Part shown: piece by piece, positions 1 to 64,000 of the stretch
How positions within the stretch are numbered: position 1 is the first letter of the stretch
Layout: every line of letters begins with the position of its first letter
DNA from: Malus domestica
Taxonomy: Eukaryota; Streptophyta; Magnoliopsida; Rosales; Rosaceae
Length of the DNA stretch: 64,000 bases
Reading direction: 5' to 3'
NCBI RefSeq assembly: GCF_042453785.1
Contig: NC_091677.1
Span: 7,411,501-7,475,500, forward strand
The notes under the pieces: model-generated
Databases searched by the model: none
Seen by the model: only the letters and a program-made list of their open reading frames with translations
Told to the model about the DNA's origin: nothing
Program-made: the position numbers and the translations under genes

Positions 1-2203
1 GAATAATCCAACCTCTTATAAGCTTATAAAAGTCTCTCTTTTTATTAATGCGGACTTCATTCTCAACATTGTTTCACGAAATCTAGTCAAGATGTGTTGC
101 TTCCATGGAAAGGTATCCATGTACGTGCAATGAAATAACAACACTGAAAAAGTCAGTTTTCTTCATTGAAACTCCCATGTCCGTGTATTATAATTCTGGT
201 TGATTTATAATTAAACCCAAGAAAAGTTGAAAGGCTTGGGAAGTAGCAGTAGAGGAAAAGTGGCGTTTAAGTAAAAGGCTTTTGTGGGATTTTGTCTTTT
301 CATTCACATGATATGTCATCTTGGTTTCATCAAGATTTGAGAGGTTGACCAGGACAACCTACCCATAACACCATTGACCACACAATTCATGTCCAACGTG
401 AATAGTAATCCTGCATATTACGTTATGTAAATCTGATCAACTATTAATCTTTAGTGTAGTAGTATTTTTTTGCTCGTATTCAAAAGAATGTTACATATTA
501 TGAAAGAAGTTAGAGTTCCATCTATATCAATTTCATTATATGTTTATGCGCAAAATTGCTTAATTTTTTTATACATATTCCACGTGCGGCCACGTTCAAG
601 TTAAACAAGAGGACAATTTTACTTGGCGTACGTGCAACCATCGAGTTTTATAGATGAACTAATTTGCTCTACTACCACAAAGGAAAAATTGAGGTTCCAC
701 TCGACAATCAAATGACAATGGGTGAAGTAGTCTAACTCCTTATAAGTCCATACAAATGTTACTTAAACTTTCCGATGAGGGACAACTTTCCGCATCCTCA
801 TAACTTCGAATCTCCTCTCTCTCGTTAAACAATAAACCACAAGATATGACTAAGTTAAGTAGCTTTTATTAAATCTTAAATTGTAACAATATTATAATTC
901 AAGAGATTATAACTCGTTAAGAATTTACTCATCCACTTTAAGTCTCAAATTGAATCCCTTTTTCTCCTGATACAATTGTATAGAAAAAAAATGTCCGATA
1001 TCAAAACTTCATAAAATATGATGTACCAAAATTTTATCCTTCATCAAATTTGATGTGCATTCTATCCTTCATCAAATATGATGTGCCCCTTTATTAGTTC
1101 ATATAAAGCACAAAAATGCACGGTTTTGAACCATACTTCTGACTGCTGGGGATCATCAACCCAAAAGAATTATAGAAGTGAGCAGCTGATCAAGTTGTTA
1201 CCAAGGCATCATTTTCCTCACAGATCACGTCAATAAATATATATTGTATTTTGTAAAATATTGACCTACATTGTAGTTACAATTTCTTAATCAAAATCTC
1301 ATGGAATTGAGGGTTTGGCAATTGGTTAATTAGGTGAAGACTGTTGAGGAATCTAAGGAGAAAATAATTGTTAAGATTTGCAGTATATAAGTGGACCACG
1401 TGGTAAAATTTGTATACTTAATACTTCCATTGTTTTTAGGGCAAGTCAATAGCAACTACACTCAACTTTTGATATATCATACTCTTGAGTAATGGTGGTG
1501 ACAACGATACGTTGATTAGGCAAAGAGGGGCTATTTCACTAACAGAAACTTTCAGATATCGTCATCTCTCTGAGTCCATGGCCCTAAGGGAACTCATCGC
1601 TCACGTGATGATATAATATATTTTTGGTGAAAAAAATTGAAGTCAAGCTGTCTGATCACGTGGCATGTCCGACCACTCAATATCGACACGTTATCGACTA
1701 TTGAGATGTTTATATTGTCGACATCTCGATTGCATATATAGTATATATTGTGTCTATATACTTTTTTGTAAAAAAGTATTGGAAAGTAACTGATAATGTG
1801 TCATTATCTCTCCTCTCCCAGGTGGTATGAACAAACTGCTCTAGTTCATGTGCAAAATCTGGTAGCTCAATACAGAATAGTATTTCATGAAATATGTTCA
1901 GCTTTCATTCACCTCACCCTCATATGTTCATGCAGAATATATGGTTGCCAGCTTGCATTCCAGAAGCGTGAGAGTGACTGGAAGAAAATGACTTAACCTT
2001 GCATTTAGTCCCATCTACCCAGAGCACTATAGGAAAGTAGCAGAGGGACCATCAATAAAAAAGAAATGAATCAACAGAAGTTCTCTTTCTGTAACTGTAC
2101 AACCAAAGATTTTACAATCTCTCTCTCTAACTGAAACAACTTTAGTTATGAAGCAAAGAAAGAAAAATCTGCTAAAAGCACATAAAAAATAAGAAGAAAA
2201 AAC
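1..2203. other. Intergenic, no gene seen
   Basis: AT-rich sequence with frequent stops in all frames. The longest reading frame (66 codons at 1796) has no recognisable domain, splice context or coding bias. Two near repeats of a phrase like 'cttcatcaaat(at/tt)gatgtgc' lie near 1040-1085. Nothing here can be called a gene. Confidence 0.6.
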
Positions 2204-2945
2204 TGTTGGAAATTTTGAGTAGAAATTTCATTGTTCCACATTGGTCATTCCCAAAAAGTTTCCTCACTTTATAAGGTTTTGTCCCTTATAGAAAATGATT
2301 TGAGTGATAGGCCTTGGAGACTAAAATTGGGCTCACCCTTAGGGCTGGGTTTTAAGGTGTATTAATTAATTGATAATTAATATATAATTAATTATCAAAA
2401 GATGGGCCTTGGGCTCTAAAAATTAAATTCTTTAATTAATTTCAAATTTAATTAAATTATTATTTATTTGAACAGACTCATCTTTTCAGATGAAGTCTGA
2501 AATAAAAAAAACGCAGAGAGCACAGCACCCCTCTAAAGAGATGTCTTCCAACAGTCACATCTCATTCTCATACCTGTTGTTAACATGCATAATCCCACTA
2601 TATATACATCTATCTGCATGGCATTTAGAACACAGAAAATGTCAAATTCTTCTTCTACATTCCTAAACCTTCTTACTGAGAGAACCACACAAAAATTTGC
2701 CAGAAGTTAAGTTTTTCGGTGCTGGAATTCTAACTTGATCGTTGAATCCTAGTGAAGCAGACATTCGTAGAACTATAAGCACTGAGTAGGGACATAATTT
2801 CTGTTTCAAGGGCATTGCAGTACGCAAGCCTCGATTTTCAAGTTGTCTGTTTTATATTTTTGTTTGGTTCATACTTTGTTAATTTTTCTATTCGCATTTA
2901 TTATTTATTAGCATATATAATTATATCACAAATTGTTGACTTATA
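2204..2945 (+). mobile_element. LTR-like remnant (Copia-style), right end unresolved
   Basis: Sequence starting TGTTGGAAATTTTGAG, followed by a stretch typical of plant Copia LTRs: 'ccacattggtcattccc', a TATAAGG-like promoter box at about 2270, then a transcript-leader-like region with 'tatatatacatctatc' near 2600. The left edge is sharp. No matching CA end with a target duplication of the preceding 'aaaac' could be found, so this may be a truncated or solo LTR. It ends just before the 3' end of the NPH3-family gene. Confidence 0.35.
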
Positions 2946-3028
2946 TCCAATAAAAACAAACAATTTCCTTGAGCTGTACAAATATAAGATAATGCTTAAA
3001 ACTAATGGAATGAAATGCAAAACTTGTA

Positions 3029-5669
3029 TCATGAACAAAGTTTGGGCAAAGATCTTGTATGGCTGTGGCTTGATGCTTTCGATTTTGTAAACTTTGCCAT
3101 TTGAGATTGCATTTTCTTGCAAACTTTCTCCAATTCCATGACCCTGCATTGCATGCCTTGCACATGTGCTCTGAGCTTCTCGTTGTCAGTTGAGAGACCG
3201 AGTTTTCCGGCATAAAGCACATGTTGTTCGTTGGCATCATCTTTCCTTAATCCCCAATTTTTTGCCTCAGTAGTGGCGCTATAAGGGGAGGTGGCATGGG
3301 AATTAAAGTTGTTGGGTGTTTGGAGTAACTTTTTGAGCTTGGATTGCTGAGAGACAAGAGCTTGGACTGCAGATTTTGATGGAAATTTTGTGTTCTTTGA
3401 AAGGTGTATGCAAGTCTCTGCCGAGAGCTTCTCATAGTTCAGTACACAACATATTTTCATCTTTTTGTCTTCGGACAATCCTGCGTGCACCTATGACAAA
3501 GCAGATAAAAAACAAGTTCAAAATATGCTCAATGATGTTAGTTTTCTCCAAATGGGCTATGTGAATTCTTGGATCATAAGTAATCGAAACAAAAGTTACA
3601 AGAACAAAGATTTCCTTGAGACGAATCCAATACCTGTAGATACATGTCTATGGCATGGTAGAGCTCATCATAGGAGTCTCTTGCCGAATCTGGCAGGGCT
3701 ATAGCTAAAGCCAGAAACTTTGAAGGCTTCAAACAAGGATCTGGCGCTACTTCTGCTATATACAAATCAATCAAGCCAGAAACTTTCCTTAATCGGATTG
3801 GAGAGGCTTGACAGGTTCCTCCATCACGCAGAAATGATTTCAAAAACCTTAGAACAAGATTGACATCATACAAGTAATTGATTCCTTGTGGGGATGGAAC
3901 AAGCAAATTGTCCAATGTTGCTTGATCTAGCTGTGAACCAATCATATTCTCCAACTTATTCCTGATACTTCTGTTTAAGTTAAAATTCAGCGAAACTCGA
4001 AGAATCCCGAATAAGCTCTTGCATGAAACACAGCTCTGATCAAGCATATACAGCATCTCAATGACCGTTTCAGCAATGGTGCGCTTGGTATCGGATTTGA
4101 CCGTGTAAAACTTCGATTTCTGGTAATAAAAGAGGAACCTACTAATGATAACATGATCGAGTTTTCGCGAAACCATGGCCTTGACAAGCATTTCAACCAA
4201 ATTTGGACCTAAAACTAGAAGATCCTCGAACCACCAGGGTGTGCGAGAGAAGCTAGTTTTCAAACTCTCAGTGCTTCTAGTATCACATGAAAACCGAATA
4301 CCGGAGCTATCGGGGGATGAAGTCGAAGGACAAGGACTTGCTTCGCTTGTCAAATGCAATCTCGCAATGAGGGTATCCAAGCATTTCTCAACTAGACTCA
4401 AAGAATTCGCAACCGGAAGCAAATCCTGGCACTGCTTCAAAGCCGTCAAAAGCTCAGACCATGACCAATACCTGATATCTTGAAATGATTTCTCCGCTTT
4501 TTCTAACAAATTATGTTTTCTGGCGACAGAATTGTTCATTTCCATGAACTGCGCAGCGCAGTAAAGGAGGGAAATGTTGGAAGGAGTTATGTAAATGCTG
4601 CCATTGTTGTAACAAAACCTTGAAATCAGCTTGAAACTCTCCGCTCCTCCCGGAAAGTCATGGAATACCACTTTAAGATTTCTTGAGGAGGCTTTTGATT
4701 TTCCAAGTAATTTGCTCAATTTGCCAGAGTAGGAGGCAAGAATTCTCTGCAAAAATGGTCAGAAAAACCAGAATTAACACCATTTGCTGAAAGCCATTAA
4801 AAAGTAGGTAAAAACAAGAACAGTAAATTACAGAGAACAATGTTACCAAGATCTTCGGCTTCTTATCTAGCAAGTAAACAAGAAACTCAATAAACACAAA
4901 ACCCCGGAACAAATTCCAGAATGCAGAAAACCCACCAAAAGAATGAAGACATTGAATTGGAAAAGAAACAATATACTGTACAATAAAATGTGGGAATCTA
5001 CGTTCTGCACCAGAAGGTACCAAAGAAAGCAAAGAGGTCGTTATATGCAATAAATTGTGGTGACCGTTGAGGGCTATGTCTGCCAATCACCCCATGACAG
5101 TAACACCCTCTCACTTTCAGAGTCCATCTCAAAAGAAGTGCCCATAACAGCAGCAATAAATGAGAGAGAATGAAGAAAATGAAAAAGGCGTGCAACTTGT
5201 TTAATAAAAAGACAGAACCAGAAGAAGAAAAGGCTAAGGCAGCCATGAGTTCGTGACCCACATCAATGCAGTATAGGTGTTTGAATCAAATGGTGGGGGG
5301 AATGGGTGAATCTTTGCAATCCATCAGCCATGGTGGATAAACTGGAAAGTAACCCAGATCAAATGTACCAGAGAACGTACGAAATTTACAAAGTTCATCA
5401 GTAAAACTTCACAATTCAAGCACAAAATGATATCACAAAACTACATTTGGACAAAAGAAAAAATGGGATTTTTCCATTAAAAAAGGGAAAATCTTTGCAA
5501 TCCATCAGGCATGATGGATAAAATGGAGAGTAACCCAGATAGAAAAATATGGAACTTTTCTGTAAAAAATGGAGTTGAAACAATTTGCCAAGCACGGAAT
5601 TATTACCTTGTCCACCATGAAAGACTCTTCCCCATTGACATCAACTTCAAGATCACAATGAACTTCCAT
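3029..5669 (-). CDS. BTB/POZ and NPH3 domain protein (At3g22104-like)
   Basis: Three exons on the minus strand: 5669-5607, 4746-3634 and 3490-3029, with GT donors after 5607 and 3634 and AG acceptors before 4746 and 3490. Together they give about 545 residues. Exon 1 encodes the start of a BTB domain (MEVHCDLEVDVNGEESFMVD). Exon 2 carries the rest of BTB and most of the NPH3 domain (HDFPGGAESFKLISRFCYN, WWFEDLLVLGPNLVEMLVK, YIAEVAPDPCLKPSKF). Exon 3 continues NPH3 (LSEDKKMKICCVLNYEKLS) and ends in a likely coiled coil (NEKLRAHVQGMQCRVMELEK). NPH3-family proteins are plant-specific substrate adaptors for CUL3 ubiquitin ligases, several of them in phototropin signalling at the plasma membrane; the specific role of the At3g22104 branch is not established here. 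The start was chosen because it aligns with that family and lies in a short first exon with a good donor. Confidence 0.93.
5309..5540. repeat. Pair of 51-bp direct repeats in intron 1 of the NPH3-family gene
   Basis: Positions 5309-5359 and 5490-5540 match at 47 of 51 bases (both begin aatctttgcaatccatcag and end agtaacccagat) and are 181 bp apart. They lie in the first intron, close to exon 1. A local duplication is the simplest reading. Confidence 0.8.
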
Positions 5670-7269
5670 AACAAACTGAATAAAAAGGTTAAAAACAAAA
5701 ACCCACTTCAAATCAAGAGTTATTTTTTGGGACTTGCAATCAGAAGGGCAAAAGAAGTAATCTTTTTAATGGTGCAGCAGAGACAGAGACAGAGAGGTGA
5801 GGAGGCCAAATGGGGAGGAGGGAGGAGGGAGGAGGACGAGGACGAAGGGGACACAAATCCATATTCTCAATGGGGAAGAAGACAAAGGGAAAGAGTTAGG
5901 GACTTTAGTGACCAAAAAAATGTGGTGGTTCTCAACTGGGATTTTTAGAGAAGAGAGAGCAGTTGAAGTGTGTGTTACTATCAGTATACCACTAGCCTAA
6001 TTATGACATTCCCAGAGAAAATGCATCTATAAGCTTAGGAAATTTATTTATTTATTTATTTATTAGGTGAAAGTATATGCTATTAATGGATAATTATTAA
6101 AGAAAACTAATGAAAATGGTTTGAAAACTTTAAGTTTTAACGATAAGGACAAAATATAAGGTAAAGTGAATAGTACCATTATTGATCTTTTAATGTAAAA
6201 ATATGGTTTTTCGTTAAAATGAACAGTACTGTGAGTTTTTCGTTAAAGTTGTCTAATTATTAATGCTGAAATTGGGATTATTCCTTTTGGGGTTTGGGGG
6301 GAGGACCATTAGGTTTTGGAAGTGAAGCTTTGTGTTGCTGGCTGCTGCTTTCCCTCCCTCCCTTTGGTTTTTATTCCACGTTGATAGCTGCAAGTCTCTC
6401 TGTATATGTGTGGGGCAATGCACCCGTTACTTCTCTCCCGTATCCAGTACTTTTGTTAATTGCGTTAAACTTCCCTTTCTAGCAAGGATTTGTTATTTGT
6501 ACATTGGGACCATGTCAGATTTCCTTTCTAATTATTTATTTTGTTTTGGTGGGATGCTATTTGGACATTTTATTAGGGGTGGGTTCGGAGGACCCCACTT
6601 ATATGTAGTGGGTCCTATTGAATAAAATTCGTATATCTAAATGCTCAAACTCGACTCAAATGAATTTTTAGGCTCGGCCCGATTCGTTTGTGAACGAAGC
6701 TCGAGCTTATTGGGTGGTGTTGTTAAGTTCAATTGTGAAACAAATTCGAGTTTTAGTTTGAGTCGCCGCATATTTTTTGGATTTTAACTACACTAATATA
6801 AATTTTATGCCTATTTTATTTTAAATATAAGATCCAAATGTTTAATTTTTATAAACCAAACTTTAACGAACAAACTAAGCTTGAACCAAACTCGAGATAA
6901 CTCATAAAATTATATGAGTTGCTCACAAGCTTTATGAGTCAAATGAGACAAACTACACAAACTCTTTGCCATACAACTTTTTAGTTTCCTACAATCTCAT
7001 AAGGGAGATGCTAAATTGTGTAGCCAAAACGTCCACATCTCAAACTTTTTCCTCCAATATGTTCTCCCACTTTATTTGACACAAAGGAAAAAACACACCA
7101 ATATGGAAACTTCAATTTCATCTCATTACATTCAAAATTACCAACTTTTTTTGCAATAATCTTTCACCAACATACAATTTAATAGGGCCCACTATTGTAG
7201 GATTCGTAAGGGCCCAAAAACTTATTGTATATATCGATATAAATATCTGGTACTACTTTTACCGGTAAT
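5670..7269. other. Intergenic: upstream region of NPH3-family gene and repeat relics
   Basis: 5670-6000 is the probable promoter and 5' leader of the minus-strand NPH3-family gene and includes a purine-rich GGAGGAGGGA block near 5800-5840. A small MITE-like repeat is at 6101-6251. Around 6640-6960 is a degraded repeat with 'ctcgagctt'-type phrases and poor coding potential. No gene is recognisable. Confidence 0.5.
6101..6251 (+). repeat. MITE-like repeat, copy 1 (family shared with 17.33 kb)
   Basis: A ~150-bp block beginning 'gaaaactaatgaaaa', with 'tgaatagtac' in the middle and 'tttttcgttaaa' twice near its right end. The same arrangement recurs at 17,333-17,485. Two copies in one 64-kb window show it is a dispersed repeat; the transposon superfamily cannot be decided from this. 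Confidence 0.6.
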
Positions 7270-7363
7270 CCGACCTTAGCTCAGTTGGTAGAGCGGAGGA
7301 CTGTAGTGGGTGAATATGCTCTCAGCCATCCTTAGGTCGCTGGTTCGAATCCGGCAGGTCGGA
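7270..7363 (+). tRNA. tRNA-Tyr (anticodon GUA), intron-containing
   Basis: The acceptor stem CCGACCT (7270-7276) pairs with AGGTCGG (7356-7362) and is followed by discriminator A at 7363. The D-arm is GCTCAGTTGGTAGAGC, the anticodon GTA is at 7303-7305, and the T-arm contains GGTTCGAATCC. A 21-nt intron, about 7307-7327, sits one base 3' of the anticodon between positions 37 and 38, as in all plant tRNA-Tyr genes. Removing it leaves a 73-nt tRNA. A T-run follows at 7364-7380 (tttctttttcttt), suitable for Pol III termination. The D- and T-arm sequences serve as internal A and B boxes. Looks intact and functional. Confidence 0.97.
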
Positions 7364-8366
7364 TTTCTTTTTCTTTAATTATTATTTATATTCTTATATT
7401 CTTAACTATTATTCATTTTCCTTAAATTATAGTTTTTTTTTTCTATTAAACTAAAGAGTAGAAATAAATGCAGCAAATATTATACAAGAGAGGACCCAGA
7501 GAATCAAATTCTTTTTCGGTCAATGACAATGAGAGAATCAAATTCCAACTCCTGACCATGTAACCAATTTATTTTTAGTAATTCAAACCCCATATTTTAG
7601 TTTGAACGGTATTTCAGTGTTGTAAATGTGTGATAGGCAAATTGATAGACGTTTGATGGCAAAGTGTGGGGAGATTTGTCTTGGGCTTTCTTGGCAAGAT
7701 TTTATTGGATGGGTTTTCTTTTTAGTAGCGTGGAAAGTATCTCTCTACCTTGACAAAGGAGACTTGTTTGGTTGTTGCTGTTTACCATATGTGAAGGGAG
7801 AAGAATAATAGAATTTTCACAAATGAGTCCAAACTCCCCATGATGATCGTCAAATCTATCATAGATATTATTAGAAGTAAATTGATTTGCATGGACCAAA
7901 AGCCTTGATAACTTGCATATTTTTATGGTGTGGAGACCTCCTGGAGTGAATGTCTCTCCTTGAAGCCTGCGTGCTGTTCTTCTGAGGGATTTTACTCGGC
8001 TCGTGTTGTAGCTGTTCGCAGTTCCTTTTGAACTGCTAGTGTTTTAGTTATTTTTCCTTTTCTTTCTTCTATTTTTGTTTTTTTCTCTCCTAATAAATTC
8101 TGATTTTACAAAAGAAAAAAAAAATTGATCGTGGCGTTTGATTTCAAATCTATACTTCCCTAGAATAGAATAGTCTTAGAAGATTTATTTAAAAAAAAGA
8201 AAAAGAATACTTAGATGCTGACACAAAAGTTTTGTAAACCCATTAATAAATATAGTTTGGTAAACTTTTACACATACTTGAAGCTCCATCAGAAATAAAA
8301 AGCAGACCGTCTACCCAGTTTGAACTAAAAGAAAATAGTTGCAAACACCACGCGAGAATGATAAGG
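7364..8366. other. Intergenic: possible L1-type LINE 3' tail
   Basis: No gene. About 7930-8125 resembles the 3' end of a plant L1 LINE: a degraded coding tail around 'tgtagctgttcgcagttcc', a pyrimidine-rich 3' UTR ('tccttttctttcttc'), 'ctcctaataaattctgattttac' and then an A-rich tail at 8110-8124. The 5' part is too decayed to translate. Confidence 0.35.
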
Positions 8367-8371
8367 GGCGC

Positions 8372-9865
8372 TGATGAGTAGATTTTATATTATATATTTT
8401 ACCCTATTCTTAGTATATTTTGGTTAATATTTTGGAAGAATTTTGATGCTTTGAATTGTATTTTCAATATAGGATTTTCGACTTCATCTGGAGAAAAACA
8501 GGACCAAATGGATGAGTTTTGAAGTAATTCCAGTTGGAGGACATTCGTGAGTCACTTAGCTTGATCGTATCAAAATTTGGGATTTTTCCACCAAGCGGTT
8601 ATTTTCTAGCGATAAATTAAATGAACAACGTGCGGTGCTGGAAAATGACGTTTCTGGGCTTAAATTGCGTTTTTGGAGCCTAAGATGACCTCGGATGGTT
8701 TCGTGGCCTTCTGGAGATGTGTTCAGAACGTCCTAATCTTTAAAACAAGCTATCTTGGGCCGGATTTGGAGGAGATCTGAGGTTAAAACCTGGCTGGACA
8801 AATACTTGGCAGATTCCCCTAGTTTAATTAGGGTTTTATTTTCTAAGATATTTTATTATTTTTCTTAGTTTCCTAATTAGAATAAGAGACCTATGTTTTA
8901 GGGTTTGTGGATGGCTAAGCAAATATATTGCTTGGCCGTTCTTTATTTTTTTTGGGGACTACGCTCTCTTTTATGCAACTTTGGAGACAGAGAGAATTGC
9001 TAGGGTTCTTAGAGATTTTCTACTTTAAGGTGTTTTCAATCATTTTCTTAATAATATTTTCTATGATTTCAATTATGAATATGCGTAACTAATTCTTTTT
9101 GCTAGGGCGAAGCCTTGAGCCTTAGCATGAGTATGTGATTTTTATTTAATTGCTTATGATTGATTGCATGCATACTTTGAACTATTAATCACCGGGATTA
9201 AAACTATTTAATTGTCTTAATGCCTAATCACCATTAGGATCTTTAAAAAAGTAATTTGATGCAATTTTGGTCGGAATGTTCCCTGAAATTGACGTTGGCT
9301 TCTTGTGTTAATAATTATAATTTCACTTAAGATGAACACCACATCTTAAGGGTTGCATGGTTTCTCAAAGTGTTTTCATAAAGCATAATGAGTCTTTCAT
9401 GTTTAGATTTGATCTGAACGTCCGGACGGGTTGCATGTTAGATATACGTTCTATGTTGGAGGTTCCAAGTAGAATATGAATTAGGAAAATCTAACCTTCA
9501 AAGTGGCATGTGTAGATCATAAGTAATTGGTAAAAGTTCATAGGATTGCTAGGTGATGGTGGAACCCTAGTGTGCTTTCTTAATTTGATTTCTCCAAAAC
9601 TAGTTCATTTTCTTTCAGCTTTAATATTGCAGATTAATTTACTTTTATTAATTAAATTCGTTTTTTAATTTAAGTAGGTTATAAAATCAATCATCTCAAT
9701 TTCTACTTTACAATAATTAAATGAAATTTGATTTGTTTCCAATTCTTTAATAATCCCTATGGAGAACGACCTTGCGAGATCCGTTTATACTACAACAACC
9801 TTGTAATTCTTGCAAGTATTATAGGAGTTTTTAGTCCGCTCACGTGTGTAGTAAAATCCCTATCA
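8372..9865 (+). mobile_element. Solo LTR, ~1.5 kb, with 5-bp target-site duplication
   Basis: Starts TGATGAGTAG and ends AATCCCTATCA, i.e. TG...CA, and is flanked on both sides by GGCGC (8367-8371 and 9866-9870). Near the 3' end it has 'tccctatggagaacgacctt', a phrase seen at the ends of plant Gypsy LTRs. No internal region, primer-binding site or coding sequence is attached. This is therefore a solo LTR left after recombination between the two LTRs of one element. Orientation is taken from the resemblance of the right end to LTR 3' ends and is less certain. Confidence 0.8.
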
Positions 9866-9870
9866 GGCGC

Positions 9871-11071
9871 ACAATGTCGTTGTGCGGGGATGCAATTCGC
9901 AACATCATGTTTCCATTGTCACTAACTCATACATTCTAGATTTTTAGTTGCAAGACCCTTTTAGTGAATATAGTGTCTTTGAAACTCAACAAGTTACTAA
10001 AACTCCTCTTTTCGGATGGTAAATATTTCTCAGAACATGGAGTGTGAATCAAACCCATGTTTGAATTGAAATTGTTCATGTAATCAGGATTCAAGGAGCG
10101 TGAGTCTAACTAGTTGAGACACGAAATAGGTACTAACGATAACAAATTAATACGAGGCATTTGGATTGCGGTCATTTTGATTCGAGGATCAAGAACAATG
10201 ATGTTTACCCATGAAATAAAAAGGCGTGGTGGTCCTTGTTTGATTTCTTTTTTTACACTTGCACACTTTCGTTCATATATATGCGCTAGCCTATATTCTT
10301 ATATTACTCATTAAGTTCAAACTATAAGAGCTTACAGGTGTTTGTCCACACTTATCGACTACTGATAGTTACCCGCACATGCGTGAACGATTATCTCACT
10401 TGAGCCGCAAATAGTAACTGGATGTACTACCAATACTTCTAGGGTTACATGATGTTTTCATTTAACACAAGTTGATCTTATTGAAACTTGAGTAAGAAAA
10501 GAACTAGCCACCAAGCCATTCCTTTCACTTTTCCACTTCTAGTGTGAAATAGTACCAGAAATAGCAATTCTTGTGGGAAATTACATTATTAATGATCAAA
10601 TAAAACGCTATAAAAGTTAATTTCACAGCACGTAGCCATATGGAACAAAAGCCTGCATAAAGTGCTAGATTTTGTCTAATGCAATACAACAGACAAGAAC
10701 ATGTCTCTCTTTTGCCTTTCATGTGATAGATCATAGCTAGCTAAAGCTTCAATACAAAGTGCTCGTGAAATTTATTTTTCCACAAAATGCCTGCCGTTTT
10801 CCTTTTTGTCTTGTGCTCATTTGCAGCTTTTTGACGAAGAGGAAAAAGCAACCACGAAGAGCTTTGTCATTTCATTGCCTCTCCTTTAATCTCCTGGACC
10901 ACTGCAGTAACTTCACTGGCATGGTAACATGTTTAATAGAGGAAATGGTTTTCACACTCCTCGTTTCTTTTTCTGCACTCATAAGAGAATCAAGGGACAA
11001 AACCAAGGAGAATGTAGAATGAGTAAACGAGAGTACGGAAATCACTTCAGGCCACACAAATTAACACTGAG
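9871..11071. other. Intergenic, downstream of the GRAS gene
   Basis: No coding region or repeat with clear edges is seen. The last ~100 bp before 11,072 is the probable 3' UTR of the minus-strand GRAS gene. Small frames at 10,114, 10,525 and 10,759 show no domain. Confidence 0.5.
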
Positions 11072-12400
11072 TTAATCCTCAATTAGCAACCCATTTGGAT
11101 TTGGGACCCAAGCTGTGGCAAAAACTGAGTTGTGTCCCTTCCATGTGAGCACCAACATATCTTCTTCACGTTTCATGCCCCAACCACTTGCATGTTCATC
11201 TAGCAAGGCCTTCACTTCCCTAGCAGTCTCTTCACAAAATATAGTACTTGAAAAACCAATGTTTCTCAATCTTTGTGACATTGTGACACCTGACTCCAAC
11301 CTCTCTATTCTTTTGTGCCCTTCAAAACCAATAATGTTTTCAATTTTGTGACCAACATCAGATTCATAATCCATCCTTTGGGTACTATCTTTGGGCAAGA
11401 ATGTATCCAAGGAATCAAAGGGTATCCAAAGATAATTAAAACAAGTTGTTATTCTTGAGGTAAGACTTGGTGCACTAAGATCAGAATCTTCATCTACCAC
11501 AACTATGATTCTAGGGTTAAGGGATCTAATCGTGTTAAGGAAAGTGTTGCGCATCGAACCATCTTGATGGCCAGGGGTACCACGTGGCTCATCGGAAAGA
11601 TAGCGTAACCAATTTTGACAATTCACAACCAAAACCTCATCTTCCCGGAGGTCTAGTGAGGAAGGGTTTAATTCAGAGGTAACTAGCAATTCCAAAGAGG
11701 ATGAGTTTTCAATCACATTGAACTCAAAAGGGACATCTCTAAACCTAGAGAAATTCCCCAAACGAAGACCAACTTCTTCGCTTGAAACATTGAGCAAAGG
11801 AGGGACTTGTGGCCTCCAATTAGGCACAGAGACTCTAAGCAAAGGAGGACCCTCAGGCCTTTTGGCCAATGCATCTATTAAAGTAGGCCATTGCATACAA
11901 TGAGTGATGCTAAAATCTAAGATATGAACTTTTGGGCACCCTTGAATTGCCTTAAAAATTGCACTATTTGATGCACAGTATCCGAATCGGTGCCATGGGA
12001 TTAGATCAACATACCCGGCTAGCTCGGTCACCGACATCAACCTACTCGGAATGGTACTAGTGCTACTGCTTCCATTAAAATTCATAGGTGTAGGGCAAAC
12101 CTTTGAGGCTCTTGAAATTAGTGCCCTCAAGATCCATGAGGTGAGCCTTTGGTTAGGGTCACCAACAGAAGAGGCAACATTGTTGAGCACCCACATCACT
12201 TGTTGAGCCAAGGTCACATCATTGCTCTCTAGGGCACTTGCACAGTGAAGTAGTAGCTTCTCAATACATGCCCCGTCGAGGCTTCCGAGACACCCGGTAA
12301 GCGCACCGGTGAGGGACGTGCCCTGAGAGGTGTTGAAGAGAGCAGTACTTGGATTTTGGAGAGAAATGGAGGTAATGCTTCCTCGAACTTCAGTTTTCAT
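11072..12400 (-). CDS. SCL32: GRAS-family transcriptional regulator, SCL32-like
   Basis: Single-exon gene of 442 residues, as usual for GRAS genes. The GRAS domain fills nearly the whole protein: leucine-rich region I (IEKLLLHCASALESNDVTLA, residues ~45-65), VHIID-type motif VHILDFSITHCMQWPTLIDA (~173-192), a second leucine-rich/PFYRE region with FLPKDSTQRMDYESDVGHKI (~338-357), and the C-terminal SAW motif (WGMKREEDMLVLTWKGHNSV). GRAS proteins act in the nucleus, usually through partner transcription factors. The short N-terminus and the VHILDFS variant fit the SCL32 branch (Arabidopsis At3g49950), whose function is poorly known. ATG at 12,400 is the first in frame with the conserved start; a TATA-like run lies near 12,695. 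No internal stop or frameshift. Confidence 0.93.
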   Translation of the reverse strand: MKTEVRGSITSISLQNPSTALFNTSQGTSLTGALTGCLGSLDGACIEKLLLHCASALESNDVTLAQQVMWVLNNVASSVGDPNQRLTSWILRALISRASKVCPTPMNFNGSSSTSTIPSRLMSVTELAGYVDLIPWHRFGYCASNSAIFKAIQGCPKVHILDFSITHCMQWPTLIDALAKRPEGPPLLRVSVPNWRPQVPPLLNVSSEEVGLRLGNFSRFRDVPFEFNVIENSSSLELLVTSELNPSSLDLREDEVLVVNCQNWLRYLSDEPRGTPGHQDGSMRNTFLNTIRSLNPRIIVVVDEDSDLSAPSLTSRITTCFNYLWIPFDSLDTFLPKDSTQRMDYESDVGHKIENIIGFEGHKRIERLESGVTMSQRLRNIGFSSTIFCEETAREVKALLDEHASGWGMKREEDMLVLTWKGHNSVFATAWVPNPNGLLIED

Positions 12401-14605
12401 GGCTGCTGATTATTGGAGGTATGTGACAAATTAGGAGTTTCAGGGGGGAGGAAGAGGGGAAAGAGATACTTGGGGTGTCAGACAAGCGTCCGGCGAAGAT
12501 CGGTGGATGGGATTGATGAAGAGCTAGGGTTTTATCTTGTTGGTATATGCGAGTTTCTAGGTTCAAGAGAAATATGGGAGGTATTTGGCTAATGGAAAGC
12601 TGTCCATGGCTTTTGTGTATTAGGTGTGTTTCTGTCTCTGAGACATGCACAGAAGCAAAGAGTTGAGAGCTATAGCTCATCTGCTACTGGAAACCATATA
12701 TATACTAAGAGACTAGAGAGAGAAGATATATCCCTAATTATCCATACATAAATATAGTGTATATGCAAAAGGACTTTCAGATTCATAATAACATGACAAG
12801 AGTACATTGATAATTAGCTGCACGTATGATTGTAGATTGACATTTCTCTTGAATTCTCCGTACAAATTAAATAAGTTGCATACATGTGAAATTTAGTGGT
12901 ATGTTAAATGATATAGAGTGAGCTAGCTAAAGGATCCGGAAAAGTCTATAAGAACAAGAATAATTATGTGAGAGATGAATTACATGAGTTTGTAACGATC
13001 TCTGATCTACTGGCTACAAGTTTTCTCTCCCTTTTAATGAATGAGATCTCAATTTCGAGGCATACTCAGATTAAAAAAAATGAATTACATGGTAGTGTCA
13101 GATGAATTAGTGAAATTTATCAAGATAGAGCATACAAGAGTAGTGTGATACTCACACATTGCAAATTATTGATATCGTCAAGCACGTAGTATTAGGAACT
13201 GAGTCAATTCATATAATCCAAATTATATCTTATGTTGGTATTGCTAATTTACGACTACTCACACTATAATCAAAACAATCTAATGAATTTGCATAGATGG
13301 AGCTCTGCTAGGGCTAACTTTCCAACCAAATTTGGCATATTGCTAATTATTACTTCGCACCCTTTCATTTTCTTAAGAGACTAGTTATTGTGGCCACTTC
13401 TGTTGAAGAGAGTAGAGAGTAGGTTAAAGAAGCTGTCTTCGCCGGCCAGTCTTTTGTCGAATTAGTGTTCATGCAGTATGATTTATGACAAACCACAACA
13501 TTAATTTAACATTAAAATTGAATTAGTATGGATTTGCCTTTGAGTTTTGTGATGGTTACCCATTCCTTCCACTTGTATACACGATGCATATGAGAGTTCA
13601 ACTTGGTTTCTTGCGCCAAGTGAAGCCAGGGGAAAAAACAAATTAGACCTCTTCCCACAAGGACAAAATTTGATTATCTCACATAGATGTCACTCCCATA
13701 AGGGTTAAAGACAATGGAATATTTGCATAAACCCTTGAAAAATGCTAGTCTTTATTTAAAAACGGCAATGAATAAAAAAAAAGGAATTGTTGCTCAATGA
13801 TTGATTGAGAGTAAAGGGATGGAATTCCACGAGGGGGAAGGTGCAAAAAACAAAACAAGCTTATTTAGGCTGAAAAGGGTTTGTCCTTTGCAGTGTTTGA
13901 ACAGAGGGAAACCCTAGAAAATACTAAAATGCATGGATTGTATATATATAATGACTCGCTAGGGTTGACAGTAACCAAGAAGAATAACTATGTACTTACC
14001 CTACTCGGGTCGTTCTTCATCTTTAATTACGTGTAGTATAATACTTAACTATAAATTAAATTTTCAAACAGAGAATAATTTATTTTATTATGTTATCAAA
14101 CTATGAATTATAAAAGATCATTTAGGTTTTATATATATACATACACAAACATACGTATACAAGTATATGTGTGTCAAACTAATTGTCTCGTTCTATTTGT
14201 TTTTTGGTGACCGGAAAATACATTGTCACTCGCCATTAAATTTGATATCAAATGTTGAATTCGGTAGTAGTGTACAAGTCTCTCTACATATAGTTGTTTA
14301 ATTTTATGTTTTTGGTAGATCTTAATTTGTTGTAGTATGGATCATAGCACATGTGTGATTGTGTAATAATTCCTAGTAGATTGTATTTAGGATTACTATA
14401 TGTATTCTAGAAAATCTTAGGTTTTCTTACGTGTAAGTAAACCCATTATGTTTAATTACTAAAAATAAATGCAAGTTAAGAGGAAAAGACACATACAAAA
14501 TTTCCCCTACACCTCTCTTTTTCCTCTCTATGTTGCCGCACTCACTTTCTTCTTCAATTAAATTTAGGCCACAACATAGTTGACTTATTTGCACATTTAT
14601 TTGAT

Positions 14606-14752
14606 GGTAGTACTATCCACACATCCATTTTTACTTCTCACACATCCCTCTCAATTTTTAGTCATTGGATCAAATGAATTGGACAAAATCCATGGCAAAA
14701 AATTAACAAAGATGAGGGAGAAATAAAAATAAGTGTGTGAACAACACTATCC
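14606..14752. repeat. Small foldback/MITE-like element
   Basis: The left end (ggtagtactatccacacatc, then ctcacacatccctc) is an imperfect reverse complement of the right end (gagggagaaataaaaataag, then tgtgtgaacaacactatcc). About 40 bp pair at each end around a ~55-bp centre. A target duplication was not resolved. Confidence 0.45.
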
Positions 14753-15732
14753 TAATTGACATCCACAACTCAGTTGCCTGCTTCTGATCGTGCATGCTAT
14801 AAGGACAACCAAAGAAATTCAGTCATTATAAATAGATACCAATAATTATGATAGAGGACGTACGTATTAGTGCTGAGACCATTATATGTATTCTTCATGC
14901 ATTTAGACGGTAAGAAAACTACAAAAAGAAAACAATGGAGTTATTTCGATTCTGGTTTGAACCATCGATGATGATTCATGAAATTCAGTTACATATTTTT
15001 CTCCGGAATAATTTGTTGCTGGAAAAGCTGTACTGGGGCTGTGGCTAGACTGCCGGCTGCTGTACATGTATAAGAGACATGTCACTCTCACTTTACTTTG
15101 ACAATCCGACGAAAATCTTGTGATTTAGATTTCACATGGTTCCTTTACAGGCTAGGGTAAAGGGAATTGTATTATGTGAAAGTGTAACGTACGTCTCGTC
15201 TCCATCGACTCTAAACTTTTTTTACTTTGTTTGGTCTATAGTCGATATTATGTAGAAACTAATTAAAATTTTAAACTAATTAAAGGATTAAAAACAGTTA
15301 TATTGTCATGTGGTACGTTATCGATTCATTTATGTTATAACATGTGTTTTTTATTAGTACGTTATAGATTACCTGTGGAGAACATGTGCTTAATGATCAC
15401 AATATGCGATGTGCAGGTTATTCCAACCCCAACCAGCCATATGATGAGAACCATGAAGAGAAAGAATACCCAGAACTCTCGAACTCTATTCTGTTTGTAG
15501 TGAAACGATTGAAGAAGATGGTAATGTATGTGCCTTGAAAAGATAATTCAGTAGGGTAAGACGACATTTATGCCACGTCAAAACAATTAGGCTATTCTGC
15601 TTGCTTAATTTATGTGAAATATAACTCATCTACGCATAGTGATTTTCACCCTACCCATCAATCTAATATGTAGTCTCTCAATTATTAGGTTTTCTTGTTG
15701 AGGATGTGAATCTCACATAAAATAATTAAGGT

Positions 15733-15735
15733 AAT

Positions 15736-15780
<45 letters not shown>
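15733..15780. repeat. Compound (AT)n(GT)n microsatellite
   Basis: About 11 AT units followed directly by about 13 GT units. Such compound tracts are usually polymorphic in length. Confidence 0.95.
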
Positions 15781-16015
15781 TATAAGGGAGAAGGAGTTGG
15801 ACTATCATATATTGCCAATTTATGAAAAAAAATATTACCAATTAATTTTATGACGGCGCCTCAACTTTCTTCATGATATTAGAGTAAAATCCGACCTAAC
15901 CTGACTCTAACTGTTCCAATTGTAAACAATGACCCCGCCACCCAAACCAATGACTTACGTGATAGATCTTTGCATCGATTGATGTAGCATGTAGTTAAGT
16001 TGAGGAAAATATTAG

Positions 16016-16107
16016 TACTTGACTCATTTTGATAGTAAAACGCTAAACCCAATCATTTTGAATCTTGATTGTGGGTTTAGCGTTTCACTATCAAAATGAG
16101 TCAAGTA
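16016..16107. repeat. Near-perfect hairpin with 36-bp arms and 20-nt loop
   Basis: Left arm 16,016-16,051 (tacttgactcattttgatag...) and right arm 16,072-16,107 are reverse complements at 35 of 36 positions, with a 20-nt loop. It could be a minimal MITE or a source of small RNAs. No coding region overlaps it. Confidence 0.85.
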
Positions 16108-17332
16108 TTGATAAATTGGACATTCTAATATACAAATATGTGATTCAAATTTAAGAACAAGAGAGCATGCATACTACCTTTGTCAATTGATTAACTCACA
16201 TTTGTTACGTTAATGAATGAAGCCCTTCGACAGACAGACGACACATTTAAACATGCATGCATTCGTCCTCATATTTAAGCTCGACCAATTAAGCCAACAA
16301 GACTTGGAGGTTGGGAGGGACAATCTTTCATATTCGTTTTTCCTTGAGGCTCTCGTTGTTAGGAATAAAATCTTTGATAAAAAAAAATGCATAAACTACC
16401 ATTGTTGTTGTGTAGGATGCGATGATCAGTGCAATACGATAGACCATCACTCTATTCTTTTCCGATCAACATTTTGTGGTGGAGAAGTGTCGGTGGTTCC
16501 CTCCATAGAGTGGCATTTTATTCATTTACTTTTCATAGATATTAATTTTTATTTTTTTGTCGACATAGATAACTCTTTCTTCTTCAACCACTATGTTCGG
16601 CCTTAAATCTATAAGGCCCATGCCAACCATTGGTAGACCAACAAGATTTCAATGTGCAGATAGGGGCCCAACAACAATTTGGGTGGGTGGTCACCAAGTT
16701 TTGTTGCAATGTGCAAATTCTAGTAACTTTTGGTATAATTCCAAATTAGTTTCAACATTTTCAAACATTTCAAAAAAAAAAAAATCAACGTATAGGACAT
16801 ATCACTTTGATTTAGTCCCAAGTTAAGGGAACCGTTAAGTGCTTATGTGGCATTCTTGGTCATATTTTTTTATGGTCTGGACAAATCTCAAATTAAGGAC
16901 GTGATATTCATGGTTAAATTAGTCTCAACACTCTAAAATTCCTCTCTCCTTCTCAAACTCCCTTATCATTCCCCTCTCCATCATTAGCACCAACAAACAG
17001 ATTGAAACAAAACTCATTGACCGTCTTTTATTTATTAAAAATTGATAACCACTCTCTTGGGACTTAACAGAAGTGATATTTCCTATACTCTTTTGAGATG
17101 TTTGAAAAGGTTGGGACTAGTTTGAAATCACACCAAAATGTTAGGGAGTTTTAGGTACTTAAATCATAAAAATTAAATACTTTATATTCCAACAATACGG
17201 TATTTGTGCTGAAATTTCCTTTAAATGAGTAGGGTTGAAGCCCAAATAAATAGAGACTAACTGATCGCAAGACTAAAACAATTCAAAAAAGTTATTAAAA
17301 GTTGAAGGAATTTGGAGTTTCATTATAAAATT

Positions 17333-17485
17333 AAGGGAAAACTAATGAAAAATGTTAACTTTGAGTTTTAAGGATAAAGAAAAAATAAAGAGTAAACTGA
17401 ATAGTACTAGGATTGACTTTTTAGTGTAAAAATATGATTTTGTTAAAATAAACAGTACCATGAATTTTTCGTTAAAATTCTCTAA
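17333..17485 (+). repeat. MITE-like repeat, copy 2 (family shared with 6.1 kb)
   Basis: Same order of phrases as 6101-6251: 'gaaaactaatgaaaaat', 'tgaatagtactaggattgac', 'gtgtaaaaatatg', 'tttttcgttaaaattc'. Both copies have the same orientation. Confidence 0.6.
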
Positions 17486-18173
17486 AATTAATTGACAATA
17501 AAAAAAATGTAACGGTAGACGCCTCAAAGACATAAAAGATAATGTGATGAGCAATTATCAACTAGATGAGTGTTCTCTTTGTATACTTGATGGGGAAGAA
17601 TCTAGAAAGGGACAATAATCCTTGTAATGGAGGAAATTTTTAATCATGAATTTTTCTGATAAAAACTCCTTAATTTTCTCTCGAATTAATTATTTTTCTT
17701 TACAACAATTTTAAAGATATTAAGAAGCAAAATAAAAATAATAATCAAGTTAATCTTTAACTTAATGTTGTGGAATCTTCTCGTTAATATAGTACGTAAC
17801 GATAGTTAAGGAATAAGTATTACGTCAACGGATTTCCACATTAGCTTCATTGTTCATTGTAATTACTAATAAGTAGCAATTAAGAGGTACACAGTACCTG
17901 TGGAAGGTGTAATTAACAATTGGATTAGGCAAACCAAACGTATTATGACCCCTTGACCCTTTCAGATTACGCAGATAAGATGACAACTCAACACAATAAC
18001 ATAAAATCCATTAAGATTTCAGAAAATAGACACTGCACGTCAGCGTCACAAATCCTAACCTTTTCTCTCTCCCTATAAATACAAGCTAAAAAAACCGATT
18101 AAATGTCATACCTTGACAAAATCACAGGGCATATATACTTGAGTTTTCTCCCGAGCCAAACCTAACCAGAATA

Positions 18174-18491
18174 ATGAAGTTCCTATTGGAGTTGGGATCG
18201 TGTTACCGCTCATCGTCGTCGCGAACCCGAGATCGGATGACGAGATCAACCCATGGGAGAAGTTCCAAATCTGGAAGTGGTCATCAATGGAAGCCAGCTC
18301 TTGTTACAATCTCAGAGGATGGGGTTGTTTCAGGCTATGAGGGTAACCTTCAGTCTGAGAAGATGGCATCAGCCAAAGGTCCTCGTCCAAAGACCATAGC
18401 TCCAAGTTTCAGTTATACTTCTAGTAATGATTTTCAGTACTGCTCCAGGTAAATATATTATTACAGTGTGTTTGATTTTTCTTCAGGTTAT

Positions 18492-18523
<32 letters not shown>

Positions 18524-21500
18524 TTAACATATCGATATACACTAGCAAGTGTATCCGCGCGTTGCTGCGGTGTTTGAAAACATAATTGAATATGCAGAAG
18601 TCTCAAAAAATATATGTGCCAAAGAGTGGTGTTTATATACATATATTACATCCATGTCCATGTGTTAAGGAAGTGCTATTTACATTCATATATTACATGA
18701 CAAAAAATTGGAAATATGGGTGTGCCATTCTTAAGGATTGTTTTTCAAAAGTTATGGCTCTACCCCCAGACATTGTTTTATGCGTACAATTTTACAAAGT
18801 TAAACAATCCAGTTTTGTTTCACTAAATACACCCAAATTTGTAACTTCGTTAATGATGTCTCCTTCGTTTTCTACGACAACGTAGAGGTAAAAATTAAGA
18901 GAAGGAAATTAAAAACAGAATTGGATCACTTATGAATTGAATCACACTAAGTTGCATATGAATGAAAATCTAAAGATTAATGAAAATTTGTCATAATCTA
19001 ACTCTACAAAATTTCAATATGCCAGATTTCATTTGTAGGCACCAAATCAAATTCACAATTTTAAGTTGGTTTTTCATTTTCTCTATTGGTTTTCACTATG
19101 CCAGATTTCTAAATTTTACTTTAGACAGGATTAATATGCACGTCTTTACCGGTATATAGTTCCGCTAAATTGATTTTTACTCAATGTTTCACAGTATTAA
19201 TGTAAATAGGGGAAAACATAACAAACATCCTTAATCGCAAACAGAGCATAACCGAATGTCATGTATGTCACAATGCAGAATTCGTCCAACTAAATTGTGT
19301 TTCTAGTTGATTATTTATCAAAACTAAATAAAAATGTCAAGCATATGAAGATAAAACACACACCTGGGATATCAGTCTCACAAAATCGCAGCATAAGGAA
19401 GCAGATGGAAGTACTCAATGACCGTTGTAACTGCCCAGCTGTTGAAACTCTTTTGTACCAAAGGACCCTGCAGCAAAGTCCAATTGTTACACAGGCAGGA
19501 CAACTTCGAAAAAAGTATAGTAAAGATAGAAAACTAAGAAAAATTCCATGATATACCAGAGCATAAGGAAGATTCAACCACCAAGGATCAATATCATTCT
19601 TTGATCAATTGCCACTGACTTTGTTAGCCACTGACTTTGTTAGCCACTGATTCCTTTTCAGCTTCTTGGAATAATACTTACTTTCTGGTGCAAGGACAAA
19701 TGCCGACTTATTTTAAACTCCAACACCAACCATTCTGCATCATTGTTGAAAGAAAATGTATTATATGTTGATCAAATACTACTATGTAGTAGTGTAATTT
19801 CATATTAAAAGCTTTTTGTCACCTATAATTTGTTAAGCTTTTGTTTAGATTCAGTTGGCAAAAGCTTTACTGTATCACACACAAAATTTTGAAGAAAGCA
19901 TCAGAAAACAAACAGATTTTAAGCAGTTAAATGCACATCCAGCCAGGCAGCTACAAAGAAACCAATTCAAGGCTTAAACCTAGCATATGACTACATTGAA
20001 ATGACAAAGAAAATCCATATTAACAAACTGGTAGAAGCTTGTTTCTCACTACTAATATAGAAAATCTTACTAATGGCCAGGCCGAAACGAATAATAACAA
20101 CAACAACAACAACAAAGCATTTTCCCGCTAAGTGGGGTCGGCTATATGAATCCTAGAACGCCATTGCGCTCGGTTTTGTATCATGTCCTCCGTTAGATCC
20201 AAGTACTCTAAGTCTTTTCTTAGGGTCTCTTCCAAAGTTTTCCTACGTCTTCCTCTACCCCTTCGGCCCTGAACCTCTATCCCGTAGTCACATCTTCGAA
20301 CCGGAGCATCAGTAGGCCTTCTTTGTACATGTCCAAACTCATTTTGTGTACGTGTTGATGCTTCACCGCCCAACATTTTGTGCCATACAGCATCGCCGGC
20401 CTTATTGCCGTCCTATAAAATTTTCCCTTGAGCTTTAGTGTCCTACGACAGTCACACAACACGCCGGATGCACTCTTCCACTTCATCCATCCAGCTTGTA
20501 TTCTATGGTTGAGATCTCCATCTAATTCTCCGTTCTTTTGCAAGAAAGATCCTAGGTAGCAAAAACGGTCACTCTTTGGTATTTCCTGATCTCCGATCCT
20601 CACCCCTAACTCATTTTGGCCTCCATTTGCAATGAACTTGCACTCCATATATTATGTCTTTAATCGGCTTAGGTGAAGACCTTTAGATTCCAACACTTAT
20701 CTCCAAAGGTTAAGCGTCGCATTTACCCCTCCTTAGTTTCATCTATCAACATTATATCGTGTGCGAAAAGCATACACCAAGGAATATCATCTTGAGTATG
20801 TCCTGTTAACTCATCCATTACCAACGCAAAAAGGTAATAACTTAAGGATTGTTGATGCACAAAATCAGTGAGGACTTTGGTACAACAGAAAGTATTAAGT
20901 TTGTGATCTTCGCTAGATTGCTCTGGTCATTAGTGTGGATAAGTATGTAAATGGATGGAGACAGGAAAGCAAACACAAGATATACATGGTTCACCAAGAT
21001 TGGCTACATCCACGGAGTAGAGGAGTTCTCATTAATTGTGAAGGGTTTACGCAAGTACATAGGTTCAAGCTCTCCTTTAGTGAGTACAAGTGAATGATTT
21101 AGTACAAATGACATAGGTTCAAGCTCTCGTCTTCACTTGCCTTATCTGTCTCATAGGTAGATGTGGTATCTTCTCTGGAAGTACGCTTCCTCCATCTAGG
21201 GGTGGTATCTTTAACTGGTGGAAATGCACAAGGTAATGTATCAATTTCACTTGAAGCTTACTTGTAGTTTCAAGCTTGGTCAAGCGCGATACAAACCATG
21301 TAGTAGGAGTCCCCCAAGTCGCCGAGCTAGGGGATCTGCTGAAAGAGGTGACAGACAAGGTAAGCAATCAAAGCTCCAAGCAATCAGTCCCAGATCAGAA
21401 GTTTGATTTCGAGTTCCGGCTGATTGTTCTCATTCTCCCTATCTTGCAGGCAACATGAAGGATAAAGAAAAGAAAAGGAGAATAGATGATATGAGAAGTA

Positions 21501-24500
21501 ACTTTCCACATGCTTATTCTTGAACTGGGCTAGAGGATTTTCTGGTTTCCTCCAGAGTATAAAGCCGACTGAAGAATTTGAGGGTCAAAACAAGTCCATC
21601 AAATCTAGAGTACGTTCGACCCTGCTGATATGGGATACTTTTGCTGTTGACAAAGTAGTGGATGTATCGGCACGTGTTCTGTTACGCTTGTCTCCACATG
21701 CTTCCTTGTATCCTTTACACTTTCCCTATCTGTTCCTCAGGCAGATGTGGTATCTTCTCTGGAAGCATAAGATTTGAATATGAGTACTCGAGAGCAATGC
21801 CAGGTAAGTAATCAGGTAAGGGGTTCCAGGCAGTCAGTTCCTGACTGGAAGCTTGATTCCAAGTGCTGACTGATTGCTCTCTTTCTCCTTGTCTTGCAGG
21901 TAAGAACAAGGCCAAAGGAAAAGACAGGGAAAAAGCATGATATGGGATACTCTTGCTTTTAACCCTGATGATATGAGATATTCTTACTCTGGTGTAGCTT
22001 GTTTGTAGAGGTATTATCGGGAGGAAAGAAAGCTGAGTATTTCAAGAGGCTTCGTTGGGGGTGCCCTCTCAGATATGAGGAAGAGTTGAGCATTTTTACA
22101 GGTCTGCCTGTCCGTTGAGGATGAAGGTCGACATATATAGGAGTTTCCCTAACAACAACTAGTAATGTTATTCCTTTACCCTGCTTGGTCATAGCACGGT
22201 AGTGGGAGCTGCCAGCTTCACGTGTGTCTAAGCACTTTGAAAAAGTGGTCTGTGGTATCTGGAAAACTGATGTTGCGTGTGAAGATTACAAACAAGCTTT
22301 ATCCAATGAGATATGGCTCTCGAAGTTGAGAAAGCGGTGCCTCTTTGGTTTTCGTACAAGCAATCTTGTCGGGGATCTGGCTCTCGAGATTCAGAGAACG
22401 GTGCCTCTTCGATTTTTGAGAGAGCAACCTGCTGGGAGTCTGGCTCTCGAGATTTGGAGAGCGGTGTCTCTTCGATTTTTAAGAAAGTAATCATGTTGGG
22501 AGTCTGGCTCTCGAGATTCGGAGGACGGTGCCTCTTCGATTTTGGAGCAAGCAATCTTGTTGGGAGGGTTTTCTCGAATGTAAGTAAAGGTTGGGCATGT
22601 TTGCTAGTCTACCTTGCCACAGAGCACAGAGGTTGACACACAGGGACTTTCCAATTATCCAGCAGCGATGTTGTTCCTTTACCTTTGTGGGTAATAATAT
22701 GGTAGCTAGACCTTCAAAATTTATGTGTCTAAACTTTGTTAGTGCTGTTTTTTTGCTATTCTTTTACTCTTCTTGGTCATAGCGATGTAGTGGGAGCTGC
22801 AAGCTTCACGTGTCTAAACTTTGTCAGAAATCTTTGGCAAAGTTATCTGTGGTACCCATGAGCTGATGGTGCGTATGGAAAGTGGATGATTGAACAGTAA
22901 GATTCACGTGCTTTCTACTTCACCAGAAATCTTCAACATAATGCCCGTAATTTCAGCAAAGCTGAGTGTGCATGGGACATGTGCTGACAAGGCTGAAACA
23001 AGCAGGTGCCTCTTCGATTTCTGAGATCGGCCCTCGTGGTCTCTGAGCAGCCCAGCTTTTGAGAAAGCAAGCGCCTTTTCGATTTCTGAGATCGGCCTTT
23101 GTGGTCTTTGAGCAACCTAGCTTTTGAGAAAGCAAATGCCTCTTCGATTTCTGAGATCGGTCCTCGTGGTCTCTGAGCAGCCCAGCTTTTGAGAAAGCAA
23201 ACGCCTCTTCGATTTCTGAGCAGGCGCCTTTTCGATTTCTGAAGCTCTGTCGAGTGCAGATTTTTATAGAGGATGGCATTAAGTTCCAAAGCACACTTGA
23301 ATCTTCACCAGTAGACGCTCCCTTCTTGCACTTCTAAGATCTTGATTTATCTGACCTCTTCTCTCTTCAACACCTTTGAAAATGTCTGGCCCCTCCGACC
23401 GTCGTTTTGACTTGAACCTCGTTGAAGAGGCAGCCACACCTTCTCTAAACAACATATGGCGCCCATCCTTCTTATCCTCTACTGGTCCTCTTACCGTTGG
23501 GGATTCCGTGATGAAAAATGATATGACTGCTGCGGTGGTGGCCAGGAACATTCTCACTCCCAAAGATAATAGACTACTTTCCAAACGGTCTGATGAGTTG
23601 GCTGTTAAGGATTATCTGGCTCTAAGTGTTCAGTGTGCAGGTTCTGTGTCTAATATGGCCCAGCGCCTATTTGCTCGAACCCGCCAAGTTGAATCATTGG
23701 CGGCTGAAGTGATGAGTCTCAAACAGGAGATTAGAGGGCTCAAGCATGAGAATAAACAGTTGCACCGGCTCGCACATAACTATGCTACAAACATGAAGAG
23801 GAAGCTTGACCAGATGAAGGAATCTGATGGTCAGGTTTTACTTGATCATCAGCGGTTTGTGGGTATGTTCCAAAGGCATTTATTGCCTTCGTCTTCTGGG
23901 CTGTACCGCGTAATGAAGCTCCAAATGATCAACCTTCGATGCCTCCTCCTTCTAAGGTTCTGTCCAGTACTGAGGCTCCGAATGATCCCCCTCCGGTGCC
24001 TTCTCTTTCTGGGGCTCTACCGACTGCTGAGACTTCTCCTAAGCAACCTTTATGAAGACTCCTTCTTGTTTGTTTATTTTGACTCATGTATATGTACATA
24101 TTTATAACTTATCGGAGATATCAATAAATAAGCTTTGCTTCATTTCAACGTATTGTGTTAAAAATACACCAAAGCCTTCTTCACTGAGTAGGGTCGGCTA
24201 TATGAATCTTAGAACGTCATTGTGCTTGGTTCTGTGTCATGTCCTCCGTTAGATCAAAATACTCTAAGTCTTTTCTTAGAGTCTCTTCCAAAGTTTTCCT
24301 AGGTCTTCCTCTACCCCTCCGGCTCTGAACCTCTGTCCCGTAGTCGCATCTTCTAACCGGAGCGTCAGTAGGCCTTCTTTGCACATGTCCAAACCACCGT
24401 AACCGATTTTCTCTCAATTTTCCTACAATTTCGGCTACTCCTACTTTACCTCGGATATCCTCATTCCTAATCTTATCATTTCTCGTGTGCCTACACATCC

Positions 24501-27500
24501 AACGAAGCATCCTCATCTCCGCTACACCCATTTTGTGTACGTGTTGATGCTTCACTCCCAACATTCTGTGCCATACAGCATTGCCGGCCTTATTGTCGTC
24601 CTATAAAATTTTCCCTTGAGCTTTAGTGGCATACGGCGGTCACACAACACGTCGGATGCACTCTTCCACTTCATCCATCCAGCTTGTATTCTATGGTTGA
24701 GATCTCCATCTAATTCTCCGTTCTTTTGCAAGATAGATCCTAAGTAGCGAAAACGATCGCTCTTTGGTATTTCCTGATCTTCGATCCTCACCCCTAACTC
24801 ATTTTGGCTTCCATTTGCACTGAACTTGCACTTCATATATTCTGTCTTTGATCGGCTTAGGCGAAGACCTTTAGATTCCAACACTTCTCTCCAAAGGTTA
24901 AGTTTTGCATTTACCCCTTCTTGAGTTTCATCTATCAACACTATATCGTCTGCAAAAAGCATACACTAAGGAATATCATCTTGAATATGTCCTGTTAACT
25001 CATCCATTACCAACGCAAAAAGGTAAGGATTTAAGGATGAACCTTGATGTAATCCTACAGTTATAGGGAAGTTTTTGGTTTGTCCTTCTTGAGTTCTTAC
25101 GGCAGTCTTTGCTCCTTCATACATATCCTTTATAGCTTGGATATATGCTACTCGTACTCCTTTCTTTTCTAAAATCCTCCAACGAATGTCTCTTGGGACC
25201 TTATCATACGCTTTTTCCAAATCTATAAAGACCATGTGTAAATCCTTTTTCCCATCTCTATATCTTTCCATCAATCTTCGTAAGAGATAGATTGCCTCCA
25301 TGGTTGAGCGCCCTGGCATGAACCCGAATTGGTTGTCCGAAACCCGTGTCTCTTGCCTCAATCTATACTCAATGACTCTCTCCCAGAGCTTCATTGTATG
25401 ACTCATTAGCTTAATACCCCTATAGTTCATGCAATTTTGTACGTCGCCCTTATTCTTGTAGATAGGCACCAAAGTGCTCTTTCGCCACTCAGTTGGCATC
25501 TTTTTCATTTTCAAAATCCTATTGAAAAGGTCAGTGAGCCATGTTATACCTGTCTCTCCCAAGACTTTCCACACTTCGATCGGTATATCGTCTGGCCCAC
25601 TGTTTTTCTATGCTTCATCTTCTTCAAAGCTACAACCACTTCTTCCTTCCTGATTCGACGATAAAATGAGTAGTTTCTACACTCTTCTGAGTTACTCAAC
25701 TCCCCTAAAGAAGTACTCCTTTCATGTCCTTAATTGAAAAGATTATGAAAATAACCTCTCCATCTGTCTTTGACCGCATTCTCTGTAGCAAGAACCTTTC
25801 CATCCTCATCCTTGATGCACCTCACTTGGTTTAGGTCTCTTGTCTTCTTTTCCCCTGCTCTAGCTAGTTTATAGATATCTAACTCTCATTCTTTGGTATC
25901 TAGTCGCTTATACATGTCGCCATAAACCGTTAACTTAGCTTCTCTCACAGCTTTCTTCGCCTCTTGCTTCGCTCTTCTATACCTTTCACCATTTTCATCG
26001 ATCATGTCCTTGTATAAGGCTTTACAACATTCCTTCTTAGCCTTCCCCTTTGTTTGTACCTCCTCATTCCACCACCAAGATTCCTTTTGGTGTGGGGCAA
26101 AGCCCTTGGACTCTCCTAATACCTCTTTTGCTACTTTTCGGATACAACTAGCCATGAAATCCCACATTTGGCTAGCTTCCCCTTCTCTATCCCACTCACA
26201 CTGGGTGATTACTTTCTCTTTGAAAATGACTTGTTTTTCTCCTTTTAGATTCCACCATCTAGTCCTTGGGCACTTCCAAGTCTTGTTCTTTTTTCTCACT
26301 CTTTTGATATGTACATCGATCACCAACAAGCGATGTTGATTAGCCAAGCTCTCTCCCGGTATAACTTTGCAATCCTTACAAGTTATACGATCCCCTTTCC
26401 TCATTAGAAGAAAATCTATTTGTGTTTTTGACGACCCACTTTTATAAGTGAGCACATGTTCTTCTCTCTTCTTAAAGAAGGTGTTGGCTAAGAAGAGATC
26501 ATATGCCATTGCAAAATCCAAGATAGCTTCCCCATCCTCGTTTCTCTCCCCAAAACCATGGCCACCATGGAAACCTCTATAGTTGCTTGTCTCCCTGCCC
26601 ACGTGTCCATTTAAATCTCCTCCTATAAATAACTTCTCCGTCTAGGCAATTCCTTGCACCAAGTCTCCAAGGTCTTCCCAAAATTTCTCCTTCGAACTCG
26701 TATCCAACCTTACTTGAGGTGCGTACGCACTAATGACATTGATGATTTCTTGTCCTATTACAATCTTGATTGCCATGATTCTATCTCCTACCCTCTTGAC
26801 ATCTACAACATCTTGTGTCAAGGTTTTGTCCACGATGATGCCAACACCGTTTCTCGTTCTATTTGTGCCCGAATACCAAAGTTTAAACCCTGAGTTTTCT
26901 ACATCCTTTGCCTTAAGACCAACCCACCTAGTTTCTTGTAGGCACATAATATTTATCCTTCTCCTCACCATAACTTCCACTATTTCCATAGATTTTCCCG
27001 TTAAGGTTCCTATATTCCACGTTCCTAAACGCATTCTACTCTCTTGAACTCTACCCTTCTGTCCTAGCTTCTTCATCCTCCCCCATCCAATAGGATCAAA
27101 GTACTTTTTTGTGTGTCCTGTGTAAAGTTGATAGGAGCATATGCTCCCAAACAACTTTGAGTGGAGTCGTTCGAAAAGAAGTTTCTATGGCCCCCTTGCT
27201 CATTTAACACTGCATCCGGGTGCCGATGGAGATACAGCGACCCTTGCTCACTTATCACTGTGCTCGGGCCACACAGCGTGCCATTTATAGGTGACACCCT
27301 AGCTTTAGCACGGTTTCGTTCTGGATTCATTTTCATAAGGATTCGACGTAACTGTGGAGTGCCAGGCCGAAACAAATATGAAAAAAAAATCACCTGAGCA
27401 CAGCCTAATCCAAATACATATTTCTTCATTGAACTCAACCTTTCAACAGAAATCTAATAAAGGCAAACCAGAGTCTTGCTAATTTCCTCATCAAAATTGG

Positions 27501-29950
27501 GACCAAGCATAATATTCCTTGCAGACAGCGTGTTTCTCAGCTTTGGAAGAACCTCATTGTTCGGTGTTGTGCTCTCAATTGGTTGCTTCTTCTCTGTGCT
27601 TGATTTGAGTGTTGCCTTCCGTGGCCTTAGCTTGGTTCATTTGAGGGGTTGATAGATTGGGGTTCTGATTTTCACCAACTTCACATCTTTGAAACAACTA
27701 AAAAAAAAAGGGTTAAACCGTGCCGAATTTGAATTAAAATTGTACTGTGAAAGAAGAAGATTCATGGGTTTTTCTTGTTACCTCTGTATTTTATCACGAT
27801 TTGGTCAGTGTGATTTCTTCACGTTTATCATCCAATCTGATGCCAGTAGGTTCCTTCTTGGGAGATTGAGGCTCCTCCTTGCTTGTTTTAACATTTCAAC
27901 TCTCCGATTCATCGTTCACTGGCCTTGACTTCGACACCGCGTTGCTCTCCGGCCTAATTGACTCCTGCTGAGCCTCCAGCGATGCCGGAACAGCTTGAGA
28001 GTGGGGCAAATCACACGAAGACCTGCCATTTTCAGCTAGAGATCCTGGGTTTTTTTTTTCCAAATTCGGACAGGAAGTCTCAACCTTAGCAGGCTGATCA
28101 GCCACCACTTTGGCCGTAGAAGAAATGGGATTGTTTTGAACCGCCGGGTTCTCGTTGTCGTATTTCACGGGTCGCGGTATTTTCCTCTTGGGTGCTGCAG
28201 ATTCGAACCAAAGACACCAAATTTCCATCAGTCACGATAAAAACACAACAGAACCCAGTTCTGTTTGCTCATCGAAAAACCAACCAAGCGATTCAATCCC
28301 TTTTTCTCAGTCTCTCAGCAACTAAACGGAGCATTTGGGGTACCAAAAAAGAAATGAACAAAACCGAGAGCTCCGTGAGCTTATAATACCCACCGACGAC
28401 GGACATGGAAGTGACAGAGAAGCTAGGAAGTGAGTCGTTTTCATCAAGAACGTGAAACAGAGAAAGCAGCGGCGAGGGAGTTCTAAAGAGAGAAACTGGT
28501 TTGAAGGAGAAGTATGAAATTTTGGAGAGAGATTGAATTTTAGAGAGAGAACTCGAGAAACCTGCACAGAAGGAAACAGAAAGGTTTACTGGAATCTTCG
28601 AGAGAGAGAGAGGTCGAGAAATCTGAGAGCGAACATGCGTCCACCATCAGCAACTCGTGTCCATCATCGACAAAACAACGGTAAAAACGGAATCACACTA
28701 TAATAAATAGTGATCACAGAAACAAAGAAGGGGAAAAACGGAAGAACAATGGTGAATGAACAGTAAAAAAGACACAAAGGGAATTAACCACATAGTTAGG
28801 CGTTTAGGATGCATTTGTTACACCGGACTGTTTCGAACTAAATTAGCTTCAGGGACTAAACTGGACTGGCTTAGACTAGACTAAGCTGGACTAACTTAAT
28901 AAGCGTTTGGTGCAGTCTCAGACTAAGAATCAGGATAATAACAAAATTTTATACAAATACAAAAAAATTGAACCCCAACGTCAACATTTGCTGTAAAATC
29001 CAAATCCTAACATCCAAATCCAAAACCCTTCTCTGTGTCTGTGACCCAAGTGTCAAAAACCTTACCCTCTTCCCTCTTTTTCTTTCCGCCATGGAAACCC
29101 AGCCGAGTTGAAACTCCACAAACAAGACTCGGAACCCAGTTCCAGGAGACATGCATCTTCTTCTCCATCGACCTTTCCGCAAGCTCTCCTTTTTATCCTC
29201 CTTAACCTCCGGGCTCCTAATGGCCTCCAAGCAGCTACTCAAGTCCGCTCCTTTTCCGAACCCACTGACCCCTTCTGCACACAGACACCCCTTCTGCAAA
29301 AAATTGAAGATTCTTCTGCAAATTTGCATGTTTGAATTGAATTTGAGGATTTGAGTACTGGGTAACAGAGAGGGCCTAGGCGAGCTCAGAGGAATCAGAC
29401 GACGGCGAGAGCGGAACATTCCTTGGAGGTTTGCAGCACAGAAGTCATTGTTGGAGCTCTATGCAGCTGCAATTTGGTCGGGTCGCCGAGAATATCGCCA
29501 TAGTTCTCTCAGATTCGAAATGAGGGAATGGCCTTGGTGTGGTGCTGTGATCTCGTTGGATAAAGGACGCAACGCAGACGAAGCAAGGTCTTCGCAGAGG
29601 GAGGACACCAAGCAGCGCAAAGGAGATGAAGCAGGTCTTAGCAATCCCGTGGTTTTCGGGGTGCTTCGCTAAGATGACCTAGCGAGGGAGATAGTCCACA
29701 CGAGTCCGGGCTAGTCCCACTTAAGTTAGTCCCCAAGCTTACCAAACATGGGACAATAATCCTAGCTAGTCCAGTCCCACTTAAGAAGGTGAAACAAACG
29801 CACCCTTAGTGTGTGTGTGTGTGTGTGTGTGTAGAATTTTTAATTTATGGAAGTTTAATTTGTGCATTTGTAATCAATATTTTCATCAGGAGAAACAACG
29901 TACCTATGATGATACCCGCAACTTTTTCAACAACGCCGTCCATGTTCTGA
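18174..29950 (+). CDS. Small plant protein of unknown function, two exons split by an ~11.4-kb intron
   Basis: Exon 1 is 18,174-18,448 and exon 2 is 29,890-29,950, giving 111 residues. Exon 1 starts [20 protein letters not shown] and contains [11 protein letters not shown] (~41-51); it ends in AG before a gtaaat donor. Exon 2 follows a pyrimidine-rich tract and 'catcag' acceptor, keeps frame, and encodes [19 protein letters not shown] then a stop. Start (MKFLLEL), middle (W.P.L..ISED) and end (MP-FSPTP.F-like) match, from memory, a family of small uncharacterised plant proteins, which is why the two distant exons are joined. Without exon 2 the reading frame would stop one codon into the intron. 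The intron holds two LINE copies, an LTR-like unit, a gene relic and a TIR element. Function unknown; no signal peptide or membrane segment is clear. Confidence 0.72.
18491..18523. repeat. Compound (AC)n(AT)n microsatellite in intron
   Basis: About ten AC units followed by about seven AT units, 40 bp after the exon 1 donor of the small two-exon gene. Confidence 0.9.
20094..20849 (-). mobile_element. RTE-type LINE, 3'-terminal copy (copy A)
   Basis: Reading the minus strand, this ends with the RTE-like 3' terminus: a C-terminal coding tail ([29 protein letters not shown], stop at 20,128), the 3' end phrase 'cgaccccactta', and a (TTG)n tail at 20,097-20,115. Only about 750 bp remain, matching copy B at 24,166-25,040. 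The coding part is broken by a frameshift and a missing segment near 20,340 relative to copy B, so it is inactive. The 18-bp sequence just left of the tail (20,076-20,093) recurs with one mismatch at 27,361-27,378, on the far side of copy B. Confidence 0.85.
22309..22565. repeat. Tandem repeat, ~64-bp period, four copies
   Basis: The phrase 'ggctctcgagatt(c/t)' recurs at about 22,315, 22,379, 22,442 and 22,506, each followed by 'gcggtgcctcttcgattttt'-like sequence and 'caatc(t/a)tgttggga'. It lies inside the defective LTR element. Confidence 0.8.
23003..23250. repeat. Tandem repeat, 65-bp period, three full copies plus partial
   Basis: 'gcctcttcgatttctgagat' followed by 'cggccctcgtggtctctgag' and 'agcccagcttttgagaaagc' recurs with starts at 23,008, 23,073, 23,138 and 23,203, then a short partial copy. 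It shares the 'cctcttcgattt' core with the 64-bp array upstream, so the two arrays are related. Confidence 0.85.
23382..24107 (+). CDS. Coiled-coil ORF of the defective LTR element (frameshifted near its 3' end)
   Basis: About 240 residues starting [20 protein letters not shown]. The centre (residues ~85-150: [40 protein letters not shown]) has heptad-like leucine spacing and should form a coiled coil. From memory, near-identical proteins are predicted many times in apple and pear genomes as uncharacterised, retroelement-associated products. Around 23,900 the frame appears shifted by one base: the neighbouring frame there continues as a proline/serine/glutamate-rich tail to a stop at about 24,054, while the frame in use turns arginine/leucine-rich. 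No protease, reverse transcriptase or integrase motif is present. It lies on the plus strand, opposite to the orientation inferred for the LTR. Function unknown; a structural (Gag-like) or host-derived protein are both possible. Confidence 0.6.
   Translation: MSGPSDRRFDLNLVEEAATPSLNNIWRPSFLSSTGPLTVGDSVMKNDMTAAVVARNILTPKDNRLLSKRSDELAVKDYLALSVQCAGSVSNMAQRLFARTRQVESLAAEVMSLKQEIRGLKHENKQLHRLAHNYATNMKRKLDQMKESDGQVLLDHQRFVGMFQRHLLPSSSGLYRVMKLQMINLRCLLLLRFCPVLRLRMIPLRCLLFLGLYRLLRLLLSNLYEDSFLFVYFDSCICTYL
24166..27360 (-). mobile_element. RTE-type LINE, nearly full-length but inactive (copy B)
   Basis: Minus strand, 5' end at about 27,360. An apurinic endonuclease domain starts near 27,040 ([40 protein letters not shown]). 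A reverse transcriptase follows at ~25,574-24,900 with [44 protein letters not shown] and the catalytic FADD motif in place of YADD. The C-terminal tail with [19 protein letters not shown] ends near 24,217. Coding is interrupted by a stop at 26,643, a break between 25,886 and 25,574, a stop just before the catalytic motif (24,966) and another frame change near 24,560. The 3' end lacks the (TTG)n tail of copy A. Confidence 0.9.
27454..28406 (-). pseudogene. Relic of an unrecognised spliced gene inside the intron
   Basis: Minus strand. A mini first exon (28,406-28,394, MSVV then one base) has a gtgggt donor; a 'ctgcag' acceptor at 28,195 opens exon 2, which reads in frame as [19 protein letters not shown] and onward for ~100 residues. 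A TGA at 27,896-27,898 interrupts it, yet the same frame goes on for a further ~33 sensible lysine- and acid-rich codons ([20 protein letters not shown]) to TGA at ~27,795. A third coding-like block ([20 protein letters not shown]) ends at TAG 27,454-27,456 in a shifted frame. Composition resembles a basic, disordered nuclear protein. I do not recognise the family. The in-frame stop and frame change suggest a decayed gene or captured fragment; splicing around the stop cannot be excluded. Confidence 0.45.
28807..29805. mobile_element. Non-autonomous TIR transposon with TTA duplication (PIF/Harbinger-like)
   Basis: Left end GGATGCATTTGTTACACC and the reverse complement of the right end, GGGTGCGTTTGTTTCACC, match at 15 of 18 positions. 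TTA flanks both sides (28,804-28,806 and 29,806-29,808), the duplication typical of PIF/Harbinger elements. Subterminal regions are full of short 'ggactaa/ggact' repeats. The 999-bp body has no transposase; its 156-codon minus frame (28,949-29,419) has no domain. The element lies about 85 bp upstream of exon 2 of the small two-exon gene, so it is in the intron. Ends of the same family occur at 48.7 and 51.7 kb. Confidence 0.7.
29809..29832. repeat. (GT)n microsatellite in intron
   Basis: Twelve GT units immediately after the TIR element, about 60 bp before the acceptor of exon 2. Confidence 0.95.
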
Positions 29951-31693
29951 TGAGTGATGATCAGTACTATTTCTAAATGCTTTTTGTTGATAAATATATA
30001 TTATCGAAGTTAATTACAAATTTACTGTATTGCTAGATGATCGATGGATTTATTTTCTTTAGAATTAGAACCATTTGTATTTTCATGGCTTGCACAGACT
30101 AAAAACAGTATCCAAAGATTGTATATTATTCTCTTAATTTGGCAAAACAGTATTTTTTTTAATTGATTGCTTTAATCTTTTACACTTTATATTACATGGC
30201 AATAAGATTCGACAAATATATAAGGCATCTAGGGTTTGGTTTTCCCTTGTTTTTGATGGAGGAAGAGGTGGTTTGTATGTTTAGTTTTGTTCTTGTTGGG
30301 TACATTGGATGCCTTGTAATCAGAGACTGCTCACTTAAGAAATATTACACCTGTGGTTCACTTTTTGAACTCGAGATAAATATATTGGATCGGTAGTATG
30401 TTTTTTAAACATGTAGTAAGTGTTTATTAAACGAATGATATCATTAAGATTATACATGGTTGCAAGAGAGAATCTCTTGCTTTTGAAGCCTTCTTCTCCA
30501 ACTTTTACCATAGTGCAGTAAAATTCAGTTCAATTATGCACAGCATATGGATCATGGAGTAACTGTATGGTGCGTTAAGTAATGTTGTCATCATCATTAG
30601 CCACCGTTTATAAGTCTTTGAAGATATAGCAGGGCTCAAGGTGCTCATCTCAGCTTGCCAAACCTTATATATATATTTGTAGATGAATAGATGGCGCCAC
30701 TGGATCAATTGCCACATCAAAAGTTGGTTGACTACTACATACCAACCCACGTGAAAAATGAGGCCACTGAACGCCACATGATTTTTTTTTTTTTTTTTTT
30801 TGTTCTTTTTATCGTTTTTCTGTATATTGGGTGCAACACTATAATATTTGAGTTCAAGAATACGTGATACTTATTTGAGTTATTTGCTCTAAATGACACA
30901 AATGTTGTGTCAAAGAGCACGAATGTGTGGCATTAATTGAAATCTAAAACAAATGGCTCTCATCTATTGAGGGAAGAGCAATGCAGGTTGGAATTGAGAC
31001 GAATGAATCACCCTTCTAATTTTTCTTCAACCATTGTCATAAACACAATTGGCAAATTGATGTTTGACTCGTGTAAAGTCTATACGGTTAATGCTTTGTT
31101 ATTTGTTTTGCTTCGTTATCATGCCATATTTTTTTTTGTTAAATTTTGTTCTTGATGAAAATAACATGAAATTCCATTTACTATGTGTGGAGATTTAGAA
31201 CAGATATTTTATTTTTATTCCATTTTACCGTAGTTTAATTGGACCGCTGATGCATTGTGCAGCATGCATGTATTAACAACTAGAATTGAGTTTTGATGAG
31301 CGCGCTTGGATTATGAGATAGTTGTATTCTTCACGCGAGCAATCCATTGTGTTAAACGAAACTCCAGTTTAGTTAGTTGATTGCTGAAAGTTTGAAAATT
31401 TAAGGTTCTCCTATTTGTGATGTTAAAGACCATGATCTTCATATATGTCAACTTATAGAAGAGAGACTTATCTACACTCCTGAAAATAGCACTGTGACAT
31501 ATAAAATCAATAACAGAATGTCATGTATAGTAGTTGAAACAAGTTATTTTTCATTGGCAAGCAATAGGGCTAGGCTCTAAAAATCGAAAACTGGAAAAAA
31601 AAAAAAAGGTCCAAATATCAAACTGAAGTAAAATAATAATAATAAATAAATAAACCAAATGGATTGAAAACCCAGCCGAAACAAACTAATAGT
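29951..31693. other. Intergenic
   Basis: Begins with the presumed 3' UTR of the small two-exon gene. A poly-T run of about 20 lies at 30,782-30,801. AT-rich, no coding region or repeat with definable edges. Confidence 0.5.
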
Positions 31694-32499
31694 CTAATGT
31701 TACAACCACCCCCATATTTCCATTTTATTTCTGTTTTTCCCCTATAACATTTTTAAATCTATCAATTTAGCCCTTTATCTCTTTTAATCCTAGCCGTTGA
31801 TCCAGATTCCTTTTTTTTATCCTAAACTGCCATGTGGCAACTCTCTAACTCTCTTCTTTTCCCTCTCTTCCCGAAACACTTTCCATCTCAAACCTCTCTC
31901 TCACTCTCACGGGAACCCTCATATACTTTAGAGCTCCGAGAGCTCTTGTTTTCTCTCTCTCTGAAAACTAATCAGAACCAACAGTTTAACCTCATAGATA
32001 GAATCCTTGGAGCTTGAGGAACACAGTTATAACCATGCATGCATTGGGAGAACACCTATGTGTGTTCTGCCATTAAAGCCGAGAGCTTCAAACCTCTGAA
32101 ACTCGAACTCAGGCGAGTGCTCTTCTCTAGTATGTTTTGTTGAGTTATTCTCATTTCAATGGGAGGTTCTAATAAGCATACCTTATATTTTTGTTTTCCA
32201 AAACCCGGCGAGTTACGTGATCCACCTTGCCATTCTCGACCACAGTTGAGACTATAAGTAGTATAATTCCGTTCCCATCATTTTAGCTATTTTTCCTCTT
32301 CAATTTGGTACTTGGTTTGATTGTTATTTAAACGTTTGTCGTCGACCGGAGCTATAACAGCTCCGGTGTTTTTCCCTGACTACACCCAAAGACACCAGGC
32401 CATTAGGCTTCTCTAATCACCCACTGGCCTCAGCCCTTACTTGAACCAGCCCATTTCCCTTCTGATTATTTGGCATGTGGGCTGTGCCCTACATGGGCC

Positions 32500-32690
32500 G
32501 TGCATGTGTGTGAGTTGTGTGTATGTGAAAGTGGGTTGTGCATATGTGTGGGTTGCGTGTGTGTGTTATGTGATACGTGTGTGTATTGTGTGTCTGTGCA
32601 TGTGTGGTGTGTGTGTGTGTGTGTGTGTAAGCATGTGCACGTGTGTGTATGTATGTGTATGATGGCGTGTGTGTGTGAGTGTGGGTTTGG
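32500..32690. repeat. TG-rich low-complexity tract
   Basis: Degenerate TG/GTATG repeats. Both strands yield long but meaningless Cys/Val- and His/Thr-rich frames here. Confidence 0.9.
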
Positions 32691-33426
32691 GTTTAAGCCT
32701 AAACCACTCTTCTTCACCCTAAACCCTTTTAACCCAAAAACCTTAGGATCCTAAAACCCATTAAACCTTAACCCATTCAACCCAAATCCTTTATTTTGGT
32801 TAATTCAAGCCCAAATCATTTAGAAAATCCTTTTATTTATTTATTACATTTTTGTGCTTAGGTGAAGTTGCTAGTGAGGAAATTCTTAATCCTTATCCGC
32901 ACAACTCTACTGTTAAGGAGAATCTGTGAGTGGACCCCTTCTAAAATTACATGATTTTATAGTTCAATTGCATAAATTAAATGCATGCCTTACGAGTTTA
33001 TGAACTGATTTTTATGTTAAGCATGTTTATTGAATATGTTGATTTTTCGTCTCGTGTTTTTGGTGAGAAATTAATTGTTGGCCTATATTGAGCTATATTT
33101 TAAAATATCGTATTTTCTATAAAAATCATGAGCTGGTAGATTATCTGATGGATGACGATAGGATGCTATAACATATTTTAGAAACCCCTATTTATAGTAT
33201 AGACAATGGATGACTTTATACTATAAAGTGGTTATTTTTTAGAGGCGTAACTATTTGTGCGTACCTAGTGGACACTATGCCGCATGGGGCGATGATCTGG
33301 TGTTGGCAGATAGGCCAGGAGAAATAATCCCTAGCTACGGGCTGAGGGACACGGAGCAGGCATTGGGCGGGGAGTTGGTAATCTTTGCCTACGGGCGTAA
33401 AGACCACAGTGCTGGCATAGGACCGG

Positions 33427-33429
<3 letters not shown>

Positions 33430-33470
<41 letters not shown>
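33430..33470. repeat. (AT)n microsatellite
   Basis: About 20 AT units followed by 'tttatttatttatt', within the probable solo LTR. Confidence 0.95.
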
Positions 33471-33475
<5 letters not shown>

Positions 33476-34031
33476 TTATTTATTCATTGATCTTACTAGT
33501 AGTACATCACATTACGAGACGATCTGTGAGACGTTTGATATTTTGTATTCTACGATGTCTGTTAAGATATTTTTGGCATGCTAGGGTTTTCAGTAAAACC
33601 ATCATTTATTATACTAGTAGTTTTCTTTATATAAACTGTGGGGGGTTAGTATCTTGATAACTGTTTTATTATTATTGTATATATGAACTTGGTTCACTCA
33701 CCTTTGTTTTGCGCTCCCATTCAGGTCTTAGAAACGAGGACTACAACACGACGTACGAGGCATTCCCCTACTAGTAGCAATCTATCACTCACTTGTGTGA
33801 TATCTTGTAATGATCTTTCCTTTTATGAATCTTGTTTTAGAATGTGTTATGTGCACTCTAGACACTTCCTTAAATTTTGTTTATTACTTCTAGATCTAAT
33901 GTTTATTCATGAATATTTCCTCTTAATCATTACTCTTGTAATCAATAAATGGCTTCCATCACCCTCGGGTGTTGGCCAGCGCGTGCCTATCCGGGTATTC
34001 AGAGAATATCGGGGTCGAGACGTGTCACTAA

Positions 34032-35883
34032 TTTCAATCCAAGGTTAGGAAAACTCAACTTTTTGGCCCAAACATGTGAAAATCTTATTACCTAGATCAT
34101 TTTTTCTTTATTTTATCTTGAATTTTTAGGTTAAAAAGAGTTTTTAATTTTGTTTTGGAAAAAAAAATTGAAAATCAAACCAAACCGAAATATAATTTAC
34201 ATAAACTGAATCGAATTGAGCTAAATAGTAATTTCGCTTTGATTTTCATTTTGACAAAAACCGATTCTAAGAAACCGAACTCACCCCTAGCCCTAACAAG
34301 AAGCAATATCCAAGTTTAACTAACTGAACTGCAGTGTTCTTAATCAGTTTGAAATAGCCGCTTTTCTGTTTTCTCCATGAAAACCAGATTGTTGGAGAGG
34401 CTTTAGGCTTTGAGCTTCAATTATTTGGGCTTTAGAGTTCAGTTTTGGGTCAATGATACTTACTGGCAGAATCTTGCACAACTCTGTGAGCCTCGTGAGT
34501 ACCCAATAAAGAATCTGATCAAATATTCACCACAAGAAGCAACAAAATTGTAAAGATTCAAGCAACCAATGATTTTTTATCTTTTAACTATTTTACTGGT
34601 AACCAATCTACAGTCTTAGAGGGAGATAAATCCAACGTGGATTTTTGTTTTTTTTATTTTTAAGGGAAATAACCGGTGACAAGCTACGGTTATTTACTCA
34701 TTTCGGAGGCTGGAAGACTCACAGAGGCATTTTTACCTCTCTCTAGCCACAAGTTTGGTTTCCACACCAGCAGCGGGTTACGAACTCAAAACCTCCAATT
34801 GTAAAGATTTTTTTAGTGTACCTGAGATATGATCACATACATTAGTTATTATACAAATAGAAATACTTAAAAGATAGAACTTTTACCCACTTATATGAAA
34901 CATATAACATACTGTTCCGTATTTCGGGCTTAAATTACTTTAACACCTGACAAAATCCCTAGATTTTGGAAACGAGCCCTTTTAATTAGCCCTAATCTCC
35001 CTCCACGTTGTGCAATTTGCCTCGTAAAATTATTTTTTGCTCAAGTTCAGTTGAGCGCCAAAACCACGTTTACCAAAATAAGTCCCTATCCCAACGTGGA
35101 CCCCACCATTCACCCACAATGACAACTACACCCTTCACATGTAATTACATAGACTTATCCGAACTTATGCATCATTGTCGTTCTTAATGCATATGCTTAA
35201 TCATGTAATTTAATTTTGTATCGTCTTGATTAATCTTCATAGGTGTAGGAGGAGGGTGTTTCGTAACAAATCTATGGGATACGAACTAATGCAACTGACT
35301 TGTTGGAAACCAATTTTCTGCGCGAGTAAATATTGTTAATTCTTTGAGTTATAAGCTTATTTTTATATAAAAATATAGTAATGTATACAAGAATGATCTT
35401 ATTTGAGTTACTTTTATTATGTTATTCAGTTGTGTACTTAGTGTCAAAGGTACAAAAACGCATTAGTTTGATTTTCTTTTGTCTTATTTTCTTTATATGT
35501 TTTATTAACATACCAAACTGTCTTATTTTCTATGATCTGTTTTCGAAATCTTGTCTCAAAAGGAATCGGTTCGAAATTCAGAATTTTATTTTCAGTTCGG
35601 AATCCCGTTCCGAACCAACCCTAAAGACGAATCACAATTCAAGTGGACCTTTTTGTGATTGAAACTACGAACTCGAGTCCATTTCTACCTGGACCAAACA
35701 CCCCAAGGCCATTATTGTAATTTCAGGACTTCTCTCGCAATCGAAGCACAAGCCCAAAGGGAAAAATGAATAAAACGAAAAGAAATAAATAAATAAATAA
35801 ATAATACCACGAAGGTTTCGTCTTTCAGACCAAGAACAGCAACAACAAGAGAGAGGAACGAACAGAGAGAGACAGACTCAGAG

Positions 35884-35890
<7 letters not shown>
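34032..35890. other. Intergenic and promoter side of the ATXR3-like gene
   Basis: No gene. Around 34,660-34,800 is a short degraded repeat ('cagcagcgggttacgaactc'). The last few hundred bases before 35,890 should hold the promoter of the methyltransferase gene. Confidence 0.45.

Positions 35891-35924
<34 letters not shown>
35891..35924. repeat. (GA)n tract, probable 5' UTR of the ATXR3-like gene
   Basis: About 17 GA units, 450 bp upstream of the methyltransferase start codon. GA/CT tracts are frequent in plant 5' leaders and core promoters. Confidence 0.85.
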
Positions 35925-35927
<3 letters not shown>

Positions 35928-36059
35928 GCCTTCGAGCTCTCAATTTCTTGCAATTTGTCGATCTGTCTTCGTCAAGTCTCTTTCATTTCGCACGCTTCTT
36001 CGCTTCGTCAAGCTAAGATTTTCTCGCCGATCTATTCATTCAGCTCGTCAATTTTCTCG

Positions 36060-36241
36060 GTAATTTCCCCCTTTCGATTTCGTTTGTTTTGTAAACTTCC
36101 TGGGTTAGGGTTTTGATTTGCGGAGCTGTTGGAATTCTGGGGTTTTCTTCGATTTTTTGTTTGTTTATGTACGCGTTGTGTTCGATATTGAAACCCTACA
36201 TTGGGTTTGTATTGATTCGTTTGTTGAATTTTTGGAAATAG
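36060..36241 (+). other. Probable 5'-UTR intron of the ATXR3-like gene
   Basis: 'tttctcg|gtaatttcccc' gives a donor and 'tttttggaaatag|ggttttcgg' an acceptor, with a T-rich, roughly 180-bp interior. Inferred from splice-site quality and the leader context; no transcript evidence. Confidence 0.5.
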
Positions 36242-36370
36242 GGTTTTCGGTTGGAGCGCTGATTGAGGAGAGGAAGACCCAGTTGAAGCGAATTGCAGCA
36301 TGAGCATCCATAGCCCCGGGGAAGGGGACAGTTAGGGCTTTGGGACTGGGTGCAAACGGTTGGGATTTCC

Positions 36371-39300
36371 ATGGGCGATGGAGGCGTCACATGCATGCCT
36401 TTGCAGCATAATATCATGGACAGGTTTCCAATTCAGGAGAAGACTACTGTTTGCGGAGGCAAGAACGGTAACAATGGATTCAATTCCAAGACGGTTAAGA
36501 AGAAGAAGATAGTGAAGGTAATGAAGCCCAAGAAGAAAGTTGTCAAGAACCCTGTGTCTTCAAAGAACGTGGAGTCCGAAAAAAGTGAACTGGGATTGGA
36601 TAAAGGTGCTAGCAGTGCGACTAAGGAAGCTGAGAATGGTGAAATTGCTGAGGAGAAGGAGGAAGTGGAAGAGGGTGAATTGGGGACTTTGAAGTGGCCC
36701 AAAGTTGAAGAAGAGAATGGTGAATTTGTGCCAGAGAAGTCGAGAAGAAGTGAGATTGAGAAGGGAGAGATTGTTGGTGAGAAGTGCAGGAGAAGTGAGG
36801 TGGAGAAAGCAGAGTTCCTTTCAGGGAAATGGCGAAGAGGGGACATAGAGAAAGGAGAGGTTGTTCCAGAGAGGAGCAGAAAAGTCGAAGCCGAATTCGG
36901 GTCCTGGAGACCTCCCAAGGATGATATTGAGAAAGGTGAGTTCATTCCAGATAGATGGCAGAAAGGGGAAGGGGCCAGAGATGACTACACTCCCAGTAAA
37001 TTCCGCAGGTATGATATTGGTAAGGACAGGAGCTGGAAATTTGATCGTGAGCGTACGCCACCTTCGGGGAAGTATTCAAATGATGACCCTTTTAGAAGGA
37101 AAGAAAATAGAAGTGGAAGCCAGCAGATCAAGAGTATTGCCAGGTGGGAGAGTGGCCTTGACAGGAATACGAGGATCAGTTCCAAAATTGTTGATGAGGA
37201 CAGTGCGTACAGAAATGAGTACAGCAATGGTAAGTGCCACCCCAGAGACTACCCTTCTATTAATCGGTTAAAAAGGTTTGGTACTGATACAAGTATCGGT
37301 GAGCGAAAGAATTATGGAGACTATGGGGATTATCCAGGTGCAAAATTTCGTAGGGTTTCTGATGACACCAATCGCTCTGCCCACCCTGAGCATTATTCAC
37401 GCAGTTCTGTGGAGAGGTCTTATCGGAATCCTTCATCATCAAGAGTTGCAGCAGACAAGTACTCCTCCAGGCCTTATGAATCTACTTTGTCTTCCAGGGT
37501 AGTTTATGACAGGCATGGGAGAAGTCCTGGACTTCCAGGTCATTCTGAGCGATCCCCACATGATCGGGCCCGTTATTTTGATCACCGGGACAGAAGCCCA
37601 TTGCGCCGTGAAAGATCTCCATATGTCCATGAGAGGTTTCCATATGGTCGGGAGAAATCACCGCATGGCCGTGAGAGATCACCGTATGTTCGTGAAAAAT
37701 CACCGTATAGTCGTGAGAAATCACCACATGGCCGTGAGAAATCACCACATGGCCGGGAGAGATCACCACATGGCCGCGTGAAATCACCATTCAGGCGCGA
37801 GAGATCACCATATGGACGAGAGAGATCACCTTATGGTCGCGAGAGATCTCCATATGGTCAGGAGAGATCTCCATATGACAGGAGCCATCAATACGATCAC
37901 AGGAACCGGAGTCTGTCTCCACACGATCGACCTCGATACCATGACCGCAGGAATCGCACTCCAAATTATTTGGAACGGTCCCCTCATGATCGGAGTAGAC
38001 CTAATAATCATCGAGACACAAGTCGAAAAAGTGGAGCAAGTGAAAGGCGCAACTCCCATCACGGTAATAGGGGGCAAGAAGATAAACCGGTGCAGAAGGA
38101 TCCCTGTGGAAAAGACTCACATTCGACTGCTAAAGAATCTCTAGATAGAAGCACTGTGCCTGATGTTAATGTATCTGTGGAGACAAATTCCAACTGTGAG
38201 TCTCACAAAGAAGAACCGTCTCAAATTCCAAGTGTAAATTGCACCGAAAATTCTCATATCAGTGTAGCCCCTCCTGAAGAGCTGCTTTCGATGGAAGAAG
38301 ATATGGATATATGTGATACACCACCACATGTCCCGGTAATTGCTGATTCATCCGCCGGGAAATGGTTTTACCTCGATTATTATGGTGTGGAACGTGGACC
38401 TTCAAAATTGTGTGAGCTTAAAGCACTTGTTGAAGAAGGGGCTCTTGTGTCTGACCACATGGTCAAGCACTCGGATAGTGATAGGTGGGTAACTGTTGAA
38501 AATGCAGTTTCACCACTGGTGACCATACATTTCCCATCCCTTGTATCAGACTCTATAACTCGACTAGTAAGCCCTCCAGAAGCTCCTGGTAATCTATTGG
38601 CAGATACTGGAGATACTGCGCAATATGATGCTCAGAGTGGGAAGGACACAGCAATCACTTTGCTGCCGCCAGGATTTGGCGCAGATGTTGGTGGAGCTGC
38701 TTCTGAGCCTTTAGAAGATCTCCATATTGAAGAAAGGGTTGGAGCTCTGATGGAGGGTTTTGCGGTTATTCCTGGCAGGGAGCTTGAAGCTGTGGGAGGT
38801 GTGTTTTATCCGATTTGTATTATTTTTTGGATTTTTAGCCAAGATGGTCTCAGAGATTTGCATTCTAAGATTTGAAATCGATAGAATTGGTCCATGAGTT
38901 TGTCTACGGTCAATCATTTTGGTCATTCCGTGAACAATATCAATAAAATAAGGGTAAAATGATAAAAATACCCTCAATTTCTATAGAATCATTTTGATCT
39001 ATTGTTTATTAAATTGAGGGTAATTTTGTCTTTTTATCCTTATTTAACATAATTTTTCATCCAAAACTAAAATGATTGATGATCTCAGGACCACTTATAT
39101 TGATTTCAAATCTTCGGGACCAAAGTGAGGAGTTATGCTAATCTTAGGGATCATTTTGGCTAAAAGACCTTTTTTTTTATTGAAATTTGATTTTTTGCTG
39201 TTGTGCGGTAACAAATGAAATTACACCTTCATTTTATTTTTTTGTGTGGAGATATCTTATTTTTTGTCCTCTTTTATTTTTGTCGTTATGCAGAAGTTCT

Positions 39301-42300
39301 GCAAATGTCATTTGAATATGCACAACGAGATGGATGGGAAAACACTGCAGGTACATATTGGTTTACATTGGTTTCTTAGTTTTTTGGAGAGTTAAATAGT
39401 ATGTCAAGTTGATGTTCAGACAATATAGAATATGAAATTTAAATAGTATGTGAAATTGATGTTAAAAATTGTATTTCTATTTACGAGAAGTATTTTACTT
39501 GTGCATCTATTGGCACGTATAGGTTTCAGTCAAGGCCACGATGCTGAACTGTATGATCAGAAAACCGAGGAACCCGGCTATTCTGACATTAAAATAAAGG
39601 AAGCTGCAGAAATCTGGCTGACTGCACCTTCTGACAAGGACGCTGGTTTTGCTTGTGGTGATTCTGATGACTGGTTTTCTGATCGGTGGTCATGCAAGGG
39701 TGGTGATTGGAAGAGGAATGAAGAAGCTTCACAAGAGAGGTCTTCTAGGAAGAAATTTGTTGTCAATTATGGTTTCCCATTATGCCAGATGCCAAAGTCT
39801 GGTTATGAAGACCCTCGATGGCATAGAAAAGATGAATTGTATTATCCTTCGCAAAGTAGAAGACTTGATCTACCTACTTGGGGTTTTTCATGTCCAGGTG
39901 AGATAAATGATTGTAGTGGCGTGAGCAGAACAACTCAAGTTAAGCCTACTGTCATAAAAGGAACTATGCTTCCGGTAGTAAGGATAAATGCATGCGTGGT
40001 TAAAGACCATGGTTCATTTGTTTCTGAGCCTCGCATAAAAGCCCGTGGTATGGAGAGGTACACGTCAAGGTCTTCTCGGTCATATTCTTCAGGTAGTGAT
40101 GGGAAGAGATCATCGGGAGAAGGTGACACCCAGTTGAAACCAGTTGGTGAACGACGGTCACAGGGCTCTTCAAAATGCATTACGTCTATTAACACCAACA
40201 AAGACCGTATTTGCACAGTCGATGAATTGAAATTGCACTTGGGTGACTGGTACTACCTGGATGGTGCTGGGCACGAACAAGGACCTTCATCATTTTCTGA
40301 GCTACAGGTCTTGGTTGATCAAGGAGTGATCTTAAAACATAGCAGTGTTTTCCGGAAATTTGATAAAGTCTGGGTTCCTGTGACATCTGCTGCAGAGACT
40401 TCTGAAGCTACTCATATGAATCAGCATGAGAAGAACACAAGATCTAGTGATACTTCAGGACCTGCTCCTTCACAATCTAAAAATGCTTTATTTGAAGAAT
40501 CGAGCTCAAAGTCGAGTTGGTTGCACAACCTGCATCCTCAATTCATTGGTTATACGTGCGGAAAGCTTCATGAACTGGTGATGAAATCTTACAAAAGCCG
40601 GGAGTTTGCTGCGGCCATAAATGATGTTCTAGATCCATGGATTAATGCAAAGCAGCCAAAGAAAGAGGTGGAGAAGCAAATGTACTGGAAAACAGGTATG
40701 ATCTATTTAATTTAAAGTCCATTCGCCCTCTTTCTTCTCTTTTCCTTGACCTCAATCTTTCTTATTTTATTTTTTTGGTTTGATTTCCCTTCAACTTGAA
40801 CTTTGGTGTTCGCAGATGGTGATGCACGTAATGCCAAAAGAGCCCGGTTGCTGATTGATGAAAGTGAAGAAGACTATGACATGGGAGATGATTTGCTAAC
40901 AGTTGAAAAGGATGAGTCTACATTTGAGGATCTATGTGGTGATGCTTCTTTCTACAGAGAAAATAGTGGGAGTTATGGCTCAGAGATGGGAAGCTGGGGT
41001 TTATTAGACGGGCAAGTGCTGGCACGAGTCTTTCATTTTCTGAGATTAGACATGAATTCCCTTTCCTTTGCTTCTTTGACCTGTAAGCACTGGAGAGCTG
41101 CTGTCATGTTTTATAAGGATATTTCAAGACAGGTCGATTTTTCATCCTTGGGTCCTAACTGCACTGATTCAGCGATTGTGAACATTATGGTAGGTTTTGC
41201 TATTTTTTTGGCATCACAGAACAGTAGGAATCTATGTACATCCTCTTAAATCTAATGTAATTCTTTAATTGCAGAGTGGTTATGGTAAAGAAAAGATTAA
41301 CTCTATGGTTCTGATTGGTTGCACCAACATCACCCCCCGCACTCTTGAAGAGATCCTTAGTTCACTTCCTTGTTTATCTACCATAGATATCAGAGGCTGC
41401 AACCAGTTTGGCGAGTTGGTCATCAAGTTTCAGAATCTGAACTGGATTAAGAGCCGAAGTTCATCTGGTACGAAGATATTTGAGGAATCCTACTCGAAAA
41501 TTAGGAGTCTAAAGCAGATCAGTGAGAAATCTTCATCTGTTTCTAGAAGTAAGGTTCTAGGCAATGATATGGATGATTTTAGTGAACTGAAAGTGTACTT
41601 TGATAGTGTGGATAAGAGAGAAACTGCAAATCTATCATTCCGGGGAAGTTTGTACAAACGTTCAAAACTATTTGATGCTAGACGGTCCTCATCCATTCTA
41701 TCTAGGGATGCTCGCATGAGGCGGTTGTCCATTAAGAAATCTGAACACGGTTACAAGAAGATTGAGGAATTTGTTGCTTCAAGTCTGAAGGATATCATGA
41801 AAGACAATCCCTATGATTTCTTTGTGCCCAAGGTACTGGGAGTCATATAGCCGACCCCACTTAGTGAGAAAAGGCTTTGTTGTTGTTGTTTAATCTTTGT
41901 CTTGCATTTAGATTTGATTCCCTTTTTTTCCTTTGTGTTTACATTCAATTTTGTACAAATATGTTCTGAAACTTTGTTACCTCCTTTTCTTATCCAGGTT
42001 GCTGAAATTCAGGATAAAATGAGAAATGGTCATTACATACGCCGAGGATTGAGTTCTGTCAAGGAGGATATCAGTCGAATGTGCAGGGATGCAATAAAGT
42101 AAGTTCTACCTTATTTTTCTGGTTTAGTCGAATGTCCATATCATAGAAGTTTCTCTCTCATATTATTTTCTGTGTGCAGAGCAAAGAATCGGGGGGATGC
42201 TGGAGACATGAATCACATTATAACATTGTTTATTCAACTTGCTACACGTTTAGAAGTGGCTACTAAGTCTTCTAATGAAAGAGATGAGCTGATTAAGTCA

Positions 42301-45300
42301 TGGGAAGATGATACATTTGCAGGGTTCTCTTCATCCTCCAAGTGTAGAAAGAAGATCAATAAAGTAGCACCTGAAAGGAAGTACTCGAATAGGAGTAATG
42401 GCACTGTGAATGGTAGTTTGGATTATGGAGAGTATGCATCTGATCGAGAAATCAGAAGGCGTTTATCCAGATTGAATAAAAAATCTATGGATTCAGAAAG
42501 TGAAACCTCTGATGATATGGACAAGTCTTCTGAATATAGCAAGAGCAATAGTGATAGTACTTCTTCAGATACAGAAAGTGACTCCGAAGTGAGGTCACAA
42601 AGTCAAACTGGGCAGTCAAGAGCAGATGGAAGCTATACACCTGATGAGGGTTTTGATTCTATGACTGATGATCGGGAGTGGGGTGCTCGCATGACAAAAT
42701 CAAGCTTGGTTCCTCCTGTTACGAGGAAATATGAAGTTATTGAGGAATATGTTATTGTATCCAATGAGGAGGATGTGAAACGGAAGATGCAGGTATCTTT
42801 ACCAGATGATTATGTTGAGAAACTTAATTCTCAGAAGAATGGAATTGAGGAGTCGGATATGGAGCTTCCTGAAGTAAAGGATTACAAGCCAAGGAAAATG
42901 CTTGGAGATGAAGTTATAGAGCAAGAAGTTTATGGAATTGATCCTTATAGCCACAATCTTTTACTTGACTCCATGCCAGAGGAGTTCGACTGGCCTCTTG
43001 CGGAGAAGCATATGTTTATCGAAGATGTGCTCCTTCGCACATTGAATAAGCAAGTCAGGCGGTACACTGGGAGTGGAAATACTCCCATGATGGTTCCCTT
43101 GCATCCTGTGGTTGAAGAAATCCTAAACGGTGCTGAGGAGGATGGTGATGTGCGAACTGTTAGGATGTGTCAGGCTATTTTGAAGGCCATAGAGAGCCGA
43201 CATGATGATAAGTATGTGGCATATAGAAAGGTGAACTTTTTGCCCCACGCCCTATTGACATGTTACTACCTGGATTTATGTCAAGCCATTAGGAGGATGA
43301 CTATTCAATCTTGTGTAATTGTTAATTTGATATGATGATCAGGGGCTTGGTGTCGTTTGCAACAAAGAAGGCGGCTTTGGAGAAGAAGATTTTGTTGTGG
43401 AATTTTTGGGGGAGGTATGGCTCCATTTTGTTTGTGGAGTTGTTTTCTCAGTCATTTAATCATCCCATATTTTATATGATGCTGGCTTATCTTATACCGT
43501 TGTGCAATTTTTTATCTTAAACGTCATGTAAAAGTAACTGTTTTTTGATCTTGTGATTGGCTAATATCTACACTTAATGTAAAATAGGTTTATCCTGTTT
43601 GGAAATGGTTCGAGAAGCAAGACGGGATTCGATCTTTGCAGAAGAATAATAAAGATCCAGCTCCAGAGTTTTACAACATTTATCTTGAAAGACCCAAGGT
43701 GCTTTTCGCTTGCACAAGTTCACACATAGTTATATGCATGCTTTATGGATTAGCATCTGATCATTCATTGTTATTTGGCAGGGTGATGCCGATGGGTATG
43801 ATCTAGTCGTTGTGGATGCCATGCATAAGGCAAACTATGCAAGTAGAATTTGTCACTCATGCCGACCTAATTGCGAAGCAAAGTAAGTTCTGTTGTTTTA
43901 GTTATGTTAGGCAGGACTTTCAATTCAACTTATCAGTGTACATAACAGAGTCACCTTGCTAGTTATAAATTCACATATTTTTCATTTAAGCTATCATATC
44001 TCTGTAAAGATTGTGCTTCATATAGTTGTTTTTTTTTTTTTGGTGGTTTGTTGCTAATGGTGTGCTACTGTTACTTTGTTGCTAATGGTGTACTATTGTT
44101 ACCTTTGTGTCTTGGTTTGTAATTATGATTTGAGGAGCATTTAATGTTTGGTTGTCAGAACATGCCTTTCCAGATCTTTATTGCTGGAATTTGAATGGCT
44201 GTATCCGCACTTGATAAACAATAATTCTTTTTTGCTTAGCTCTGGAGACCAATATATGAGAAGTTGGGATAAAATTTTGATGTTTATAATCAGGATATGG
44301 GTGTGGCTTCATTCTGTGTGTTGAAGGCTTATATGTTGATGACAAGAAGGCTTTAACTTATATTGGACAGAAGTACCTGTAATAATCTAGTGTTGCTTTG
44401 TAATTGCAAAATTTACTTGAATTTTTCCTGCTAGTTCTATAACATATAGTGTTTGTTGAATACAGAGTTACTGCTGTAGATGGTCGTTACCAAATTGGAA
44501 TCTACACTGTACAAAAAATTCAATATGGTGAGGAGGTGACATTCGATTACAATTCCGTTACAGAGGTGACTCTTTTTCCTATTGGCCCTGTGTATACTAA
44601 ATTACAATTTACATGACGACACATGTAAACAGTTGTGCTCATCTGATTTGTGACAGAGTAAGGAAGAATACGAAGCATCAGTTTGTTTGTGTGGCAGCCA
44701 AGTTTGCCGGGGAAGCTACTTAAATTTGACAGGCGAAGGTGCTTTTCAAAAGGTTAGAGAAAAATAATGGATGCACTTAATTCTTAGAGGCTCAGATTCC
44801 TCTTGAGGGGAACTAAGTTATTTCTTTTTCAACCTTGCAATCTCGGTGCCCAAAGACAGGAAGTCCTCCTATGGGTATTCTTCTACTTTATTTTTAAAGT
44901 CATTTTTGTTTTATTAACTGGATTATTGTCCATTGATCAGGTGCTGAAAGAGTGGCATGGAGCTCTTGATCGTCATCAGTTAATGCTGGAGGCTTGTGAG
45001 TTAAATTCAGTATCTGAGGAGGACTATCTTGAGTTGGGAAGGGCTGGTTTAGGCAGTTGCTTGCTGGGTGGGTTGCCAGATTGGGTGATTGCATATTCAG
45101 CTCGCTTGGTATGTTGTTTTTCTGCTGCGTTAGTGTTTCCTTTTTAGTAATTATTGAAATCAACTATCATTTATTTTCATTCCCTTTCATTTTGGTCGAA
45201 GGTGAGGTTTATAAATTTTGAAAGAACAAAGCTTCCTGAGGAGATTTTAAAGCACAATTTGGAAGAAAAGAGGAAGTACTTTTCAGATATTTTCCTTGAG

Positions 45301-46662
45301 GTTGAGAAAAGTGATGCTGAGGTTCAGGTAAATTTTTTTGACTAATCTATATGTGTGTGTTTAGTATCATGTGATTCATGTCTTTTGTGGTTAATCCTGG
45401 CTTACCATTTCTTTTTGCATGATAGGCTGAGGGCGTGTACAACCAAAGGCTTCAGAATTTGGCTGTAACTCTTGACAAGGTGAATTTCTCTGCTATAAAT
45501 AAGTGGTCGTTTTTTTATATACTATTGCACTGTATAAAGATATGTTCAATGATATCTACAGGTGAGGTATGTTATGAAATGCGCTTTTGGCAACCCCAAG
45601 GATGCTCCACCTCCGCTGGAAAGGTTAAGTCCTGAAGAGGCTGTTTCCTTTCTATGGAAGGGAGAAGGATCACTTGTACAGGAGCTTCTTCAGAGCATGG
45701 CTCCTCATGTGGAGGAAAACTTGCTAAATGATCTACGGATGAAGATCCTTGCTCGTGATCCATCAGGTTCGGATGACATATGGAAAGAACTTAAGAGATC
45801 TTTATTATGGTGAGTAACATGCACTTGAGTTAATTTTCTTATGCTAGGTTTTGACTCTGTAAATGATTCCAACTTTATGGGATTCTTTTTGTTTTCGAAG
45901 GTTGAGAGATGAAGTCCGGAATCTTCCTTGTACATACAAGTCTAGAAACGATGCTGCTGCTGACTTGATCCATATTTATGCTTACACACGGTGTTTTATT
46001 AGAATACGGGTATGTCTTTCTAATGAGAACCTCTAAAAAGTTTTCCAATTGATTTGTAATTCTGCTATTTGAATCTGAAACGTGCTTCATTTTACTCTCT
46101 TCAGGAATACAAAACTGTAACTTCGCCACCAGTATTCATTAGTCCACTTGACCTAGGCCCCAAGTACACTGAGACGCTGGGATCAGGTTTTCAGGAGTAT
46201 TGCAAGATGTATGGGGAGAATTATTGTTTAGGGCAGCTGATTTTTTGGTATAGCCAGACTAGTGCAGAGCCGGATTGTAGCCTGGCAAGAGCAAGTAGGG
46301 GTTGCTTGTCATTACCAGACTTCAGTTCCTTCTATGCCAAGGTTCAGAAACCTTCACGACAGCGTGTTTATGGCCCAAGAACAGTAAAGTTTATGCTAGC
46401 GAGGATGGTGAGTTGCGGTTTTTCATATATTTATGCCTTTAGGTTCTTTTTATGGCGTTGCTCATATATTCCAATGCTTTTTCAGGAGAAGCAGCCGCAG
46501 AGACCTTGGCCTAAGGATCGAATATGGTCGTTCAGTAACTCTCCAAAAGTTATCGCCAGTCCGATGCTAGACGCTGTTGTGAATAAATCTCATTTGGACA
46601 GGGAGATGGTGCATTGGTTAAAGCACAGACCCGCGATATTTCAGGCTATGTGGGATCGATGA
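36371..46662 (+). CDS. ATXR3: Histone H3K4 methyltransferase, ATXR3/SDG2 type
   Basis: Nineteen coding exons with consistent GT-AG junctions and frame: 36371-38798, 39294-39350, 39523-40695, 40816-41189, 41275-41832, 41998-42098, 42180-43230, 43343-43414, 43588-43698, 43782-43882, 44466-44565, 44657-44752, 44941-45108, 45202-45327, 45426-45479, 45562-45809, 45901-46009, 46105-46407, 46486-46662. Product about 2,468 residues (Arabidopsis ATXR3 is ~2,335). Order: acidic/basic low-complexity N-terminus with IEKGE repeats (~100-200), a run of RERSPYG-type heptads (~413-503), GYF-like domain 1 (WFYLDYYGVERGPS, ~663), GYF-like domain 2 (WYYLDGAGHEQGPSSFSE, ~1068), SET domain (~1910-2060: RICHSCRPNCEAK, GEEVTFDYNS) and post-SET cysteines (CLCGSQVCRG). 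The family is the main H3K4 trimethylase in Arabidopsis, needed for gametophyte and sporophyte growth. ATG chosen because MGDGGVTCMPLQ matches the family start. All catalytic motifs are intact. Confidence 0.96.
37607..37879 (+). repeat. 21-bp coding tandem repeat (RERSPYG heptads) in ATXR3-like exon 1
   Basis: Thirteen in-frame 21-bp units encoding variants of R-E-(R/K)-S-P-(Y/H)-G. The last few units (RERSPYG three times in a row) are almost identical at the DNA level, pointing to recent expansion. The peptide resembles RS domains, which bind RNA or splicing factors and are phosphorylated. Confidence 0.95.
38829..39169. mobile_element. MITE-like foldback element in intron 1 of the ATXR3-like gene
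   Basis: Left end GGATTTTTAGCCAAGATGG and the reverse complement of the right end, GGTCTTTTAGCCAAAATGA, match; similarity extends over ~100 bp ('ctaagatttgaaatcgatag' against 'gaagatttgaaatcaatata'). Both sides are T-rich so the target duplication cannot be defined. No coding capacity. Confidence 0.65.
41841..41891 (+). mobile_element. 51-bp RTE LINE 3'-end fragment in intron 5 of the ATXR3-like gene
   Basis: 'tcatatagccgaccccactt' followed by 'agtgagaaaaggctttg' and (TTG)n is the 3' end of the same LINE family found at 20.1 and 24.2 kb, here in plus orientation. It is a severely 5'-truncated insertion. It starts about 8 bp after the exon 5 donor. Confidence 0.85.
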
Positions 46663-47373
46663 AGTTTTGCAAGTGTCGGAACTGGCAGCGGGATTACTGA
46701 ACCTAACTCTCTCTTCTTCTTTTTTTCAGTTTCAGTTGTTTCGGAATGATTTCTCGATTTTAAATTTACGGCTGCCCCGTTCAATGTGGGGAGTTGGTAA
46801 TCATTCCAAAACAGCGATTCGTCGTGCCGCTTCCCCCATTCTTGTGTACAGGTTTTTCATCTTTGTAATTTGTAATCCATTATGTAGCAGTAGAACATTT
46901 GTTGTCGTCCACTTGTAATTTTAGAGAGAAATGAAAGTAGAGAAGTAGCCAAATCCATTAGCTCTTGTTTTTGTTTCTTACTTTTCTTCTGTCCCAAGTT
47001 ACTTGCAGCAATTGTATTCTCTAATGTCGGGCCCTATGCTCACAATCCAATGGCCACTCGTTTTATCAAGGAAATTTGACTGGCTCACTTACGTTCTCTT
47101 GTGCTTATGGAAAAATGCTAAGACGTCGGCCCCTACACTATTAATTACAAGAAACTAAGAAGGGTAGGATAATCTGTCATTTTGAGAACACGAATCAACG
47201 AAGATGGAGGTTGGTTAACCCACTTATAATCTCACATCTCTATATTTCTGAATAATGTCAAATGGTTCGTCGCCACGTTGACTGATCTTGGGACATGAAC
47301 CAGCAACATGCTTGTAAAGACTCCCCTACTAACCCTTGCGTATTCAATAATTGATAAGTCCTTATTTGGTTTA
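46663..47373. other. 3' UTR of the ATXR3-like gene and short intergenic
   Basis: 'tgtaatccattatg' and 'agagagaaatgaaagtag' between 46,860 and 46,945 are plausible 3'-end signals. No further gene. Confidence 0.45.
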
Positions 47374-47382
47374 TACTTTTTT

Positions 47383-48650
47383 GCGTTAATCTCAGTTTAC
47401 TATCATGAAGTTTTGTGATTTTCAACATTTGGTACATAAAGTTTTTTTCATCACACAATCATACCTCAAGTCTTAATTTTGGGACAATTTCATACATCCA
47501 TTAAGTTTACCATTAGAACTTCTGTTAACCGATGATATGACGTTCACGTGGACAATAACTGAACGTCACGTTCCATTTCAATATTAAAAAATTAAAAAAA
47601 AAACCCACCCGCCTTCTACCTCCCCCAACCCCCCCTTCCTTCTTCCCTTTGCAACCCGCACCCTCTCCCCAAAAACCAGTCTCCCCCAACCTTCCTCCTC
47701 CAACCTGCAACCCGCACCGTCTCCCCCAACTTTCCTTCACCACCAAAACCAGTCTCCCCCAACCCGCACCCTCCCTTCCTTCTTCCCTCAGATCCAAGCT
47801 CACTCCTGTGCTTCTTCTTCCCTCTGTAACCTGCAATCTGCCATCTCCTTTGAAAATTCCAACCAGGTCCTTTTTCTTCTTATCCATCCCGTAAGTCCCT
47901 TGCATTTCTTTAATCTCTCCTTTTTAATCAATTTAATTTGCTTTTTTATGTGAGGAAATTGCTGGATTAAAAAGGGTTTATTTGTGAATAGCCAATTGTA
48001 AACATATCTAATTTAACTGTGTTATTGTTTTGGGGGTTAATTAGAACTTATAAATTAAGCTCTGGTTTCATTTTTTTGCTCATTTGATTCGTTGGGTTTA
48101 CAAATTTTAATTTTCCAACATTGACCCAATTTTCTTTTATGAAAAAACAAGAATTATCATTTTTTTGGTGGTATTAATTTATGTGAAACTCTGGTTTTGA
48201 TTTGAGGGAAGAAGAAGCGCGGGAGTGAGCTTGGATCTGAGGGAATAAGGGTGCGGGTTGGGGGAGACTGGTCTTGGTGGTGAAGGAAAGTTGGGGGAGA
48301 GGGTGTGGGTTGCAGGTTGGAGGAGGAAGGTTGGGTGAAACTGGTTTTGGTGGTTGAAGTGAGCTTGGGGGAGACTGGTTTTGGGGGAAAGGGTGCGGGT
48401 TGCAGAGGGAATAAGGGAGGGGAGAGGTAGAAGACAGGTGGGGTTTTTTGTTTTTTGTTTTTTGTATTTTTTTAATATTGAAGTGGGGCTATATTGACAC
48501 GTGGCGTTCATTTATTGTCCACGTGAGCGCCATGTCATCAATTAATAGTCCCAAAATTAAGACTTGAGGTATGATTTTGGGAAGAAACAAACTTCATGTA
48601 GCAAATGTTGAAAACCACGAAACTTCAAAGTAGTAAACTGAGATTAACCC
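47383..48650. mobile_element. Mutator-like TIR element with very long arms and 9-bp duplication
   Basis: The left end GCGTTAATCTCAGTTTACTA matches the reverse complement of the right end, GGGTTAATCTCAGTTTACTA. The arms stay complementary, with gaps, for roughly 400-450 bp each, through the 'catacctcaagtcttaattt', 'cacgtggacaataa' and C-rich 'caacccgcaccctctccc' blocks. TACTTTTTT flanks both ends (47,374-47,382 and 48,651-48,659): nine bases, as for Mutator-like elements. The ~300-bp centre (47,900-48,190) is AT-rich. Frames in the C/G-rich arms (e.g. 47,525-47,905) are repeat artefacts; there is no transposase. Confidence 0.82.
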
Positions 48651-48730
48651 TACTTTTTTTATTGGTAAGTTGAATAATGACGTCATTGTTGTTAGGTTTG
48701 TCTGACGTGTAGGATTACTAGTACTTTTAA

Positions 48731-51698
48731 GGGGCGTTTGCTTGCCCTCACTAAGTGGTACTGGACTAGACTGGACTAACAATTAGTCCAATCCAGTGTT
48801 TGTTTTGTACTAGGATTATCTTTAATGAGACTAAGAGGGACTCGCACGGACAAACTCCTTCGCTAGGAGTTCTTGGCTAGACCCCCCGATACCCATGAGA
48901 TTGCTAAGACCTCGTCTACTCCGTCCTCATCATGCTCTTATCTCTCTTGCTCTCTATTCTCTTAAGCACCGACAACCACCATCACACCACAACTCGCCAA
49001 CTCCAGCGAGACCATACCACCAGCCCACCACCACTTTCTCCCTTTCTCCTCACCTTGAACCTAGAATTTTGAACCGAGGAAGATCCCGCTCTTACCGTTG
49101 TCTGTCCAACTCTAGTCGTCCTCCGATCCACCTCCAAGGAAGATCTCGCACTCACCGTCCTTGATTCAATAATGTCGAGAAGTTGTGTAGGTTAATTTAT
49201 TTCATTTCTTGTATTTTTTTTGTTCAATTTCAAACTCGTGATGCAACTCTAAAAATGGCAGCAAAGCCTTGACCCGTAGCTCTAACACCGTCCCCCTTTT
49301 CCAGCCTTACCAGCTTGTTAATCAGGTTTGTGTTAATGGGTTTGATAAAATTACGTTAATTTGGATTAATTTATTAATTTATGGTCAATTACTTGGCTTG
49401 ATTTGTGATTTTTGCTTTGTTTTTGCTACTTTGTTTCCTTGTCGTCACTTTTGAAAGAGGCTATGGTTTGATTTTGACCATAATCCATCACTAGCGCCTT
49501 ACTTTTCTAGAAGTGGATAACCCCAATTAAAGTTCTTAAATAAGTTACTTAGACCACAATATATCACTGGTCAATTGAAGGTCCTTGAATGAGTTATTTG
49601 AGTATTGTGCAATCATACTTGTTCAGGTTTTTGTCACGTGGAAACATCACAAATCTATGGTATCAATCTGCTTATTGTGTTAAACTTTAGGTCTTTATTT
49701 GTTTTCCTTGTATGAATGAATCTGAAAATTCTTTTGAATGTAGCCAAGATGGAATGTTTGGGGTTGTGATGTTGGTCTTCATATGTGGAGGAAATTAGTG
49801 TGTTTTGGCGTTTGGTCTTCAATGGTCAAGTATTTTGGGATCAATTTTGTGGAGTAACTCAGACCGTGAAGATTTTTGTTTGAAAAGAAAAATGATGAAT
49901 TACAGCACTACTCTTTCACATTCTTTTTTGTACAAGGAAAGCTATCTTAGCTATGAGTTTGGCTATTGTAGTTGATATGGTTCTGATAGCATGCCAAGCA
50001 TTCTTTGGATATGGGACATGTCACATACGCCATCTTGAACTCGTTGCTAACTTGGTGCAGAAATATCTTATTCGTGCAACAATTTAGGATCCTACGTGCG
50101 CTCGTCCTATTTTTTGCACAGGAAGTTCTCGTTTGTACATGTGGACTCCTGGTGTTGCCTACAGTGTGAGCATCCCGCCCTAGCCACAATTTAGCATACT
50201 TGATCTAAAATGGAATTGAGTTGGAAGTTGTCTCCTCTTAAAGGATAAAGAGTTGTTTTGTTGCGCCTTTGTTGTAGTTCTTGAATTGAGTAAATATAGC
50301 TCGGATGATTGAGGCAGTTAGTTATTTTCCAGAGTTAATGTAGTATTGGGATCTTTCATTTGTCCTAGTTGGAACATTCAACAGTTTGATTAAATTGGTG
50401 ACCTTTCCCTCTCTCATTTGTTTTTCCTTTCATTGGATTAGCACTAGTGCACATGGAATTGACTAACTGACTTGCTCCGTTGTGAGGGAAGACATTTTAA
50501 TTGCTTAGTTTAATATACAAATGGAATGCATAAATTGTTCATGATCTCTTCCTTTTGCATATTGTTACTAGTTTTATTCAAACTAGTTGGAGCAAGTCAA
50601 TTTACGTGTAGGAATCCAAATGTAGCAATGATCAATGCGCAGCTATCCATTTGTCATTGTGCCTCGCATCATTGTGGTCTTGGGATTGAATGCAATTTTC
50701 ACGGTATGGACTGAAATTGGCTTATACATACAAGAGCAATTCCAAGTAATTATTTCACAATTGAGTAAAAATTTGAACTTGTTAGACATCAATTTTCGTT
50801 CTACTCAAATACAAGTATTTACCAACACCTTTAACTTTAGAGTAAATTGTACAAATGGTCCCTCAACTTTAATCAAATTGGAGCAATGGTCCCTCAACTA
50901 AAAATCCATTACCATTGGTCCCTCAACTTATCAAAATGTGTAGCTATAGTCCTTTTCATCAATTTTGTCAAAATTTTGTCAAAATAAGCTATGTTGGAAT
51001 GACCATTTATATAATTAGGGTCCCTTAACTCATCAAAGTGTATAATTATGGTTCTTTTCGTCAACTATGTCAAAAAATTTGTCAAAACGAGTTATATTGG
51101 AAGGACCATTGCTACAATTAGGTTAAAGTTAAAGGACCATTTCTCCACTTGAATTAATGTTCAGGGACCAATGGTAATGGATTTTTAGTTGAGGGACCAT
51201 AGATGCACGTTTTGATAAGTTGAGGGACCAAAGGTAATGAATTTTTAGTTGAGGGACCATTGCTCCAATTTGATTAAAGTTGAGGGACCATTTGTACAAT
51301 TTACTCTTAACTTTAATCTACAACTTTAAACCAAAGGTGAATAATTAAGAAAAGCATCCTGAACCCTGTCGATTGTTGGGAGAACACTTTGTTATATTGA
51401 TGTTTGGAATAATGCTACTCTTTAATCATGTATTTTTTATTGAGTCTCACTCTCATCCAATATTATTAATTTTAATAATATCTTTAATAAAAAAAGAAAT
51501 TAAAATAGAACAATAATGTAGTCCTAGTCTGAGCAAACACCAAATTGATGATAGTATTGTTTTTATTATCCTGCTTTTTAGTCAGACACTGCACCAAACG
51601 CTTCACTAAGTTAGTCCAGCTTAGTCTAGTCTAAGCCAATCTAGCTTAGTCCCTGAAGCTAGTCCAGTCCGAGACAGTCCGGTGCAACAAACGCACCC
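48731..51698. mobile_element. Possible 3-kb TIR element of the same family as 28.8 kb
   Basis: Left end GGGGCGTTTGCTTGCCC and the reverse complement of the right end, GGGTGCGTTTGTTGCACC, resemble the termini of the 28,807-29,805 element, and both ends have the 'ggactagactggactaa' subterminal repeats. Right flank is TTA; left flank is TTAA, so the duplication is imperfect. The 3-kb body has no transposase and contains a separate Mutator-like MITE at 50,840. It may be one element with internal insertions or two partial elements. Confidence 0.45.
50840..51306. mobile_element. Mutator-like MITE, 467 bp, with perfect 9-bp duplication
   Basis: Ends GAGTAAATTGTACAAATGG and CCATTTGTACAATTTACTC are perfect inverted repeats; 'ggtccctcaactttaatcaa' and its reverse continue each arm for ~100 bp or more. 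TTAACTTTA lies on both sides (50,831-50,839 and 51,307-51,315). The motif 'ggtccctcaact' or its reverse recurs several times inside. Confidence 0.88.
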
Positions 51699-52442
51699 TT
51701 ACTGGTCTTTAAATTCTTGCTGCTCAAGAAACTTTTGCTCGCCACATCACGAGTTGTTTAAATTAACCTGTCGAGACTTCCACGGGCAATGTTGAAGCCC
51801 TCTCAAGAAATGCTCAAATCCCGTTGCGCTATTGAATTCCAAACGAAAATTTTAGATACTTGATAGTTTTTATTTATATTTTGAAAATTAATATAAATCA
51901 AACATATTAATTGTTGAATGTTCGTTGCCACTCAATACTACGGTCTAGTGATATTATTCTTCATTTGTAAATGAGAGGTATTAAGTTTGAATTTTGTTGA
52001 ATGTTCGTTTGAAAAAAAATTAATACATCCCACGCCCAACATCGACCCGTACGCTAATCAGAAATTGTCTCCGTAAAATCCCGAAACCACCCCTATCTGT
52101 TTCCCTCCCAAAGAGCAAAGCAAATGCCCCTCACGCCCTTTCCGTGGCAAAATGTCCGTACTCGAAGAAATGGAATCGCCCGAAACGCGAGTGATGAGAG
52201 AGAAAGAGGGGGGAGAGAGAGAGAGAGAGAGGATACGGAATCGAAAATGGACAAAAAGGTCGACAAACGGGGCAGGAGACGCAGCGTGGTCTGTGTACGG
52301 ACCCTGACCTCACCAGCCGCCTTACTGCATGATCGCCACTCCCCGGGCGCCACGTGTCCCTTCCCTACGCCTTCCTCGTAACGTCCCTCTGATCATATAT
52401 TCTCACATTCGCACAGGAACACTGTTGAGAGGAGAGAGAGAA
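51699..52442. promoter_or_regulatory. Upstream region of the bHLH gene, with G-box
   Basis: No gene. A perfect G-box CACGTG lies at 52,351-52,356, ninety bases before the start codon, and a GA-rich tract at 52,196-52,232. G-boxes bind bHLH and bZIP factors, so auto- or cross-regulation is conceivable; this is inference. Confidence 0.5.
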
Positions 52443-53675
52443 ATGGATGAGACTGAGACAGAGCTGCGGAGGGCAATTCGGTCATTGTCGGGCAGAGCTG
52501 ACGGAGGTGGAGAGAAGGCCACTGCTTGTGTCACTACTGGTTGGGATGAGGAGGAGGCCACCTTCAACGCCATCATGTCCTCCGGTATCACCTTCCAGTC
52601 CTTCCTCCCCACCACCACCTCCGCCCCTCACCACCTCCAAAGCCCAATGCTGCCGTCACCCCCGTCTCTGAAACCCCTACCCTACTCCGATTTCGCTCAA
52701 GACACATTCACCAATGTTAGCCCCGCCACCGCCGCCGCCTTGGACTACTCCCAAGTCCTGAGGTTGGCTAAACACGAACCAATTTCCAACTACCAAGACT
52801 ACTTCCCAACCCCAACATTTTACGATTACCCACCTGATCTCAATTTGCTGCCCACCACCCATTTCTCTCCTCCTCCGCCGCGTCATCTCCAGCACCACGA
52901 CAATGAATCCAACGACTACTCCTCCATCTTCCAGCACTTGCCAGATCTCCTTCCGCTCGACCCATCTAACTATTTCCCATGTTCTTCATCTTCCTCATCA
53001 CCCTACAAACGCCCCCGATTCGTCGGCTCTCATCACTTCTGCTACCCGTCAGCTTCTTTCGCCGCCGCCGTCGCCACCCAACATTTCCATCCTCATCCTC
53101 CTCTACCCCATTTCAACAACGCCCCTCTGTTCCCACCTCTTAACAACTATGGCTTCCGAACCTCCTCTGCTTCTCAATCTTCATCACACGCCAACGCTCC
53201 TACTCCCCCTCCTCCTCCGGCGCCGCAGGTTAAAACTAAGAGAAGGATTACAACCCCATCCCCGTCCCTACCCGGCAGTGCTCTCGCTCGCGAGCGGAGG
53301 CAGAGGCTGAGCGACAAGACTCGCTGCCTGCAGAAGCTCCTACCCTGGGACAAGAAAATGGACTCCGCCACCACTTACGGAGAGGCCTACAAGTACATCC
53401 AGTTCCTCCAGGCTCAGCTCTCCGCGCTCCAAACCATGCCCGTCCTTACTCCGCCCACCACTTCCTTTGCTACCAGTAGCGTCAGCGGCAAGCTGGAGAG
53501 GCTGAGCCGCAACCAGCTTCTGCAGGTTCTGCTCAACTCCCCTTCTGCTCAGACCGTCATGTACTCCCGCGGCTGCTGTGTGTTTTCGGTGGAGCAGTTG
53601 GATCAAATCAGCCGCCGATTCAGCCACAAAATGGGGTCCTCCACCGCCTCCAAATCATCTCCACCGTCCCCATAG
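52443..53675 (+). CDS. bHLH transcription factor, bHLH117-like
   Basis: Intronless, 410 residues from ATG 52,443 (MDETETELRRAIRSLSGRAD). The first two thirds are low-complexity, rich in Pro, Ser and His, with GC-rich codons unlike the flanking DNA. The bHLH domain is at about residues 278-330: ALARERRQRLSDKTRCLQKL, then LLPWDKKMDSATTYGEAYKY and YIQFLQAQLSALQ. This helix-loop-helix and its leucine-rich end match the Arabidopsis bHLH117 (At3g22100) group. The basic region lacks the usual His-Glu-Arg E-box-reading residues at their canonical spacing, as in related plant groups, so DNA specificity is uncertain. A C-terminal segment (LLQVLLNSPSAQTVMYSRGC) may fold as a short conserved tail. A start at the upstream frame (52,329) is possible but is less supported. 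Nuclear regulator, target genes unknown. Confidence 0.9.
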   Translation: MDETETELRRAIRSLSGRADGGGEKATACVTTGWDEEEATFNAIMSSGITFQSFLPTTTSAPHHLQSPMLPSPPSLKPLPYSDFAQDTFTNVSPATAAALDYSQVLRLAKHEPISNYQDYFPTPTFYDYPPDLNLLPTTHFSPPPPRHLQHHDNESNDYSSIFQHLPDLLPLDPSNYFPCSSSSSSPYKRPRFVGSHHFCYPSASFAAAVATQHFHPHPPLPHFNNAPLFPPLNNYGFRTSSASQSSSHANAPTPPPPPAPQVKTKRRITTPSPSLPGSALARERRQRLSDKTRCLQKLLPWDKKMDSATTYGEAYKYIQFLQAQLSALQTMPVLTPPTTSFATSSVSGKLERLSRNQLLQVLLNSPSAQTVMYSRGCCVFSVEQLDQISRRFSHKMGSSTASKSSPPSP

Positions 53676-54320
53676 CTCCATTGATTATCATTCTCTCCTA
53701 CTAAGTAAAACCAACTCCACTAATCATGGTTACTGCTGCTTAATATTGGGTTATCTGCGTCTAATCGCCTTGATTTCTAAAGTTGGTCTCTTTTTTTTTT
53801 AATTTAGTCTGATTTGTCTCTAACCTTTTTTGATGAAATTAGTCAGAGTTTTGGTCAGTGAGTGATCCTTTTGGAACAGAGTGCTGGTTGGAATTAAGGC
53901 CATTATAATATTAGGAGAGAAAGTGACAGTTAACCATAGCTATAGTCTATATCTAGGGACAGGGGAAACAGAGAACACCAATGAAAAAAGTACTTTAATA
54001 TTGTAATTTGGAAAATTTACGGTTTGGAAGAAGAACCAAATGCTTTATTTTCTTGCTATTAAGTGGTCGCACAATTCCAATCATGTGACGCCGCTACCGA
54101 AGATTTTCTCATCTAATAATCATGTCCTAGCCATTTAGTACTATAGTTTAGTAATATTTTTTTTTTATTTGTATATGAGAGGTATTATGATCGATTCTCT
54201 ATAAAGGCAAATTTGAACAACATTATTACTAGCCCATTGTGAGGCTTAGCCTACTCCCTTAAGCCTTTAATACAATGGCGGAGCTAAGAATTTACAACGA
54301 TGGAGGTCAAAAAATAGCTT
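53676..54320. other. 3' flank of the bHLH gene, no further gene
   Basis: Probable 3' UTR to about 54,060, then AT-rich sequence. Nothing else recognised. Confidence 0.45.
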
Positions 54321-54590
54321 TCAAAATTGATCATACTTCCATTTATAATTGTCCACGACATGTTTCATATTTTGGAAATGTTGTATCACACCATCATTAT
54401 CAATAGAATCAAATATATCATTCTCAATGTATACGACCAAACTATCACTCAACCATTCATCACTCACGCTTGTATCACCAAAAAACTCTTTCAACGGAAG
54501 TGTCGCAACGGGTAAAGTTATTGCTAATTTCACTAGCAAGTACACCAAGGGGTACTGTCTAGACTTGACATTTGTGTCGTGTTTTTCATG
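54321..54590 (-). pseudogene. hAT transposase C-terminal fragment
   Basis: Minus-strand frame contains LLVKLAITLPVAT followed, after a damaged stretch, by DEWLSDSLVVYIENDIFDSI and IQHFQNMK. This is the hAT dimerisation region as found in the ZMYM1-like group of plant hAT proteins. The conserved middle of that region is replaced by unrelated residues, and the rest of the transposase is missing. Upstream of it (54,590-54,728) the frame runs into repeat sequence ('cgtgtcgtttttgtgac'). Confidence 0.65.
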
Positions 54591-54889
54591 TTCGTGTCGT
54601 TTTTGTGACATATCTGATATTTTAACGAGTCGTGTTGTGTGACACTCATTAAAGTAAGCAGGTAATATAGCCCGAGCCGAAATCGACCTGTTAATATTAT
54701 CAAGTAATATGACCCAACCCGTTACCAATTAAAGAAAATATATTTTAAATCAATAAATAATGAAAATGAAAAATATAATTTGACAAACAAAAATGGAAAA
54801 CATAATACTAAATTAGTATATGCATATTATATTGTCACATATATATTACTTCAAAACATAAAAAAATATATATTTGTCTTTCAAGTATT

Positions 54890-54980
54890 TGACACACCCC
54901 GACCTAAATCAGGGCATGCTGGCCGTTACGTAAGAGTGACGTAACCAAGTGCACAATGCGGAAGCAAAATTGATATAAAT
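54890..54980 (-). mobile_element. End of a Gypsy-type LTR, interrupted by the complex at 54,981
   Basis: TGACACACCCCGACC is a typical plant Gypsy LTR terminus. The sequence resumes as LTR-like DNA after the inserted complex (63,645 onward), and the two flanks share TAAA(T/G), a near-match to a 5-bp duplication. Confidence 0.5.
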
Positions 54981-55391
54981 TGTTGATGCACAAAACTGGA
55001 GGTCTTGGAACAACATAAATCCGACCGTGAATTTGCAAGAAAGTAAATGACACAAGATGTATCGTGGTTTACCCCAATGTTTGGGCTACGTCCACACTGA
55101 TATTGATTGTATTTCTCTGTATGAATGTATGGATTACAAGCGTGAGGGGGAGTCCCCCAGAGAAAGAGAGGGTTTGAGAGAGTTTCTCTGTGAGGATGAG
55201 AGCTTTGAATATGAGAGCCTCTGTTTGGGGATGTGAGGCTTAAGGATTGTGAGGGTGAGGAGTCCCTTTTATAGACTAAGGGCTCTTCACTTATTACATA
55301 TTTGCCCCTTCATTTATTACATAATTATATTTGAGTCCCCAGAGTATTTATATGAGGTCTAAATACAGAGGCCCTAAGTATGGTACAAACA
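54981..55391 (-). mobile_element. LTR L1 of the TGTTGATGCACAAA family
   Basis: 411 bp, TGTTGATGCACAAAACTGG to GGTACAAACA. Followed by 'gtaatcccctaag', which on the minus strand reads as the purine tract before a 3' LTR. Very similar, in reverse orientation, to 63,287-63,644. Confidence 0.8.
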
Positions 55392-55637
55392 GTAATCCCC
55401 TAAGTTTTCAGTCAAAAGAATCTTTTGGCTGGATACTTGAAATTCAGTCCATGTGTAGGCCGAAGTAACTAGATGTCGTCTAGAACTAATACTCGATATG
55501 AGGCGATGCTCAATCTGAAATGATGCTCAACTAGAAGTAGCACATGTTGCGAGGCTGCTCGGTTTGTGGCTTATGTTGCCTTAGTTGGCTCGGCTTGTGG
55601 CGTTGAAGGTGAGGGAGTCTCTTTTATAGAATAAGGG

Positions 55638-56006
55638 TGTTGATGCACAAAACTGGATGTCTTGGGACAACGTAAATCCGACCATGAATCTGCAGAAATG
55701 TAAATAACACAAGATGTATCGTGGTTCACCCCAAGGTTCGGGCTACGTCCACACTGATTGTATTATATTTCTCTGTGGAAGAGGGAGAGAGAGCTTAGAG
55801 CTTAGGGGATGTGATGAGGCTTTGAGAGGGGGTCTCTGAGAGTGAGAGTGAGGCCTCCCCTAATTGTGAGGGTGAGGGGTCCTTTTATAGAATAAGGACT
55901 CCTCACTTATTACATATTTGCCCATTCCTTTATCCCATAATTACATTTAAGTCCCCTGAGTATTTGTACGAGATCTAAATACGAGGCCCTAAATATGGTA
56001 TAAACA
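55638..56006 (-). mobile_element. 3' LTR of the young element
   Basis: 369 bp, TG...CA. Differs from the other LTR near 55,684 (a/g), in the 'ggcctcccct' stretch and in 'tgcccattcc'. Confidence 0.9.
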
Positions 56007-56445
56007 GTAGTCCCCCAAGTCTTCAGTCAAGAGAGTCTTTTGGCTGGAGACTTGAAATTCAGTCCATGTGTGGGCCGAAGTAACTAGATGTCGTCTAGAA
56101 CTAATGCTTGATATGAGGCGGTGCCCAATCTGAAATGATGCTCAACTAGAAGTAGCACATGCTGCGAGGCCGCTTTGCTTGTAGCTTGTGTTGCCTTGGT
56201 TGGCTCGGCTTGTGGCGCTTGAAGGTGAGGGAGTCCCTTTTGTAGAATAAGGGCTTGCTCATTAATACATAAATAATGGGCTAGGTTCCCCAAGTATTTT
56301 TCATGAGGCCCAATTGAGGCCCAATATATGGTACATAATGTAGTCCCCCAAGTCTTCGGTCAATAGAGTCTGTTGGCTGGAGACTTCAAATTGAATCCAT
56401 GTATGGGCCGAAGTGGCGGTTGTTCGGGGGCGGTATTTGTATACC

Positions 56446-56860
56446 CTGCACTGAAGCTTTGTAAGTGAAGCTTTGCAAGTGAAGCTTTGAAGCTAGAGCT
56501 CTGTAAATGAAGCATTTAAAGCTAGAGCTTTTGTAAATGAAGCTTTTGAATCTAGAGCTCTGTAAATGAAGTCTTGGAAACTAGAGCTCTGTAAATGAAG
56601 TCTTTGAAGCTAGAGCTCTTGTGAATGAAGCTTTTGAAGCTAGAGCTCTGTAAATGAAGTCTTTGAAGCTGATTGACATGAGTGATGCTCATGAATGTTT
56701 ATGTTGATTGACATGAGTGATGCTCATGGATGTTAACATGAGTGATGCTCATGAATGTTAACATGAGTGATGCTCATGAATGTTTATGTATGATTGATAT
56801 GAGGGATGCTCATGAATGTTTATATATGAATGACATGAGTAATGCTCATGTATGATTTGG
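56446..56860. repeat. Tandem arrays in the young element
   Basis: Two arrays: 'gaagctagagctctgtaaat' type units of ~30-35 bp (56,446-56,668), then 'gacatgagtgatgctcatgaatg' type units of ~28-40 bp (56,672-56,860). The same two arrays in the same order occur in the outer element at 59,715-60,085. Confidence 0.85.
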
Positions 56861-56951
56861 AGTACTAGGCGTACTTTTGATGACCTGGTTGGTGCTATTT
56901 CAGGCCTATGAGCCTTTGCCCTCCACAACATGTCAGCCCATTTGTTTTGGG

Positions 56952-56952
<1 letters not shown>

Positions 56953-56989
<37 letters not shown>

Positions 56990-56998
56990 ACCCTCTGA
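56953..56998. repeat. Uninterrupted poly-T run of 46 bases
   Basis: On the element's own (minus) strand it is poly-A. The corresponding site in the outer element (about 60,445-60,470) has only a short interrupted T-rich stretch. Confidence 0.9.
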
Positions 56999-57559
56999 TG
57001 GGGTTTATATATATTACCCTCTGATGGGGTCTATACAGATGTCTCCGAAAGATAATAAAAATAAATTACATCATTCATAAATATTGTTGTAGAAGGTGGG
57101 TATGGCAGATGGTTGGATAATGGGATAGTATCTGCACAATTGAAAGTTGGGTAGTGGAATGGCAGATGGCTGCAGAAGCTTTTTCTTTTACTTTTTCTTT
57201 TCCTTTCTGCATGATCCATGAGTCTCCCGCAATTATCCCTGGTCTTCCGCAATTATATCTGTCCACCCATGTTTTATGGCCTTTGGAGACCATCTGAGTT
57301 TAAGTTTTTAATTGCCATTGCTTTCATTGCTTTTCTCTAGAATGACAATTGCTAGGATAGACACCACCCATTTGCCTTTGTTTATCTCTCCACTCCTTCT
57401 CTGTCCACCCATGTTGCTTTGTAAGGTATCTTTGCTTGTAAACCCACTTGCTTTTCTTGGACAGCCTGGTCGTGCCCATCCATTCTCGCTCCTCATTTTT
57501 CTTTTCTGTAAAGGAAAAGAGACTTTGTGAAACAAAAGCAAAAGAAAAGAGAGAACTTT

Positions 57560-57760
57560 TCTGGTAACTGCTGTTGCTTTTGGCGCTGCAGCTGATGGCG
57601 CGGAGGAAGATGACAGGCTAGGAACAAGAAGAGGGTCGTCCTCTTCTAGGGCACCAAAGGCGGCGCTTGTGGCTTCAGCGACGGCCGGAGAATCGAGCGG
57701 TGAGTCATCTTCTTGCTCCTCGAATGCCGCTTCGAATGGGTCCTTGGATTGCTGCTTCAT
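57560..57760 (-). pseudogene. Captured gene fragment, probably TAF11 N-terminus
   Basis: Starts MKQQSKDPFEAAFEEQEDDS and goes on for ~65 acidic, Ser/Ala-rich residues before turning into unrelated sequence. The opening matches, from memory, the N-terminus of plant TFIID subunit TAF11; the histone-fold part is absent. The ~35 codons just upstream (TPTAAATAPSTFAWLAICEK) are also open and coding-like, either leader sequence or another fragment. Confidence 0.5.
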
Positions 57761-57869
57761 TGTCGATCTCTCTGGAATTTGGGAACTTTCGTCTGACGAG
57801 ACATTCTTCTCACAGATAGCGAGCCAAGCAAAGGTGGATGGCGCTGTCGCAGCAGCAGTTGGCGTTGTT

Positions 57870-58921
57870 CTTGTTCTTCAGCTGAGTACTGACATCCCCC
57901 AAATATAGATCACCCTTCCTGATTCCGATCGAACTGATTGAAACTCCGGTGGAAGTGTAAGTGGTGACAGTGAACTTATGGTTGCTCTGGTAATCGTTGT
58001 AAAGAAGATCTCTGGCTTTCTTGCCGATATCGGGGTAGAGTCAAAGATCGCGATGGACCCATCACCTGATTTTTCGACCTCTAATGACAGCTTCATCTTC
58101 CTCGCCATCAAATTCAGAAACTCGGAGAAATCGATTGTGCCATTCTGATCAGCATCAACTTCACTGATAATGTCCTGCAATTCAGCCTCAGTGGGATTCT
58201 GTCCCAAAGATCTCATCACAGTCCCCAACTCTTTGGTAGTGACGCAACCATCGCCATCTTTGTCAAAGAGGCAAAAAGCTTCCTTGAACCCGGCGATCTG
58301 CTCCTCTGTTAGTTGCTCCGACTTTTGGTCTCTGCTCTGAAGATTTTGGCCAAACGTGGATTGCAACTTGATCTCGTTCTCTCTTCTCATGTGCTGATTG
58401 AATGGGTGTGATTGTAACTGACAAATAATGGTAGAGAGAACCCTACAGAAGTTGGTGTGGCGGTTCAGGGCTTCCTCTGTGGAGATGAGCTTATTTGATC
58501 GCACCAATTCGTTTTTCACCGCCTTGACGCAGAGTCTGCAAATCCAACGGCCCTGGTAGCAGTCCCGGACGCAGGAGATATATGTTGGGGTGTAATCCTC
58601 TGTGAACCCGTAGGAGTGGCATTTTACGCACTGGACTTCGACTGGTGGAGGAGCTGGGGATGGTTTAGATGAGGTTTGGTGGTGGGAGTCTGTGCCTCTC
58701 TGTAATTGGGATTTTGGAAGAAACTCTGTTTTCTGTAAATTTTGGGTTTTTGCAGATTCACGGCGGAGGTGAAAAATTGAGAGAGAACCGACATAACTTT
58801 TCGTGTCGATTCCCACAGACGGCGCCAAATGTTGATGCACAAAACTGGATGTCTTGGGACAACGTAAATCCGACCGTGAATCTGCAGAAATGTAAATAAC
58901 ACAAGATGTATCGTGGTTCAC
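57870..58921 (-). pseudogene. Chimeric ORF: DUF1677 fragment + calmodulin N-lobe + VDAC fragment
   Basis: A 347-codon open frame begins inside the 5' LTR (58,921). Residues ~95-160 are a DUF1677-type cysteine motif ([37 protein letters not shown]). Residues ~202-277 are the calmodulin N-lobe with two complete EF-hand loops ([24 protein letters not shown]), ending at LMARKMK; the second lobe is missing. From about 58,051 the DNA is the start of a mitochondrial outer-membrane porin ([33 protein letters not shown]), but in another frame, so the chimera reads it as nonsense. The pieces come from three unrelated gene families and have no business together except through capture. The calmodulin and DUF1677 parts remain in one frame, so a fusion product is possible. 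Confidence 0.85.
58812..58829 (-). promoter_or_regulatory. Primer-binding site of the young element
   Basis: TTTGGCGCCGTCTGTGGG on the minus strand, immediately after the 5' LTR. TGGCGCCG matches the 3' end of plant tRNA-Asp; the next bases match less well. Confidence 0.75.
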
Positions 58922-59198
58922 CCCAAGGTTCGGGCTACGTCCACACTGATTGTATTATATTTCTCTGTGGAAGAGGGAGAGAGAGCTTAGAGCTTAGGGG
59001 ATGTGATGAGGCTTTGAGAGGGGGTCTCTGAGAGTGAGAGTGAGGCCTCTCCTAATTGTGAGGGTGAGGGGTCCTTTTATAGAATAAGGACTCCTCACTT
59101 ATTACATATTTGCCCCTTCCTTTATCCCATAATTACATTTAAGTCCCCTGAGTATTTGTACGAGATCTAAATACGAGGCCCTAAATATGGTATAAACA
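58830..59198 (-). mobile_element. 5' LTR of the young element
   Basis: 369 bp. On the minus strand it starts TGTTTATACCATATTTAGGG and ends GTGCATCAACA. It would hold the promoter that drives the gene-fragment chimera. Confidence 0.9.
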
Positions 59199-59203
59199 AA
59201 GGG

Positions 59204-59560
59204 CTTGCTCTTAAACACATGAATGATGGGCTAGAGTTGATGCTCTCTAATGATGGTGAGGGAGTCTTTTTGATAGAATAAGGGCTCGCTCTTCAATACA
59301 TAAGTGATGGGATAGAGTTGAGGCTCGTGGTGAGGTGGTTGCTCAGCAAGTGGCAATGCTCTCTAATGATGGTGAGGGAGTCCCTTTTATAGAATAAGGG
59401 CTCACTCCTAAATACATAAGTGATGAGTTAGGAGTGATGCTCGCGGCGAGGCGGTTGCTTAGCAGGCGGCGATGCTCTCTAATGATGGTGAGGGAGTCCC
59501 TTTTATAGAATAAAGGCTCGCTCCTCAATACATGAATAATGGGTTAAGTCCCTCAAGTAT
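59204..59560. repeat. ~117-bp tandem repeat, left array
   Basis: 'tctctaatgatggtgaggga' recurs at about 59,243, 59,360 and 59,476, each followed by 'cttttatagaataagggctc' and '...aatacataagtgatg'. The same unit is found at 62,943, 63,059 and 63,176, and fragments of it at 55,610 and 62,880. Confidence 0.85.
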
Positions 59561-59714
59561 TTTTCATGAGGCCCAGTTGCGGAAGCCCAATATATGGTAC
59601 ATAGTGTAGTCCCCCAAGTCTTCAGTCAATAGAGCCTGTTAGCTGGAGACTTCAAATTGAATCCATGTATGGGCCGAAATGGTGGTTGTTCGGAGGCGGT
59701 ATTTGTATACCCTG

Positions 59715-60375
59715 CACTGAAGCTTTGTAGGTGAAGCTTTGCAAGTGAAGCTTTGAAGCTAGGGCTTTTGTAAATGAAGCTTTTGAAGCTGGAGCTCTGT
59801 AAATGAAGCTTTCGAAGCTGATTGACATGAGTGATGCTTATGAATGTTTTATGTTGATTGACATGAGTAATGTTCATGGATGTTGACATGAGTGATGCTC
59901 ATGGATGTTGACATGAGTGATGCTCATGAATGTTGACATGAATGATGGTCATGAATGTTTATGTATGATTGACATGAGTGATGCTCATGAACATTTATGT
60001 ATGATTGACATGAGTGATGCTCATGATTGACATGAGTGATGCTCATGAACATTTATGTATGATTGACATGAGTGATGCTCATGTATAATTTTGGAGTACT
60101 GGACGTACTTTTGATCACCTAGTTGGTGATAATAACAGCAGGCTGCCGAATAGTTTTTGGAGTACTGAACGTACTTTTGATCACCTGGTTAGTGATAATA
60201 GCGATAGACTGCCGAATAATTTTGGAGTACTGGACGTATTTTTGATCACCTGGTTGGTGATAATAGCGGCAAGCTGCCAAATAATTTTTTGTAATACTGG
60301 ACATACTTTTGATCACCTGCAGGCTTCCAAATAATGTTTTGTATTACTGGACGTACTTTTGATCATCTGGTTGGT
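59715..60375. repeat. Tandem arrays in the outer element
   Basis: 'gtgaagctttg/gaagctagagctc' units (59,715-59,815), 'gacatgagtgatgctcatg' units (59,820-60,085), then about four ~60-bp units containing 'gtactggacgtacttttgat' and 'cacctggttggtgataatag' (60,085-60,375). Confidence 0.85.
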
Positions 60376-60939
60376 GATAATAGAGGGCCTGGCTCTTTTG
60401 GGCATATGGGCCTTCGCCCTCCACATAACATTCCAGCCCATTATTTTGGGCTTGCCTTTTATTTTTATTTTTTATGATTACTTTCTGATGGAGTTATACA
60501 TATGTCTCCGAAAGATAAGAAAAATAAATCACATCATTTAAAAATAAATCCGACCCTCTGCTCAATGGGTCCCACCCATAATTCCCTTTTTTGCATGTTA
60601 TCACCACCGCAATTATGTCTGCTTCTTTTTATCTTATTTTGCTTTCTGCTTTTGTTTCCCACTCAATTTCCAGACATCCTTTTGCTTTTTCTTTTCTCTT
60701 TCCACTGCGCCTCTGTCTCTATCTCTGTCTCTGTATCTGCGCTGCTGTCTATTTGTAAAAAGCATCTTTGGAGGTCATCACTCATGAGCTCCGTAACCAC
60801 TTCTTTGGAGGTCATCAACCCACCTGTGCTTGCATGCATCTGATCCAAACCCCTTTCGTCCTCAATGGTGAGTAGATTACGAGAAAGAAAGGTAGATTAC
60901 AAGAAATGGGTTTATCCCCACTGGTAAATTGAATAAAAC

Positions 60940-61370
60940 CGGGAATAAATAAGAAGAGACGGACAAGAAGGGTTAGGAATGCAGCCCAGATACCATATTC
61001 ACCTTTAATCCATGAGATGACAGCAGCCGGCGCTTGTAGAAGAAATAAGGGAACAAGAAATGATTTCTGAACAGCAGTCCCTTTTGCAAGCAATAGAACC
61101 GTAGTAGAAATGATGGAGATAAATTGGAAGGTGTTGATACAGAGAGGTGCAGCGTAAGTGTAACACATCGCACTCGATCCCCTCTTCTTACCCTTCATTA
61201 CCACGAACTCCTTCTTTATACCAATCGAAACTCTGAAAGGGTTGCGGTGGAGTGAGCTCATACTAAGACAAGAGAGCTTGGCCAGCCTCGGTTGAAAGGC
61301 AGAGAATTTAGAGGTGGTAGTGCTGCTACTGCCGACGCTGTAGAGAGAGATAGTCGGTGGTGAAGTGGAG
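60940..61370 (-). pseudogene. Captured COR413 inner-membrane protein fragment
   Basis: Minus-strand frame with FISIISTTVLLLAKGTAVQK, SFLVPLFLLQAPAAVISWIK and GEYGIWAAFLTLLVRLF, characteristic of the chloroplast inner-membrane cold-regulated protein COR413im, preceded by a basic, Ser-rich transit-peptide-like stretch (FRVSIGIKKEFVVMKGKKRG). Homology stops after FIPG, at an exon boundary, and runs into intron-like sequence, so the last membrane segments are missing. This suggests the fragment includes part of an unspliced intron. Confidence 0.85.
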
Positions 61371-61399
61371 GAGAGTGAGATTAACGGACTTGCAAGAAG

Positions 61400-61690
61400 G
61401 AGAAGCAGCAGCATGCTCAGAGGCCTGAGTGTTTTTCTTCTCCAACTGAGCTGCTAGATTTGGCGACAGAGGAACAGAAGAAACCTCATTCTTGGCTAAT
61501 GGAGAACTAAAGCCTGCTGCTTTACCCACATCAACCTCAGATCCATTAGTCATGGTAAAAGCCCATTTCTCATAACACCCATCAATGGCATTAGAGAATC
61601 CCTTGTTTGCCCCTGACACAGGGTTCTTTGGAAGGTTTGGAGAAAACCCAGTTGGCTTGTTCTTATTCCTCTGGTTCTTCTGAACGATGT
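61400..61690 (-). pseudogene. Captured fragment of an unrecognised gene
   Basis: Open frame with NKNKPTGFSPNLPKNPVSGA, NAIDGCYEKWAFTMTNGSEV and PLSPNLAAQLEKKNTQASEH. Coding-like composition, continuous with the COR413im fragment on one side and the spermidine-synthase fragment on the other. I do not recognise the source family. Confidence 0.5.
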
Positions 61691-61697
61691 CTGGAGT

Positions 61698-61881
61698 CTA
61701 ACCACATTGGGCTAATCTCAGAGAACCAGTCGGGAATAACAGTAGAGACATAATCTGACTCTTTGCCACCGTCAGTCTCCATGGACACTGCTGAAGCAGC
61801 AGCTCCCGCGTCATTTTCTTTTTCCTCCCTGGCCCTTTTCACGGGTAAATCAGCAGACCTCACCACAGACTCGTTCGCCAT
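61698..61881 (-). pseudogene. Captured spermidine synthase N-terminal fragment
   Basis: Starts MANESVVRSADLPVKRAREE and ends at STVIPDWFSEISPMW, the conserved N-terminal segment of plant spermidine synthases just before the catalytic domain. Homology stops there, so there is no active site. It is the first fragment downstream of the outer element's primer-binding site and leader, in sense orientation. Confidence 0.85.
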
Positions 61882-62275
61882 AGCCAAACGCACCAAAAGA
61901 ATGAACTAACGAAACATAAGGAGGCGATATGAATGAGCGAGCCGCCAGCGAGCGAGTTTCCAAACGGTTTAAGGACACTCTGAGACAAAGAGTGTGGTAG
62001 AGAGAGAAATCAGAGTTACAGAGAGTAAGGTAGAGAGAGAAAGAACAGAGAAGAGAGGGGGGTTGAAGTTGGAGGTTTAAAGTGTGTACGACAGTTTAGC
62101 TGGTGGTTCTTGGAAGAGAAGGAAGCAGGGCGGAGGTATTGATTCTGCTTCTCAAAGAAAATGGTGGGACGTTTTTCGGTGTATTTTGGGTTTTTTTACA
62201 GATTTACAGTGGAGGTAAAAAAATGAAAGAAAACCAACATAGCTTTGCATCTCGATTCTCACAAACGGCGCCAAA

Positions 62276-62656
62276 TGTTGATGCACAAACTGGAGGGGTA
62301 TTGGAACAATGTAAACCAGATCGTGAATCTACAAGAAAGTAAAGAACACATGATGTATCATGGTTCACCTTAATGTTTGGGCTACATCCATACTGATGTT
62401 GATATTGTTTCACTCTGAATGATGAATATACAAGAAGGCTAGAGGCAGCGTGCTCTCTTGCCTATTTTCTGTGTGCTCTCTTCCCATAGCCTAAGATTTT
62501 GGCCTCTCCCAATGAGGAGAGTAAAGAGTCATTTTATAAAATAAGGGCTCATCTCTTATTACATATTTGCCCATTCATTTATTACATAATTACATTTGAG
62601 TCCCCCGAGTATTTATATGAGGTCTAAATACAGAGGCCCTAAGTATGGTACAAACA
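62276..62656 (-). mobile_element. LTR L2 of the TGTTGATGCACAAA family
   Basis: 381 bp, TGTTGATGCACAAACTGGAG to GGTACAAACA, preceded by 'ctcacaaacggcgccaaa' (primer-binding site on the minus strand) and followed by 'gtagtaccccaag'. Its middle ('ggctagaggcagcgtgctct') differs strongly from L1. Confidence 0.8.
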
Positions 62657-63286
62657 GTAGTACCCCAAGTTTTCAGTCAAGAGAGTCTTTTGGCTGGAGA
62701 CTTGAAATTCAGTCCATGTGTGGGTCGAAGTAACTAGATGTCGTTTAGAACTGATACTTGATATGAGGCGGTGCTCAATCTGAAATGATGCTCAACTAGA
62801 AGTAGCACATGTTGCGAGGTTGCTCGGTTTGTGGCTTATGTTTCTTTGGTTGGCTCGGCTTATGGCGTTGAAGGTGAGGGAGTCCTTTTTATAGAATAAG
62901 GGCTCGCTCCTCAATACATGAATGATAAGCTAGATTTGATGCTCTCTAATAATGGTGAGGGAGTCCTTTTTATAGAATAAGGGTTCGCTCCTCAATACAT
63001 AAGTGATGGGCTAGAGTTGAGGCTCGCGGTGAGACGGTTTCTCAGCAGGCGGCGATGCTCTCTAATGATGGTGAGGGAGTTCCTTTTATAGAATAAGGGC
63101 TCGCTCTACAATACATAAGTGATGGGTTAGGAGTGATGCTCGCGGCGAGGCGGTTGCTCAGCAGGCAGCGATGCTATCTAATGATGGTGAGGGAGTCCCT
63201 TTTATAGAATAAGGGCTCGCTCCTTAATACATGAATAATGGGTTAAGTCCCCTGAGTATTTTTCATGAGGCTCAGTTGCGGAAGCG
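62657..63286 (-). mobile_element. Internal sequence of a second element copy, to the right of L2
   Basis: Starts with the purine-tract side sequence found right of L1 and of the young element's 3' LTR, then ~117-bp tandem repeats. It is cut off at 'cagttgcggaagc', which in the complete copy at 59,578 continues 'ccaatatatgg', and is joined there to the inverted LTR. Confidence 0.7.
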
Positions 63287-63644
63287 AGACTCAAATGTAA
63301 TTATGTAATAAATGAAGGGGCAAATATGTAATAAGTGAGGAGCCCTTAGTCTATAAAAGGGACTCCTCACCTTCATAATCCTCAAGCCTCACATCCCTAA
63401 ACAGAGGCTCTCATATTCAGAGCTTTCATCCTTACAGAAAAGCTCTCTCGAACCCTCTTTTTCTCTGGGGGACTCCCTCTCACGCTTGTAATCTATACAT
63501 TCATACAGAGAAATACAATCAACATCAGTGTGGACGTAGCCCAAACATTGGGGTGAACCACGATACATCTTGTGTCATTTACTTTCTTGCAGATTCACAG
63601 TCGGATTTACGTTGTTCCAAGACCTCCGGTTTTGTGCTTCAACA
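63287..63644 (+). mobile_element. Inverted, truncated LTR (L3) matching L1
   Basis: Its reverse complement starts TGTTGAAGCACAAAACCGG and follows L1 closely for ~355 bp to 'acatttgagtc'; the last ~55 bp of the LTR are missing. With L1 it forms inverted ends around 54,981-63,644. Confidence 0.8.
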
Positions 63645-64000
63645 TAAAGAAATACGAATAAATAAGGACCAAGTTACCAGCAATACTAGCTAGGAGAAAG
63701 TGCTAATGCGAGATTAAGTGTGAAATACACAACCAGAGCATAAATAGCCTAAATGCAGTCAAGCAGGACAAATACTAATTATACAACACCTAAGGGTTAT
63801 CCTACATTTATGATGTTCTGTTAGAACCACCGTTGAAATCCTAGTGAGCCACCAAAGCACTTCTACCTAAAACCTGGAGGGGCGCAAAACATAAAGTGTG
63901 AGTGGGCAAAAATAAAGCTTTTCAAAATCATTTCATTTCTAAAAAATTCTAACACCTCGCCGTAAAACTTGTATAATTTCCTAGAAAATATAATATATGC
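63645..64000 (-). mobile_element. Gypsy-type LTR sequence, continuation beyond the window
   Basis: Non-coding sequence with 'ggaggggcgcaaaacataaa' and 'gtgtgagtgggc', resembling in reverse the 3' part of the probable solo LTR at 33.7 kb. It most likely continues the LTR that begins at 54,890. Confidence 0.45.

Follow-up and report, generated by a model that had tools for sequence, protein, structure and literature searches.

Does one family of LTR retrotransposons in apple take up pieces of host genes repeatedly, in the course of its own replication? LTR elements are usually viewed as occasional gene thieves. The question is raised by a window of 64,000 nucleotides of Malus domestica DNA, in which an earlier note described three related elements (at 20850, 54981 and 55638), all without gag-pol and two of them carrying pieces of at least six unrelated host genes, and proposed that such uptake is a family-wide habit. 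That observation is partly confirmed, and the first interpretation as a capturing family is partly supported.

The complete element in the window, E2, has the near-identical LTRs, 5-bp target-site duplication (TSD), primer-binding site (PBS) and polypurine tract (PPT) of an LTR retrotransposon (Table 1), and it integrated recently. Scanning the open stretches of E2, and of the older composite E1 in which it is nested, revealed no gag or pol domains, so that E2 does not qualify as an autonomous element. With a length of 3561 bp and an interior of ∼2.8 kb holding coding pieces, it is neither a TRIM (very small, with a short non-coding interior) nor a LARD, in which the large, conserved, non-coding interior usually exceeds 4 kb; here the cargo varies among members. 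Its LTRs end in TG..CA, which places it outside the AACA/TGTT subfamilies of Rosaceae (TG..TT or AA..CA), as far as the available account of these defines them. Spliced pieces of unrelated host genes lie inside the element, as in gene-transducing elements of the Bs1 kind.

The 14-mer TGTTGATGCACAAA was recovered at 20850, 54981, 55638, 58830 and 62276, with an inverted copy containing one mismatch at 63631-63644, and exact PPT-like sites were recovered at 21308, 56009, 56342 and 59608, together with the PBS core TGGCGCCGT in both E1 and E2. The 14-mer had been read as the start of the LTR; the elements run along the minus strand, where the LTR ends in TTTGTGCATCAACA, the complement of the 14-mer. 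Nor is 54981-63644 the single simple element it was thought to be, since E2 is nested in E1, and E1 contains an inner LTR and an inverted LTR copy. The proposed kinship holds for E1 and E2, which have in common the LTR type, a leader of ∼90 nt and a 3′ backbone of ∼1 kb, with unrelated host-gene pieces in the slot between. It does not extend to the 20850 element, whose LTR groups with a sister type and matches that of E2 solely over the terminal ∼15 nt and along a block of ∼47 nt; neither a second LTR nor a PBS was found for this element.

The reported absence of gag-pol stands for the scanned stretches of E1 and E2. One copy of the sister type (L009+L087) contains gag, RT (RVT_1) and RNase H followed by an ORF in antisense, the combination expected of a Gypsy/Retand-related element. 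No integrase was detected in the scanned sister-family ORFs, the stretch examined ending before the 3′ LTR. This gag-RT relative agrees with the E2 family in the end of its LTR and in its primer-binding region and is a candidate for the autonomous partner that the earlier note had suggested looking for. Because these ends are shared, the sister family is a possible helper supplying proteins.

Parent loci of the cargo were sought in the whole genome (651 Mb). The slot of E2 holds pieces of DUF1677, calmodulin, VDAC and what we take to be TAF11; that of E1 holds a 5′UTR and pieces of spermidine synthase, a presumed Aux/IAA-like gene and COR413IM. Searches returned E-values of 2e-22 for DUF1677, 3e-17 for EF-hand (the calmodulin piece, residues 2-79), 3e-11 for Porin_3, 1e-19 for WCOR413 and 6e-8 for the spermidine synthase piece. 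Database searches with the TAF11 piece, and PDB searches with the VDAC and TAF11 pieces, gave no useful match; the TAF11 parent locus was nevertheless found in the genome. Database matches or parent loci bear out the six genes first named, a list that lacked the 5′UTR of the C8 gene, the Aux/IAA-like piece, a 39-nt piece and the second TAF11 piece.

Table 1. Features of E2, E1 and the sister-family fragment, in positions of the window.
Feature	Position	Strand	Remarks
E2, complete non-autonomous LTR element, 3561 bp	55638..59198	-	LTR pair 366/369 identical (99.2%); TSD read directly
TSD of E2, AAGGG	55633-55637 and 59199-59203		flanks E2 on either side
E2 5′ LTR, 369 bp	58830..59198	-	
E2 3′ LTR	55638..56006	-	
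E2 PBS core TGGCGCCGT	58819..58827	-	
E2 leader	58742..58829	-	family-conserved
E2 3′ backbone	56007..57083	-	PPT (56007-56021) and tandem repeats; common to E1 and other members
DUF1677 piece, E2	58446..58697	-	parent locus C2, second match C15
61-nt module, E2	58379..58439	-	present in other elements too
Calmodulin mRNA piece, E2	58091..58378	-	spans two exons without the ∼410-nt intron between them; parent C14, also C6
VDAC mRNA piece, E2	57866..58042	-	spans three exons, spliced together; parent C13, also C16
TAF11 piece b, E2	57818..57877	-	directly downstream of piece a in parent
TAF11 piece a, E2	57559..57810	-	its start in parent C10 is 30 nt below a TATA-like motif (TATA positions without control)
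E1 outer (3′) LTR	54981..55389	-	
E1 3′ backbone	59204..60546	-	resumes at 55390-55637 across the E2 insertion
COR413IM mRNA piece, E1	60884..61380	-	spans five exons without the 4 introns between them; parent C5, also C10
Aux/IAA-like gene piece, E1	61388..61671	-	C9, C17
39-nt piece, E1	61655..61693	-	match at C16:2393627
Spermidine synthase piece, E1	61702..61987	-	from probable transcription start; C16, C13
5′UTR of C8 gene, E1	61975..62193	-	upper edge overlaps leader
E1 PBS core TGGCGCCGT	62265..62273	-	
E1 inner LTR	62276..62650	-	5′ LTR of the cargo unit
Partial second copy of E1 3′ internal region	62651..63285	-	
Inverted LTR copy closing the E1 composite	63288..63644	+	flank TAAAG versus TAAAT at 54976-54980
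Sister-family fragment	20850..24160	-	LTR about 20850-21301; antisense ORF 23355-24107 (+); right border uncertain

The source of the cargo was examined by exon-by-exon comparison with the parents. The calmodulin piece lacks one intron, the VDAC piece two and the COR413IM piece four, seven in total, and intron-sized gaps are likewise absent from the OTC piece in L038 and from two pieces in L037; a non-systematic look at these parent match lists revealed no kept introns. Hence the multi-exon pieces derive from mRNA. Capture of chromosomal DNA in the manner of Pack-MULEs or Helitrons, or by break repair within the element, could produce the Aux/IAA-like, DUF1677 and spermidine synthase pieces, each a single uninterrupted match in the genome, and some 3′ edges at or near exon ends, but it is rejected by the missing introns and appears extremely improbable.

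Processed pseudogenes made by LINEs are spliced too, and the window contains LINE-like copies, so that serial insertion of such pseudogenes into ordinary LTR elements could be envisaged. However, at the seven pieces tested, whose edges are approximate, no word shared across the edges exceeded chance (smallest P 0.061, for TAF11), and within 40 nt past the 3′ edge A-runs never exceeded 5. The slot position, moreover, is constant, and modules are common to different elements. Later independent insertion, raised in the earlier note as the finding that would speak against capture, is rejected on these grounds, and we give the LINE route almost no credence.

The edges of the pieces are of several kinds. 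Microhomology of 12 nt is present at the VDAC/TAF11 junction, and of 9 nt between the C8 5′UTR and spermidine synthase, while at five of eight junctions the parents do not overlap, with 6-48 nt of unassigned sequence in addition to the 61-nt module. The calmodulin piece stops at an apparent exon end, the Aux/IAA-like piece within ∼2 nt of one and the spermidine synthase piece ∼4 nt before one, positions which random switching does not predict. Most identified pieces of E1 and E2 are 5′-proximal (an estimate of 6e-6 under uniform placement, for four pieces with assumed starts). The hypothesis that all pieces are mRNA 5′ ends was nonetheless dropped: the Aux/IAA-like piece begins ∼50 codons into its gene, and C-terminal pieces of LOR (131-186 of 187), DUF599 (150-204 of 211) and OSCP (112-172 of 172) occur among unselected members, so that 5′-end capture is not a rule.

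Starts of the TAF11 and spermidine synthase pieces at probable transcription starts, the three edges at or near exon ends and the predominance of sense pieces are all consistent with splicing-based 5′ transduction, in which read-through from a host promoter would splice host 5′ exons into the element and the hybrid RNA would then be reverse transcribed. Yet every cargo combines loci of several contigs, the two TAF11 pieces stand in an order reversed relative to the parent, the VDAC edge lies in its microhomology away from an exon end, and antisense and C-terminal pieces exist; we therefore consider this route improbable.

Exact copies of the 14-mer number 9184 across the genome and those of its reversed control 4, so that it is not a chance word; the leader has 469 exact matches. 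We surveyed 18 E2-type members chosen regardless of cargo, scanning the ORFs in their first 1.4-1.8 kb. Ten contain a Pfam host domain (nine named, and L093 inferred from shared cargo) and eight have no domain assigned within that stretch, in which no gag or pol was detected in any of the 18. The possibility, also raised beforehand, that other copies would be free of host fragments is thus not what was found, and the suggested family-wide uptake and shuffling are upheld by this proportion and by modules recombined between elements. Only one pair of the 18 shares cargo. Among 30 unselected LTR-PBS loci, 17 of the 20 of sister type, counting the reference L009, share 1450 nt or more downstream of the PBS, while no pair of the 10 E2-type loci has 300 nt in common; the one E2-type locus sharing sequence with a sister-type locus (L025) carries repeats of the sister type. 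A fixed frame with variable cargo therefore characterizes the family, and its modules are shuffled into new combinations: the same modules recur, in part, in other settings (L043, L050, L052, L055, L059, L063, L064, L068, L069, L071, L074, L078, L080 and L086). Viral contigs scanned for the LTR-PBS junction gave 0 matches.

Orientation was counted over 149 sense and 116 antisense ORFs. Families of host domains are sense rather than antisense by 10:2 (p=0.039), or 14:2 when E1 and E2 are added (p=0.004), the antisense cases being OSCP in L016 and lipoyl in L035 and, via shared cargo, L093.

The cargo of E2 contains an open stretch of 315 codons, longer than in 500/500 shuffles, and that of E1 one of 212 codons (499/500), and certain cargo is present in more than one copy (L040-L042, L068, L035/L093), as might be expected if selection maintained domesticated chimeric genes instead of uptake being passive. 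Against this, adjacent pieces are in different frames (VDAC and TAF11, spermidine synthase and COR413IM), and in the DUF1677-calmodulin frame the first Met stands only just upstream of the calmodulin part. The open frames are explained by captured pieces that were already coding; selection for the long frame of E2 was accordingly rejected, and selection on the cargo generally seems very unlikely.

Serial template switching during reverse transcription is very probably the best explanation of the cargo mosaics. The fixed frame has LTR, PBS and leader on its 5′ side and, on its 3′ side, the repeat-rich backbone together with PPT and LTR; the variable slot between leader and backbone is filled with pieces of spliced cellular mRNAs. 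The element RNA would most likely be packaged and copied by the gag-RT proteins of the sister family, presumably supplied in trans. During minus-strand synthesis the polymerase may quit the element RNA and copy part of an mRNA that we suppose to be co-packaged, sometimes reaching the mRNA 5′ end before jumping again, sometimes at short homologies, and would finally return to an element leader, if the jumps occur in this order. The new copy would then integrate with a normal 5-bp duplication, and later copy choice between element RNAs could reshuffle the modules. Antisense host domains do not follow from minus-strand switching alone, and plus-strand switching would have to be added.

We further think it probable, with less assurance, that this is a dedicated mRNA-collecting family, in which serial switching is routine in the replication of most lineages and has left hundreds of copies with many different multi-gene mosaics, the modules recombining between co-packaged element RNAs. 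The data support continued production of new fused gene fragments, in collections that differ by copy. A family in which several hundred copies keep one constant frame and differ in their spliced cargo offers a natural archive of template switches between the RNA of the element and the mRNAs of the cell. The frequency of switching, the places where RT jumps (at mRNA 5′ ends, at microhomology or at exon edges) and the mRNAs entering virus-like particles thereby become testable, as does whether exon shuffling by this route gives expressed genes. Many chimeric fragments may stand among the annotated genes of such a genome, and small RNAs from such elements could affect the parent genes. If true, a family of this kind would be the RNA-level counterpart of Pack-MULEs and Helitrons, beyond occasional accident.

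Host-gene capture by LTR elements in general is already known; in the literature searched we found no report of a whole family capturing host genes, and no occurrence of the 14-mer. The low-copy maize element Bs1 differs from the apple family, which has hundreds of copies and exchangeable modules. Bs1 is mentioned as an LTR element that has transduced exon fragments from several host genes (PMC7264820; PMC4717578). The sister gag-RT element resembles the Retand lineage (PMC11963269) in the antisense ORF downstream of RT, and differs in that no TRP28 domain was detected in that ORF. Triticeae complexes have a three-LTR structure with similar outer LTRs, ascribed to abnormal template switching (PMC1950507); in E1 one outer LTR is inverted, and the word "inverted" is absent from the main text of that report. 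Host genes inside LTR elements, as here, number 672 in rice and 1343 in sorghum in a genome-wide tally over 7,043 and 23,915 elements (PMC3726574), whereas the present case is one family with a variable slot. The soybean TRIM GmaRetroS15 (PMC4717578) lacks gag-pol and carries pieces from three host genes that consist of exons alone, one being a 5′UTR; the same survey gives 5-bp TSDs for gene-carrying TRIMs and lists 30 such elements of 1.17-1.45 kb in seven subfamilies, 289 having been searched. In contrast, host domains occur here in 10 of 18 unselected members, E2 measures 3.56 kb, and the cargo differs from member to member.

The non-autonomous LTR element E2 carries the primer-binding site (PBS) core TGGCGCCGT next to its 5′ LTR and the polypurine tract GACTTGGGGGACTAC next to its 3′ LTR, and is bordered by a perfect 5-bp target duplication, AAGGG. 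At 1.3e-8 substitutions per site per year, as used in the available text of PMC5659011, the LTR distance corresponds to an age of ~0.32 My. The left and right flanks of E2 run on without a gap in a related stretch, which places E2 within the older composite E1; both elements are minus-strand. E1 and E2 match at 75-76% over leader and LTR and at 66-95% over pieces of the 3′ backbone; the captured host-gene pieces (cargo, each piece a module) between leader and backbone span 1645 bp in E1 and 1626 bp in E2. No convincing similarity was found between the two cargos (longest match 43 nt, E 0.003), and in seven further ORFs, drawn from the two strands, no Pfam family exceeded its cut-off.

Positions of elements, cargo modules and neighbouring features in the window
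Feature	Position	Strand	Details
E2	55638-59198	(-)	two 369-bp LTRs, 3/369 sites differing
E2 target duplication	55633-55637, 59199-59203		AAGGG
E2 cargo, DUF1677	58697 (start)		parents C2, C15
E2 cargo, 61-nt module	58379-58439		
E2 cargo, calmodulin (CaM)	58091 (3′ edge)		parents C14, C6; two exons
E2 cargo, VDAC	58042 (start)		parents C13, C16; three exons
E2 cargo, TAF11	57559-57810 (first), 57818-57877 (second)		parent C10
E1 outer LTR	54981-55337		
E1 cargo, 5′UTR			parent gene on C8
E1 cargo, spermidine synthase (SPDS)	61702 (3′ edge)		parents C16, C13
E1 cargo, 39-nt piece			from C16
E1 cargo, Aux/IAA-like	61388 (3′ edge)		C9, C17
E1 cargo, COR413IM	61380 (start)		C5, C10; five exon pieces
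E1 inner LTR	62276		
E1 second partial 3′ region	62651-63285		
E1 inverted LTR	63288-63644		
Stretch related to E2 flanks	62865-62945		
LINE-like copies	20109-20849, 24166-27184		RT domain in second
ORF	23355-24107		
NPH3 gene	3577-4758		Pfam
GRAS gene	11075-12409		Pfam
ATXR3/SDG2-type histone methyltransferase	36314-46659		Pfam

A genome search (651 Mb, 19 contigs; the window is C17:7411501-7475500) traced both cargos to parent loci. Parents paired on different contigs fit an old duplication, and the name Aux/IAA-like is one we take from the motif LKETELRLGLPGS, readable in the sequence. Gaps of about 410 nt in the CaM parent, 109 and 651 nt in VDAC and 78, 326, 148 and 114 nt in COR413IM are missing from the elements, so these three pieces derive from spliced RNA. 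The CaM gap is consistent with the intron in the Gly26 codon carried by plant calmodulin genes (available text of PMC3751459).

At the switch points, VDAC and TAF11 have the 12-mer AGAACAAGAACA in common, the C8 5′UTR and SPDS the 9-mer TCAGAGTGT, and the 39-nt and Aux/IAA-like pieces 5 nt; the remaining five of eight junctions examined contain 6-48 nt without an assigned parent, the 61-nt module aside. In its parent, the first TAF11 piece starts 30 nt below a TATATAT; for the SPDS piece, both parents have a TATA-like motif 34-35 nt upstream of its start. Because of these motifs, both pieces probably begin at transcription starts. The second TAF11 piece is the downstream neighbour of the first in the parent, yet lies ahead of it in E2, an order that would arise if an mRNA were copied to its 5′ end, followed by a jump back onto the same mRNA. 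Three of the 3′ edges speak against a simple picture, as random switching does not predict them: that of CaM falls at an apparent exon end, that of the Aux/IAA-like piece is no more than about 2 nt from a likely one, and that of SPDS stops about 4 nt short of another. The VDAC, DUF1677 and COR413IM pieces each start within about 4-6 codons after the parent start codon.

Read from its 3′ end, E1 comprises the outer LTR, 3′ backbone, cargo, PBS and inner LTR, then a second partial 3′ region and an inverted LTR. The outer and inverted LTRs differ by 21 transitions and 1 transversion, with 0 gaps over 357 nt; between the outer and inner LTRs there are 53 substitutions (27 transitions and 26 transversions) besides 16 gaps. 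The two inverted end LTRs look like sisters, with a near target duplication, TAAAT/TAAAG; random local flanks reach this level of identity (4/5 bases) in 2.2% of draws. In L040-L042, three other loci with E1 cargo, the 5′ LTR is nearest to the E1 inner LTR (86-92% over matched parts). Similar outer LTRs with a differing inner LTR served Sabot and Schulman as a pattern of template-switch complexes (PMC1950507); E1 shows the same LTR similarity. The word ‘inverted’ is absent from the available text of that paper. The inversion may reflect a fold-back switch onto minus-strand DNA that still integrated.

Genome-wide, the LTR end plus PBS has 2264 exact occurrences (control 0). The first 30 places, chosen blind to cargo and sorted by LTR match, comprised 20 of the sister family (20850 type, reference L009) and 10 of E2 type, among which L025 is assigned on 61 nt of LTR and 48 nt of leader. 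Right after the PBS, 17/20 sister-type loci (L009 included) have at least 1450 nt in common with L009, and L010, L013 and L022 only 773, 185 and 307 nt; no pair of the 10 E2-type loci had 300 nt in common. In L015, L030 and L038 the shared leader extends to about 170 nt. Eight more E2-type elements, taken as the leader matches that came first on C2, brought the sample to 18 from two contigs of one genome; one pair, L035/L093, shares cargo (95.7% over 1362 nt), and other stretches common between members measure 80-160 nt. If the 10/30 share holds for all 2264 occurrences, E2-type copies would number about 390-1200 (95% interval); the exact leader pattern has 469 matches. Seven leader matches at C3:5604910-5713671 follow one another at intervals of about 15.2-15.5 kb, one interval being twice as long; they probably mark a segmental tandem array whose units each hold one E2-type element.

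Pfam scans, run at E limits of 0.01 and 0.001 over the first 1.4-1.8 kb of each of the 18 elements, took in 72+77 ORFs in sense and 58+58 in antisense. Sense domains were OTCace_N, DUF599, GINT1_N, LOR, Na_sulph_symp, LRR, DUF740, RRM_1, DUF819 and FKBP_C, with GN3L_Grn1 and Pkinase under the cut-off; antisense domains were OSCP and Biotin_lipoyl. The sense to antisense ratio was 10:2 (p=0.039), or 14:2 with E1/E2 added (p=0.004), leaving the marginal UPF0715 (antisense) and SR-25 (sense) out of the counts. No gag or pol domain was found in the scanned ORFs. Host domains occur in 10/18 of these unselected elements: nine by name (L016, L032, L035, L037, L038, L088, L090, L091, L092) and L093 through its cargo in common with L035, the RRM_1 and LRRNT_2 matches not being linked to particular elements. 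This fraction may be low, because domain counts miss 5′UTRs and pieces without a Pfam family. Two of the 18 were traced to sequence matches elsewhere, representing candidate genes. In L038 the OTC-domain piece aligns to C15 and C8 as two parts, with a gap the size of an intron between them (about 600 nt on C15); three or more further stretches have matches elsewhere, and a 98% copy of L038 lies on C16. L037 has at least five such stretches, and intron-sized gaps interrupt two of these (one on C17/C9, the GINT1 piece on C7/C2).

Shuffling of modules was followed in 17 element-like loci, chosen from matches to E1/E2 cargo. All 17 have an LTR match and leader, and 15/17 the 3′ backbone within the examined stretch (not L063, L064). 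E1 cargo recurs in L040-L042 (84-94% per module) and in part in L043. L068 has E2 cargo at 99-100% from 58409 through TAF11, followed by a 96% tail and 81-93% backbone; the 5′ LTR and leader (91%) are not those of E2, and where E2 has DUF1677, L068 carries another first module, of 342 nt. Parts of the calmodulin module occur in L069, L074 and L078, differing parts of the Aux/IAA-like piece in L050, L052, L055 and L059, and part of the C8 5′UTR in L063 and L064. L071 has DUF1677 alone, and L080 no more than part of TAF11. L086 has only the 61-nt module, which lies ahead of calmodulin in several elements and here stands without it.

The sister element L009+L087 encodes gag, RT and RNase H, its frame being broken after the RNase H start; no integrase was found in the scanned pieces, and its 3′ LTR lies beyond the examined stretch. 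Its antisense ORF begins like the ORF at 23355-24107 of the window. Sister element and E2 group have the LTR end in common, and TTTGGCGCCGTCTGTGGGAAACGACAC is present in both groups; the sister family is a possible helper that would supply proteins in trans. L022 and L025 share sister-type tandem repeats in their interior (summed matches 1695 nt) that resemble those inside the 20850 element. LTR end and leader are sister-type in L022 and E2-type in L025, which we interpret as exchange between the two families. Two LINE-like copies flank the 20850 element, the first ending exactly at its LTR end.

Literature searched by title and abstract, with subscription papers largely outside coverage, yielded no description of such a capturing family. 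The terms ‘captured’ and ‘gene fragments’ are absent from the available main text of a pear LTR survey (PMC4668562) and a Rosaceae TE survey (PMC11197308), as are ‘Rosaceae’ and ‘apple’ from the available part of a 2026 review of plant gene capture. Spliced host pieces captured by LTR elements are already known from Bs1, rice and sorghum tallies and the soybean TRIM GmaRetroS15, in the available parts of those sources.
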